Below are positions 1-64,000 of a stretch of DNA of 64,000 bases, in pieces. Origin of the DNA: Trileptium ribeirensis (Eukaryota > Nematoda > Enoplea > Enoplida > Thoracostomopsidae); the NCBI GenBank assembly GCA_030248225.1, contig JASANE010028637.1, positions 1-64,000 of the forward strand. Reading direction: 5' to 3'. A program made the translations under genes and the position numbers. The notes beneath the pieces were generated by a model. The model worked only from the letters and a program-made list of their open reading frames with translations. It had not been told where the DNA came from and searched no databases. How positions within the stretch are numbered: the stretch's first letter is position 1; every line of letters starts with the position of its first letter.

Positions 1-288
1 ATGTTTGCCAATACGAACTAAATACTTGATATTAAAATTTGCTGAACGATGCTTCATTGTATCCAGAAGATTCAGAACTTTAGTTTTATCCAACGCGGTG
101 CGAGCCTGGGGGTCCGTGATATAGGGTTCAGGAAGGTTAAAAAGCATGATGTTAGGTTTGCGCATTTCGATTTCACGAATTTCCGAGACAACCTGGATGC
201 CAGTAACGCCGTTGGAAGAAGGCGCAGGCGGAGCATTTTCGAGTTTTTCAACTCGTTTGGTTAGCGCTTCCATTTTCGCGCGATTCAT
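1..288 (-). pseudogene. LINE ORF1-like fragment, runs off the window start
   Basis: The minus strand is open from an ATG at 288-286 to base 1 (96 codons, no stop). The predicted protein begins with a short heptad-like coiled coil (KMEALTKRVEKLE), then a low-complexity PPAPSS stretch, then REIEMRKPNIMLFNLPEPY and a later YLVRIGK. This order (coiled coil, RxxNIMLFxLPE, LxRIGK) resembles ORF1 proteins of non-LTR retrotransposons of CR1/L2 type. It is antisense to the flippase gene. Whether the element is complete cannot be judged because it leaves the window. Assignment rests on motif resemblance only. Confidence 0.5.
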
Positions 289-2843
289 TTGCACACCTTT
301 GAGCATATTACACACATATATGCATTTTGCATATTTTGAGCATATTGCACACATTATGCCATATCTGATCGCAAAATCTTTGGCTGACTGCCAGTCGATA
401 TATATACTTGCTGTCCACTATTTATAAACAGTAACACGGTACACATTTATATAGTTACAGTAACAGTATACCCGTCCCACCTTTTGTTATTAGCGTTAAA
501 GCCGAATTTTTATTCGAAAAACGAGAACTCAGCACCAGAGTAATAAAATAAAATTAATGGCAGAGGTCTGTGTGCGCTGTTATGCATATTATTATTATAT
601 TTATACTTGGCTTCGGTGTAAAATAACAGCATATCACCATTTGATGGCATTTGGGCACCGGAAGGTTGTTTATTTTTGGTTTGTAATTTAAGCTTTGTGG
701 GACCGAGTTATTCATTATATATTTTATAGCAGTAATGTGCTTGCCATCATTCCCTTTGGTAGTCGCTGTTTCTGTAAGATTTCCAATAATATACCTATAT
801 CTATCTCAGGAAAGGGGTGTATGAATGGTTTTTGTTAATTTAAGTGGAGTGAGCATAGTTTGTTGAAAGCGGACAATTATATATGTAAAAAAAATTCTTT
901 TTTGTTCGTCTATGTCACACATGATTCTTCGCCAGTTTAGAGGTTCTCACATTTTTTTATTCTGCGCGTAATACAATGTTCTAGTTACCCGAGCTTTGTA
1001 TTTACGACGGTCAAATGATCTCGTGTCTGGGTTTTCACAAACCCACTAATTTGAGACTTTCATTCTGGTCGTTTGGGGTTACAAACAATTTAGATCATAA
1101 CTCTTGCCGCAGAAATCGGATTGGAAAATATATACCATCGGAGAGAATTTTTCCATCGAGCGCTACAACTTTGTTGTTTGTGCATCTGTCGAGCAGCTGT
1201 TTTCGAGCAATGAGTCGGGTTAAAGATGCACAGTAAAACTGATGTTTTCATATTTTAGAAAAATAAAGTTTTTTAGTTGTTGGGGTTGTTTGACGGCTTA
1301 TAGCGCTATTTCGTTAAACATGCTGTAGGGCCTTACACGGGCAAAATTAGCTTAGTTTTGGAACCAAAATAGTCAAATTTAGTCATTTTCTATATAGATA
1401 TATATGTAATGATTATGAGCACCAATGTCCGGGTACGATTTCATATCCACATGTTACAACCCGGATATCGTAACATTGCATATCGTGACCTGGTGCAAAA
1501 TTTTACTGGCAGAATACGCCAAATTCAATATGACCTAATTCAATAATGTCGAAATGACACTGTTTACAGACATGTTTTAATGTGGCCCTCTGCGAAGAGG
1601 TTTTTGTTGTGATATCCGTATATTTTGGGCTTAGGCTGTCAATTTGAGTGTGTACTATATTTTCCTTACGCCAACGAAATTATGAGATTTCGGTTGATGG
1701 TTACGCAGTACTGGTCAGTTGGAAACCCATTTCATTTTACTACTTCAAATACTTCATTTTCAAAATTTTATACATTGAGATTTTCGGCTGCCCTTCAGCC
1801 TTATGGCTAACCATTGCATGCTAGCCGGTGAGCGTTGTGTAGAAAGGAACGAGCTTAACGTTGAGAATATTAAGATATAGATGCTAGGTTCGTGTTAAAA
1901 TAAGTTGTAAGTTCATAAGTATGGAACGTAGGGAGCCACCAATAGCTGTATCGGTCTATCAACGGTTGGGTTTCACAACAGCTCGAGTATTCTGAGGTAC
2001 TTGTGATTGTCCATAGGCATGTGGCATAGGGATGGTAGTCAGGTTTGGATAAATCTATCAACCTTTTTAAAATGTGTCCTTAATATCCAATTTCATTGAA
2101 ACAAACATGGACGGTTCTATCTTTAAAACAAACAGGGCCATGCAGCGCAAACGTGTCGAACCTGATAACTTAAGCAAAGTTAAGTTGCGTAACGGTCAAG
2201 GGTGTTCCGAAAGCACGAAGCTAGGCAAGGCTAAGGTAACTATAGCATAGCAGCTTTGATCAACCGCAGAAACTAAGCTATGTACCACATTTAGTTAAGG
2301 TACACTGGTCTAGGGAGATATTTATCGTGTTTTTATGAAATGGTTTATTCAACCTCAGCCTGCGCCATAATGACAACAGCAGGGTCGCAGTTAGAAACGC
2401 TTAGGGTGCGAGTAAAAATTTCTAAAATTTTTTATTTTTCTCCAATTTTGTCGTCTTGGCGAACAGGATACATATCCCGAGGTACACAATAACAATCGAT
2501 ACTAAGTAAAACACAGAAGTTGATAAAATTTTTTAGCTAGCTGGCTGAGCAAGTTCAAAATCCCAGAAAGACAACAATACCACGGCAGTACATAAAGGGC
2601 AACGCAAAAGTCATTTTATGCACGTCTCAATGCCCCTGTGCTTTTATTTATTCCTTTATATGTTCTATATATAAATTTATAAGATCAGGCTCCGGATCCG
2701 GTTCCGTTTAAAATTAACGATCCCGGTTATTTCGTGGCCTGCGTCTAAGCGTTAAACGTAATTAGGTGACTTGGTCACTATTCTTTCATACTATCTACAC
2801 TAACCAAACATGTATTATATATAGTATATATATTTGTTTTCAG
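289..2843. other. Upstream intron or 5' region, no gene recognised
   Basis: AT-rich sequence with short ORFs in all frames and no homology I recognise. It must be intronic or 5'-flanking to the flippase, because the exon at 2844 begins with an acceptor and the last two bases of a split codon. The upstream coding exon should end in phase 1, but I could not identify it with confidence. No promoter signal could be supported. Confidence 0.5.
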
Positions 2844-2902
2844 AAACCGAGAGAAGGATTCGTGCCAATGATAATGCTTATAACGAAAAGTTTAACTATG
2901 CG
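2844..2902 (+). CDS. Flippase exon 1 of the model: cytosolic N-terminus
   Basis: Acceptor tttgttttcag before 2844 and donor gtaagt at 2903. Two leading bases complete an upstream codon; 19 codons follow and end [19 protein letters not shown]. The R(I/V)xANDxxYNEKFxYxxN segment is the conserved N-terminal approach to M1 in ATP8B proteins. The donor is followed within about 10 bases by a repeat insertion (see 2912). Confidence 0.88.
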
Positions 2903-5900
2903 GTAAGTCTTGTATAATTGAGCAAGCGAGGCGACCCAGCGAAGCGTTTTTATTTTCTGTCTGGGAGCAAAAAAGTCGATGTCCGTTCGTCTTTCATGGA
3001 TCTCAAGAACCACTGAACCTATTTCAAAAAACTTTTCATGTGAGGATGTGCACCTGATATTTTAGAAGTTTGGCAACTTGCCAGTTTTATCATTAATTAA
3101 GCTAATTAGTTAATTAACACCCTAATTAAGCTCATAACAGGTTAATTATTGGTAGTAGAGTCGTTTTAACGGCATATAACCTGGGATAAATAAAACTATT
3201 CTTTCATTTACTCATTGTTGTTTAGGTAATAATATATTCCCAAGACATTGAGTACTTTCATATTACTAATGCCGTCGCTCCGCTCAAAAAATGTAGTTCC
3301 ACTACGACTGGTTATTTTCTGTCTGGGAGCAAAAAAGTCGATGTCCATTCGTCTTTCATGGATCTCAAGAACCACTGAACCTATTTCAAAAAAACTTTTT
3401 TTGTTTGAAAGCTTATCATGTGAGGATGTGTACCTGATATTTTAGAAGTTTGGCAACTTGCCAATTTTATCATTAATTAAGCTAATTAGCTAATTAACAC
3501 CCTAATTAAGTTCATAACAGCTTAATTATTGGTCGTAGAGTTGTTTTAAAGGCATATACCCTGGGGTTTTTAGGTATGGCGAGTAATAACTCTTACATTT
3601 TGCTTCGATTGTCATTCTTCACCATTTTTACTACTGTGAACGTACTTTCAAGCTAAAACCAATATTTTAGCATTATAAATAGTGGTAATTTATGTTTAAA
3701 AAACAATTTGCAAACAAAAAACATAAATTTTCAGACATAAAAAATTTTTGGAGTTGTTGAACATGGGGGATTTCGGCCGAGTGGGGGGGACGGACATGGG
3801 GGAAAATCTCACGAACATGGGGGATTTGGAAAGTGGGGGTCCCCCCCACCCCCACTGTGGACAGGCCAGTAATACGTTGAGTTTTCCATAGGGAAATAAG
3901 AAAATAGATGCATTGTTCATACAGGAATTGTATAGTGCGAATGTTATAGGCAAAATTATTTTCAGACTCCGTGTCCTATGATTTCATTGCTGTGCTTCGA
4001 TTACCCTTCATCACAATGCTGTATAAGCCACGTGACTTCCTTTGTCTTGCTTTTCGTTCGAACGGAATAGAACTATTTTTTCATTTACTCATTGTTGTCT
4101 AGGTAATAATATATTCCCAAGACATTGAGTACGTTCATACTACTAATGCCGTCGCTCTGCTCAAAAAATGTAGTTCCACTACGACTGGTATTGATAATCT
4201 GAATTGGAGTTTGGACTTATAGTTAAGGAAGGATAAACTTATTAGACGCACTTACATACAGCTAGACTAACTCCGACGTATTTACGACGTGCGTACACGC
4301 TCCCTCAGACGTCTTGGCCATTAGTAATTGTAACAATAGCTGTGATGCTAGCAACATTTATGTAAAGGTACAATTATTACGGAATCTGTTTCTCTAAATA
4401 TTTTGGATACATTGTTTCAATCAGAGGCTCTGGCTATTGAAAGACCCGTCATTATACGAAAAATCTGGTATATAGTTTCAGTGATAGTAGAGCAGCATCG
4501 CTGGATTTTAGGCAAAAGGTCGGTTAAGTCTCTTTGCATTGTATAGTATGTTATGTGGCTAAATAATATATACCGAGATAGCGTGGTTACTCTGGGCTGG
4601 GTTAATCGCCATTGTGGAGTAGAGGGGAATGAGCTAGGTAATTTTGTGAATCCCGTCCAGAACCCTGCATCACTTGTTATATAGTGACTCTGTAGTTCCA
4701 GAGTTGGCTGTACGAGAAGTAGTTTATGGAACATAAAAGAAAAGGGATGCTTTTTTGCAAAGGGGTGTTCTGTGTTTAAAAATGTGTTTTTTATAAAGAT
4801 TCAATGATAGATAATTATTGCCGTAAATACCTGATAAGCATAGAGTAACCGGAATTCCAATTACGGCGAAAATAGTGTTTTGGTTGCGGTTCCGGCAAAA
4901 ACCATACGGGGACCGCAACTTAAAATTGTCCGTATTTTTTGCTTCATCTGTGGTCTAAACATTCGTTATATTATACATGCACGATGATCAAGTTCCAACA
5001 AAACCAAACAAAAGAAAATTTTTTACGCAGCAAATTGTGCTTTGAAATGTAAGTCGGGCAGAGTTTCATTAGGAATCATCATCTGGTAAGAGTCTATTAA
5101 CAGTACAAAGCTAGGTCAATGCTTGTAGCAGCTTACCCATTCAGACATGTTCGGAATATATTAGAGAATTGAACCTGTTCAACTTGATATACATACCAGA
5201 CAGGGAGTAACCGGAATTCCGGTTGCAATTCCGGCAAAGAGCAAAAACCATACCGGTTTAAAAAGTCTGTTTGAAATTTTCCACGTTTTTGCTTCATCTG
5301 TGATCCAAACATATGTAATATATATTATACAATGATCAAGCTCCAACACAACCAAGCAAAAGAAAAGATTAACTAAGCAATTTGACGTTTGAAACGTAAG
5401 TAGGGCACATAATTTCAGTTGGAATTTTTCATACTAACCTGCAGGAGTTTGTTAACAAATCAAAGCCACGTCAATGCTTGTAGCAGCTACTTTACACATC
5501 CAGAAGTCTGTGAGGTACGTTTCAATTAAACCAGTCCAACTCGGTAACAGATAATGGCTTACGCAGAAGTACTTAGGGTATGCTTGGCTAACATAAGTTG
5601 CTTCAAGAACTCGCCAATGCGCTTGTAAACTTGGTAAATCAGTCTAAATTGAAGTAAACTAACCTTATCTGCAACGCAGCTAGAAGCTGCTTTCTTGGCA
5701 AAGAACTGTATTTATTGAAACTGTGCGAGCAGCATCACAGTGTGTCTCATTTATAGCATTCTGATCAGAAAGTTATCATCAATATCATCTAACTTACGGG
5801 CACTGTTTGTCCAAAACTTACGGGCACTAGCCTAAACAGTGTCCATGACCACTGATCAGAAAATTACCTTCTGTCTATTATTTTCTCTTAGAATCATATA

Positions 5901-8900
5901 AACCAATAATTTCAAGTTTCCTACAGAAGAACATGTAACAAACGTATGTGTAGTATAGGAAGGCGACTGGAGACAGAGCGAAAGTGTGTATTCTACGCTC
6001 CAAGCTTTGTAAGCATATTCGATTTGACGCAGTATACACAATGTTGTATATTGGAAGGCATTTTTTGCTCTGGGTGTCCAAAAATCGTCATGTTTGATCG
6101 ATAAATAAACATTATTAGCTTCCTCAGTCTCTTTAAAGTTTCAGAAAGGCAATAATACCACCGCAATACATTAAGTTTAATGTAAAAGTTATTTTTAATG
6201 CATTTTAAATCCATTATACCTTGATTTCTTCCTCCATTCTGTTTTACTATATACAAATTTCGAAGACCAAGTTCCGGATCCGGTTTAAATGGACGGTTCC
6301 GGTTGCTGGTTCCCGTTCCGGCAAAGTTCGGTTCCGGTTATTCCCTGATAGCAGAGTATGGATTATTTGAAGTACTTAGCTGTAAGCTTGGATAATATAA
6401 ATTGCATCAAGCACTAACCAGTGCGCTTGTGAATTTTGTAGTAATCACTCTACATTGCAGTAAAGTAACACATCGCCAAAGCAAAGCGGGCAGAAACTGT
6501 GTTCTTGGGCATAAACTGTATGCATAGAAACTGTGCGAGCACTTTGTCTCATGTATAGCATTCTGATCAGAAAATCATATCTAACTGAGGGGCACTGGGT
6601 GTCTCTGGCTATCGATCATAACGTTATAGTATATCGTTTTATAGTATTTTAGTGCCATATAAACAAATAATTTCAAGTTTCGTATGGCATAACATATAAC
6701 AAGCTTATGTCTAGTAAAGGTAGGTGATTGGAGACAGAGTGAAATTGTCTATTCTACACTCCATTCGTTAATATAAGATTCAGTTTAGCCAGAGAGGCAA
6801 TAATGTCATCGCAATACATTTAGTTTAAGGTAAAATTTATTTCTAATATGTACATTCTAAATCCACAGTATATACCTTCATTTCCTTCATCTGTTTTACT
6901 ATGTGTAAGTTTCGAAGACAAGGTTCCGGGTCCGGTTTAAATAATCGGTTCCGGTTTCTTGTGCCAGTTTCGGTATTCCCTGGGGACTTTTAACACTTTT
7001 ATGTCCGAATTAATTTGTGTACTGTGCAATGTTTGACAAACTCAAACCACTGAGCAGGGAATAACCGGGACCAGCAACCGGAACCGTCCATTTAAACCGG
7101 TACTGGAACCTGGTCTTCGAAATTTATATATAATAAAACAGATGAAGAAAGAAATTAAGGCATAGTGCATTTAAAATGCATTAAAAATAACTTTTATATA
7201 CATTAAACTTAATGTATTGCGATGACATTATTGCCTTTCTGAAACTTTAAAGAGACTGGGCAAGTTAATAATGTTTATTTATTGATCAATATGTCGGTTT
7301 TTGGATACCCAGAGCAAAAAATGTCTTCCACTATACATACACCTTTGCGTATACTGCGTCAAATTGAATGTGCTTACAACGCATGGAGCGTAGAATAAAC
7401 ACTTTCGCTCTGTCCCCAGTCGCCTCCCTTTACGTTTGTTACATGTTGTTCTGTAGGAAACTTGAAATTATTGGTTTGTATGATTCTAAGAGAAATTAAT
7501 AGATAGAAAGTAATTTCCTGACCAGAGACACTGTTTATTCTAGCGTTGGACAAATATTGCCCGTCAGTTAGAAGATAATGGTGATAACTTTCTAATCAGA
7601 ATGCTATAAATGAGACAAATTGTGATGCTGCTTCCACAGTTTCAATATATGCAGTTCATTGCCAAGAAAGGAGTTTCTCGCTGCGTTGCAGATAACGTTA
7701 CTTTACTTCAATTTGGCCTGATTTACAAAGTTTACAAGCGCACTGGCTGGTGCTTGACGCAATTTGTTAGCCAATCATACGCTAAGTACTTCTACGTAAG
7801 CCACACTCTGTTACCCAGTTGGACCGGCTTAATTCGAACGTAACCCGGAGACTTCTGAATGTGTAAAATAACTGCTACAAGCATCGACCTGGCTTTCATT
7901 AAATGAAATAAAAAATCAGATTTTGTTAACAAACTTCTGCAGGCTATTATGAAAAATTCCTACTGAAATTATGTGCCCTACTTACGTTTTACACGGCAAA
8001 TAGCTTAGTTAATCTTTTCTTTTGCTTGGTTGTATTGCAGCTTGATCATTGTATAATGTATATTACATATGTTTGGATCAAAGATGAAGCAAAAATGTGG
8101 AAAATATCATACAAAATTTTTAAACCGGAATTCCGGTTCCGGTATGTTTTTTGCCCTTTGCCGGAACCGCAACTGGAACACGACTTTCGCCGGAAGCGGA
8201 ATTCCGGTTTCTTCCTGCGACTGAGCTATCGGGGAGCTGTTGCTCGTTTCCTTAATGAACCTTAGAACATGAGCGAATAACCACGCACGTTCAAACGTGC
8301 GGCATACGACAAACTCAGTAAATACAACGATTGGCAGTGTGCGCTAGATCCATTTGGACCTAGTGGACATGAAAGGATTAAGTCAGTTAATAGGTTTATC
8401 AGACATATCTTATGCTCATATCTTGGACTCCAGCCAGAAAACGCAGAGCATTTCATGGGAAGCCATATAAAGCTGACATTATTTACGAATGAAATTCTTT
8501 TTAAACAGAAACAGGTAAGCAGAAGCACATAATTTGAGCCTATCAGCCCATTATATTATTACGTTTGGATATCGCCACCTGTTGCGGTTAGGCCATGATG
8601 CTGAGCGCGTACATTTCGAAACACAAATTTGTATATTTATAACGATTGTGTCAATGCGTGTCCATTTAGTTATAAATATCTTTCTTTCGCATAAATAACT
8701 ATTGAAAGAAAATAATGATTATTACCTATTTACAAAGGTATTTTTAGCCTAGCTGTAGCAATATGCATAAAATTCGGATTAATAAACTTAAAAAGGTTCC
8801 CTCGAATAGCTTTAACTAGCAACTGCGGCGTGTAATACGTTGTCTTCTGTTTCAGTTTTTTTGAACAGTTTTCAGTTAGGAATGACGAACAATGTTTTGT

Positions 8901-11900
8901 TATTCAGAATTTGACGTTTATGAAAATTTATTGCTATATATCAAAACCATTAGAATTTCTGATAATGCAACGCAGACACACATGCAATTGTTTGAAAACT
9001 GGGTCATGTAACAAAATTCTGTGTTTATATTTTTTCCTGCCCAATAAATTTCTGCATCATAAAATCACATGGCTTTGGAAAGTAGTGTAAAATGAGTACG
9101 AGAAGTCAAGAAATTTTATGCTTCGTAGTGTTTCCATTCTCATTTGAAATGCAAGAACATTAACAGCAACGACAACGTTTATTATCCATACATTTTTGCC
9201 ACCTCTATGACGCAGGCAGTAATGTTTAATAAATCCATTTTGGGGTATCCGAATCGATATATATATATTTAATTATTGTGCCTTTTGTACCATGAAAGGT
9301 AATGATGGAATGGTCAGGTGATAATAATAACCCATATTAATGATCAGTTGTTTAATGATACTGCTATAATAATATAGTAACTTGAAATTGTAAGCGGTAC
9401 GGTTACAATCAGAATTAAGTGTTTGTAAAATCGAATGCAGACGAAATCGAACGAAAACGCAATCGATCGATCTTCGTTTAAATCAAATTCGTTGAATTAA
9501 ACGCAAACTAACATTTTTATTATTAAATCATTTTTCTCTATTTCAACACAATTGAAATTCGTTAAAATAAACGCGAACTAACATTTTTTGTTAAATCATT
9601 TTTCTTTATTTTGACGCATGTAAATTCGTTAAATTAATCGATTTTCTTTTAAAATCGATTTTTGTTTAAACGCAAACAATCGAAATCGAACGAAGCTTCG
9701 ATCGATTTTTGAGCACTTAATTCTGATTGTAACTGTAGTTAATGGATATATAACGCGTATACTTGAGTATCTTCAATAAAACGGTGTAATCAGTAAAGAA
9801 GCAAACGTGGTGGCAACTGATTACAGTAGCACTATATCATGAATTACAACCTCACTAATAATTGATAAGTACTGTTTTAAAATCGTTACTGTGCGTTTAC
9901 GGATCATGGCCGGTACGGTGTGTGTTGTGTCGGTATTACCTATCGCTGACAACGCTGTGGTGTACACAGAGCTTCCGTCAGTGTACGGGGGAGCGCAGGT
10001 GTAGCGCATGTTTGGATCTGTACTATATATTTTTGTATACTCCACACATGCTTTAGCTGTAGATAAATAAGGTAAACAACAATCCTTTCCAATGTGGGGA
10101 AGGGCTCAGGGGCACGTCCTTCTACCTTTCTATGTGCATGTAATGCCCTGACACCCAGTACACTCACATACAATGTAAGTTGCATATAAAGTCACGTGGA
10201 AAATGCTCTAATGACGGACACAGTTGAATGAAATTGTTTTTTCCGTGTTCAGATGTAATTCTGTGCGACTCCGTCTGTCTGTATCGGGGCGAAGCTGCGT
10301 TTGTTCTTGACCAGACGAAATTGCATCCGCCCCTATCCAGACGGAATTGCTTCCGTCTACGTTCAGGCACTCGTCTACCTTTCCGTATGTCATCGTTTGG
10401 CCGCGTTATACTCATGTTTACACGTCTACAATGTAAATTATATACAGATTATTTATAAATTTCAGAACAACTACATCAAAACTTCGAAGTATAACATGAT
10501 AACATTTTTGCCAAAGAATTTGTTCGAGCAGTTCCAGCGTTTGGCCAACTTCTATTTTTTAATCCTGATGATTTTGCAGGTGAGTTGTTTAGCATTAATG
10601 TACAAACTCCAATATGAATACATTATTACGTGAGAAAAGTGAATAATATAATATATAATCATACGTGTCAAAGGTCTGTCGGCTTGGGTGTTATAGACTG
10701 TCGGGCGGAGGTGGGTAGACCCCCAGCCCTCAACCAATATTTCTGTCAAACTTACCTATTACTTACCGTCTCAATTTTGTAAAGTTATACTTACATTTTT
10801 TCGGCTGCGTAGCCTTCAGCTGAAGGTAAATATGGCTTGGGGGGTCCGTTCCTTAGGGTGTAACTCATACCCCCTATCGACACCTATGACATACTATAGG
10901 TATTTTTTGAAAGGGTTTGTGGATATAATAGATGTGCCAACAGCTGTTCTCTGATTTCTAGCCGTATTATCATGGCTGCGCAACATGCATCAAGTACACT
11001 GAAACTGTTTGGCCCATACTTTCAAGCTCTTTGTTCTTTAACAGAAAGGACGCTAATTAATAACATTGCCTATGTAACATGTTTCTTAAAAAAGATTTAC
11101 TAATAAAAACGTATGACGCAGTATTTTGTTCTTAACGAAAAGACTACTGCAAGTCGTGAACGTGATAACTTGAATAGCGCAAGCTGAAGGTCAAAATAAT
11201 TTTAAAGTCGTCTATTATTAAGAGTTGTTCTGACTTAGGGTGTATAAATCGGAACGGCTTCGAGTTTTGCCAATTTAAATCGGACTTTGTTAAAAATTTG
11301 GCCACAATTGATTTGGCGCTAAAATGTTTTACATCAGATTTGTCTGCTTGTATGGTGGGTTGCGGTATAATTTCATCCACAAAACGTATGAAATTTGCTG
11401 CACGAGTTGTTTGGCTTTGGTGGTTTTCTTACATTTTGCGAGTGAAATAGGAATACACAGTTAGCCTGCTTTGAAACGACACTTTGGCACCGCATTAATT
11501 TCAACCAAATTCCTTCGAGAACATCGGATTCAAACAAGCTCTACCTGAGTAAGCCGATTTAAACAACTCGTTTTAAATCTGGAAAGTTTAATGTCGATCG
11601 GATTTCACGTCAAAACGGCTTTTAATTTTATCTATCTGGGTGGGTATACTGGGTTTTTCAGTTAACCCTTAGCTTGAAATTGGTCAATTTTGAAGATACA
11701 GTGGTAAATAAAATTTCGTTTCGATCATTTTTAATAATTTTTTTCAGTTCCCAATGAATCATCCATTCCTAACCAAAACTGACAAGCTGAGTGGAATGGT
11801 GGTAAAATCAGTTGACAGGTTAATCAGTTATTTCCAGTTATGTGAAATCCTAAGGCTAAGCTCAAGTCGTATGAGCACCATTTTCAGTATCATTGGGATC

Positions 11901-14900
11901 TCAAAAAATCGATACAAATTGTCATAAAAATGGCCGAAATGGACATTTGCTCAACCAGTTTGTCGAGCTGAGTTGAATGGTAATAGCGTTACAGCTGTAT
12001 CTTCACAATTACCAATTTCGGGCTGGGGATTAAGCCGAATGATCCGGCACATATTGAAGCTGTTCTTGCATTTAATGCACTCTTAAGAAATATTTAGGCT
12101 CTATAAAATAACCCGTAAATTGATAATTTTAATGTATATACGGTAATGCTGAAATGCGTCTCGTCGTCTTCTGCTTCTGAACAGTTTGGACTTAAACATT
12201 AAATTGTATGTAGTTATAATATACGTATATTCAACAAGTGCTGCAGTTTCGAAAACAAGCAAGCCGATTCAGGTCTAAAGAATGGGTACGTAACGGTATC
12301 AAATTAAAATTTGTTTATTGTTGTTACTTATGATATTTATTGCATTGTATATTCATTGTTTTTGTATGTTGGCTTGGGAAATTTACTTTCTAACTTAAAA
12401 TTTCATGAAAAATTACACATTTTAGCCGGTATTATTGTTATTGAATACGTTCTTCCGGAAGCATCGGCTTTGGCATTTACAGTTTAGTATATATCGCCCC
12501 GAGTGTTTTTTTCAACTTTGTTCCGTAGAATTTCCAAAACATCGTACCAAAGTATTACGATAACTATACTTTTTCAACGTCATTTTTTCAGTTTTTGCCT
12601 ACGTGTCGGTGCATTATGTTTATTGTAATCATGCTTATAATAATGTATATATAATACAGTATACAAATGTTTATATATTGGAATTTAACATCGATTTTAG
12701 TAAGCGGAAGCTTACTGTTTGTTTTCATAGGTGCTACAGAAACAACATTGACATATTAACAGCGCGCGGTGTGTATAAAACAACTACGTGCTTGCAATGA
12801 CTATTAGTATGTAATTTTTCAATATTTTTCGTGATATTTAAGACGTAGACAAAACGTTTACCCGGAAAATTAGAGAGTAGCGTTGGCTTGATTTTTGAAA
12901 ATCTCGCGAAGTTTTCTATTAAATTAGAAATTCAGCCAAATTTGAGTAGTATTTTGCTTTTAAATTATGTTGTTAAAGTTGGCGAATATTACTTTATTAA
13001 TTGGTATTAATTCGACAAAATAGAATAGTTGTTTTTGAAACGAAAATTTGGAAGCTAATTTCAATATTCTGGCCTGTCCAGAGCCCTCCGAAAGTGGGGG
13101 GAACTTCGGGGGCGCCCCCATGTTCATTCTCGGGGGAAATTTGAAAGTGGGGGGATAAATTTTGCTACAAAATACAAAATATTTCCATATTTTCATGCAT
13201 TTTTACTACTGTGAACGTACTTTCAAGCTAAAACAATATTTTAGCATTATAAATAGTGGTAATTAATGTTTAAAAACAATTTGCAAACAAATAACATAAA
13301 TTTTCAGACATAAAAAATTTTTGGAATCAGTTGAACATGGGGGGTTTCGGTCGAGTGGGGGGAGACGGACATGGGGGAAAATCTCACGAACATGGGGGGA
13401 TTTGGAAAGTGGGGGGTCCCCCCCACTGTGGACAGGCCAGATATTGATTTTTAAAATCATTATGTCTGCAGTATATGAAACGATTTCTTAGATCCGTTCA
13501 AGAGAATGAGGCTTACATAAAACTTTCATTAGAAACACAATTATTAGTGGTTACTATATTATGAGGACATTTTGTGCCACAAACTTGTCGTTTTGTTTAT
13601 ACTTGTGGTTTACACAGTAATGTATGTACGTGTGTCATCATATATAAAGCTACATTTTCATATGACGTTTTTCTTTTTTGGTGTTTAGCAACCTCAAGAT
13701 TATTATTATTGTTCGTTTTTCGATCAAGATAATAATGTAAAACGGTGTGCATTTCGCTCTTTTTATGTTCTTGTGGCATCAGCAATATTCATTCTGCCCC
13801 CAAGGGATCGATTAGGTGATGCATATCAAAATTATAGTAGCATACATCACTATTTGATATAATGCAATGTTTTATGTAAAATATGACATAACAGTCACGT
13901 TTTCCATGTAAAGGAGCGCTGCAATATGGAAGCTGGTGTGAATTTCAGGGTTATCCTAGCAGGAAGTATAGCAACTAATTTAGCTCTAATCTACACAGTA
14001 CCTTACTCCCGTTTGGAGGAGCAACGGAACGAGTGCCCACCCACCATCTCGCTTCGCCGCCTCTTACTGCGCATTGGCTTTATTTAATCGTACATTGAGC
14101 AAAACTCAAAGTCTACAAATAACGACAACTGTGAAGGTAAATATGGGAGTCATCATTTGTATGTACGTGAGTCTGCAAACTTGTACGTTTTAGCCTTTGG
14201 TATACAACCGAAAGTTTATGATGATTTGTTGAAAAATCTGAAGAAATCGTTATAGAATCTTGTCGGAACCAAGTGAAATAATGTAGAGTTTTGTAAAAAA
14301 ACAATTTATTGTGTATGGATAAGTTGCTAACCATCGTTCATATAGTAAAATCGTACTTATTCAGTATTTCTTGGATAAGATTTTATATATGACAAGTATT
14401 ATTAAGGTTTCTTGGTGCTGGTAAAACTATTATTTCAATACTGATTTTTTTGTAGTGTGTATTCTGTATTTAACGACCGTTTCTAATTCCGGGTGCACCT
14501 ACATACATATGATATTTATGTTCCTGAAACTAAATATTTTGCGCTTTTTCATATTCTTGAAGTATTGATACCGACTGTCATTCTGGTGATAAATGTACGA
14601 AGACTATAAAACTGAGATCAAAATCGTAATTGAAGGACACATTAGTTATATCGTTGATGATTTAGTGATTCATCAGCTGGTCCAGTCGATTCCCGATGAA
14701 GTCCAATGCAACATTTAGGGGTGTAAGCACAATTTATGCTGAGCCGTTGCTGATACACTTCTCGTAAGTTTAATGTCTTATGCCCCGAACCCTCCGCGCT
14801 AAGCTGTTTTTAGCCATATAACGTACAGACTGAATGGTTATCACTATGACTAATAGGAAGTAACGTTCTAAAATATCCAATTGCTGCTAAAATAAGTTGT

Positions 14901-17900
14901 AGTGGTCGGTCGTTAATGATGTCCGATGACCGGTACAGACAGTTGAAATTGTTCTGTCCAAAATTGTAAATCCACAGATTTTTTCCACAAATTAATTTTG
15001 ATAATCTGAGTTTTGTGGGTCTTAAAATGTGTTCTGAGGATAACTAATAGGAAGTAACGTTCTAAAATATCCAATTGCTGCTAAAATAAGTTGTAGTGGT
15101 CGGTCGTTAATGATGTCCGATGACCGGTGCAGACAGTTGAAATTGTTCTGTCCAAAATTGTAAATCCACAGATTTTTTCCACAAATTAATTTTGATAATC
15201 TGAGTTTTGTGGGTCTTAAAATGTGTTCTGAGGATAACATTTATCTAATCATGTTGAAAGTTATGCTTGCTCTAAAAATAAGCCTCAATGAATTTTTTGC
15301 ATTGTCGGAAAAATTGAATTTTTGTTCTACCGATAATTTCTTTAGGTTGCATCATTGTCGCTTTTATATTGCAGGAAATTTTTTGACACTGAAAAATCTT
15401 TAAACAATTAAAAGTTAATCAAAGCTTTTTGTTGAGTGTTTTAGTTTGCAGCCGTGTGAACGGCGAAACAACACTTCACACTAAAGTTAGGAACATATTA
15501 TATTGTGTTGTTTTAGGCACAAACTTGTTTAGCTGTAAAATAAAAGCTTTGATGGCTGTGCAATAAATAATATTAGTCACAGTATCTGCCAGAAATGAGT
15601 GCTGTTCTTACGCTCTTTACTCTATTGTTCAAGGGATCGACGAAAAGAGTTTTTGTTTTGTTCCAGGATTTTTTTCTAAATTATTTATTCGATTGATTTT
15701 AAGACATGTTCGAAGGGAGGTAAAAAAAACTTTTGCTCGATGTTTGTTTAAATGTCGACAGTGTTCGGCTGTTGGGTACTGTGTCCAGCTATTTGCTTCT
15801 AGTCTAGATCTTAACTGTTGGATGTTTGTATCTAATTTAGCTGTCTTTTAAATTGTTATCTTCTTGTACGTAGAATATGGATGTGTTTCACAAAAATATT
15901 TGTAATTAGCAGTGACATTTCGCAAATGCAATTTTTTATGGATTTCTCAGCCCATAGATGTACGCGTACAAAAATTTTACCTTGACCAAGCCAGCGAAAA
16001 TGAAATCCTTGTCCATCACCACTGGACTCAAGGAAATATTTCAGGCAAGCGAATTTAAAGCCTATTTTGGTGGCTTTGAGACATCATCATTATAGATTTT
16101 AAAAGCATTCTTCTGCAACCAGCTGGTAAAAGGTGAATTTTTGATTTGTGACCATTGATTTGCGTTGCATTGGCTACATGACTGTGAATCACCTTTCTGT
16201 CGCCCAATCAGCGACCCAATAATGGAAGCTTCTCCGCTTAGGATATTCTGAGATTGACCAGTCCCTCATGAGTTTTGATACACCGCGTAGTCAACAAATG
16301 TCTCAGTGTTTCGAACTGAAACCAACTAGCAAGGACTTAGATATTTCTAATTAAGAGGATCACTTTATTCATTTCGACGGCAGCGCTCACTGGCCGCGTA
16401 AAGAGACCCACGAAGCGGGATGTAAAGGGAATCACCTAGTGATTTCGACAGCGTCTACTGAATGGATTTATCTGGTTTTGAGGACTACTTATGTCGTTAA
16501 AACAGATGTCACTGAACGGAACTACCTAATTATTTCAACGATTCTGCGACCGCTACTACCATGCGGGATTTTGTAGACTAACCGCGGGTTACCAGCTACC
16601 CGTGAGCTCAAGAGGTAAACCCGTACCTGGCCCATCACCACCTGTGTCAGTTTCAATAAAAATATCTTGTCCCTGCCATTCATATTTTACACGCCACCTT
16701 GAATAAGGTATTTTCATATCATTTCTAACATCTGAGTTAAACTGATAATGTTCGTGTACGTATATGTTTCGTCGATAAACAACGAAATTAGTCTGAGAAA
16801 AAAGTATATACAAAGTATATACAGGGTGTTTCAGAAGTAGCTACCCACACTTTGTCAATTAATATCTTCTGGCGTAATATTTCGCAATGGTTGTTTATCG
16901 CTGTTTTTAATATTTCAGGTTATTATAAATATATACTGTTTATACCATGGATTCCCCACGACGATCTCTGCTTGAAAAAATCTGTCTTGTAAAACTTTAC
17001 TATAAATACAAAAATTATGCCGAAGTCTCACGCCAGTGGAAAAATCATTTCGACTCAATACCTCCTATTCGCAAGACGATGGCTGATATTATTTCCCGAT
17101 TCGAGGACACTGGCAGTGTAGCGGAACGGCTGAGGCCGGGTCGTCCAAAGTCTGCCACAAGCGGGGACCAGAAAGCTGCATTAAGCGCTGCGGTATCCGG
17201 GAGCCCCCAGAAGTCAACTCGAAGGGCTTCTCTCCAGCTGGGTATTCCTCATACTTCCGTTTGGCGCCTTCATAAGGAGCTTAATTTGAAGCCCTTTCGG
17301 CCCCGTCTTATCCATGGACTCTCTGATGATGATTTCGATCGCAGAGTCCAGTTTCGTGAGACATTTATGGACATGGTGGAAACAGTGCGTTGGACCTTGA
17401 TCGCATTTTGTGGACCAACGAGGCGGTTTTCAAGCTCAATGGTCATGTTAATCGCCATAATTGTGTTTATTGGTCTGAAGACAATCCACATGTCACGATT
17501 AACAAAGAGGTCAACGCCCCTGGAGTCTGTGTCTGGGCCGGAATTTGTTCACAAGGCATCGTTGGTCCATTCTTTTTTGACGGAAATGTCAATAAAACCA
17601 GCTATTTGGAACTTTGATCTGTGAATGTCTACCCGCAAATCGCAACCGAGTACCTTGTTTTCATGCATGACGGAGCCCCAGCTCACTACGCTACCGAAGT
17701 CCGCGCTTGGCTGGACGAAAGGTTCCCGAATCGATGGATAGGCCGCAGAGGTCCATCGAGTGGCCAGCTAGGTCACCAGACTTAACTCCGCCTGACTTCT
17801 TTCTTTTGGGTGTTCTGAAAGAAAATGTTTATGGAAGTAGGGCGAAGGACCCTCAAGAATTGATGGACAGAATAAAATCAGCGTTTTCTAAAATTCTAGT

Positions 17901-20900
17901 GGACTTATGCGCCAAAGTTTGCCAATCTGTACCATCCCGACTGGAGAAATGCATTCAGCTTGGCGCTGCACAGACGGAGCTGTTCTGAGATCTATCTTCG
18001 TAATGTAAGTAAACTTTTAATTTTTGTCTATAATTTTATAAAAAACTGGCGAGCTACCAGTCAACCGATAGTTAGCATCAAACAGTGGGTAATTACTTCT
18101 GAAACACCCTGTACAAAACTGTAGTAACAAAAATATATAACAAAAAGTATATACAAAACTGTAGTAACAAGGTCGAAATATTTCCTTCTGGCCTTGAGCA
18201 GCAGTAGCCGGCTCCAGCTGGTCATGAGTTAACTTACTGTAAAACAAGTTATGTGCGATAATTTGTTAAAATGTCTGAGATCCACTACGAACTGGATCAA
18301 GCTGATTTCAACATCTCATTAATACGTCTCGAACGGTATATAATATGGGTATGGATAACTTATTGAAAAATTATTTCGGCACCGTTGAGGGAAATGAAAT
18401 AGAATTAAATGAAATAAAATGAAATGTCAAATCAAGTGAAAAACAAATAATAATTTACAGAAGTCGTAAAAAATAGCACAAACATGTCTGGCTTAATAGA
18501 TATTTTCTTATCTTTTTTTAATAGATATTTTCCGATCCGTCTAGGTGAGTCGAATGGTATCAATTTGCCGCTGCTTTTTCAAAATTGACAGATTTCGAGT
18601 TTTTAGCTGGAGAGTCACTAAGGCTAAGCGCTTTACGATTCAGTGTACCTACCAGCTTATTGTTGTCTACCAAAAGTATTTACGTAACTAATAACTACGT
18701 AAATATATCTTAAAAATAGCTTTCTGAGGTTTTATGTAAATGTGTGTACATTTTGTTTATACATGTCAAAATCTGTTTGTACGACGAATCGCGCCATATT
18801 TTTAAAGGAACATTCCCGATTATTCTTGTTAACTGTGATGGCTTAGTTTTTGATCAGAAACTAGGATCACGACGAAGATATTATAGTTGAACAACAAAGC
18901 ATACTGATGAGCTACTTCGTTGATTCCTTGAATTCGACTTGTCGGCTGCTCCATGGTTTGGTCATTTTCCATTATCCCCGTCATTCGGGCCGAAATTGGT
19001 CAAATTTGAAGATACAGCGATAAATTTGTAACCTAACGACTCAGCCGATTTGTTCGAACCGGTTAAGAAAATGACCATTTCGGCCACATTTATGTCAATT
19101 TTTTTCTACTTTTGGGCCCCCGATGGCTAACGGCATGGCCTTAGGCTTAGGATTTCACATAGATGGAACTAATTACTCACCCTTGAACCGAGTCCGCTTA
19201 TTTTACCACCGTTCGACTCGGCATGTCAATGTGGCTCGAATGATATATCAGTTATATATACATTTTTGAGAAATTTTTTAATCAAAATTTTTGAGTGTTG
19301 ACTGAGGGAAAACGCAGATGTATATATATAACCAAAATTGATATTTTCTGAACAGTGTGGTCGAATTGAGTCGATTCATGCTAAAATAGTTGCCTTATCT
19401 CCGAAACTGACCAATTTATGGCTGGGGGACGGGCAAAAGACAACTGTTTTGCCAGAGCCAACTTTAGTATATTTTTGTTACGGTTCAGACAAAAGAACTG
19501 TGGTATATATAGTAGGTTGTCGTAGCAAATCTTGACGTGATAATCAGTACTTCTTGGCGATAGATCAAATCAAGATCATAAGAAACTTCATACTACGTAA
19601 TTTAAAGAATTTAAACTTTCATACTACGTAATTTAAAGAATTTCGGTTAAATGATCGACATCGGACGTTCTGAGCTGTGGTTTTTTCTTCTTCTGATTAT
19701 AACCTCTAGGCATTTGCAGACAAAGCAATACTTTAAAGTAGCTGCACAGCGATGTTCAAATTAAATTTTTTTCCCGCAGTCGTGTTCGCGTGGTATTTTT
19801 CACATTTATTTCAAATGTATTTTTGTAATTTGCCGTTTTGTGATTATGAGGACAGCTCTAGTGATTAAGCAGTTTCAGCAAGATTGAGTAGGTTGAGATA
19901 TTTTCAACCAAGGATCTCCTGTAGTTTTTTATCTTCATGTAATGTTCGTTTCAAAACATGATTGGAGTTTCTTATTTTTGTTGTTGTACTCAAGAAGGGA
20001 GTTTTAATGTTTTATGTCAACTACGCCGTATAATTTATATTTACGCAGTTGGAACTACTAACTGGCCGAATGTATAGCGAAGCCATTTCGAAAATCTTGT
20101 GCTACAGTGCGTATGTCAGTTGTAGATTAATTTTGTTGACAGTTCATTTTACTGCCGATTTAATGCCTGCAGTTTGGAAACAAACAATTACACTTCAAAC
20201 CTTGTGTTAACCACTTTCGACGTGTACTAAGTGTTGGATTCGATCACGGTTCGGCGTTTATTATTGTTAGGTCGCTTTACGTACAGACTTAAGGATCAGA
20301 ACAATAGCTTTGTGGCTGGTGAACGTGACTTGGAGTCAATCAGGCTCTATTGTTCGCGGCGTTGTATATATGTCCATCTTTATATACGCGAATTTGTTTG
20401 ATAAAGAGCATAAACGGTTATATAAATATTTTTTGGGCTGCTGGGTTATTGCCATTCATTATGCGCTTCTACATCGATATTGTACATATTTTGTGCATTT
20501 CTTGCGATATTTAACTCTAGCAATATGGTTGTTAATACTCATTATTTTCGCTGCTACTTTTAATTGACATTTATTTACAGCTTATACCTCAAATATCGTC
20601 GCTGACAGCGCTAACTACAATACTGCCTCTGTGCGCCGTGCTTCTTGTAACGGCGCTTAAAGACGCTGTTGACGATGTCGTAAGTTGCTGTACTGATCGA
20701 GCGGATTCAGGACGCTCGTGTTATTTAAATATTGTTTGTTAACCGCCGGTGGATTCCACCATGTGCATGTCCAATACTCAGATTGAATGCGCATGCCTAG
20801 TACCCACTGCTAATATACGTAATAGCTATGTAACCGTGTTAACCGTATTGTGACGCATGTGTTATGCGATTAGTGTTTAGTACAATATCACTAACTGTAA

Positions 20901-23900
20901 CAATATTAACACTGTGTCGTCTGCATATATATGTACATAAAATACTTGGTGCCATGGAATGCATAAATGACTACATAAACCTGTTGTACATGTAAATATT
21001 ATTGTTAATTCGATTGTTCTTGCATTTTATGCATGAAATTGCATGCTTTCTGATCGTGTTACGCGGCAGTTCTTCGGTTTTGTGCCAAAATACTCCGTTA
21101 ATTTTTCCAATTTTCATTATTGTTTTCGAAAAAACAAACACTCTGGTGGTGACGAAAACTCAAAATCAATTGGCAGTAATTTTGCGGTGTCTATTATCTG
21201 CAACGCATGTCATATAGTACATGAAAATGTGGCTTTCGCGTAACATCACAAAATTAATTTATCACTCTATATACGTACGTATATATGTTAATTTGTCATT
21301 TGCGTGTAATTTTTATAATTGTATACATATTTTTTTGCGTTACAGAGCCAATTATATTTATAGTTACACATTTACATTCGAAGCTTGCGAAGATAGTGGA
21401 TTTGATGAACGTTTTATAACACGGATATTAAGTTGACGTGACTCATGTTTCGATGTCAAACAGATGTTTCGCTAGCTGGCATCCCGCACATACCTTATTA
21501 GTAGTATATATATAGTACATACTAAAATATTTGATGTACATAAATTCTCAATTATAAACTACTCCAATATCTGATTTGGAAGAACGTCGGCTGTCGTCAC
21601 TGGTCAAAGCCACCAGCAGTCGGCTGTCGTAGCACGTGCTCAGCAAAAATGCGTTGACATTCCACGCAGTGTATAATTTTTGGCCCTCAATGCCCTCAAA
21701 TCATTGAAAAAGACACGTATAACTTGATTAAAAACATGTAGCCCTGGTTTGGCTTCTACAATCCTAGTCTGGGTATTACTGCGAATATAATCTTTCGTTA
21801 AGACCTCAGTATTCATGATTGTTATGAAGTATTGCCTTTCCTTTGCCTATATACGTATGATCATGTGTTTGTCTATTATTAGTTTGTCGAATCCTCCGCT
21901 TAGTCGCTGTACCACGACTATATATTGTGTTTGTGCTCAACAGCCGAAACCTGAGTTTTAGAATTAAATTTCAAGCCAAACCTTAGGGGTGCAAAGAAAT
22001 TACATACATTTACCTACTGAGACATAACTTCTGAATTTTACCAAGAACAGTGACCGTATTTTAGATTGGGATAAAGCTAGTCATGACTAACGAACCTGCA
22101 GTGCATTTAGCAGCGATAGCGATCCTGATAGTTTGCAGCCCATCAGAGCGACAAAACCCTGGAAATATGCTTGAATAAAATCGCACCAGTACATCTGGAA
22201 AATTTTAGTAATTTGTAGAAATTTTCATGACGTTGAAAATTTACGGTTCATTCAAAACCACTAAATTCGGGAAGTTCTGTTATGCATCGGCAACACGACC
22301 ATTTACTTCGTCCACACATCAATTATGTAATCCTTCTCGCATCAATAGGCATACATTATATATGGGGATGTCCAGAATATTGGGTATTCGGCCGAATAAT
22401 AGGTATTCATTTTTTGGCCGAATACCGAATAGTTACTTGTAACGTATTTTTGAAATTTTTATCTCGCAAGGCATAAAATGCGCAATAAGTTAATAATTGG
22501 TCAACCGTTTGTTAAAGTAAGGTAGATTATTGTTGGAGACAAACTTGGCGCCTAAACTCAACCAAAACTGGAAGAGAAAGAGAGCTCTGTTGTGTGTTAC
22601 CTTGCCACATTTTTGAATACGTATAAATGAGAGTTCATAGTCAATATCAGGAAATTTTTAAGTCGCTATAATTTATCAACTTTTAGAATAAATAAATATA
22701 CGTATGTTGTTCTGCATTGTCAGTACATACGGAACGAAGCGATCGTATTCTTCAATCGTACTGTCCGTCCACCAAAGTGTAAAGTTTCGCAGTACGTGGT
22801 GTATATACAGGTTCGTGCAATGTGGCTATTTACCTACTTAAATCCAACACAACGCGGCATCAAACTTCCGAACGGAATCTAATACAGGATGAATTATTTT
22901 TGTAATACAGGTAATGCTAAGAACCACTTCAGCACCAGTCACCATTTAATGATTACAGTCTGTGTGTAACCGGTTTTGTACGATATATATTAATTAGTTT
23001 AGTATATATACTTGATTGAGCGGAGCGAGGCGAAGCCGAGCGAAGCGTTTTTATTTTCTGTCTGTGACCTAAAAAGTCGATGTCCGTTCGTTCGTTCGGT
23101 CCGACGGATCTCAAGAACCACTGAACCGATTTAAATTTTTTTTTGTTTGAAAGCCTGTCATGTCAGAGTGCGCACCTGATATTTGGGATCAAAAATTTTG
23201 AGTGGTTAATTAGTAATTAGTTAAGCTTATGCAGCTAAAATAGAGAATTTTGCAATATTTGTGTTATATATTTATTGAAATAGAATCGTTTCGATCAAAC
23301 CATTATAGGTTTTTCGGGGTCGAAGAATTCAAATATAATATTTTTACCAATGATACAGCCCTATGCCCTATGCAATGTAGTTGAAGAACATAAAATTGAG
23401 TACATTCGTAATGCCCCAGCCGAAGCTCCGCTCGCAAATGCAGTTCCACTACCAACTTAGTCGCAATTACTGTGTGTTCATATTGCATCTGATCCCATAG
23501 AGCAAGTACAATTTTCTCGGATTCGGATTGGATGATGTAGTGCGAAAAAATACTTTCAGACACGTATAACGTATGAAATGTGATCACAAATCGAGTCGGA
23601 CGCAATTTGAGAACGGCCTTACAATTTAATAGTACATAAAAAATTTCACAACGGCAAGAAATTGCTAGTCTTTAGAATTTCGGGTTACACCAAAGTTCGT
23701 TTTAGTATATAAAACTGAACCTTGAAGAGAAGTGTATATATATCGTAGGGCTTGTTGTAAAAGTCTCTACGGGCAGGGGATTGTTTTCAAAATTTGCACG
23801 TGTATGATGGTTACAGAAAATACTTATTTTAGAAGTTGTTTTAATTCCAACAATCATGTTAGCTGCGAACAAATTTTATTGGAACGGCACGCGTTTTAAG

Positions 23901-26900
23901 CCGAAGGGCATTAGACCGCAGTAAAAACAATCCATCAATTTTGCTATAAACGCATCAAAACATAATATTCCTACCCCTTGCATCATACAAAAATCATATT
24001 TTGGATCGCATAATGTTGTCCTCAACGGAATCGTTGTATTTGATCGATGTGTGGATGTTTTTATAGTGTGTAAGCGCTAATTCGGACCTAGTTATTTTTG
24101 CTGAAGAATATCATTGTTTGAACGCTGAACTCAGCTAATTCTTATCACCAATCGCAACTTCTACATTACACAATATATACGTACTTTGACAATTATATTT
24201 ATTATTATTGATTGAATAGACATGGCGAAGGTTACAGTGGTCGTAAACAATTTTGCTAAAAACACTGTATTTTTACTAATTCTATTCTGCGGGTTTTGAT
24301 CGATTCCTACTGGTTCAGCTATAATCCGAACGTAGAAACTGTGTGATTATAAATATGTATACTATCCGCAACATAGGTAATTGAAAATGTGTTGGCTAGC
24401 GTTTGAAACAAGGACATGGAAGAATTTTGTGAGCAGTATTCAATGTCGACATCGAAATATTTTGTTTGAAGAACTGTATCACGCGGCACATTTCGTTGTT
24501 GTACACCGCAGTAATTGAATAGAATAATGCTTAACAGAATTAACAAGGACATGGGAGAATTTTGTGAGCAGTATTCAATGTCGACATCGAAATATTTTGT
24601 TTGAAGAACTGTATCACGCGGCATATTTCGTTGTTGTACACCGCAGTAATTGAATAGAATAGTGCTTAACAGAATTAACAAGGGCATGGAAGAATTTTGT
24701 GAGCAGTATTCAATGTCGACATCGAAATATTTTGTTTGAAGAACTGTATCACGCGGCACATTTCGTTGTTGTACACCGTAGTAATTGAATAGAATAATGC
24801 TTAACAGAATTAACAAGGACATGGAAGAATTTTGTGAGCAGTATTCAATGTCGACATCGAAATATTTTGTTTGAAGAACTGTATCACGCGGCACATTTCG
24901 TTGTTGTACACCGTAGTAATTGAATAGAATAATGCTTAACAGAATTAACAAGGACATGGAAGAATTTTGTGAGCAGTATTCAATGTCGACATCGAAATAT
25001 TTTGTTTGAAGAACTGTATCACGCGGCACATTTCGTTGTTGTACACCGCAGTAATTGAATAGAATAATGCTTAACAGAATTAACAAGGACATGGAAGAAT
25101 TTCGTGAGCAGTATTCAATGTCGACATCGAAATATTTTGTTTGAAGAACTGTATCACGCGGCACATTTCGTTGTTGTACACCGCAGTAATTGAATAGAAT
25201 AATGCTTAACAGAATTAACACTCGATGTCGATAGTATAAATATATATAAGAATATATGTCTAAAGTTTTGATATTTTTGGTATGTAATACTTCCGAAGAG
25301 ATATAGATAAACCTGAAACAAAACGTACAGCTCTATATATTTTCTAAACTTTTCTATAGTTTTGCAAGCATTTTGCTGGCGCCAAGCCCAACTATACAGT
25401 AGAATGACATATATGTTGATACCTGTTCCTAAACACATAGAATTTTGTAGTTAGTGCCACTGATATCTTCGCTATCGCCATGGACCACAATTCTGCCTCT
25501 TGGATTCGTGCTACTTATGTCCGGTGTGAAAGATGGATTTGACGACTTAGTGAGTTGTAAAAATTTGCGATACACATTTGGGAACTCGGCGAGAAGCAAA
25601 ATTTATATAGCTAAAACTTTTCATTTCAGTGCTTTCTGCTACTGCTCGGTGTCAAGGATAGCGGAGTTTTGTAATACTATGCTGTGCTATTTTTGTTTAA
25701 TCTATTTAAACGTTGTCCAAATTGTTGCTGCGATTTGATAAAGCAGGCCATTGGTTCTAACAGTGCTTTAACGGTACAGCTGCTTTTCCCAGTTACCAGA
25801 TGATTACATTGCTTAATTAGAGCTAGCTACTTTCATGGCTTTAAAATCTAAGATCCATGTTGACTATTAAGCTGCGGTATTTATTTTGTAAACGACTAAC
25901 TGTTTGGTGCTGATTTTGGCAATTTATTTATATATGTTTTGTAAAGTGAAAACGATGTTATGTGCCGGATTTTTTTTAAATTTCTTTGCGGAAACAACCA
26001 TTGTTTTCGTCTTAGCTAAACTACAGTTAAAGGAAAATGTCATTACAATGTCGCTAGGTTGGCCGATGTTACCTCCAGTAGACTAATGATATCCGGATAG
26101 TATTTCATAGCCAATTATTATGCGTGACGTCCTGATATTGCATTTCGTGGCCAGGGGCAACATTTTACTGGTTTATATAGTAAACCCGTGAAGCGAGCAT
26201 TTAGAAACAAATATGGTTTTCTATGGCCTTTTGGGAAGACGTGATGTTGTTGGATTAACATATTGTAACTTTAGGCGGTCGATTTTAATGTTTACTATAT
26301 TTGCCGTATGCCAAGGCGACGGAGGCGTTTCATTTGATCGTCTCGGGGTACCGGTTTGTTGGAAATCAAAACTACATAAGCACAGATTTTTTCATCTTTT
26401 CACCGTAGACAAATTTATGATACGGTGTTTCTAGTTGCAGTCATAATGTATTTCCATACAGATCTGCACTCCCTAATTAACCGACGTTTTATTTTTAGGG
26501 AATTATTAATTTGAGCTGAATTCTAACCGAAAAATTCACCGAGATTTTGCATTTTCTGAACTTAACAGGCTGTTGAGACTCACAGATTTTGATTTTTTTT
26601 ATTATATATATATATCGATATTTCAGAATTCTACTTTTGGTGTTGCAGCTTATAATATGAATTAGTTGAAATAAAAACATCCGCCATGTAGCCGTGTATA
26701 AATGTGCTCATGATATTTATCTCATCATTGCTTGACGTGTTTTTGTGAGCATACTGGTCCTATTTTGGTATTTTAACCGATTTCTCTTTGAGTCAAAATA
26801 TCTTGCAAACCACAAACGAATCCGCCGTGTATAATTGTGCTCATGATATTTATCTCATCATAGCCTGCCGTGTTTTTGTGAACACACTGGTCCTATTTTG

Positions 26901-29900
26901 GTATTTTTAGCGATTTCTCTTTGAGTTAAAATATCTTACGATCCATAAAAAAATCCGCCGTGTAGCCGTGTATACATGTGCTCATGATATTTATCTCATC
27001 ATAGCCTGACGTGTTTTTGTGAACACTGATCCTATTTTGGTATTTTTAACGATTTCTCTTTGAGTTAAAATATCTTGCGATACACAAAAAACTTGATAAT
27101 ATGCCACAAGACGTTTTGGTATTTACGATACATAAGATCAAAATCAGTTAATTATTGCAGTGAATGTTTTTTTACAATTCCTGTAGCTCTACGAATCTTC
27201 CTTAATGGATATTCCTTAGAATAATTGTGAGATGCTGCGCCAGAACACTCAGTCTCTGCTATGTCGAACGATCGAATATAAAGCACTGAACATATGAATG
27301 TTTTTAACAGATGAACAATAATTCTAATAATTCAGAACATATACTGAGGATAAACGTTTCTAAAACCCATCCGCTATATAACTATGGCTATGGTAACGTG
27401 ACAGCATACGCCATGTTTATATATAAAAGTACTGACTGTTATAGCAGCTTGTCATAATTGGAGTACAACACTTAAAAAGTGCAACTTAATCAGTTTTCCC
27501 TTTAATCCGGAGCAACAGAATTTCCAATGCTTCTGTCCAATAACTTATACACCATATGCTTACTAAAACACTGCGATAGGAAACACAGTGACATTGGCTT
27601 ATTCTTAATACGCTGGTACATTCACTGTCTCCCTTCCTGAGGAAGTCGACTGGATTTAGACATCCGCATCAAAACTACTTCTAATTTTAACTATTATACG
27701 CGCTCTTTTTTCGCAGCAGTCAGACAAATTTTACGCATGGATACATAGTGGAAAATATTTCGTCGTTCTGGTATATTGTTAAAACCGGAAACGTATCATG
27801 CCGGTCGAATAAAACAACGATCGATTTTTAGCTTAAATAAACACTTTCCAATTTTACTTAATGAAAATACTATCACTATACTAAAATGTATTGAGACGGG
27901 TTTTCAGCATATTTCTTACACCATTTATTTTTATTACTTATAGACTGGCAATACATGTTTCGTTTAAAAGTAACGGGGCTGGCTCCACTTACTCAGTGAT
28001 GTCCGTTAACCTGAATACGAAGTTTACTGAGTAAATTTCAACATAAGCTAAACTATTGTCAAGGTATATATGACGGTGTTAAAGTTTGTCTTCCTTTGGG
28101 TTTAAACAGTAGAATTGACTTTCTAGTCCATTATTTGACGTGTTATTAGAGTAAATGGTAAATGCCATAGACACCCTGTGTGAGGCTGGGAGCCTCTTTC
28201 AAGGAATTTTGAGACGGGGTAACGACCATCTTTGTGCGAAGCAGTGCAATATGGAGTGTAGGGGCAACGGCTGTTTAGAGTGTGGGTTGCGACAGCTATT
28301 TGAATTTTTTCAAAAATTTTCATTTAAAGAAAATATCTGATTATCCATATTCAGTATTACCTTCTCAGGAACAAAAAAGTAGAGTTTTGCGTTGCAGCAA
28401 TTAACCTTAAATTACAACTTCGCAGCAACTCGTGGTTCTGAGCTTAACTACGTGCAGTATTTTGTTCGAGGGGGGGTTCGCTGCTCACAATCATGAGGTT
28501 AAAAGAGAACCTGTCTTATGTGAATGGAAATTTGATTTCAGTCGATTCATCGGTTCTCCAATTAACTAAATTTCAAATCAATACTTAATTAATATTTTAA
28601 TTATTTTGACTGAACAGGTCATACACAAAGCTAAATCGCATCACAACGAAAAACCATTATAACATAAATCGCTGATCCTACTATTCGTTTGATCTTTGAC
28701 TGTGCAGCCGCGTTAGCATTTGACAAAACATTGGCTGAAATAAAAACCTACGTACAGCATAGTTTCGAGTTATAATTCCAATTCAGTGATAGCTGGTTCT
28801 CGGATGACATCAGGTTCATATTTTTTAATCCGATACGGTCTCATATATATACTATACTATCAATATTCACGACTGCTTGTTTTTGCGTACCCAACACATC
28901 TTTAAGAGCTTATTGAAATTAATGTTTATTCCAATCTACCCTGTTGCCACTTCTGTTACTAACAAAGGTAATAACGAAGGCGTGTACTTGTATTCTAACA
29001 TTGAGGCTGCGGCCCCTCTTCATATGCACTATCATTGGGTTTAGTTGTCTTTTCGTATAGAATTTGTCTGTATAGTCTTTAATATGATGATAGGTTTGCC
29101 ACACAGATATTGTGTACGATAAATCTTTGTTAAAATTGTTACAAGAAATGTGATCTTTTTGTATTTGCAGTAAATAATTGTCGCCGCAACCTCTTTGCTA
29201 AACTCTGGATAACAATGAAATATTTATTTTTGCCGTTAAAATTTGCGATACCTTCTCACGAGTCTCAAACGACAGTATCCCTGGGCCAAGTGAAATGAGT
29301 TGTTGGGTTACAGTAAGATAATAAAATCAAACTCTTCCGTCTTAGCACTCATTGTAATAGATCCAGCTAATAATATGCACCTAATATCGGTATCTGGTAG
29401 CGTTGTTACTCACAGGGAATTCTAATATTCATACATGGCTTTTGAGTGTGCCTGAAGCATGCATTGTGCTGCCGTAGCATTCCAGTTGTCCTGCCTATAA
29501 ATAAAATACGGTAGCGAATTTTGAATTTTCAGTTGATTCAATGTATATTAACCTCAGCTGTGTTTCGGTCGACTACATCTATATAATGTGATTTTAATTT
29601 AGCTTACTAATACTGCATGGACATAATATTTTCCATTTGCATGTACTAACTAACACACGATAGTATTGATATTTTTTTATTTAAATACTTCGAAGCTTTG
29701 TTTTTGTCTTTATGCTTAACCTATAATTGACAGTCGTTGCGTGACGACCAACATTGGCCAGACACCCTACTTGTCTATCTCATTCGTCAGTGTCGAGCAA
29801 AAACTTACCAGCTTTTACAGAGCCGATAGACCGTGTCGTAATCGAAGAACTGAATAATTGATAACAAACATTGAATTGTATAGAGTTAAAATTATTTACA

Positions 29901-32900
29901 TGACAAACCTCTTTTTTCAATGGTAGACGATGTTATGTTTACATGACGTATGCGGGAAACAGCTTAATGTAAATATATGTGTATGTATATATGTTAAAAG
30001 GTGCTAAATAAAAACTAAATAGAGTTAAAAGATGTATTGATGAATTTATAAACATGTATGATCGATCTGGTGCATGGCTAATATAAAGCACAAACAGGCA
30101 ATAAATTCGAGCTTCAGTTGTTGATTATTTGTGAAATATTGTGGCATGATGCTGCTATTGGTTATGAAGCGTTGGCATGTGCACGCTGGGTGACGATGTT
30201 AATTGATTGTGTGTTATGTGCATATGCATGTCAATTAAAAAACTGAATAACTAATCTAATCACATGTAGTGTTTTATACATACACGGAAATGTGGGAGAG
30301 CCAGAGGTCCAAGAATTGGTATAAATAAAGTTATGGCAAGCTGGTAAAGTTTTTTTCAAAATGGTGAGGACATTATTTGGAGCTTTGCGGTAATATGCTC
30401 CCAAGACCGAAAATGTATATCTTAACTGCTATAACGATGATTTTTTTTACCATTCGAATCAGCTCGGCGAGCTGGTTCATAAAATGTCCATTTCAACCAC
30501 CTTTTAATTTTTTTTATTTTTTACTCAGGGTTAAATTTGTATAGTCATCCTTTATTAAAATTTATGGGTTCCGATTTGACTTCAATGTCTTGTGTTATTT
30601 CACCGCCACAGCTATATATATATATTTCTATGTATATAATAATAACGGGGCCGTTAACTTTGCAATAAATTACAATTATTGATAATCACGTTTTTGTTGA
30701 TACTACCTATTACAGCTCATTCCTGTAATTTCATCTTTGACTCCATGGACAACAATTATTCCGTTGGCAGGAGTGATTTCATTAAGCGCACTTAAGGATT
30801 TGATGGACGATATTGTAAGTCTTGTGTCAGAGTGCGCTATATTATGTGCGTGTGTTTGGTACACAGCTTTTGGTTTCCTCGCCACCACGCTTCTATATGT
30901 AGCTTGTGTCAATTGACTAAATGTACCGGTGGAGTATACCTGCATGTAGGAAGAGGGGAATATCCCTGAGGCGTCGGATCCTCCTCGACAGGTTCCACGA
31001 CCCCACCTCCCTGAGTTTCCGTCCTCGCTACGCGAAGGCGCGCGAACAATATCAGCAATAATTGATTTAATCGAAGAAAATTGCCATAAATTTGGAAACA
31101 TTTTGAGTACCGAAAAATTTTGGAAGATTTATACACCGAACCGCTGATCCCGCCTAGGACCTCGAACCTCATACATATTAGGTGTGAATCCATTTCAGTT
31201 GCATTAGATATTAGATCTAGCGTCATGCTTGATAGTAATGGCCCTTACTTTTTTTTAAATTTACGAGAACATTTGTACATAATATGAACTTTTACCGCAA
31301 GTAATTTCTTAAAATTTTGTTGAAATATTATCAGCAAGATTGTTCTCGGCACGCATTGCCGTTCGATTGTTCTGTAGATATATATGTCTTCTGTATAAAT
31401 ATTTTGTGGTGTGGCTTTTCGGTGCTCATTTTGTTCTACTATGTCACTTTGTGCTCATCTATATTTATTGTGGCTTGCAATCTCATCTATATTTATTGTC
31501 GCTTGCAATAATCGGTAATCAACAGTGTAACAGGAGTTTCCTCTTTTACGTTTACTAAATACTAAGGTAAGTGAAATGTTCAGATTGCTTGTTTACACAG
31601 TCAGCCAGCACAAGATTTATTACCTAGCTACTGCGTTTACGTACTCAGCTTGATGCTTTGTTTTTGCAGCAATCTGTCAAAGTATTATTTGTAAGTAATA
31701 CAACGTTGTTATTTCAAATCTCATCATTTTTTGATGGCAAAATACTACTAACATAATCGAGCTAGATTTAAACTTTTGTAGAAAATAGCTTCGTTTTCAA
31801 AAATGAGGCAGTGCCATCCTCTTGGTTTTCACGAGACGAAAAACTTGCAAGTCCTTTGACGAACAAGAAAAATACTGCAAAATTATGACTTTAGGTGGTT
31901 TCTTCGCGGGTGTGTACGTAACAAGCATTTTAATAAACTTTTAGTATATACTATATGCAGCTGCTGTGAAAACCAATAAGCTCGCTGTTTGCGTCATACA
32001 AGATAATGAAGGTTCTAGATCTTATTATAGCCGTATAATTAATAGAGGCGAGAATGAGACAAATTTTCGAAATCTACCTTTGGCTCTTCATCAGTCATGT
32101 CCGCCACGATTGTTTCAATGGAAAGCCAGGCTCGGCTCTTGAGATCAGAATAGTAATATTTTGCGATACAATAATCTAGCAAACCAACAAACGAACTATA
32201 TATATATAGTTACTTTTAAAGCTTCCAACAACCGAGTTAAAGTTATTTCGACTGTTGTTGCTGTGCGGACTATTGTACTATGCATCAGTTACAATTATTT
32301 TCGCTGTTTTAGAAAACAGCTTTTAAGAGCGGACCACAGCTTTTGCAACCACACTAGGTTGGACTTGGCTCTCATAGACAGTGCTTAGGCTTGGCTCGGC
32401 TCTTCAGACATGTTCCTGGTCGGCTATAGAGCCGAACAGGGTCTATCCTAGAGCATAAATTGCCACTATTAATTAGTTAAATCTTATCGACGTTGCAGTA
32501 CTTAGCCTTTTACTGTGTGTTTCATTATAAATAACTTCATTTTTTGTTGCGTCTTTCAATTTCGTAAGAAAAGTTTTTTAAGATTACCATGCCAATAGAA
32601 ACATATTATACATCGATCATTTAAAGACAACTACGTTTGTATATTACTTTTATATATATATATATGTATTTTTTGGTAAACAAATAAAACGACAGAAACG
32701 TATTGTACGTTTGAGATTTGGTCCTCGAGGGGACGTACATACTGCGTAAAATAAGTTTAATACGTTTCAGCAAAGCAACTGAAGTATTATGACTCAATTT
32801 GTATTTAATAAATAACTAGTACTGTGGCGGGGATCAGGAAAAGAGGTCATGGAACATTTTAATTCTTTTGGAGTGTAGTCATTGACTGATTAAGCAGACT

Positions 32901-35900
32901 GGGGCTGGAGGGCGGTCGCCTCGTACAGAGTGAATACAGATATGCCACACTAACGTGAAACATGTGGAAGGCAATTAAAAAAACTACTGAAATAGTGTCC
33001 AATAAATTTCTGTAACAAACCGCCTCTCTTGTGCCGGAGAAATGTTAGAAAAACCTCCTACCACCTGTAATTTATGGATCCGCCACTGAGGCTGGTGTAT
33101 CGGTTGCGATAATCCAGAGGTGTGCGCGTGCAAAAATTTTTTAGCAAACGGGTAACCGCGAAACTTGGAGGCTTGTCCACAACGTCCATACCCGCGGGCT
33201 CGGAGAACTTTTTCAGGCCCGCGGCGCCAGTAAAGATTCAACCCATATCGGGATTCTTGGATGTCCATCATTGTCTATTTTAAACTGGTCTTGTATTCTC
33301 TGCCATTAGCATCCCGTGCCCCGGCTACACGAAGAAGAAACCGAACCCACTTTAATCACTCACCCCCTACCGCCCAACTAGCATCCATATACGAATGGTT
33401 TTCCGCTTAAGTATATTTTGAAGTTGGCCAGAGAGCTGATTCGATAAGTTGCTTAGTTTTGGACTAATGCCCGTTAAAACGTATCCTTTTGTATGGCGGC
33501 CACTGAACGAAACGAATTCATCAATGCTTCGAGCGGCGCTCAGAAACGGGATCAATTTAGTCATTTCTATTATATAGGGCCACTTCCTAATAAAGGAAAC
33601 AACAAAGTGGCCACTAAAGGGAACAACCTGGTATATAATTGCGACAGCGGTAGCTGAGCAGAACATCTATCGAGGTGTCAGGACATGGATTACTAAACGG
33701 ATTCATCGGGGTTTGATGCCGCTAACCAGACGGAACCACCTAGTCATATCGCCAACAGTGCTGACTGGTGTACTTTCAGGATTATATGCATACGGGTACT
33801 AGCTACCCACCGGCTCAAGAATCGTGCCCATACCCGGCCCGAGTCAAGTTCTACACCAGTTGTGGACAGGGCCGGGAACTTGGCATGATCCCTGAAGTTT
33901 ACAGTTACACTTTAAATTAATTTGGATACATAACAGTATGTCGCCAAGTCTTGTGAGTATAGTAGCTAATTATGTCGCTCAACTACTACGCAATAACTCT
34001 ATTAAGATATTGACTTCTGAACGGATTGACTTCGACTTTTCCAGGTTTTATTAAAATCGACAAACACAATTTCAATTTTATTTTAATCGACTCTCGTTCG
34101 TTTGTGAATGAAAGCTCAGTTTTGTATCTGGTTTATTTGCTTTCTTACTTAGTTGGATTTCTTTGATTTTAGTTGTATCTCCAGTATTACTGAATTTTAT
34201 TTGTCCGGTTCCTATATGGTGGGATTCGACGCTGTTTTGTTTTGCGACTATCTTCCTGTGTCAGTATTTAGCTCTGTTTATATATCATACGAGAAAACAT
34301 TTGCATGAAAACACGATTCAATAGTTTTAATGGTATATATGGAATTGGTCATAATGGTGGCTTAATGACTGTGACAGGAAACCGTTAAGTACTCTACTCC
34401 TGACGGGTCCGTTGGATTAGGAATACATGATAAAAATATAGCTTTCAACAAGAGCTACTTTAATTATAGAATAGTTTTTGATTTGTGTCGTTATTATATA
34501 GGTAGCAGATTCATAGGGTGTTCATTATCGTTTGACATTAAGTGGATCATCATGTTAAACAAATAATCATGTTGGTTCAATCAAATTTGTGCATCGGATA
34601 CTGCGCCTGTCAATCGGCAGTCCTGCAGAGAAAGCCTCTACATCAGCTCAATAGAAGTAAGCATGCTATGCCTTTAGTTTAAGCTCTGTATTTTATGTAA
34701 AAAGTAGACTACTCATAAGACTAAGTCCTCGGGCTGTCACGAACACAATCACACCCCTAAGATTCAATTTTTTATAAACAATAATTAGTCATGGTGGGTT
34801 AGTGTAGACGTTTTCTCTACATGTGTGCTTACCGTAGAATCTACATGTAATTAGCAACAGTGTAATGGTTGCATTTGCAAAGGTATTATCATAGTGGCTT
34901 TGATCATCGGTAGATGCAGACGCTGCTATCGTACTATTACTGATGGGTGCATGGTCTTATGGTTTCCCACCAATAACTGAAAACCCAAGCGGTATGCCAC
35001 CATAACTGAAAACCTAAGCGGTATCCCAGCCATAACTGAAAATCAAAGTCGTATAAGTGTTACTATATTTTCTATTTTAGTGCTTCTAGTACTGGTGAGA
35101 ATTTCCTCTCCTAGAGCCTAGCCAGATACCAACATCTGTGTTTTAGAGCCGAGTCAACTGCTTTTTTTCTTAAACAACAAACATCACAACAACTGATGTA
35201 TAGTACAATAAACTGCCAACAGGAAGCACATTTTCTCTGTTCGGCTATTAAAAGCTCCAAAAGCACTGTATTATGACTCTTTTGTTGCTTTGTATATGTT
35301 CTTTCTAATATCAGGAATCGAACTTTTTATTGCGAAGAGGCTTTAAGATCAGAGCTGAACCTGGCTCGTCATTGTGGGAAGTGAGCCTGTTTATCACCGA
35401 GAGGCCAGCCTGCTTAACATCCAGGGTCGAGTCGTTACTTGAAATCCTGGATTTTCAATATCTCTAGTTTGTATAATTCCGAAATATATACTTCAGTTAG
35501 TGTTTTGCGATGCATATTGTATTAGTTTAACATTGGTCGTTCTTCTTAGTTAATGAGTAGCTCCACCAAAGTAACTGCCCACTAAGCTTGTAGTTGACGC
35601 AGGCACTGCAAAAAACATTTTCCGGTTGCGTTGACTTTTTAGCTATTCTTTGCTATGCTTTTATTCGATATAACCAGTAGTTTAGCGCAGGATTTTAAGA
35701 CACTTATCGTTTTGATTATGTGTCCTTGTTTCTCTTTTTTTATCCTGATGCACGACGCCGCTTGCGCACATGTTCACATGTATATTGTTGTTTCTTATTT
35801 ACATTATTTGATCATTAGAATTAAAGTTTTTTTGCTATTTGACATTATTTAGTATATTCCAGCCATCCACTTAGTGTGTAAGTCCTGATACCTTTTTGTT

Positions 35901-38900
35901 TGTTCCATTACTTAGCAATAGTAGAGGATGTATTAGTTTTTACGCTTTGGATTGAATTTGTTTTTGATTTGATACTTTGTCATCGTTCGCAAAATTAAAA
36001 TTTCTATGCTCAACATTTTAATGAACAAATTTTGTGACATCTGAGTTTTAACCTATACCTATTACAATATTATAAAACTTTGTGTAATATATACATTCGT
36101 ATTACAAGTATAGGTTTTACAAAAATTGTAGCGCAAAGTACATAATATTTTGTTGTAAACTAAGTGAACTGTCCAAAATTATGTTCTAAATTTTAATCTA
36201 CGCAACTTTCAATAATATAAACTTGAGGCTTATCATGCATCCACGGTATTGCGAAGCATTTTCGTACTATAATAATATTCTGGTTGTAATACCGCTATGA
36301 ATTATATATATATACGCTTTGCACAGATACGTAATGTGTAGCATTGGCCAAATATGTTCTACAGAAATTGTACGACGTATTATAATCTTTGATAACTTTC
36401 ATATCCTGTCCTACAAGCTTATTAAAATGGCTATAGGTCATATGAAATACACAGAACACTGCACAAAATGGATTTGTGGTAATATAATGCAAGTTTTAGC
36501 CATGGTTCACATACTGAAATATTCTAGTACGGCACATTATGCTCAGTGGCTGATTATACGTCATTATGTATTTTTGTATAATACCAAATGTCAAAATTTG
36601 GGTCAAACCAGTCTCGGTACCAGACTTTTAGTTGTACGAACACCAATGAATATATAATAGAACAATAATAATTCATTGTTGTATTTCACAATTTTAATGA
36701 AAGGATTTCACAAGAATTATTTGTTGTATGAAACATACGTATTCATATTTGTATTTAAGTGAGCTCATATATCAGGACATAGTATTATACAACGCACTTA
36801 AAGAATATTGGATAACTGAATTTGTAAATGTACCGCAACAAATGAAGTTGTTGACCTAACCTGTATTATATTTATAAACTTGTGAACATTTGAAATTGAA
36901 ACACACTTTTAAATATTGCACGCCAGAAAAATAATGAAATGTCCTGTTTGTACCATAAAGGCACAGGCGGAACGGTATTAAAAAGCGCTTTGGCTGAAAA
37001 ATGGTTAAATTACTAAATTAGCATTATATAAGATGTTATGTATTGTAAGTATTTTTAAATTCGAAAATTTTATTTAACTATAGCAACATTTAACAATCTG
37101 CTACTTTTCAGCAGTATTTTATTAAAAGCGAGTCTTGGTTGGAATATCTGACTAAAATATTAATATATATAAATTTTAGCAACGGCATCGGAGCGACCGT
37201 CAGGTAAACAATCGAAAGTCGTACGTTGTGCGCGGCGGAAAATTAGTCGAAGAAAAATGGCAACACGTTAAAGTTGGCGATGTGATTCGAATGGAAAACG
37301 ATCATTTTGTTGCGGTAAGGATCAATTTTCTATGGTTATCATTGCGGCACTCGTGTGCTATATACCTCTACAGTAATCAACGATGAATAATGTATATATT
37401 TAGAAGAAAGAACAGTCTAGAGAGGTAGCTCGGGAAACGGCAACCCCCACTTAGTTTTAGGCTTAGTGTAAGCCTAATAAAAATATGAAACTTAGGCTAA
37501 GTCTTAGGCTACCGATAACGGTATATCTAGTTCTTCACTGTTAGTGGGTTACAGTACAGGTTTATTGCAACCAGTGCCGATCAGTATAGTATACGGCTTG
37601 CGCTAGGAATGATTATTGCATTTTGAGTATACCATAGCCCTACTCGAAGTTTTCGGAGTAATTAACATAAATAAAATTCTATGTTCGAACTAACTGCTTT
37701 AAAACGTGCCGCGAGTGAGCAGCGGCGTTCATTTTTGGTGAGCACTGTATATCTAGGTGTGCGTTTATGGAACAGTGTGAACCATTATCATTTACGCGGA
37801 GTCGTAAAAGGTTTATTTAAATAAAATTTTATCCTTGAATTGTAATTTATTATTTGACAATAATTATAATTACGAAGAAAATATTATACACGATATTATT
37901 TATAAAAGATAAAATGTATCCGATTAATAAAATCGAGCACATATTGTCGCATCGTACGTCAAATACATAAGAACTCGTTAATGGTTAACTATGTTTTAGT
38001 TTTAGAACTTGCGGTAAAATCATAATCAATTTCTTTTTTGGATTGGCTGGTTCCGACAGCTCGGTGATTCTGCCTAGTTTTTCCTTAACATATTTTAACT
38101 TTTCCCCATTTTTCTCAAATTTGTAATTTTGCTCATAACTGATAAAAATTTTCCGCAGCGCCTTCGAAGCGCGGGATGGGTGTGGTGGGGATGGGGCAAA
38201 ATATCGCTAAGAGGAGCTCTTTAGGGAGGATAACACCTTTGTTGGCATCTATGGCTTATATGTCTTATAACATTGTTATTAATTACAGTATGATCCTTGC
38301 TATATTTTTGTACAATATTACACATAACAGTTTTATTTGTCTAACAATATTAGATTATTTTTTCTTGCGAGTGTTTTGTGTAAAGCAGTTGTTTTATAAC
38401 TGGTCGTTGTGGGTATCTGGAAACTGTGCAATGAATTACTTCGAACTTTTTTGTTGCAGTGTGAACGGTCTGCACTGTATTTCTATAGAATCTTGGACCT
38501 TTGTTACTTTTTGTTTTAGGCTGACTTGTTGCTGCTGAGCTCTAGCGAACCTCATGGCTTATGCTACATAGAAACAGCGGAGTTAGACGGGTGAGCGTGT
38601 GTTAACAAAACGTTGTAATCCGTTACAGACAAATTCGCGTTTTTCATTGTATTTGTTGTGTCGTTGACTGAGGAATCATTTTTTAATTGTGACTACCTCT
38701 AAAATATCGGTGCTACACATACATGAATCTAGGATTTGATTTGTGTAGTATAGCAATCAATGTAGTTTTCTTAACTATGGCTTAAAATAATGTAGTCGTC
38801 TGCTTTATTTCAGGTTCATTTTTTCATGGATGCAGTAAGTGATACGCTTGGTCGGAGTAATACCTAAACCATCTTCGGAATCGAAATATTAATAAAATTC

Positions 38901-41900
38901 TGCTCTTTAAACCATAACGGAATACATTAATCACGGGTGCGAAAAATAGCGCGTATAATGTCAAACCATCATAATCATAACATGAAAGCTATGCGGGATT
39001 TGTACGACCATCTTCAACTTAAATCCGAAGCCGAACCTTCGTATTATTAAGTGTAAAGCTGAGAACTGTACTCTAACTTAGAAGGCAAGCTATGTAGCCA
39101 AGGGATGAGGTTGTGAACGGCAATGGCGGACGACGAATATGGGTGTAATGCACTAATGTTTCAGATCTAATGTTCTTTTCGCTGTTGGGTACTAACGGAA
39201 TTGATGCATTTGAAATGTAATTTATTATCGACTCGTTGTTGCGATAGTTTTAGAAAACGATTTATTGACACCTTTTGCAGATTTCTATGGCGGCAAAAGG
39301 AGGGAGGACCAGAAAGTCTTAGCGTCGGAAGCTTTTTCGTGAGAACGATAATGCATTTCGTTAGTGCCTGCGCAATACTTTTGGTTTCGCTTTGTTGCCT
39401 CCCTATAACTTAAGAAGCTGCTAATTAGTATACGTATGACATATTATGCCTTATTGTTGTTAGCTCAGTTTCTACTCTGACAACGAGATGTACTAGTAGG
39501 TACACAATCTGTTGGCTATAATTTATGTTTTGTGACAAATTTGAAAATTGTATTAACGACTTGATATGTAACCATTCGTACAAACGCAGTATCTTCGTAT
39601 TTATTTCAGAGAAACTAATCTAAAGGCCAAACAAGCATTACCAGTGACGTCCAGCATGGGTGACGATATAAAGAAAATTAGCCAGTTCAAAAGTCAGTCT
39701 ATGCGATAGATACTAAAGGCATAACGCGGCAATATATAGAATTAATAATGTTTTATTCTATCGCTTGATGGCAAATTACAGTGCGAATGTTTGTAGACTC
39801 AGTCGTTTATCATGTAATTTATTCTCTAACTTGAGTGTTTTGATTTAATGGAAACGAATCTTCACTTATTTGCTCATTAATATCACAGAAAAGAGTATTA
39901 ATAATTTGACAAGTTTGATTTATGGAATTCGGTATATAAATAAAGTGAATGAAGTTCCAACTGTTCTGAAAAGCTTTTATTATCGTGTTGAATTTGTGAT
40001 TACAACGAATACAGAACAGGCATATTAGTTGCAGACGAAAACAGTTACAATTGAGTAGTGTTTTTTGCCACATTGTGCTAATATTATTATGTTACAGGCA
40101 CCAACAGATGTAAGTGCTCAAAAAAATGTATTCAGACAGACGAAATTGCATCAGTCATCGTTTTCTTCCGCCTGCTTCTTCGCTTGCATTTGTCCGTGAC
40201 TGCACAATGCAGCACATAACATGTTTTAATGTGTTCTAATATTGTCACCATGTACATTGTGACTGCGTGTATCTGGGCTCTCCAAATTGGGGGGGGGTGG
40301 GGCACTGGTTTTTCGGTTCCCCCTGGTTCAGAACAGGTGTCCTCTGGGTCATGCCCGTGCCAAACTTTTGGGCTCCCCCAGTACAGCGCCTCTTCGAAAA
40401 TGTTTTTGTTTCCAATCGGTCCAAAGTACATAAAATTTCATCAAAATTTGTACTAAAATTCCGTTCTGAAGCCAAAACTTTCGCAAATTTTGTCAAAATT
40501 TGCTTCAAAATACCTTTTTCTCTCCATCAAAACCATTTTGGCAGTGTTTCTGATACGATTTTTAACCGTTTTTCTATTGGAAAAATGCCCCTGGCAGATT
40601 TTTCAGCGAATGGAGAGCCCAGTGTACAATATTAGGTACTTCGTGTAATCATGTTGAATATGTTGTATCATAATATAGGATACTAACTGGTTGTTTTCCC
40701 GCTATTGTTGCTCCGTTTAACGTTAAGCTCACCATACGTATTAAACTCACGTGCATTTTGACATTACCGCTGAATATAAACTGTATTGTGTGCTAGCAAA
40801 GGGCCATTTTAAAGGTGGTATAGTTTTAATGATGGCTTGAATCAGTCAGCTAACTTAGCGTTTAGTCTTTATGATGCAATAATAATTTTTACAGGTGAAA
40901 TTATTTGCGAACCACCAAACAATCGACTCAATTCGTTTGACGGCAAACTTGTCAATCCCGACGACGAAGTGTTTGCGTTGGACAATGAAAAAATGCTTCT
41001 TCGTGGCTGTGTCCTTCGCAATACTAAGTGGTGCTACGGCGTGCGTGAATTACGGTTTATCTTTGTGAAAAATTACAGATTATTTGGACTAAATTTTAGT
41101 TGACATTTTAAAAAATATTCCGTAGCTTGGCCAAACATGTTTTTATGCTGGACAGTGAAAAAATACTTCATGGTTGTGTCTTTCGCAATACCAAATAGCG
41201 CCATGTCGTGCATAAATTGCAGTTTATCTTTTGATATGAATTCTAGAACGTGTGCTGCAATGTAGCTATATGCATTCTTTGTGATAACCTATATTCTGGC
41301 TTTTGTATTCGCTGAAATTTTTGCGAGGGGTCATGAACAGAGAGGGGTCTAGTTTGGAACTTTCAAGCGGCCATGAACTTCCTTACCCCTCCAGATGTTA
41401 AAATTTAAAAATTTTCAAAATATGTTCTTAGCGAAGAATGCTAACTTATTAATAAATGGCTTCAGAAATTTACCAAAAACGTCTTTTTCGAGTTAAAAAT
41501 AATTTTTAACCAAATTTTTTACATAAGTTAATCAATTTTTTAACCTCAATAAGGGATTTTTGTAAAAAAAATTATCAATGTACCAGCCTGGCGGCACTAG
41601 CCAAGGGTTACCAAAAATACCATTCCAGGCGCTTGGAAACGCTGGATATTTTGGTTTTGTGCGCAAGCGAGTTCAATATATAGACCGAAGGGTATATTTT
41701 TACTCAGCAAATTCATCTTATATTATACTATGCTTTGTAGCATTCACTTTCTTGTACTTTTTAATCTTCTATCAATTACAGTAAATGGTTAATATTGTGG
41801 CACATTTTTCAGGTTGTGATTTTCGCCGGGCGCGACACGAAGCTAATGCAGAATTCCGGGAAAACAAAGTTCAAACGAACGAGTCTCGATCGATTTTTAA

Positions 41901-44900
41901 ACGTTCTTATCATTGGTGTAAGCTGTTTGCATAGTGGTATTAGCATTGAGGTCTTTAACGCACTGTAAATAAGAAGCTCTGGGGTTTAGTAAGCGTAACA
42001 TTTTCAAAAATGTAAATCATAAAACCATTTATTTCTTTCCGCAGTGATCAAAACCGTAGCCAAATAGCTTCAATGCCACGTGCCTTTGTAGAACAAAACT
42101 AACTCATGTCACTAAAGCATGTCGTTGGTCCAAAGCCAGCACATCTGCGTATTTAATGGCTTAACCATATAATACTGCTGTTCACCGCCGACAAGCAAGA
42201 AGCACGCTTGTAATCTATATGGGGGCAGCCCAAAATTTTCGAGCCCCCACCAGGATGTTGCTGTTCTCCCATGTCATGTTTTCAGGTAAACTTTGGCTTT
42301 CCCAGGTAAACCACCACATGTATTTTGATGGGCAACATCAAAAAATATTCTTCTTACAAAAAATTGATTTTAACAGAACTCAATACTATACGTTGCATAT
42401 TTCGGCTATTGATGAGACAAATTCCGAATTAAAATGAAGTGGGGACACTAGATATGCGTATTTTCAGTGGGAAAATATTATTTATGCAACACAAACAACG
42501 GAATATAGTTTGTACAGGTATGAAAAACACTATATCAATTACAAAACCTCTAGTTGACCAGGGGGCGGCTTTTCGCCAAGGAAACCAAGGGGGGATGCCC
42601 CATGTATATCTGGGTTCCCCCACGTAGGAGCTGTGGCCCCCGGTTCAAATCTCCTCTCATAAAATTTTGGTCTTGTGGAGAGACCAGACACCTTAGAGAA
42701 AACATGTTGTATAATTCGACGCTAGTATTCACTGAGGTGCCAAAGGGTTTAACTTTTTTTATAAATTGTAAGATAACATAGTTTGAAAACTCAAGTAAGT
42801 TATATGTAAGTAATAAGTTGATTCGTACACCACGATTGTTGTTTTGTCAAAATCACAAACTGGATCGTGCAAAAATTTACGTTCACATTTCTGCCATCGG
42901 TATTATTTGGAGTTTAGCGAGCGCTACAATGAACTCTATAATTTAAGCGCTCAATTTGCGAAGACGGGCATTTGCCGATATATTGACATTTGAACACGTT
43001 CATTAAATGGTATGCTCAATCGTAAAGTTGTGTGCTCTGTTTATGACTGTTTAAATGTGCTAGATCAAAAACGCGATTGTGATAGTGCTACTGAGCTAAA
43101 GCGGTCAGTCAACCAACCGGAACGGGTGCTGTGTGTTCCTGCATCGCAATTCATGTCCCATACATTAAGGCAAAATCTCGGTTTCCCCACGGATATCGGT
43201 TTTGAGATCATGACCTGAGTGACAAAAGTGCATCCTCGGCGTGCGCATCTCAAATTTACTCACGCGTTACTGTCGACAGTGCATAGATTATGTTTTTGTG
43301 GCGAATAACAAACGACGATTGTTAATACCTATTGACATGTTCTTTAACTGTAAAAATATCACATTTCTTTTGCTTTTTAGATTGTGATATTTCTTCTATC
43401 GATGTGCCTCATTTGTACAATTTTGAGCGGAATATGGGAAAAAGAAACTGGTCAATTTTTCACCGGCTATCTGCCTAGGGATAGTATTATGGATAACATC
43501 GACAGTTCAAATGGGAAAATAGCATTCGTTGCCTTTTTGATATTCTTCTCTTATGCTATTTTACTCAACACGGTTGTGCCTATTTCGCTTTATGTTAGGT
43601 TAGTCAACATCAAAACACGGTATATACAATATGCTCCTGAAATAACCAGTGTTGGCTCTCTGGTGGAAACATGCCATTGCTTGCACGATATTCGCTCGCT
43701 CGAAAGGCAATAATAGTACTACCTGGCCCGTGCTACGAGAATATATTGATCATTGTTTTTATAAAATTAAGTATGTTGTCTGTGGCGATATTCTTTGGGA
43801 CTACTATCTCGCATGCGAGGGTACGACAGAGCGAACGTGATTTCAGTTATAAGTTGTCATTTTGCGCCGAGCCTGCCTTTAAATTACGTATGTATGCATT
43901 GTCCATCAAAAGTCCTTGTGACATGTACGAATACGTTAAGTTGATTAAAGTTGTTATTCTATAGCATATAATTCTTGTCATTTTATCGTATTTGGACTTT
44001 GATCAGGTTTGGAGGAATGCCTTGGTCAATTTGCATGTCAATATTATACCCATTACGTAACTGGAGATACTGGAAGCGATGTCGCGGTTCGGAATAATGT
44101 TTCGTTTGGACTTAAAGTTTGCAAAAAAATTAAAACTAACCTCTGAAAATAATCCATCTAAGGGTTCAAAAGTTATGATCAAATAATCAACCAAAAGTTA
44201 CTACATGTAATTTTGCGACAGAGCAGCAGGGGGAAGATCATGTGCATACAATTTCCTTAAGATCATAGATTACTAATTTTTTGATATGGTGTAAATGTAC
44301 CTACTGTCAGGTAATACTGCGAGCTTCGAAAGTTGCAAATGTGCACCAAATAAATGGCACAGTGAACAGTGTGTACGTGTTAATAGCTGTCATAGGTATG
44401 TAAAGTGCATTCTAAATACGGCCGCGATGAGAGCGATTAGTACTGTTGTGTAAAGATGTTTTTCGTGTCTTTTAATATTTCACATTTATAATTAATTTCC
44501 AATAGCGTAAAATTTTTTTTCAGTGTTGAAATCATTCGTTTTGCGCATTCCTGGTGGATTAACTGGGATAAAGACATGTATCACGAGCACAGCGATACAG
44601 CGGCACGATCGCGCACAACAACACTAAATGAAGAACTCGGTCAAATACAATATATATTCTCCGATAAGACGGGAACGCTGACTCAGGTAATTTTTATCGT
44701 AGTATGGTGCGTATAAATTTAGCTCAATGGGACTTGCTGTAGTAGTGAAGTAGCTACGAATAGCGAAAGAGGAAAATTTAATCCAAAATTTAATTTAATG
44801 CATTGCTGTGTCATCCAAAGTATGGCTACTCATTCGATAATCGAAACATGTTGTAGCATTGCTCATTCAGTGTTTCATCGGTGCTTTCTTTCTCGTAGGG

Positions 44901-47900
44901 CGATTATTATTTCTAACGTGTACTGTATTTTGACAATGGATAGTCTAGTCAGCAGTGTTGTGATACCATGCATAGTCGATACGCTAACAGCTTTATTTTC
45001 CGGATATCGCTGTTAATCGCCTACATGATTCGCATATCAGCTACAATCAGGTTTACTTTTTTATTCATTTATCTTATTGAAACAAAGCGAGGGGAGTATC
45101 CACTGAGGGCGGTAGGGGCAAAATCGTGAAAATTTCTTTTTGAATGTTTCTGTCATTCATACCTCTGGCCTGTGCACAGTGGGCCCCCATTTCCAACTTT
45201 CCCATGTCCGTTCCCCCCACACGGCCGAAACTCCCCATGTTCAACTAATTTCATAAATTTGTTATGTCTGAAAATTTTTGTTTTTTGTTTGCAAATAGTT
45301 TTTAAACATTAATTACCACTACTTATAATGCTAAAATATCGTTTTTTACCATGAAAATACATTCACGGTAGTAAAAATGCATGAAAATATGGAAATCTTT
45401 ACTATTTTTAAGCAAAATTTATCCCCCACTTTCAATTTTCGCCCGAGAATTAACATGGCAGGCGAATTCCCCCACTTTTCGGAGGGCTTTGGACAGGCTA
45501 GTACCTCATGGTCGGATGGATGAATTTCGATAAATTTTTTTGCTCGATAGCTAGAAAACTTGATGAGGAAGTATCCTTTCCTTGAACGCGAACAACTCCT
45601 ACCCTATCTTGAGGGTCAAAATGGGAAAACAAGTTTTTAAGGGTTCTTTTTCGAATTATGCCATGCGAGTAGCAGTCTTTCGCATCCCATATCAGTTATG
45701 TATTACTTGTAGGGCATTAAGACCGGTCTGTACAAAGTTTTTTGGTACGGCAGATATATTGGTTTGGTTATATGGGGACTAGCATGAAAACTGTGCGTAT
45801 TCATTTGTTTTTGATGTGTTTAGGGTCAGCGAGGGTTTATTGTTTCCAATTGATTCACGGTTAAAGAGGTTTTAGTGTAGTTTATACTACAAACATAAGG
45901 TGATTCATAAAATTACCACTTGATGAAATCACACTTGCTCCATTTCACCCTCGCTTGTGAGTTACTTATTTTATTTATATAACGCAATATTTAATAATTT
46001 ATTTCATTGTCTTGATTACTGTTAAATAGATTCATTAATTTTAGAATATCATGACGTTCAACAAGTGTTCAATAGCAAAAGAACTGTATGGATACGTAAC
46101 GGACTCGAAGGGCAACAATATTGAAAACCCGGCTGCGGTAAGCAGTTGATTAAAATTCTCAAAATAATTTATAAAAATATTATCTTGTTCTGATGATTAA
46201 TTTGTGCGTAGATTGTGACATTTTTTGCCATTAAAGGTCTATATAGCTGACCAATACTATTGCACAGGCCATCATATAAACTCGTAGTTTAGTATTTTAA
46301 AAGGATTGGGGGTTTAAATGTACCGTCAAGACCGGCAATTAACCAACCCATAAACAATTTAAATATTGGATCCATTTTTAAAATGAGTTTACATTTATGC
46401 AGCTGCATATAATGCATTATTATGCTGGTTATATGTTTTAAGTTTAGCCTACATAGATTTTAAAATAGGTCTCGAAAAATGGACCATAAGTACACCAAAA
46501 CGACCATATATTCATAACCAATTTAAATACTGTAGTTGATTTCGTAAAACGAGTAAAGCTATATACCACTGCATATAACGCATTATTATGGTGGTTGCAT
46601 TCGTTAGGCTTGGCCTACATGGGTTTTAAAATGGGAAGCGAAAAACAAATGAGTTAAATTGTACATAAATAGTGTATATACAAATACGTTCAGAAATCAA
46701 AACCGAAAACAGGAATATAGGATATCACAGTTCTATGTATCGTTCATATTGTTATTTTAAATATAGATAATGATAATATAAAATCCGTTGTAGAAAAATA
46801 TTTTTAATATTTACAGTCAATGCGACCAATTGATCTTCAGTCGTGGAATAAATGGGCGGAACCGAAATTCGAATGGTTCGACCAGAAGTTGGTGGATAAA
46901 GTCAGATCGGGCAATACAGAGGTAACGCTATTTTTATTATGTACTAAGCAAATAGTATAGGTCAGTATATTGTGACAATATTTAAAAAAATGCTGTTTCC
47001 AAAGACTCACTGAATATAGGAACACTAGCTATGTGTGTGCCTACATTTTTCCATATCCTGCTTTAGAAATATTTACTTAGGAGTTTGTTGGGTCAATTTC
47101 TACTGCATCTTATAAATTAAGGTTACTTGGGTTACTCGGCACAGCTTAATGATGTTGTGACAAATGGTTCGACATCAGTATCATACGTTAGAGTTGGAGA
47201 GCCATTACGCGGCCTCTTTAGGGTTTGTTCACACTCTGATTAGCTTTAGATTAGTAGAATTATGTTTACGCTCGAATTGACGGCGTTTGTCACGCGGCGT
47301 CTCAAAGCGGTCTAGGCAGCCGCTCGGTGTCGCACTGTCTATGACGGTACTGGTACGGCGTGTAGTTATGGCGCTACATTAACTGATGTAATTTGGTTCT
47401 TGCTGCTCGTTGCAGGTGCTACTGTTCTTTAGTGCCGGACGGGGTAGGCCGCCGCTCAATGAGCGTTTTAATGCTAGTAATCTGTCCAGAAATTGCAATA
47501 TCTTTGTTTGTGTATAAATGTAACCTTGTAAAAAAATTTTGTTTATTTGTCACCATGTGCATAGTTTTACGTGCTTGTATTACGCCACTTAGCTTGATAA
47601 TTTTATGCAGTAAATAGACCATAAGGTTTTCACTTATCTTTTGTTCTGTGTATTTCAGGTCGACTTGTTTTGGCGTCTCATTGCATTGTGCCATACTGTA
47701 ATTCCGGACTACAAGGACGGAAATCTCGAATATCAAGCCCAGTCTCCAGACGAAGAAGCTCTTACGTCCGGTACTGTTTAGCAAAAATTTTTAACCAAAT
47801 ATAAATATACATAAGATGTCAATATTCTGTGCACGAAAATGAATCATTATCCAAACGTTTGACGCTATTGTATTTGACGAAATTATGTTTATACATTCTA

Positions 47901-50900
47901 AGCCATTGAAATTTTTTAATATATTAAGAGTAAGGATTTAGTTTAATGCGAGAACAGACGAAAAATCCTGGTAAATGAAGCATTAGTCATGTATGTTTTG
48001 ATGAAGCTGTTTTATAACTGGTTTCAATATGGTTCTAAACTTCCAAAAAGGGTATTGTTCCGGAGTTTATTGCAGGGGCCCGGTGCGAATTCATAACCTC
48101 ATCTCGAGATTTTTGCACACGGATTTCCCATTTCTGGACAATTATCGGGGGTCAGCTGTCGGCTTAGGGTGTGGGTGCTGCCCCTTTGGCACATACTAGT
48201 TCGGCACGGTCGGGGTGGGAGATTGGGGCGAGTAGAGGCGGCTTAGGGGTAATTCTCTATGAGCATGTGAGTATTATGTATAGATTTACATATGTGACGT
48301 CTTATATTCATGTCTGAGTATTCTGCTTTCTATGACTGACCACCACCACATCCTATAAAAGTCGATTGGTTCCGTCGCCTGCGCAACGGGTTCGATTGTA
48401 CCATGATTTCAGGGCTCTTCTCCATTTATCCCTGTGTTGAGTGTCCTTTTTTCACAGACCCATCAATCGCATATCTTCTTCCACTATCTCTTCACACTGT
48501 TTCTTGGGTCTTCCACGTGGTGCTATCCCTCGGAATTTGACACCTGCGACTATTTTCGTTATTCCACTCGTCTTCCGCTGCACGTGACCGTGCCACCGTA
48601 GCCTTCGAATTTGCAGCTCTGTTTCCAGCGACATAAGGCCGAGGGTAGCTGCAACCTCCTCACTGGGTTTCCTGTCTTCCCATCGCACACCGGTCATCCA
48701 CCGCATCATCTTTTTGTCGGTTGTGAGTAGGGGAGCGGCAGCTTCCTTCGTGAGTGCCCAACTTTCGGAGGCATAGGCAAGCACTGGCCGGATACACGCA
48801 TGGTATACCTTTCCGCGTATTTTGGCCGGATGTCGCTTGTCCGTTAGCAAGTTGCGAGCTCTTTCCGTTTCATCCAAGCTGCCTGACTTCGAGCCTTGGC
48901 TGCTCGCTTAACATCGGCCGTGCAGTCGACTATGTCTCCAAGATATGTGAACCTGTCCACAATATCAAACATTTTGTCGTCAACGTGGAGTTCAGTGTCG
49001 GGACGAGTAGGATGTTGGCATTCGCGACATGTAAATTTGGCTGCTTTCTATGACTGAGATGGGCTCAAAACGTCAGCTAAAATAGCAACTTACGTTGACC
49101 GGAGAAAAATGTTTAGGGTGAAAATCAAAAATTTAAGGCATCAAACTTTCGACAGGGAGGTGGTCAATTAATAGGGGTCATCGTCCGGCCATGGGAGGTC
49201 AGCTCCTCTTCCCCTTTGATATTAATTTTGTCTCACGTATATGGTAGCATAAATGTAGTTCGAAAAATATGCAATTATTGAAGTTGCATATGTATTACAT
49301 ATATACGATCTTCATGTATAAAGAAGGAAAACACTTTACATGTAACAATATCAGTCATATTAATTAAACGGTTTGTAACCACCAAATGCGGAACAAAATA
49401 TTGTCACATTTAGTACCGAATTTGATCGGTATTGCTGTTGTGTCTGTTACACTACCTGGACATATTTCAACTCTGGCATATAAACAAGTTGCGGTTTCAG
49501 TGACATTTTTGGCGCAAAATACTGTCAACTTTTGGTGGGAAAGACCAATGCGCCTAAGTTTTGATCAACATGATAGGGTTTGAGCCATTCCTACGCTTCT
49601 GTGGGATCACGCCATCAAACACAACGTCGTTCTAAGCTGTTCGTTTTTTACTGTGTAAGGTAACGTCACTTGAAATTAGTTAGCCAACATGTGAATTGAG
49701 TTGCCAATATTTATACGATTACGATTTAACTTTTCAGCGGCTCGTGCATTCGGCTACGTGTTCAAAGCTCGTACGCCTAATTCGATAACGATCGAAGTAA
49801 ACGGTAAAGAAGAAGTGTACGAGCTGTTGTGCATTTTGGATTTTAATAATGTTCGGAAGCGTATGTCCGTTTTGCTGCAACGCGACGGCAAAATATTTCT
49901 TTTTTGCAAAGGTGGGTTGTATATTCATTTTCTTCGCTGTTGTTCAAAATGCAACTTATACCATAATATAAATAAAAATATTTGTAATTTTTAATTGAGC
50001 GTTTTTGTCGTCAAGCGTGAATAGGAATTTGTAACAGTTTGATATGTCGCCACAGTCGTCGCTGGAAATGGAGGCTGTTCGTTTGAGATATTTCCTTCAC
50101 AGTTTATTCGGTAGTGTGCTCCATTTGTACGTATAATACATCTTGCAGTTTTGATAGTGCCGGCTTTTTATACATATTTTATATTCTTATTATTTGAGAA
50201 ATATATTTTTCCGTACTCGACGACCCAGATTAGTAGCTGCCTCCTGTTTTCCTGGGACACATCCAATACTAAAATATTCCAAAGGCACGTCCGTCCAAAA
50301 ATGACTACCTAAATCCTGCACATGACGCAGATTTGATACTGTATAGGCTAAATATTTCAGCGGCACCTGCTGTACTCGGGTTTCTGGTTTTGTTTGAGAA
50401 AACTAGGAAGTTGCATTCAGAATTTAAAGTAATGTTGGTGACATAATGTTTAATACCACTGTTGTATTGCCTTTTGTGGTTTATCTTTCCTAAACAGATA
50501 TAGTTCGGCTTTTGAACTTTATTTAAAATTATAGCTTATGTTTTCTTACTATTTCAGGCGCGGATACAATGATCTTTGAACGAATTTCAAAAGGCGACCC
50601 GAATATCCGTTCGGTAACTCAAACGTATTTGGATAAATTTGCTGGCGACGGGCTACGAACACTTTGTCTAGCGTATAAAGAAATATCGCCTAATGATTAC
50701 AAAGAATGGGCCAAACGGCATCACGAAGCAAGGTAGCTCTTAAACTTTCTGTTAAATAACCGTATATGGATGGCCACATAATGATTACAAGCAATATTGA
50801 TGTAATTGGGGGTCATTTCACGCTACGATGACCTTTTTGTCGGGGGGGGGGTAAAAGTGGATATTTTGGTCTGTAGCACAGAAACGGGCGGGAAACTGGC

Positions 50901-53900
50901 AAAAATGTTATTTTCGCCAGGAAGCCTCATTACTTAGCTATTTTAAACAACAAAAAATTTTGGCCTCACCCCCGCCATAAGGGGCTGGACATCCACATAG
51001 GTCCCGAATTGACAAAAACCGCAATGACTAATTGTACGACCTGTTTTTTCCGGGTAATGCAGCGGCTCGATGTTAGAAATTATGGCCGTAATTCTTTTTT
51101 GTGCAGAATTAGTCAGGTCTACACTTTGTTTTTAGCTACACAAATTTCGAATCTACACCAATCCTGGAGAGTGGGGGAGGCCGACATGGAATGAACCCCA
51201 TTTACCCCCCCCCCCGACCAAATTCTTTTTGGTCATTACTCGTTACTTATGCACGGTACATAAACGTTATTCATACATCATAGTTATCCCCTGGGTACCT
51301 GTTGAAAAAAAATTAACCCACGGACTTCTTGTTACTTATCTCGTCACCAGGATTAAAAGATCGATTTTAGCACATTTGATTAACCCCCCCCCCGACCATT
51401 GCTAGTTTGGGGCATGGTTGAGTGAGTACAAGTCTGTTAATTTGTCTGTTATGGTTCATTTCCATGAAGAAGAGAATGGTGAAACGATCAAAGCTCTATC
51501 TCACGGCCGACCTGTTGATCTCAGGCTTTTACCACCACCCCGACCACTACCAAAAATTTCGAAAAATCGGCCATGTGGCGGTATTTCGATGAAATTTCGC
51601 GCCTTTAGTTCATATTGTGGCATATTACATTGTGGCACTGCATTTCGGCCACATTGACACGAAATTATTGTTTTTTTTTAATTTAGAATTTTACCCCCCC
51701 CGCCGGACCACGTTACCAACCATGTACACGGGCGATTGGTATGCATGTACCATATTATTTTTGGATGAAATAATGTAAAGTGGATGGTGTGTAAAAGACA
51801 GTTGAGTGTTGCTTCTAGAATTTTCGAGTGGTTTTGAACGTCAAAAAATTACCCCCACGCCCGATCACATTATTTTTGAATCAAGTGGGAGCAAATTCTA
51901 TCGCGCTCAACCGTCGCAAAATTATCATCGGCCGGAAAATTGTAGTGCCCATTCTAATTTATAGCATTGCACTCGACAATCGCGAAGAAAAACTCGACGA
52001 AATTTATGAAGAAATCGAAAAAGAAATGACACTTATTGGATCAACTGCAATTGAAGACAAACTACAAGATGGTGTTCCAGAATCAATCGCTAATTTGGCT
52101 GCAGCAAATATTAAAATTTGGGTGTTAACCGGTGACAAGCAAGGTAAGTCAAAAAATAAACCCGTCATTAGAGTCACCGAATAAAAATAGTGATTTCGAT
52201 GATCTATTAGACACTTGAGCCCGAGAAAATATAATGCCCAGCCTCTTGGAGAATCAGATATTAACTACAGAGTTTTCGCCTCATTTAAAAATTTCTAAAC
52301 AGCGACGAACATAGTCACAGGTGTGTTGTGGCTAAACTTTGAAATTCGTTTTGGAATGGTGCTTGTCAGCATTCGTGGGTACCAAAATAATAAGTTGCTC
52401 ATCATATTCAGCCACGGTATAGATAGTTTTTTTCCAACACTGCATAAAGATCATTATAATGCCCATGGGAACATTAAATTCTTTTAGTAGTCTGATTTAA
52501 CTATACTTTATTGGTTTATCTGATATATGGGATTAAACCAGCTTCAAGATTTCACTTTTCTCTTTTAATAAGGTGATAGCGTTCATCATAAATTAAGGTT
52601 TTCCAAGTTAAACTGTTTGGCTGCAACGAGTTTTTTCTACACTCTGTTTTATGACCTTGTATGAGCAAGTAAGAAAAAAAATTGGATTATCTAAGTTTGT
52701 TGAACGCTAGTTTTGAGCAAACAGACTACCGCTTTTCGTAACATTATTGTTTTCACATCTTAATAATTTTGCCTAACAATATTGAAAACGGTACTGACGA
52801 ACACGAAGAAGTTGGTTCAACGTGCGTTTTAAGTTTTTTTTGCTTTTTGTAGAAACCGCAATCAATATCGGTTACTCGTGTCGACTGCTGACCGAAGATA
52901 TGCGCGAAATATTTGTTGTCGACGGTGAATCGTTCGACGCTGTTTATTCACAACTCCAAGATATCAAAGCGCAAATCGACGCCTACGACAACGAAACCAA
53001 CTATGCAGCAAACGCGAAAGTATCGAATAGTTCAACAACCAATTATCAAAAAAACGGAGTGACGTCGTTAGTACTAAAATTGTAGCTTTGACCAAACTGC
53101 ATTTCGTAATTGAATAAGTTTGTTGAAAACGATAGGGGAGCGGAACCAGAGTTCGCGACTGGAACCGGATTGTTAGTTGAGTTTAGTTTCTCCGGTCAAA
53201 TTTTAGTTTCCATATACATTTTTCTTACCTGTTCGATTTTGACGGAACTGGCGATAATCTATTAGTATTTTGCTATGAAAATGCGCCTTTAATCTTTGGC
53301 GTTTCCACGTTGTCAACAACTTTCGTTTTCAAGATTCTTTGTTAAAATATTCCGGCGCTAAATACGCTTTAGGCGTGTAATAATGAAAGTGAACATTACG
53401 TTGGTGGAAGTTACATTCACTGAGAAAAATTAAACCGAATCTGTCCATTCTAAATTTCCAAACGTCATTTTTAAGTAAATTCCAATAAAAAGCACCACAC
53501 GTTTATTGACTTGGATTGCTTTGATCGGCGTATGCAAATGTTGTTGGCTTTGCCATGGATTCGGAATGCTGCCAGTTCTCAATTTCTGGCCTATCATAGT
53601 TCACCCGCTGTAGTTTCTAGAAATATTTCTAATTTTGACCAAATAGTACACAACAACCCGGTAGTTCTGAGTGGAAAGGTGCATTTTATTGCAAATGCGA
53701 CATGCCATTTTGCTGCTAATTTCCAAGTCGTTTTGTGCCATGTAGCAATTTGTGCCTAGAATGTAACCAGATTTGGCGCTCCTCACGAAAGTTTGGCTAC
53801 GGGGGTGCGCGGTCTGATTATTGTAAGAATTTGTGGAAATAATATATCCCCCTAATATTTTACAAGTAGGTTGGCAAAGCTAGATTGCTTCCCTGAAAAA

Positions 53901-56900
53901 CACACATTGCTGTCAGATTCAGCTGAAATCAACCAACTTACCTAACACTTAATTTTCTGATATTAGCCTGAGCAGCTATTTAGGAGTCAGGCAACCGTGT
54001 ATCATCTTACTGCTTGCATAAAAATGAGATCACTCGTCACAAAAACTTACTTATAATCTTTCTCTTCAGTACTTAAATACTGAAACTACTGCATTATGTT
54101 CACAACGGTGGTCAGCATTGTAAGCTGTTTCAATTCAGGGTACCAAATTAAATTATTGGCCCGGACTTAGTCTGTGTGTGTCGTGTTGTTTACATATTTT
54201 TGCCTACTACGTATATAAACACGAAGTGTAAATCACATCCCAACTCTGTTGAAACCGAATAAACGTGAAACGACTTGAAATATTTAGATACCGAATAAAC
54301 TGTCACAATAAAGAAAAGTATGAATTTCAAATTATCTAATTTGAATGACCTACCACTGAGGATAATTATTTAACTCTTATATTTAGTTACCTGTACAGCA
54401 ACGGATAACGTTTAAGATTGCTTGTCTCGTTTTTAAGTGTCTTCGTGGCAACGGACCTTCCTACTTAACTGATAAACTTTGTCTATGTGACAGCGAGCGA
54501 TTATTCTCCAGACAGCAACTGCAGGTTCCATCAAATATCGACTGCAGCTTTGAATGTTTCGCACCTGTGATTTGGAACGCTCTTCCTGTGTCTCTTAGGT
54601 CGAGAGATCTGACAATGACAATGTTTCGGCGACAGCTAAAGTCGCTCCTGTTTGATGTTGGCTTCAATTAGCTATCCCACTACTGTTGAGTAGGGCGATT
54701 ATCCTAATCGTGATTCAACTACAACCGACAATAGACAATAACTCGTTTCCGTAGCCGATTGGGATTTTGGCGCATCTAAATGAAGCATCTTTCAATTTTA
54801 ACCATCTTTGTGGTCAATTTTGCAGTGTAGCAGTCGACGCGTAAGAATCCGACGTGTCGTGGATATATAGCTAGTAGCTGCGTTGTTTAGCCATCCGCTT
54901 TTACATTCAAGATCAAGTAGGCATACTTTATATTTATCCTGTTGACAGTTGTTTTCATACTTAGTTAACTATTTTAGGTCCAACTCTGGTGGGCACGTGA
55001 TGTTTAGTAGCAATCAACACGCTGGAAGTCTAGGTGAAGCTGCGGACGAAGATGCCCTTGAGGGCTTTGCTCTCGTGATCAACGGTCACAGCTTGGTACG
55101 GTGACTATATGAGCATTGACACTGTATACCTGTATTTATATAAATTTGAAATTATTAATTTGTGTTTATGCAGCATGAAGTATTAACCATATCTTACTTA
55201 CTGGAACTACTGACATTATTTAGCGACATTTTTACTGTTTAAAAATTATTGATTTCTTACTTTACCCAACATGTCTTTGGCGAATCGGCGCAGCATATTG
55301 TGATGTTTGGCCAACTCTAGTTTATACGTAACAGAAAGCTGAAAAACTTATATTGCATGGTTGGCGGTTTCTCAGAAGATTATTTCTAAAGATACAACAG
55401 TTTTTTAGTTGTTTCGTTATCATTTAATTGAAATTTTAATTTTTTTAATTTAATATTCAATTGAATTCAATTTATTTTTCACTTTTTCAGACTCATGCTC
55501 TACACGAAGATCTCGAGCAGCTATTTCTTGAAATCGGTTGCGTTTGTAAAGCGGTAATTTGTTGCCGCGTGACACCGCTACAAAAAGCGTTGGTCGTCGA
55601 TCTCGTTAAGCGTAATAAAAAAGCGGTCACACTGTCGATCGGTGACGGTGCAAACGATGTTAGCATGATTAAAAGTAAGTTTTTCATTTCATGCGGCAAC
55701 ACTATTCACTATCAACGTGCGCAAATCATAATGGAACATCGTAATTTGTGCGCGTTCGCAGCTTTTACGATCATGAACTGGCTTGTAAAAACAACAACCC
55801 ATGTCTACGCACTTGCAGTGGACTGACGCAATACAGCTTAAAAATTTCTTACGAAATATCAGCACTCTGAAAAACGACGCGATTGATTCATACAACATAA
55901 CAAAGCAAACATAATTGCATTACTATGTGACGCAAGCTCTGCGCTGACCTTGTATGCAGTTAGCGGTTATAGCTGCGATTATTTTAGTCCACTGTTTGCG
56001 AACATTGTAAACTGAATATTATTGTCACTGAATCCTATTGCAATGCCTGAATGGGATGTCAGAAACGTCGTTTTGGGTTTTAAGTTTTGCGAATTATTTT
56101 GCGCTGCTATGGTATTTGTGTAATTTTTGCTTCACATTTTGGGGAAATGCTGAGAACTTAATTTGCCTAAATTGTACGTTTATCTTGTGACGTTTTTGTT
56201 GAGCACATATGTAGGACATTGGTTACAAATGGTAACGAGAATTATGGGTTGTGCTGCGGTATAATGATTATAAGCATTGACGTAACATACATAGAAGTCG
56301 CATTCTTTGAAAAAATTTTCAGTGTTATTTTCTTGTAATTTATGTCTCGCTTGCTCTTCTTTCAATAATGCAATAATTTATTATTCTACATTATTACTTA
56401 TTGTTAAAGTGGCACATATCGGCGTCGGTATATCGGGCCAAGAAGGAATGCAAGCGGTTCTGGCATCAGATTTTTCGATCGCTCAGTTTCGCTTCTTAGA
56501 ACGTTTACTACTTGTTCACGGACGGTGGTCGTATTTGCGAATGTCCAAATTTCTCCGATACTTCTTCTATAAAAATTTTGCCTTCACATTAGCTCACTTT
56601 TGGTTTGCCTTTTTCTGTGGTTATTCAGCACAAGTAAGTCGTTTACGTTTGCAGTTGTCGTTCTTGGCCATTATTTAGGCTTACTAGGTATTAGTTGACA
56701 GTTTTGTTCAAAGCAGCAATTGTAGTAAATTTATAACGATCCGTTACCTGTTCGCCACCTTTACGAAAATTACTGTCTGGTTTCTTTATTCGCTGAAAAT
56801 TTTGCCAGGGCCAATGACCGAGGCCCTGGTTTTCGCAACCAGAGGCGCTTGAGTGTAACACGTAGCATGGAATTGCAGCAATCAGATTGCTACCAAATGT

Positions 56901-59900
56901 AAATACAATTGCTCTGGTAAATACACAGAAGCTACCAAATGTAAATCCAATTGCTCTGGTAAATACACAGAAATCAGCATGTACTTGTTCAGTGGTACGT
57001 TCATTTCAGTTTCGAAGTGTTGGGTTTAAGTTTTAAGTTTAAAGGCAGAACGTTAGCGCATGAAGATCTATTCGCAGTTCCCAGAAGAATTTCAGCACAG
57101 TCTCGCATTTCACTATAAATTAATATTGGTAATAAGCACCTGAGTAACATACAATATATATTTTCATCAGTGTTATATTGCGAAAATGTAAATGTAGGTT
57201 GTTGGCGTGGTTTTGTTGCGTAGAGTATCAGTGTGGTAGTATTCTGCTCTGAAAGGCTTACGGTGCATTTTAATCCTTTCCACATGCGATAATTTCCACA
57301 CAATTATTTCAACCACAGGACTTTTGACAAAAATAGCTTCACTATAATGGCAAGGTTTTAACAAAAGTTTACATAACGCTCTGAGGAAGCGGCCTTAAAG
57401 AGAAGTATTCCTGGAATATGAAGTTTTGTGTAATTTATTTTGATATATGTAGTGCATCGGGATGTTGGTCAGTCTATCCTGCACAACACAAAAATAATAT
57501 TAACGTTAATTTAAGCATGGGTCAAAGACAAACAAATATATTTCACAGATGCTATTCTTTGTTTTCAGACAATGTACGACGCAGCATTTATCGCTTGCTA
57601 TAACTTGTTTTTCACAGCACTCCCGGTATTAGCGTTGGGTGTTTTCGACCAAGATGTTAATGACCGATTCAGTCTTAGGTATGAACCATTATTACTAGTA
57701 TTTCGCAAGCGAGGGTGAAACGGAGCTAGCGGGGTTACATTTTAAGGTATTTTGTGTAATGTAATCACCTGTAAGAGACTATGTCTGATGTATATCACCA
57801 TAAAACCTCTTGAACGCTGAACCCATTGAAAATCCTAAAACCTCGTCGGGCTTAAACCAATCGAAAACTACGGACAACGCATCAAGTATTTGTGCTAGAT
57901 TCCAGATAACTAAATCATCTTATTCAGCCTATCGGAAAACCCACACAGACAATTCTTGATGATCTGTAAGCAATACGTAGCCAAACAACTGAAGACATAA
58001 TATAGTGTAGATCGAGTTCGTCGACCATAAATCTGTTGAAAACCCGTGAAAAGGTATAGTATAGTCAAGTCGAACTGTAGATAGCAGAATCATCGTATCG
58101 CTTGAAAACCTAATAGGCATGCATTGTAAGGTAAAAACAAGCAACAACATTGCGAAATGTAAAAAATCGCTATTTCTGGAAAAGGATCGATGAACCATGT
58201 GGGCCCTGAAACGCTGGTACCCGTATGGCCAGATTTTTCAAAAAACCCTTAAAAAGCTGTTTCTTTTGGTCATTTTGACCTGGAACATGGGTTTGCAGCT
58301 GTTCGCGTTCAACTAAACGGCACATCGCCATCATTTTTGATGTTGAACCAAAAAATTGTTGAAATCTGCCCGTCCGAAAATGAGCCATGAATAATTGCAC
58401 TGACACACAAAAAGAAATATTCACGATTTTTCATCCTAGCGTCTTCATTGGAAACTCAGCTCGCTCTGTTTCAATTAGTACGTATTGCGAGATTATATTG
58501 ATTTAATGGTTTGGATTATATTTTTATATCGAAGTGTTGAAATTGCAGAGAAGCCTTTCGGTAATAAGGCAAGTTATGCGGTGTCCGCTTGAGTTGACAT
58601 TTTAGCCGTACTAATAAAAAATTTGAAAAATCGCTTAACTGCTTTGAGAGAATCAGCTTGACACTATTTGGTTGGTGACAGTCTACGGTTGAACTGTTTT
58701 TGGAGTAAAGAAAAGTTATTGAAATGGAACCAAATAAGTTTATACGTTAGAATCGTAATATTTGTAATGCACTTTCCGGTGTAGATATGTAACAGACTGC
58801 TTCTACGGCAAGTTGTTGCTTATTTGATTTGGCTTTGTCGGCAGTCACGGCATAAAGTTTTTAATTGTAATCTCGATCAGTAAGCAGCATTCGTGATGTT
58901 CATATGTTGGGTACATAGGCTTTCACACATGCAACGTAATTCCCTAATGTAGAGCGTAGAGATTATAATATTTAAAACTATTGCTTTTCTTTGTGCTTCA
59001 CCGTAAATCGGATATTTTTAATATCAATCATTGTTAATTTTAAAATTGTTGACTTAATTGTGATAATATTATTCATGGAAAAATGTTTAGGTATCCAAAA
59101 CTCTACGTTCCTGGTCAATATAATCTCTATTTTAACATGAGGATATTTGTTTATTCGGTTTTACACGGCATCATATCGTCGCTGGTGTTGTTCTTTATCC
59201 CATACGGAGCGTTTAAGTACGTGCTGTTTTATATTTTTTGTTCGTTTTAAAGTTATTTTCAATTATGTCCCGCAAATAAATATTGCTGCTGCTTCCGCTG
59301 AATACAAAAACTTTTACCACTAACCTATAGTTTATCGTTTTAATACATTATCATTACAGCCACGTTTACATCTAGTGTTTTACTGGTGACTGAATTATTT
59401 TGGTTTCACTCTTTGAAACAGGAATAGCAATCGATTTTGCAAACCTGCATCCTCCTGTGGAAAAATGTAACAGAAGCGTTAATTTTGACCTACTATCATT
59501 CCAAAATATACCGCAATCTCCTGTCAATGCCTTCGATTAAACATTGTGTTTATTGATCTAAGTATTTGTTTAAACATTACCTATTTCTTTCGTGTATTCT
59601 GTATATTGATGACAGAGTTTTGCAGAAGTAATTGTAGACCATGGTTTTAGCGGAAGCGCATTTATGTGGTATTTATGGACATGTTTTGAATTCATTGAAG
59701 CTAAAATACTTTTAAATTGTAGTATAACGGTAGTTGCCAGAAATAACTGTTGAACTTCGAAAATGACTTTCGAGTTTCGAACGAACGATCGAACATCGGA
59801 CAAATTATCTCTATCAAATCTCGGGTAACAATTATTGTAGGGCAATTTAAAAACACCGCGTTAAAGTTACAACAAAGTTAGAACTATTTACGAATAAAAT

Positions 59901-62900
59901 TTGAACTTTCTTAAACCAACGTTGAACCGCACTGATGTCTGATAGAGTACAGGTGCGCTGCATAATTATACCTTGTGACTAAGTCCTTGTTTTTCAAATG
60001 TACATATGTAAGATACAATAGTAATCTCATCAGCAGGGTCTTGCTTGGTGGGTGACGTGATCATTGAGCGTACTATTTCCGTACTTTTATTGTTTAGATA
60101 TGCCGTAAATCCGGGCGGATACGATATGGGCGCTCAGCATATTTTAGCATTTGTCGTCTTCACCGCGTTGGTTATTGTAGTGACAGCTCAGGTAAATTAT
60201 AAGCGTAAATTTTGCGTATGATGTTAAAATTTTATTTTTAGTTATTAAAGTCATGTTATAGATTTAACATTTCTCAACATTTTTATAGTGTACATACCCC
60301 AGTACGGGAAATGATTTATCATATTTTGAGAGTTATGTTGCTACTGCCCAGTCAGGAATATCTTTAGTTAGATTTTATATTATTCTAATGTCCGGTATAA
60401 CGTTGAACGCTGCGAAACGTTATCACTGCGTGTCTAAACTAAACTATTCATGACTAGCCACAATGATGTTGCTGATAGTAGATTTTTATTATAACTCGGA
60501 GATTTTCGAGTCTGAGAAAAATCCTTTCCTCTGAGTGGCCAGTTACATCACATAATGGAAATCTTAAGGGCGTGTTCACACTGCATTCGATCCTTCCCGA
60601 ATTTATATAGGAATTATTTTTCAGTTATTCCACTTTCATTGTTATCATCGTATTTAGGCTAAACAACTTTAAGCTGCTTTTAAGTTCATTCTAGTATGCT
60701 ATTTTTGTGTTTCCAGGAATATTAGAATTAGAGTTTTGGTTTATTGACGTAGGGTACAGTTCTGCGTATACGGAGATGTTGAAGCTTTAGTAATACGGAG
60801 GTGTCAAACACCAGTGATTCTCGACCAAATTTCATTGTGCGCACGAGGTTTCATTGTAAACTATTGCATCGGCTCTATATCTATACTATGAGTTTTAACC
60901 AAAAATCAAATCAAATGTCGCTAGTCGTGTATATCTTGAGAACTGTAAGACTGATACTGCATAGAATTTTTTCAACAGTTCATATATATTTTGCGACAGT
61001 AAATTTAACTCATGTTCACAAACCATCCTGTTTGAACCATAATTCGGCGCAAAACTGTTCCCCAACACGCAGCTTTGCGATGGAAATCCAGCAATTGTGT
61101 TCTCAAAAACTCAATGAAAATTACCAATTTTAGCAAAGGAAAATCTACCGGATTTGTATTACGGTGGCTTTGTTTGCTAGCACTGCCAGCTAAACCGCAG
61201 GACCGATTAATTTGTGACCTCAGTGTTATGTTAAATTTGTTCTTGAACCGAGACAAATACAAATGAAAAGCTCATAGGCATTAGATAACAATTTTCCTGC
61301 TAATTGAAAATCACAAAAATTCTGTTAGGACGCAAGGTGTCATTTTTGGTACTTTTTTCTGATTTTGCCAATTTTCTGATAGCTAAAAACCTATGAAATG
61401 TCTTTGAAAAGGGTTAGCGATTTGCTATCCGCTGTTACAAACTAGGATGGTCGATGTGCGCAGCTTAAGTTTAAGCTTAGCATTTGACTTAATGACTCAT
61501 TAAAGATTTGGTATTAAGATTAAGAAAGTCGATAAATATTATGTTCCATGAACAAAATGGCTATGAATAGACCACTTAACTTTAATTAACCTTATGACTA
61601 TTCATTTAACCAGCTGTATGGCTATTTATTACTAATGAATATTTCTTTAAATCTGAAAATCACAAAACCCCATAGGGGATTATCTACATGTAAGCTCTAA
61701 CCCCCTTGGGCGATACGCCGATTTACCACCTGTGAGTTAGCCCAATTCTGCCACTCTCTCGCGCTCCAGATGCGCAGAAAATTTAGACCAAATGGCAAAA
61801 GCGGAGAAAATGGAAAAACTGGATGGAAAATTTGAGTGCCGAAAAGGTTCGACAATAATTTATCCCCCTCGTGACGACGTCCCTCCCGCAAAAACCGGCT
61901 GATCCCTCTAGGATGCCTATGACCCTTCCCCTGCAAGTATCGCTATCGCCTTGGACCTCGAATCTCGTGCATGTATGCCCAACGTTGTCAGTTTCAACGA
62001 AAATAAGTCACATACAAGAATAAAATATAAAATACACAACAATGTTTAGAAAGTAAGGTTTAAAAAGACATATAAACAGTCTAATTGGTGCGAGTATTTT
62101 AAGCTACCCTGCTGAATAGCAATGTAGGCTAAATGCCTACACGTATTCTAATAAGAATCTAAATATATTGCCCAACTCTTATTTAAGAATACTGTAACAA
62201 AAACGCAAATTACTCCTACCTGCGAGTAAAAGAACCTTACCCGCAGGTAAAAAAATTACACGCGGGTAGGGAAAATTTACTAGCAGGTAAATAATTACCT
62301 GCCGATAGGAAAAAAATAACCCCAAGTAAATTATGTTGCCCGCAGGTAATTTTAAATGAATCGCAGTTAAATTGGAATTACTCTCAGGTAAAATAGCCTA
62401 CCTTGTAGGTAGCCTATCCGGTTTTTTAGAATAATTAATAGGATAAATTTATTCACGGGTAGGTCAAAAATTACCAGCTGGTAGAGGCCAGGCCAACCTT
62501 ATTTAAGAATACGGACCTTATTGAAGTTTTCTTAAATTTATCATAGGTTTTGGGTTGATCCAAAAACGCTGTTTTAAAGAGAAAATCTTCTACGCGCTAT
62601 GTTGCTTGAACAGCTGCTGCTTATATTTTAATATTATAGTTATGCTGCTACAAGTAACGAATTACCTCAGACAAAAGTCGCTTTCCTTAGGTTTTACGTA
62701 TAAAATTAAAGCCATGCTTTCTGTTAAACCAGATTAGGCTATCATCGATTACCTCAAAACGGATCAGCACGCGCAATCACAAAGCGCGATTGAGACCGAA
62801 TAGAAAAATATTTAGTCAATATATTCTGCCACGAGTTGAATTGCGTTTTAATGCAAAGGCATAAAAATTTTCGTGATGGTGCTATGTGTAACAAATTCCC

Positions 62901-63984
62901 AGTACACTCTATACCATTAGTCATTGATTGATTTTTTACTTTGGAAACAAATTTGTAAAATACAGTACCCACCAAAAATGACTGTCGCTCGCTCACCACT
63001 CACTCGAAACAAATTTTTCCAAAAATAGTATTTATTATTAATTTCAATAGTTTCGAAATCTCGAGCGACTTACTCGCTCGTGACTCTCTCGCTCGAGATG
63101 CGACAGTCATTTCTGGCGCGTTTGCTGTCAACGGCTGTTGAGATGCAATTAGTAACAAAAAATAAGCGCAGTGGCGAATGACCGCAGAGTTGGATAGACG
63201 AAGACGCTGTTGGATACAATTTAATGTGGTCGCACAGAAACGCAAAATCGTCCGTCAAGCAGTTAGTACATTAAAGGGCACAAAAAGCGAATCCAACAAT
63301 GCTCGTTTATAAACGAACGTTACAACGTACGTTTGCATTTACCTTCGTTCATAAACGAACGCAAAAATTCGTTCCGAAATACGACAAATTTTGATTACAG
63401 ATGTACATTCGTTCGCGTTCATTTTTATGCATTGATTTTTGTCTGTTATCGTAGTTGCGTCCTACTGCGTCTGTTGTTTCTCAGTTTCAGCACTCGCCAG
63501 AAATGAGTGTGGTATTTCGAACGATGGAACTTCTAACAGAAATCGATCAAATTTATTGTCGAAGAACATTTGAACGCTTTTTGAACAAACTTTGAACAAC
63601 TCTCGAACAAAAGGGGTCAAAATTTTGACCACGTCTCGAACAAAATTTTGTATTTATCGAACGAACATTGAAAGAACAGCACGCATTTCTGGCGAGTTGT
63701 GGACTTGTCCGTGGTTGTAGCTCCTATCTGCAAACAACATCAGAAATGGTTACAGTTTTGTTTTATAATTTCAGATAGCGCTTGATACCGCATATTGGAC
63801 AATTTTTTCAAACATTGTAATTTGGGGTTCGCTTGCTTTCTATTTTCTAATGGCAATTATCTATTACGAATTGATACCGTACATCATGAGCGTCCAATAC
63901 GTTGGTGTTGCGTTTATGTCGATGGGCTATCTCAATTTTTGGTTATCCGTTCTTGTTACCGTCGTTATACTAATGGTACCAGTG
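2844..63984 (+). CDS. ATP8B-like: P4-ATPase (phospholipid flippase), ATP8B class; whole gene model, both ends outside the model
   Basis: Spliced model of 23 constitutive exons plus one of three alternative 99-nt exons: 2844-2902, 10466-10579, [20581-20679 or 25451-25549 or 30716-30814], 37180-37314, 38520-38590, 39610-39692, 40895-41040, 41813-41917, 43381-43598, 44524-44686, 46045-46137, 46817-46921, 47659-47770, 49738-49911, 50558-50732, 51965-52143, 52853-53063, 54978-55095, 55491-55674, 56410-56633, 57569-57678, 59091-59216, 60098-60191, 63775-63984. All junctions are GT-AG and phases agree throughout (about 1,102 codons). Seen motifs: DGET, PISL in M4, [30 protein letters not shown]. Known of the family: ATP-driven inward movement of phospholipids across plasma or endomembranes, usually with a CDC50/TMEM30 beta subunit. 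Phrases such as [18 protein letters not shown] and TEW/TKWC-type residues point to ATP8B rather than ATP8A, 9, 10 or 11. Substrate is not known. The N-terminal start and last C-terminal residues are not in the model. Confidence 0.95.
2912..4187 (+). repeat. Two tandem copies of a dispersed ~390-bp repeat, second one interrupted
   Basis: Copy 1 runs about 2912-3311 and copy 2 begins near 3311; the phrase ttattttctgtctggg recurs at 2949 and 3311, a period of 362. Both carry the phrase tcaagaaccactgaacc and end with atgtagttccactacgac (to about 3311 and 4187). Copy 2 is interrupted from roughly 3565 to 4070 by other sequence, including a MITE. A diverged third copy lies at 23010-23457. Copy 1 starts about 10 bp after the exon 1 splice donor. 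Mechanism class unknown. Confidence 0.7.
3589..3869 (-). mobile_element. MITE, CTGGCCTGTCCA family, left part lost
   Basis: The right end matches the complete copies at 13069-13440 and 45165-45501: internal ttttactactgtgaacg, repeated atgggggattt blocks, and terminal tggacaggccag ending at 3869. It is followed by taata (3870-3874), also present at 3584-3588, a plausible 5-bp target duplication. The left terminal inverted repeat and about 125 bp of the left arm are absent, replaced by about 35 bp of unrelated sequence. Confidence 0.6.
4839..6982. mobile_element. hAT-like MITE, older copy split by a second copy
   Basis: The left piece (4839-5200) and right piece (6356-6982) together match the complete copy nested at 5201-6347. 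The left piece includes the gagtaaccggaattcc end, the tcatctgtgg..ccaaac region and aatgcttgtagcagctt. The right piece resumes with gaagtactta, continues collinearly, and ends ggtattccctg at 6982. The left terminus has two mismatches to CAGGGAGTAACC and no target duplication is recognisable, as expected for an older insertion. No transposase is encoded. Confidence 0.72.
5201..6347. mobile_element. hAT-like MITE, complete copy nested in an older relative
   Basis: The element begins CAGGGAGTAACCGGAATTCC and ends GGTTCCGGTTATTCCCTG, giving short inverted termini CAGGGA(A/G)TAACCGG. It is flanked by ataccaga (5193-5200) and atagcaga (6348-6355), an 8-bp target duplication with one mismatch. Eight-bp duplications and CAGGG-type ends are typical of the hAT superfamily. 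Length 1,147 bp. It contains only short ORFs, so it is non-autonomous; no source transposase is in the window. Confidence 0.8.
7055..8217. mobile_element. hAT-like MITE, third copy in inverted orientation
   Basis: This copy is collinear with the reverse complement of 5201-6347 across its length, for example cctttctgaaactttaaaga here against its complement near 6130. It begins caggga at 7055 and ends ttcctg at 8217. Flanks ccactgag (7047-7054) and cgactgag (8218-8225) form an 8-bp duplication with one mismatch. The 77-residue ORF inside (7610-7843) is incidental. The copy lies only 72 bp after the end of the older copy, so the transcript could fold into a long hairpin. Confidence 0.78.
8218..9399. 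other. Intron sequence, nothing recognised
   Basis: Part of the 7.6-kb intron between exons 1 and 2. AT-rich, short ORFs only, no repeat recognised apart from the flanking MITEs. Confidence 0.4.
9400..9735. mobile_element. Tc1/mariner-type MITE, 336 bp
   Basis: Near-perfect 22-bp terminal inverted repeats, with C(G/A) followed by GTTACAATCAGAATTAAGTG at the left end and its complement at the right. The element sits between TA at 9398-9399 and TA at 9736-9737, the dinucleotide target duplication of the Tc1/mariner superfamily. The interior holds subrepeats of aaattcgttaaa, cgcaaactaacattttt and atcgatcgat. No transposase is encoded. Confidence 0.75.
10200..10400. repeat. Dispersed repeat relic with cagacg(g/a)aattgc phrases
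   Basis: The phrase cagacgaaattgcatc occurs here (10311) and again at about 40137. The related cagacggaattgc is at 10339. Open short ORFs on both strands reflect the composition of this GC-richer patch and not a gene. It lies just upstream of exon 2 without touching the acceptor. Confidence 0.35.
10466..10579 (+). CDS. Flippase exon 2: N-terminal motif and first half of M1
   Basis: Acceptor ttcag at 10461-10465 and donor gtgagt at 10580; 38 codons, phase 0 at both ends. The peptide starts [20 protein letters not shown] and continues [18 protein letters not shown]. The conserved FLPxNLFEQFxRxANxYFL entry into M1 is intact. The last codon, CAG (Gln), falls at the position equivalent to the first residue of the phospholipid entry-gate pair described in yeast flippases. 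The next residue comes from whichever alternative exon is joined. Confidence 0.95.
11650..12060. repeat. Dispersed repeat, gccgaaatgg/ttgaagatac family
   Basis: It shares phrases with 18955-19235: ggtcaa(a)tttgaagatacag, the patch around gtgaaatcctaaggc (reverse relation), and gagctgagttgaatggta. Further diverged relatives are at 19340-19440 and 30430-30610. There is a rough internal symmetry (gaaattggtcaattttgaagatac near the start, gtatcttcacaattaccaatttc near the end), so it may be an old foldback or MITE. Confidence 0.45.
13069..13440. mobile_element. MITE with CTGGCCTGTCCA termini and 5-bp target duplication
   Basis: Begins CTGGCCTGTCCAgag and ends ctgTGGACAGGCCAG. It is flanked by atatt on both sides (13064-13068 and 13441-13445). 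The first ~80 and last ~100 bp are rich in runs of five or more G or C; the middle is AT-rich. Length 372 bp, no transposase. A complete copy in the opposite orientation lies at 45165-45501 and a partial one at 3589-3869. The 5-bp duplication does not fit hAT or mariner; the superfamily is not assigned. Confidence 0.8.
14849..15237. repeat. Recent 194-bp tandem duplication
   Basis: Two direct copies beginning at 14849 and 15043, each starting actaataggaag and ending near ttctgaggataac. The only difference I see is accggtac against accggtgc. Near identity implies a very recent duplication. It lies inside the intron, away from exons. Confidence 0.85.
16370..16690. repeat. Degenerate dispersed repeat, left flank of the mariner
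   Basis: GC-richer block with phrases ccgcgggttaccagctaccc, cccgtacctggccc and cctgtgtcagtttcaat. Related wording occurs at 33480-33870 (gggtactagctaccc, cccatacccggcccga) and at 61960-62010 (gtcagtttcaacgaaaat). Termini not resolved. Confidence 0.35.
16822..18111 (+). mobile_element. Mariner-type DNA transposon, full length, 1,290 bp
   Basis: Terminal inverted repeats of about 29 bp: CAGGGTGTTTCAGAAGTA followed by gctacccac at the left, and the complement with two differences at the right. TA flanks both ends (16820-16821 and 18112-18113), the Tc1/mariner target duplication. The interior carries one broken transposase gene, listed next. It sits in sense orientation in the 10-kb flippase intron. 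Confidence 0.9.
16947..17988 (+). pseudogene. Mariner transposase, inactivated
   Basis: It starts at ATG 16947 and ends at TGA 17986-17988. The N-terminal part (to about 17380) carries the HTH region and the GRPxSAT linker. The reading frame then shifts to one giving [16 protein letters not shown], meets a TGA at 17618, continues through [14 protein letters not shown], and shifts again near 17750 to [17 protein letters not shown]. That is two frameshifts and one stop. The first catalytic Asp expected in the (S/T)DEA motif reads Asn (codon 17417-17419). The second and third Asp (HDGAP and PPDFF) remain. The spacing between these two is about 41 residues across a frameshift, so any family label from it is tentative. 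Confidence 0.88.
18955..19235. repeat. Dispersed repeat, second copy of the 11650 family
   Basis: Contains gccgaaattggtcaaatttgaagatacag-like wording, aaatgaccatttcggccac, and the patch ggcttaggatttcacat, which mirrors gtgaaatcctaaggc at 11850 in opposite sense. A further piece (tctccgaaactgaccaatttatgg) is at 19400. Diverged and without clear termini. Confidence 0.45.
20581..20679 (+). CDS. Alternative exon A: M1-M2 loop and M2, version 1
   Basis: Acceptor ttatttacag to 20580 and donor gtaagt at 20680. Exactly 99 nt, 33 codons, phase 0 on both sides. It reads [17 protein letters not shown], then [24 protein letters not shown] is the form typical of ATP8B proteins, so this copy looks closest to the ancestral exon. 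Identity is 19/33 with exon B and 20/33 with exon C. It fits only between exon 2 and the exon at 37180, a slot that all three copies share. Confidence 0.92.
20680..23009. other. Intron between alternative exons A and B, first half: nothing recognised
   Basis: AT-rich sequence with short ORFs on the + strand near 21000-21430 and 22230-22480. None has a recognisable motif. No repeat termini found. Confidence 0.4.
23010..23457. repeat. Dispersed repeat, single copy related to 2912-4187
   Basis: It begins with cggagcgaggcgaagccgag, carries gatctcaagaaccactgaac and gtttgaaagcctgtcatgt, and ends with ccgaagctccgctcgcaaat and gcagttccactacc. The outer segments (gcggagcgaggcgaagc and gaagctccgctcgc) are roughly inverted, suggesting short inverted termini. 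The family has three copies in this window. Confidence 0.65.
24410..25219. repeat. Six-copy 135-bp minisatellite
   Basis: Six head-to-tail units start at 24410, 24545, 24680, 24815, 24950 and 25085, each opening aaggacatgg with minor changes. Because 135 is a multiple of 3 the minus strand stays open for 300 codons (25221-24319), as six 45-residue repeats ([19 protein letters not shown], then [19 protein letters not shown]). Every base difference I see between units changes an amino acid (Cys/Tyr, Val/Met, Ser/Pro, Ile/Thr, Gln/Arg) and none is silent. This argues against a selected protein. The array ends 231 bp before alternative exon B. Confidence 0.92.
25451..25549 (+). CDS. Alternative exon B: M1-M2 loop and M2, version 2
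   Basis: Acceptor aattttgtag to 25450 and donor gtgagt at 25550. Exactly 99 nt, phase 0 on both sides. It reads [17 protein letters not shown], then [16 protein letters not shown]. The invariant PxISSL, TTI, PL, KD and DD positions are kept. The residue after the proline is Leu instead of Gln, and the M2 face reads GF..LLMSG instead of CA..LLVTA. The acceptor has a short, interrupted pyrimidine tract, weaker than that of A. It shares 19/33 residues with each of the other two. Confidence 0.92.
26680..27090. repeat. Three-copy tandem repeat of about 133-141 bp
   Basis: Units start at 26680, 26821 and 26954, each opening tccgcc(a/g)tgta and carrying gctcatgatatttatctc, gtgtttttgtga and cgatttctctttgag. 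They are moderately diverged and differ by small indels. The array lies in the intron between alternative exons B and C. Confidence 0.82.
27091..30429. other. Intron between alternative exons B and C: nothing recognised
   Basis: AT-rich sequence with short ORFs and no motif. The phrase ccttcctgaggaagtcgac at about 27634 resembles a retroelement tail, but too little is present to assign. Confidence 0.35.
30430..30610. repeat. Dispersed repeat relic upstream of alternative exon C
   Basis: Contains ccattcgaatcagctcggcg, agctggttcataaaatgtcc and atttcaaccac, diverged wording of the 11650/18955 family. It ends about 100 bp before the acceptor of exon C. Strongly decayed. Confidence 0.35.
30716..30814 (+). 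CDS. Alternative exon C: M1-M2 loop and M2, version 3
   Basis: Acceptor ctattacag to 30715 and donor gtaagt at 30815. Exactly 99 nt, phase 0 on both sides. It reads [17 protein letters not shown], then [16 protein letters not shown]. The invariant PxISSL, TTI, PL, KD and DD positions are present; the residue after the proline is Val. Identity is 20/33 with A and 19/33 with B. The next constitutive exon at 37180 opens [12 protein letters not shown], which continues the KDxxDD(x)xRHxSDxQVNNR run of ATP8B proteins for any of the three. Confidence 0.92.
31080..31215. repeat. Dispersed repeat relic
   Basis: Phrases gagtaccgaaaaatttt, cgctgatcccgcctagg and acctcgaacctcatacat recur in diverged form at 61820-62010 (gagtgccgaaaagg, ggctgatccctctagg, acctcgaatctcgtgcat). 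The order is the same in both, so they are two copies of one element. Termini not resolved. Confidence 0.5.
31216..37179. other. Rest of the intron after alternative exon C
   Basis: Intron to the exon at 37180. A degenerate GC-richer repeat lies at about 33100-33870, related in wording to 16370-16690 (gctaccc, cccggcc, caccagttgtggacagggcc). Around 32330-32450 and 35100-35420 there are scattered gagccga/ggctcgg phrases. The rest is AT-rich and unrecognised. Confidence 0.4.
37180..37314 (+). CDS. Flippase exon: M2 to actuator-domain link
   Basis: Acceptor aaattttag, donor gtaagg at 37315; 45 codons, phase 0 at both ends. It reads [17 protein letters not shown], then [19 protein letters not shown] and [14 protein letters not shown] and the VGDxIxxENxxxVAAD run mark the start of the actuator domain. 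It receives the splice from any of the three alternative exons. Confidence 0.95.
38520..38590 (+). CDS. Flippase exon: actuator domain
   Basis: Acceptor ttgttttag, donor gtgagc at 38591; 23 codons plus two bases. It reads [20 protein letters not shown], then ELD and the first two bases of Gly. [21 protein letters not shown] is strongly conserved in ATP8B. The catalytic DGET motif (dephosphorylation loop) is split between this exon and the next. Confidence 0.94.
39610..39692 (+). CDS. Flippase exon: actuator domain, rest of the DGET motif
   Basis: Acceptor ttatttcag; the first base completes the Gly codon. It reads [18 protein letters not shown], then DIKKISQFK and one base. The donor is gtcagt at 39693, a less common form. 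The next exon completes the codon as Ser, giving QFKSEIICEPP, close to the family FDGEVICEPP. Confidence 0.88.
40273..40622. mobile_element. MITE with CTGGGCTCTCCA inverted termini, 350 bp
   Basis: A perfect 12-bp inverted repeat lies at 40273-40284 and 40611-40622. Flanks are tgtat on the left and tgtac on the right, consistent with a 5-bp target duplication with one change. G/C homopolymer runs sit near the left end. The 122-codon ORF inside (40267-40635) and overlapping minus-strand ORFs are by-products of composition. End structure and duplication length resemble the CTGGCCTGTCCA MITEs. Confidence 0.62.
40895..41040 (+). CDS. Flippase exon: actuator domain, ICEPPNN segment
   Basis: Acceptor tttttacag and donor gtgcgt at 41041. 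Two bases complete the preceding codon, then 48 codons. It reads [18 protein letters not shown], later [19 protein letters not shown] and YG. The ICEPPNNxLxxFxG and LRGCxLRNTxWCxG elements are typical of P4-ATPases. A decayed partial duplicate of its 3' half lies about 100 bp downstream. Confidence 0.95.
41139..41230 (+). pseudogene. Decayed partial duplicate of the preceding exon
   Basis: It aligns with 40969-41062, including about 20 bases beyond the splice donor, with one 3-base deletion. It would read [19 protein letters not shown] followed by a TAG at 41196-41198 where the exon has TGG (Trp). The donor equivalent is gtgcat (from 41208). The copy lacks the 5' half of the exon and any obvious acceptor. 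Roughly three quarters of bases match by eye. It is a dead relic of a segmental exon duplication. Confidence 0.82.
41813..41917 (+). CDS. Flippase exon: actuator end and start of M3
   Basis: Acceptor catttttcag, donor gtaagc at 41918; 35 codons, phase 0. It reads [18 protein letters not shown], then [17 protein letters not shown]. The [23 protein letters not shown] run is a P4 signature. LNVLIIG starts M3, completed by the next exon. Confidence 0.95.
42217..42630. repeat. Possible further MITE with C/G-run ends
   Basis: It starts near tgggggcagcccaaaa and ends near tgggttcccccacg; the ends are imperfect inverses. Inner wording (cccaaaattttcgagccccca) resembles ccaaacttttgggctccccc at about 40359. 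No clear target duplication. The minus-strand and + ORFs here are incidental. Confidence 0.35.
43381..43598 (+). CDS. Flippase exon: M3, M3-M4 loop and M4 with PISL
   Basis: Acceptor tgctttttag, donor gttagt at 43599; 72 codons plus two bases. M3 continues [19 protein letters not shown]. An exoplasmic loop ([16 protein letters not shown]) and M4 ([20 protein letters not shown], then PISLYV) follow. PISL (codons 43579-43590) replaces the ion-binding motif of other P-type ATPases and lies on the lipid path. The last two bases join the next exon as Ser. Confidence 0.95.
44524..44686 (+). CDS. Flippase exon: phosphorylation site DKTGT
   Basis: Acceptor tttttttcag, donor gtaatt at 44687; one base plus 54 codons. 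It reads [20 protein letters not shown], later [20 protein letters not shown] and TLTQ. The Asp codon phosphorylated from ATP is 44663-44665. All residues of the motif are intact. Confidence 0.97.
45165..45501. mobile_element. MITE, CTGGCCTGTCCA family, complete inverted copy
   Basis: Starts ctggcctgtgcacag and ends ttggacaggctag, flanked by tacct on both sides (45160-45164 and 45502-45506), a perfect 5-bp target duplication. The interior is collinear with the reverse complement of 13069-13440 (ttttgtttgcaaat, aattaccactacttataatg, cacggtagtaaaaatgcatg). Its termini are more diverged than those of the 13069 copy. Length 337 bp. Confidence 0.8.
45520..45965 (-). repeat. Dispersed repeat with GCGAGGGTGAAA end, copy 1
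   Basis: The right end reads gctccatttcaccctcgctt. Its complement, aagcgagggtgaaa(t/c)ggagc, opens a copy in the other orientation at 57703. Internal matches include agtttttaagggttcttttt against the complement of caaaaaacccttaaaaagc at about 58239. It ends about 80 bp before the next exon. Element class unknown. Confidence 0.5.
46045..46137 (+). CDS. Flippase exon: start of the nucleotide-binding insert
   Basis: Acceptor taattttag, donor gtaagc at 46138; 31 codons, phase 0. It reads [18 protein letters not shown], then [14 protein letters not shown](I/E)MxFxKCSIxxxxYG follows directly after DKTGTLTQ in the family. Confidence 0.93.
46320..46655. repeat. Diverged tandem duplication of about 160 bp
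   Basis: Two direct copies share caatttaaata, actgcatataa(t/c)gcattattatg with minor changes, (g/t)gttatatg or tggttgcattcg, and agcctacatagattttaaaat against ggcctacatgggttttaaaat. It fills most of a short intron and ends about 160 bp before the next exon. Confidence 0.65.
46817..46921 (+). CDS. Flippase exon: nucleotide-binding domain, variable region
   Basis: Acceptor atttacag, donor gtaacg at 46922; 35 codons, phase 0. It reads [20 protein letters not shown], then [15 protein letters not shown]. The FxWxDxxLLxxxxxG-like ending matches the position just before FFRLLALCHTV in homologues. Confidence 0.9.
47659..47770 (+). CDS. Flippase exon: nucleotide-binding domain, QSPDE motif
   Basis: Acceptor tatttcag, donor gtactg at 47771; 37 codons plus one base. 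It reads [20 protein letters not shown], later [13 protein letters not shown]. LxLCHTV and (A/E)QSPDExAL are conserved. The residue completed with the next exon is Ala, giving [14 protein letters not shown]. Confidence 0.95.
48340..49040 (-). mobile_element. 5'-truncated LINE, RTE-like, with 17-bp target duplication
   Basis: A perfect 17-bp direct repeat ctgctttctatgactga lies at 48323-48339 and 49041-49057 and brackets the insert. Antisense coding reads [20 protein letters not shown], then (in a shifted frame, 48877-48452) [20 protein letters not shown] and [14 protein letters not shown]. This is the C-terminal part of an endonuclease-reverse transcriptase downstream of the RT core. A frameshift lies near 48870. 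The 3' end at 48340 finishes in a short ggt repeat on the minus strand. Truncation plus duplication fits target-primed reverse transcription. Confidence 0.85.
49738..49911 (+). CDS. Flippase exon: nucleotide-binding domain core
   Basis: Acceptor cttttcag, donor gtgggt at 49912; two bases, 57 codons, one base. It reads [20 protein letters not shown], later [20 protein letters not shown] and KIFLFCKG. The LDFxxxRKRMSV and KGAD elements contact ATP in the family; KGADT is finished by the next exon. Confidence 0.95.
50558..50732 (+). CDS. Flippase exon: nucleotide-binding domain, KGADT onward
   Basis: Acceptor ctatttcag, donor gtagct at 50733; two bases, 57 codons, two bases. It reads [20 protein letters not shown], later [20 protein letters not shown] and ending KRHHEA. 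GLRTLxLAYKxxxxxxYxxW is conserved. The split codon joined to the next exon is Ser, giving [13 protein letters not shown]. Confidence 0.95.
51200..51860. repeat. Diverged tandem repeat with C homopolymers, next to an acceptor
   Basis: A ttaccccc(c)n(g)cc(g)gacca motif recurs at about 51202, 51381, 51527, 51691 and 51849, spaced 146-179 bp apart. An inverted relative (gtcggggggggggtaaaag) is at 50838. Homopolymer lengths range to 12. The array ends about 100 bp before the exon at 51965. Between the C tracts the units are poorly conserved. Confidence 0.6.
51965..52143 (+). CDS. Flippase exon: return to the phosphorylation domain, TGDKQ
   Basis: Acceptor atttatag, donor gtaagt at 52144; one base, 59 codons, one base. 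It reads [40 protein letters not shown], then [16 protein letters not shown] and TGDK bind Mg and nucleotide. The exon is preceded by in-frame open sequence from 51828 that shows no conservation, so the acceptor at 51964 is preferred. Confidence 0.93.
52853..53063 (+). CDS. Flippase exon: phosphorylation domain, variable insert; 3' end uncertain
   Basis: Acceptor tttttgtag. It reads [20 protein letters not shown], then a low-conservation stretch ([20 protein letters not shown] and beyond). The frame stays open to a TAG at 53083. To splice in phase with the next exon it must end in phase 2. The only GT I find that does so is at 53064 (gtcgtt), a poor donor, giving NGVT joined to SNSGG. Better-looking GTs nearby (gtatcg, gtgacg, gtacta) are in phase 0. 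The start is secure; the end is the least certain junction of the model. Confidence 0.8.
53064..54386. other. Intron, nothing recognised before the LINE fragment
   Basis: AT-rich sequence with short ORFs (for example 53511-53759) that show no motif. Confidence 0.35.
54387..54671 (+). mobile_element. LINE fragment, CR1/L2-like reverse transcriptase C-terminus
   Basis: Sense-strand frame from 54387 to a TAG at 54669-54671, about 94 codons. It reads [32 protein letters not shown], later [18 protein letters not shown] and [11 protein letters not shown]. The RIxFKIAxLxxKCLxGxxPxYLxDL and FxxxAPxxWNxLPxxLRS..xFxxxLKxxLF pattern is the common C-terminal tail of CR1/L2-clade reverse transcriptases. 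The frame is open without stops, but only this tail is present. It lies 306 bp before the next flippase exon. Confidence 0.82.
54978..55095 (+). CDS. Flippase exon: variable linker and ALVINGHSL
   Basis: Acceptor tattttag, donor gtacgg at 55096; one base plus 39 codons. It reads [18 protein letters not shown], then [19 protein letters not shown] and SL. The first two thirds are not conserved in the family; (Y/F)ALVI(N/D)GxSL is. Poor conservation of the upstream junction makes the 5' end somewhat uncertain. Confidence 0.87.
55491..55674 (+). CDS. Flippase exon: phosphorylation domain, [10 protein letters not shown]
   Basis: Acceptor ctttttcag, donor gtaagt at 55675; 61 codons plus one base. 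It reads [40 protein letters not shown], then [14 protein letters not shown]. CRVTPxQKAxVV and [10 protein letters not shown] are hallmark P-domain motifs, all intact. Confidence 0.97.
56410..56633 (+). CDS. Flippase exon: P-domain end and M5
   Basis: Acceptor tgttaaag, a weak tract; donor gtaagt at 56634; two bases plus 74 codons. It reads [40 protein letters not shown] and [20 protein letters not shown]. The split codon at the 5' junction becomes ATG (Met) where homologues usually have Thr (MIKTAHIGVG). [19 protein letters not shown] and M5 FYKNFxFTxxxFWF are conserved. Confidence 0.94.
57569..57678 (+). CDS. Flippase exon: M5-M6 loop and M6
   Basis: Acceptor tgttttcag, donor gtatga at 57679; 36 codons plus two bases. 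It reads [20 protein letters not shown], then [16 protein letters not shown]. YDxxxxxxYNxxFTxLPVLxxGxFDQDV is conserved across P4-ATPases. Confidence 0.96.
57695..58450 (+). repeat. Dispersed repeat with GCGAGGGTGAAA end, copy 2
   Basis: It opens gcaagcgagggtgaaacggagc, the complement of the right end of 45520-45965, and carries the matching caaaaaacccttaaaaagc. It contains several spaced phrases of the type ttgaa(a)acc. The two copies are in opposite orientation. The right boundary is approximate. Confidence 0.45.
59091..59216 (+). CDS. Flippase exon: M6-M7 loop and M7
   Basis: Acceptor atgtttag, donor gtacgt at 59217; one base, 41 codons, two bases. It reads [40 protein letters not shown] and F. 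YPxLYxPGQxNxxFNxxxF is the conserved P4 segment before M7. Confidence 0.96.
59217..60097. other. Intron, nothing recognised
   Basis: AT-rich sequence. The 91-codon minus-strand ORF (59570-59845) has no motif. Confidence 0.35.
60098..60191 (+). CDS. Flippase exon: M7-M8 loop and M8
   Basis: Acceptor ttgtttag, donor gtaaat at 60192; one base plus 31 codons. It reads [20 protein letters not shown], then [11 protein letters not shown]. The G.D..(D/A)xxxFAxxVxTxLVIVVxxQ pattern of M8 is recognisable; the loop is short. Confidence 0.93.
60192..61819. other. Intron after the M8 exon, nothing recognised
   Basis: AT-rich sequence. The + ORF at 60801-61133 and overlapping minus ORFs show no family motif. 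Confidence 0.35.
61820..62010. repeat. Dispersed repeat, second copy of the 31080 element
   Basis: Phrases gagtgccgaaaagg, ggctgatccctctagg, acctcgaatctcgtgcat and gtcagtttcaacgaaaat occur in the same order as in 31080-31215. Sequence immediately left of it (61690-61800) is GC-richer and may belong to the same element. Confidence 0.5.
62178..62512. repeat. Array of (G)CAGGTAA / TTACCTGC motifs between 15-bp direct repeats
   Basis: Perfect direct repeats CTTATTTAAGAATAC at 62178-62192 and 62498-62512 bracket about 305 bp. In between, a degenerate motif of the type gcaggtaa recurs about every 20-35 bases on alternating strands: acctgcgagtaaa, acccgcaggtaa, acgcgggta, agcaggtaa, ttacctgcc, cccgcaggtaa, ctcaggtaaa, caccttgtaggta-like, ccagctggta. 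Several plus-strand copies read CAGGTAA, the animal 5' splice-site consensus. Origin unknown. Confidence 0.7.
62963..63128. mobile_element. Small MITE, AAATGACTGTCGC termini
   Basis: The left end reads CAGTAcccaccaaaaATGAC and then tgtcgc; the right end is gcgacagtcatttctggcgc, then gtttgCTG. The 13-base core AAATGACTGTCGC is a perfect inverted repeat, with looser matches outside. TA precedes the left end (62961-62962); the right flank is tca, so a TA duplication is not confirmed. The interior has ctcgctcg and cgagcgactt repeats. Confidence 0.55.
63280..63420. repeat. Short palindromic cluster of cgttcataaacgaacg-type motifs
   Basis: The motif (t/c)gttta or (t/c)gttcataaacgaacg appears at about 63304 and 63345, with isolated attcgttc words to 63420. 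Each is itself palindromic and could form a small hairpin. It lies between two MITEs upstream of the last exon. Confidence 0.4.
63491..63697. mobile_element. Small MITE, ACTCGCCAGAAATG termini
   Basis: The left end actcgccagaaatgagtg (63492-63509) is inverted at the right as cacgcatttctggcgagt (63680-63697) with one mismatch. The interior contains cgaacaaaattttg and tcgaacaaaaggggtcaaaa, partly self-complementary. It shares the gCCAGAAATG core with the right end of the 62963 MITE. It ends 77 bp before the last exon in the window. No target duplication identified. Confidence 0.6.
63775..63984 (+). CDS. Flippase exon: M8-M10 (last exon in the window)
   Basis: Acceptor ataatttcag, donor gtaagt at 63985; 70 codons, phase 0. 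It reads [40 protein letters not shown] and [17 protein letters not shown]. (Q)IxLDTxYWTxxxHxxIWGSLxxYF and the M10 FWLxxxLxxxxxxxPV match the family. The downstream C-terminal exon(s) are outside the window. Confidence 0.96.
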
Positions 63985-64000
63985 GTAAGTCTGTCTGCTA

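What the first reader, a model, noticed from the sequence alone, without database searches (positions are those of the whole stretch)
20581..30814. Three homologous, equal-length, phase-0 exons for one flippase segment: likely mutually exclusive splicing
Seen directly: 20581-20679, 25451-25549 and 30716-30814 are each exactly 99 nt, open, phase 0-0, and flanked by AG and GTRAGT. All encode L(I/V)PxISSL(S/T)xxTTI(L/I)PLxxVxxxxxxKDxxDD, with 19-20 of 33 residues shared pairwise. Only one copy fits the protein between exon 2 (ending LILMILQ) and the exon at 37180 (starting QRHRSD). Divergence of about 40% with no stop, frameshift or lost splice site argues that all three are kept by selection. 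I know of no description of a three-way choice at this site in an ATP8B flippase, but I could not search.
Basis: partly seen in the sequence, partly recalled or inferred. Interest (0 to 1): 0.92.

Follow-up and report, generated by a model that had tools for sequence, protein, structure and literature searches.

The report
Three swappable exons in lipid flippase
An invertebrate lipid-flipping pump gene carries three ready-to-splice versions of the same 33-residue membrane segment next to its lipid entry gate, so one gene can probably make three pumps that differ just there.

Summary
Three 99-nt, phase 0-0 exons (20581-20679, 25451-25549, 30716-30814), bounded by AG and GTAAGT/GTGAGT, share 19-20 of 33 residues pairwise; profile search finds no fourth. 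The gene is a P4-ATPase closest to ATP8B1 among solved structures. The cassette matches ATP8B1 132-164: the TM1-TM2 turn and TM2. Its upstream junction directly follows the entry-gate glutamine (Drs2 Q237 / Dnf1 G230 / ATP11C Q79, by alignment positions). Differences sit mostly at third codon positions, and 0 of 12,000 neutral triples kept this protein similarity. A younger partial copy of exon 7 in the same gene is already dead. Two cassettes or none would change the number of membrane spans (inference), so one at a time is the likeliest use. Mutually exclusive splicing is thus well supported by anatomy, but no transcript and no orthologue could be examined. How the choice is made is open: the one strong intronic complementarity comes from a dispersed repeat and skips cassette 2. 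The kind of system is known; I found it described for no flippase in the papers searched.

The parts
10466..10579 (+). Constitutive exon 2 ([10 protein letters not shown]...LILMILQ): TM1; last codon CAG is the entry-gate glutamine
   Evidence: boundaries, GTGAGT donor; start-to-end positions put query Q38 at Drs2 237, Dnf1 230, ATP11C 79
20581..20679 (+). Cassette 1: [33 protein letters not shown]; closest to human ATP8B1 (20/33)
25451..25549 (+). Cassette 2: [33 protein letters not shown]; 15/33 to ATP8B1; poorest pyrimidine tract
30716..30814 (+). Cassette 3: [33 protein letters not shown]; 15/33 to ATP8B1
37180..37314 (+). Constitutive exon following the cassettes ([14 protein letters not shown]...): linker after TM2 and start of the A domain
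   Evidence: alignment
40894..41040 (+). Exon 7 ([12 protein letters not shown]...TKWCYG), parent of the dead partial copy used as internal contrast; ends read by eye
41139..41247 (+). Dead tandem copy of the 3' part of exon 7 and its donor region: one codon lost, in-frame TAG, donor GTGCGT now GTGCAT; 84 of 107 ungapped positions identical
44525..44686 (+). Exon with the DKTGTLTQ phosphorylation motif, identifying the gene as a P-type ATPase

Best explanation
A single ATP8B-type P4-ATPase (lipid flippase) gene has a cluster of three tandemly duplicated, mutually exclusive exons. Shown: three intact, homologous, equal-length, phase-matched exons that evolved under protein-level selection, between two constitutive exons. 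Inferred: each mRNA joins exon 2 to exactly one cassette and then to the exon at 37180, because a cassette carries the TM1-TM2 exoplasmic turn plus the whole of TM2. Two copies, or none, would change the number of membrane spans and misplace the A domain, although all such mRNAs stay in frame (99 nt), so nonsense-mediated decay cannot enforce the choice. Steric blocking and mixed spliceosomes are out (introns of 4.8 and 5.2 kb between cassettes, all GT-AG). Exclusion must then come from regulated splice-site pairing, by RNA-binding proteins or by competing RNA structures that I could not demonstrate. Consequence, inferred: the three proteins share the entry-gate Gln (in exon 2) and a headgroup-facing Thr (cassette position 13, ATP11C S91 equivalent), but differ in the turn (positions 4, 9-11) and in TM2 (18, 19, 21-26, 29, 30, 33). 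They most likely differ in groove width, gate movement or rate, and secondarily in lipid preference. Step probabilities: alternative use of all three 0.88; strictly exclusive 0.8; a change of lipid preference or kinetics of physiological weight 0.45.
For: Anatomy and frame. Three copies only. Selection: differences at codon positions 1/2/3 are 12/5/22, 13/7/22 and 16/6/24 of 33; dN 0.33, 0.35, 0.45; dS 2.3 for one pair, not estimable for two; 0 of 12,000 neutral triples match. Gene identity: the best 4 of 92 matching PDB sequences are ATPase IC (ATP8B1). Position in the fold: cassette = ATP8B1 132-164, junction directly after Drs2 Q237 / Dnf1 G230 / ATP11C Q79, a residue that decides PS recognition (PMC12424579, sections 7 and 9 read). 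TM1-2 encloses the lipid, and its distance from TM3-4 is held to set the broad specificity of ATP8B1 (PMC10657443, passages and section 10). Variable TM2 positions are helically clustered (permutation p 0.007, 0.012, 0.032 for three ranges). Internal contrast: dead exon-7 copy. Low base rate of non-exclusive look-alikes (PMC3228551). Three flippase paralogues of the same genome showed one TM1-2 exon each in the stretches fetched.
Against: No transcript or proteomic datum was available. The pyrimidine tract of cassette 2 (7 of 16) is poorer than any of 12 constitutive acceptors measured (8 to 14 of 16), which fits regulation but also decline; cassettes 1 and 3 (10 of 16) lie within that range. 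Cassettes 2 and 3 are less like human ATP8B1 (15/33) than cassette 1 (20/33). The residue nearest the headgroup (position 13) does not vary, so changed lipid selectivity is not compelled. No RNA architecture serving all three was found. dS is saturated, so this selection is past, not proven present. C. elegans flippases tat-1 to tat-3 have detected isoforms that differ at their ends, not here (PMC2572054, passages).
Confidence: 0.82

Rival explanations
1. One working exon (probably cassette 1) plus two old tandem duplicates that are no longer used.
For: Cassette 1 is closest to ATP8B1 (20/33 against 15/33); cassette 2 has the poorest pyrimidine tract of the 3 cassette and 12 constitutive acceptors measured; duplicated exon pieces do die in this very gene.
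Against: At 53-60 of 99 identical bases an unselected copy should have lost protein similarity and often carry stops; simulated triples reached a mean of at most 17 shared residues, against 19-20 observed. All six splice-site dinucleotides are intact. The exon-7 copy, at 84 of 107 identical positions and so younger, is already dead.
Confidence: 0.08
2. Cassettes are ordinary alternative cassettes that can be combined (two or three in one mRNA) or skipped.
For: Every combination keeps the frame (99 nt, phase 0-0), so nothing in the code forbids it.
Against: Each cassette holds one whole membrane span, so a combination or a skip changes the number of spans before the A domain (inference from the alignments). 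Look-alike exon sets that are not exclusive are rare (6 of 1,705 genes, PMC3228551).
Confidence: 0.05
3. A sub-question of the best explanation: the choice is made by competing RNA structures, a docking site pairing with a selector before each cassette, as in Dscam exon 6.
For: 11936-11983 is complementary to 30447-30494, 222 nt before cassette 3 (48 nt, 83%; duplex -72 kcal/mol, z -7.2 against 120 windows), and 11780-12021 to 18990-19228 upstream of cassette 1 (257 columns, 68%).
Against: No partner above background before cassette 2 (best -38). The segments are copies of a dispersed palindromic repeat, also found on this contig near 73.2 kb and on contig C10120, so the complementarity is expected without function. 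A scan of 638 docking windows, each against two flank sets, showed no clear outlier; it had no shuffled control and only 231 nt before cassette 2 were used.
Confidence: 0.2
4. A sub-question of the best explanation: the choice is made by tissue-specific RNA-binding proteins (RBFOX, CELF and the like), as in C. elegans unc-32.
For: TGCATG lies 85 nt after cassette 1 and 127 nt after cassette 3, none within 1.2 kb of cassette 2; within 300 nt downstream it is present at 2 of 3 cassettes and 1 of 21 other exons (some of those ends approximate). unc-32 exons 4a-4c and 7a-7b are a worked precedent (PMC3585155, passages).
Against: TGCATG ranks only 16th of 401 hexamers in local enrichment and its excess within 300 nt on both sides is not significant (p 0.12); the motif was picked after looking. 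The weak-acceptor argument holds for cassette 2 only, for which I lowered this from 0.5.
Confidence: 0.45

Closest known systems
C. elegans unc-32 (V-ATPase subunit gene), mutually exclusive exons 4a/4b/4c and 7a/7b (PMC3585155, passages)
   Same: Three interchangeable exons in one slot of a membrane ATPase gene; one chosen at a time
   Different: Other protein family and no lipid gate; there tissue factors are proven, here no factor is known
Fly mrp with eight interchangeable exons, and ion-channel clusters such as Ca-alpha1D (PMC9741552, passages)
   Same: Tandem duplicated exons substitute a segment of a membrane transporter or channel
   Different: ABC transporter and ion channels, not a P4-ATPase
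dATP8B / CG14741 of Drosophila and human ATP8B1 (PMC3961175, PMC10657443)
   Same: Same flippase subfamily and same TM1-TM2 segment
   Different: The dATP8B paper gives seven predicted isoforms and has no word beginning 'splic' in its main text. The main text of PMC9741552 (236 human events, 154 fly genes) has no 'flippase', 'ATP8' or 'ATP11'; its supplementary gene tables could not be read here
C. elegans tat-1 to tat-5 (PMC2572054, passages)
   Same: P4-ATPase genes with alternative splicing
   Different: Detected isoforms of tat-1 to tat-3 differ at the N or C termini, those of tat-5 at the start; no exclusive choice at TM1-TM2 is described in the passages
CG33298 of Drosophila, another P4-ATPase (PMC10790352 and PMC4174434, passages)
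   Same: Flippase gene with long-range intronic base pairing tied to splicing
   Different: Described as an RNA bridge, not as homologous exons at TM1-TM2; the original 2009 paper is not held

Membership tests
Mutually exclusive tandem-duplicated exon cluster | Same or similar length | tested here: met
   99 nt each
Mutually exclusive tandem-duplicated exon cluster | Same reading frame and compatible splice sites | tested here: met
   Phase 0-0, AG and GTRAGT at the three cassettes, fitting exon 2 and the exon at 37180
Mutually exclusive tandem-duplicated exon cluster | Sequence homology of the encoded segments | tested here: met
   19-20 of 33 identical, tblastn E 9e-11 to 3e-8
Mutually exclusive tandem-duplicated exon cluster | Exactly one exon per mature transcript | not testable with these tools
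   No RNA data held
Mutually exclusive tandem-duplicated exon cluster | Conservation of the cluster in relatives | not testable with these tools
P4-ATPase, ATP8B subfamily | DKTGT, DGET, PISL (TM4), TGDK and GDGANDV motifs | tested here: met
   [16 protein letters not shown] across two exons, [20 protein letters not shown]
P4-ATPase, ATP8B subfamily | Closest to ATP8B rather than to other P4-ATPases | tested here: met
   ATPase IC (ATP8B1) 1052 bits against 863 (6k7g) and 837 (DRS2); solved structures only, no tree built
Docking-site/selector RNA-structure control (Dscam type) | One docking site complementary to a selector at every alternative exon | tested here: not met
   Repeat-derived complementarity for cassettes 1 and 3 only; none above background for cassette 2. 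One genome only, so conservation was not tested
RBFOX-regulated exon | (U)GCAUG in the downstream intron close to the exon | tested here: inconclusive
   Present after cassettes 1 and 3, absent around 2; enrichment weak

The most novel reading that the evidence does not exclude
One flippase gene makes three pumps with different lipid preference or transport rate by swapping, through tissue-specific mutually exclusive splicing, precisely the gate segment that starts one residue after the specificity-setting glutamine: splice-coded control of membrane lipid asymmetry.
Probability: 0.35. Interest if true: 0.82.

Novelty: new member of a known kind. Interest (0 to 1): 0.6.

Why it matters
How P4-ATPases choose their lipid is still open and has been studied with point mutants and swaps of TM1-TM4 segments. 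Here a genome appears to have made the swap itself: three natural versions of the TM1-TM2 turn and TM2 in an otherwise identical protein. Expressing the three isoforms side by side would be a clean test of what this segment does, and would extend exon-swap control, known for ion channels and some transporters, to lipid flippases.

Tried and rejected
A fourth cassette: none. A second exclusive cluster in the gene: 21 exon peptides that I had identified (the first coding exon and at least one exon after the DKTGT exon were not found) were compared with the window; only exon 7 has a second hit, a dead partial copy. Homology between the introns flanking the cassettes: none at E 0.001 outside tandem arrays and a dispersed repeat. 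Docking/selector RNA structure: repeat-derived and missing cassette 2. Rfam families in the window: 0 at the gathering threshold. Transcript evidence from retrocopies: the 116-aa exon2-cassette1-exon4 query gave 12 matches in the own genome: 5 exons of this locus, 6 places in divergent flippases and one weak hit (E 0.92); none is a fused intronless copy. Naming the organism: only a decayed COX1-like stretch was found; a test with an insect-only family did not complete. Paper searches that gave nothing on exclusive exons in flippases: 20 of 40 papers listed; 0 papers; 15 of 16; 4 of 4; 0; 1 of 1; 15 of 519. General weakness of cassette acceptors, my first impression, did not survive measurement: only cassette 2 is below the constitutive range.

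Rows dropped: cassette matches with E of 0.5 or more were not printed. Biopython's YN00 gave no value for any pair and LWL85 for one pair only.
Full report
Observation. The three segments exist as described. Each is 99 nt, open, phase 0-0, preceded by AG and followed by GTAAGT, GTGAGT and GTAAGT. Residue identity is 19, 20 and 19 of 33; base identity 60, 57 and 53 of 99. A profile of the three, run on both strands of the 64 kb, gives these three places; the next hit is the reverse strand of cassette 3. Sensitive tblastn adds short weak hits, the best elsewhere at 61925-61966 with E 0.03.

The gene. Exon peptides along the plus strand assemble into a P-type ATPase with DKTGT, DGET, PISL, TGDK and GDGANDV motifs. 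Its best matches among solved structures are the four sequences named ATPase IC, that is human ATP8B1 (1049-1052 bits), ahead of 6k7g (863) and yeast DRS2 (837). The window is bases 1-64000 of contig C18833 (88,691 bases) of an assembly of 687 Mb in 20,229 contigs; among 14 scored candidates there was no second copy of this locus. A stretch with a DUF4817 domain, probably a mariner-like transposase (the label is recalled), lies in the first large intron.

What the cassette encodes. On ATP8B1 the cassette covers residues 132-164; the numbering of 8ox4 agrees with S403 of the PISL motif and W390 as named in PMC10657443. Exon 2 ends with the glutamine that the match coordinates place at Drs2 237, Dnf1 230 and ATP11C (6lkn) 79. 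This is read from start and end positions; letter-by-letter alignments were printed only for ATP8B1 and 6k7g. [quoted passage not shown] The exon junction thus splits the two-residue QQ/GA entry-gate motif: the first residue is constitutive, the second (Leu in all three) opens the cassette. Cassette position 13 falls on ATP11C 91, a serine that turns away to admit PC in the Q79E mutant (PMC12723151, passages); here it is Thr in all three. Variable positions are 2, 4, 9-11, 15, 18, 19, 21-26, 29, 30 and 33, and in TM2 they tend to one helical side (permutation p 0.007, 0.012 and 0.032 for three choices of range). So the nearest headgroup contact is kept while the turn and TM2 change. In ATP8B1 the distance of TM1-2 from TM3-4 is held to make the groove permissive (PMC10657443, passages), which makes groove width and gate movement the first things to expect to differ.

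Selection. Differences at codon positions 1, 2 and 3 are 12/5/22, 13/7/22 and 16/6/24 of 33. Nei-Gojobori dN is 0.33, 0.35 and 0.45; dS is 2.3 for one pair and not estimable for two. Neutral evolution of cassette sequences to four divergences gave 0 of 12,000 triples with no stop and at least 19 shared residues in every pair; the highest mean identity was 17; 192 to 397 of 3,000 triples per level had no stop, so open frames alone would not have been telling. Against ATP8B1, cassette 1 keeps 20/33 and cassettes 2 and 3 keep 15/33; exon 2, the exon at 37180 and the next one keep 27/38, 18/45 and 20/24. The copies are old and were kept as protein for long. The same gene offers a contrast: a tandem copy of part of exon 7 at 41139-41247, 84 of 107 ungapped positions identical, has lost a codon, gained TAG and lost its donor.

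Why one at a time. All combinations stay in frame, so decay of out-of-frame mRNA cannot impose the choice. Each cassette carries a complete TM2, so adding or omitting one changes the number of spans ahead of the A domain. This is inference from the fold, not a measurement. Exons annotated as something else rarely show equal length, phase and homology: 90 of 16,180 exons, 6 of 1,705 fly genes; of 65 exons predicted as exclusive by these criteria, 26 were annotated at the time (PMC3228551, passages).

How the choice might be made. The introns are 10.0, 4.8, 5.2 and 6.4 kb and all GT-AG, which leaves no room for steric crowding or mixed spliceosomes. Cassette 2 has 7 pyrimidines in the 16 positions before its acceptor, fewer than any of 12 constitutive acceptors measured (8-14); cassettes 1 and 3 have 10 and are ordinary. 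I looked for competing RNA structures. A 48-nt segment 1.4 kb after exon 2 pairs strongly with one 222 nt before cassette 3 (-72 kcal/mol, z -7.2), and its repeat relatives occur before cassette 1. Cassette 2 has no partner above background, and the segment is a dispersed palindromic repeat, also seen on this contig near 73.2 kb and on contig C10120. I do not count it as evidence. TGCATG lies shortly after cassettes 1 and 3 and not near cassette 2, but the excess is weak and was chosen after the fact. Protein-factor control as in unc-32 (PMC3585155, passages) is my first guess at 0.45, lowered from 0.5.

Known or new. Tandem exon substitution is a known and often ancient kind of splicing, rich in ion channels and transporters (PMC9741552, abstract and passages). 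I found no paper that describes it in a P4-ATPase: some of them capped lists, in an open-access library that lacks most subscription journals; supplementary tables were out of reach. In the same genome, the flippase paralogues on C14915, C10120 and C15558 showed a single TM1-2 exon in the stretches fetched; on C8983 none was found. Where both sides of the intron were seen (C14915, C10120) it lies a few residues further on than in this gene. Automated gene models of relatives may already carry the isoforms without comment.

Verdict. Observation confirmed; mutually exclusive splicing likely (0.8) but without transcripts; effect on lipid choice plausible and untested.

Noticed in passing
41139-41247: Partial tandem copy of exon 7 with one codon lost, an in-frame TAG and a damaged donor: a dead exon duplicate inside the same gene.
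   Followed up: yes
16929-17985: Transposase remnant in several frames inside the first large intron (DUF4817 above its Pfam cut-off, HTH_32 below it).
   Followed up: partly
11662-12033, 18990-19228, 30447-30521: Dispersed palindromic, MITE-like repeat with inverted ends; relatives also in L009 (9218-9308) and L012 (2-137). It creates strong intronic complementarity around cassettes 1 and 3.
   Followed up: partly
24407-25220: Six nearly identical 135-bp tandem copies that end 230 bases before cassette 2; one minus-strand frame is open through the array (337 codons, 24322-25332).
   Followed up: no
20764, 30941: TGCATG motifs 85 and 127 nt downstream of cassettes 1 and 3, none near cassette 2.
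   Followed up: partly
54387-54668: Open stretch that looks like the tail of a non-LTR retrotransposon (recalled resemblance; no Pfam match).
   Followed up: no
L017/L018 (G000:C17193 about 64.5-65.6 kb): Decayed COX1-like stretch with several stops, perhaps nuclear mitochondrial DNA; the only place matched by the COX1 family in the assembly.
   Followed up: partly
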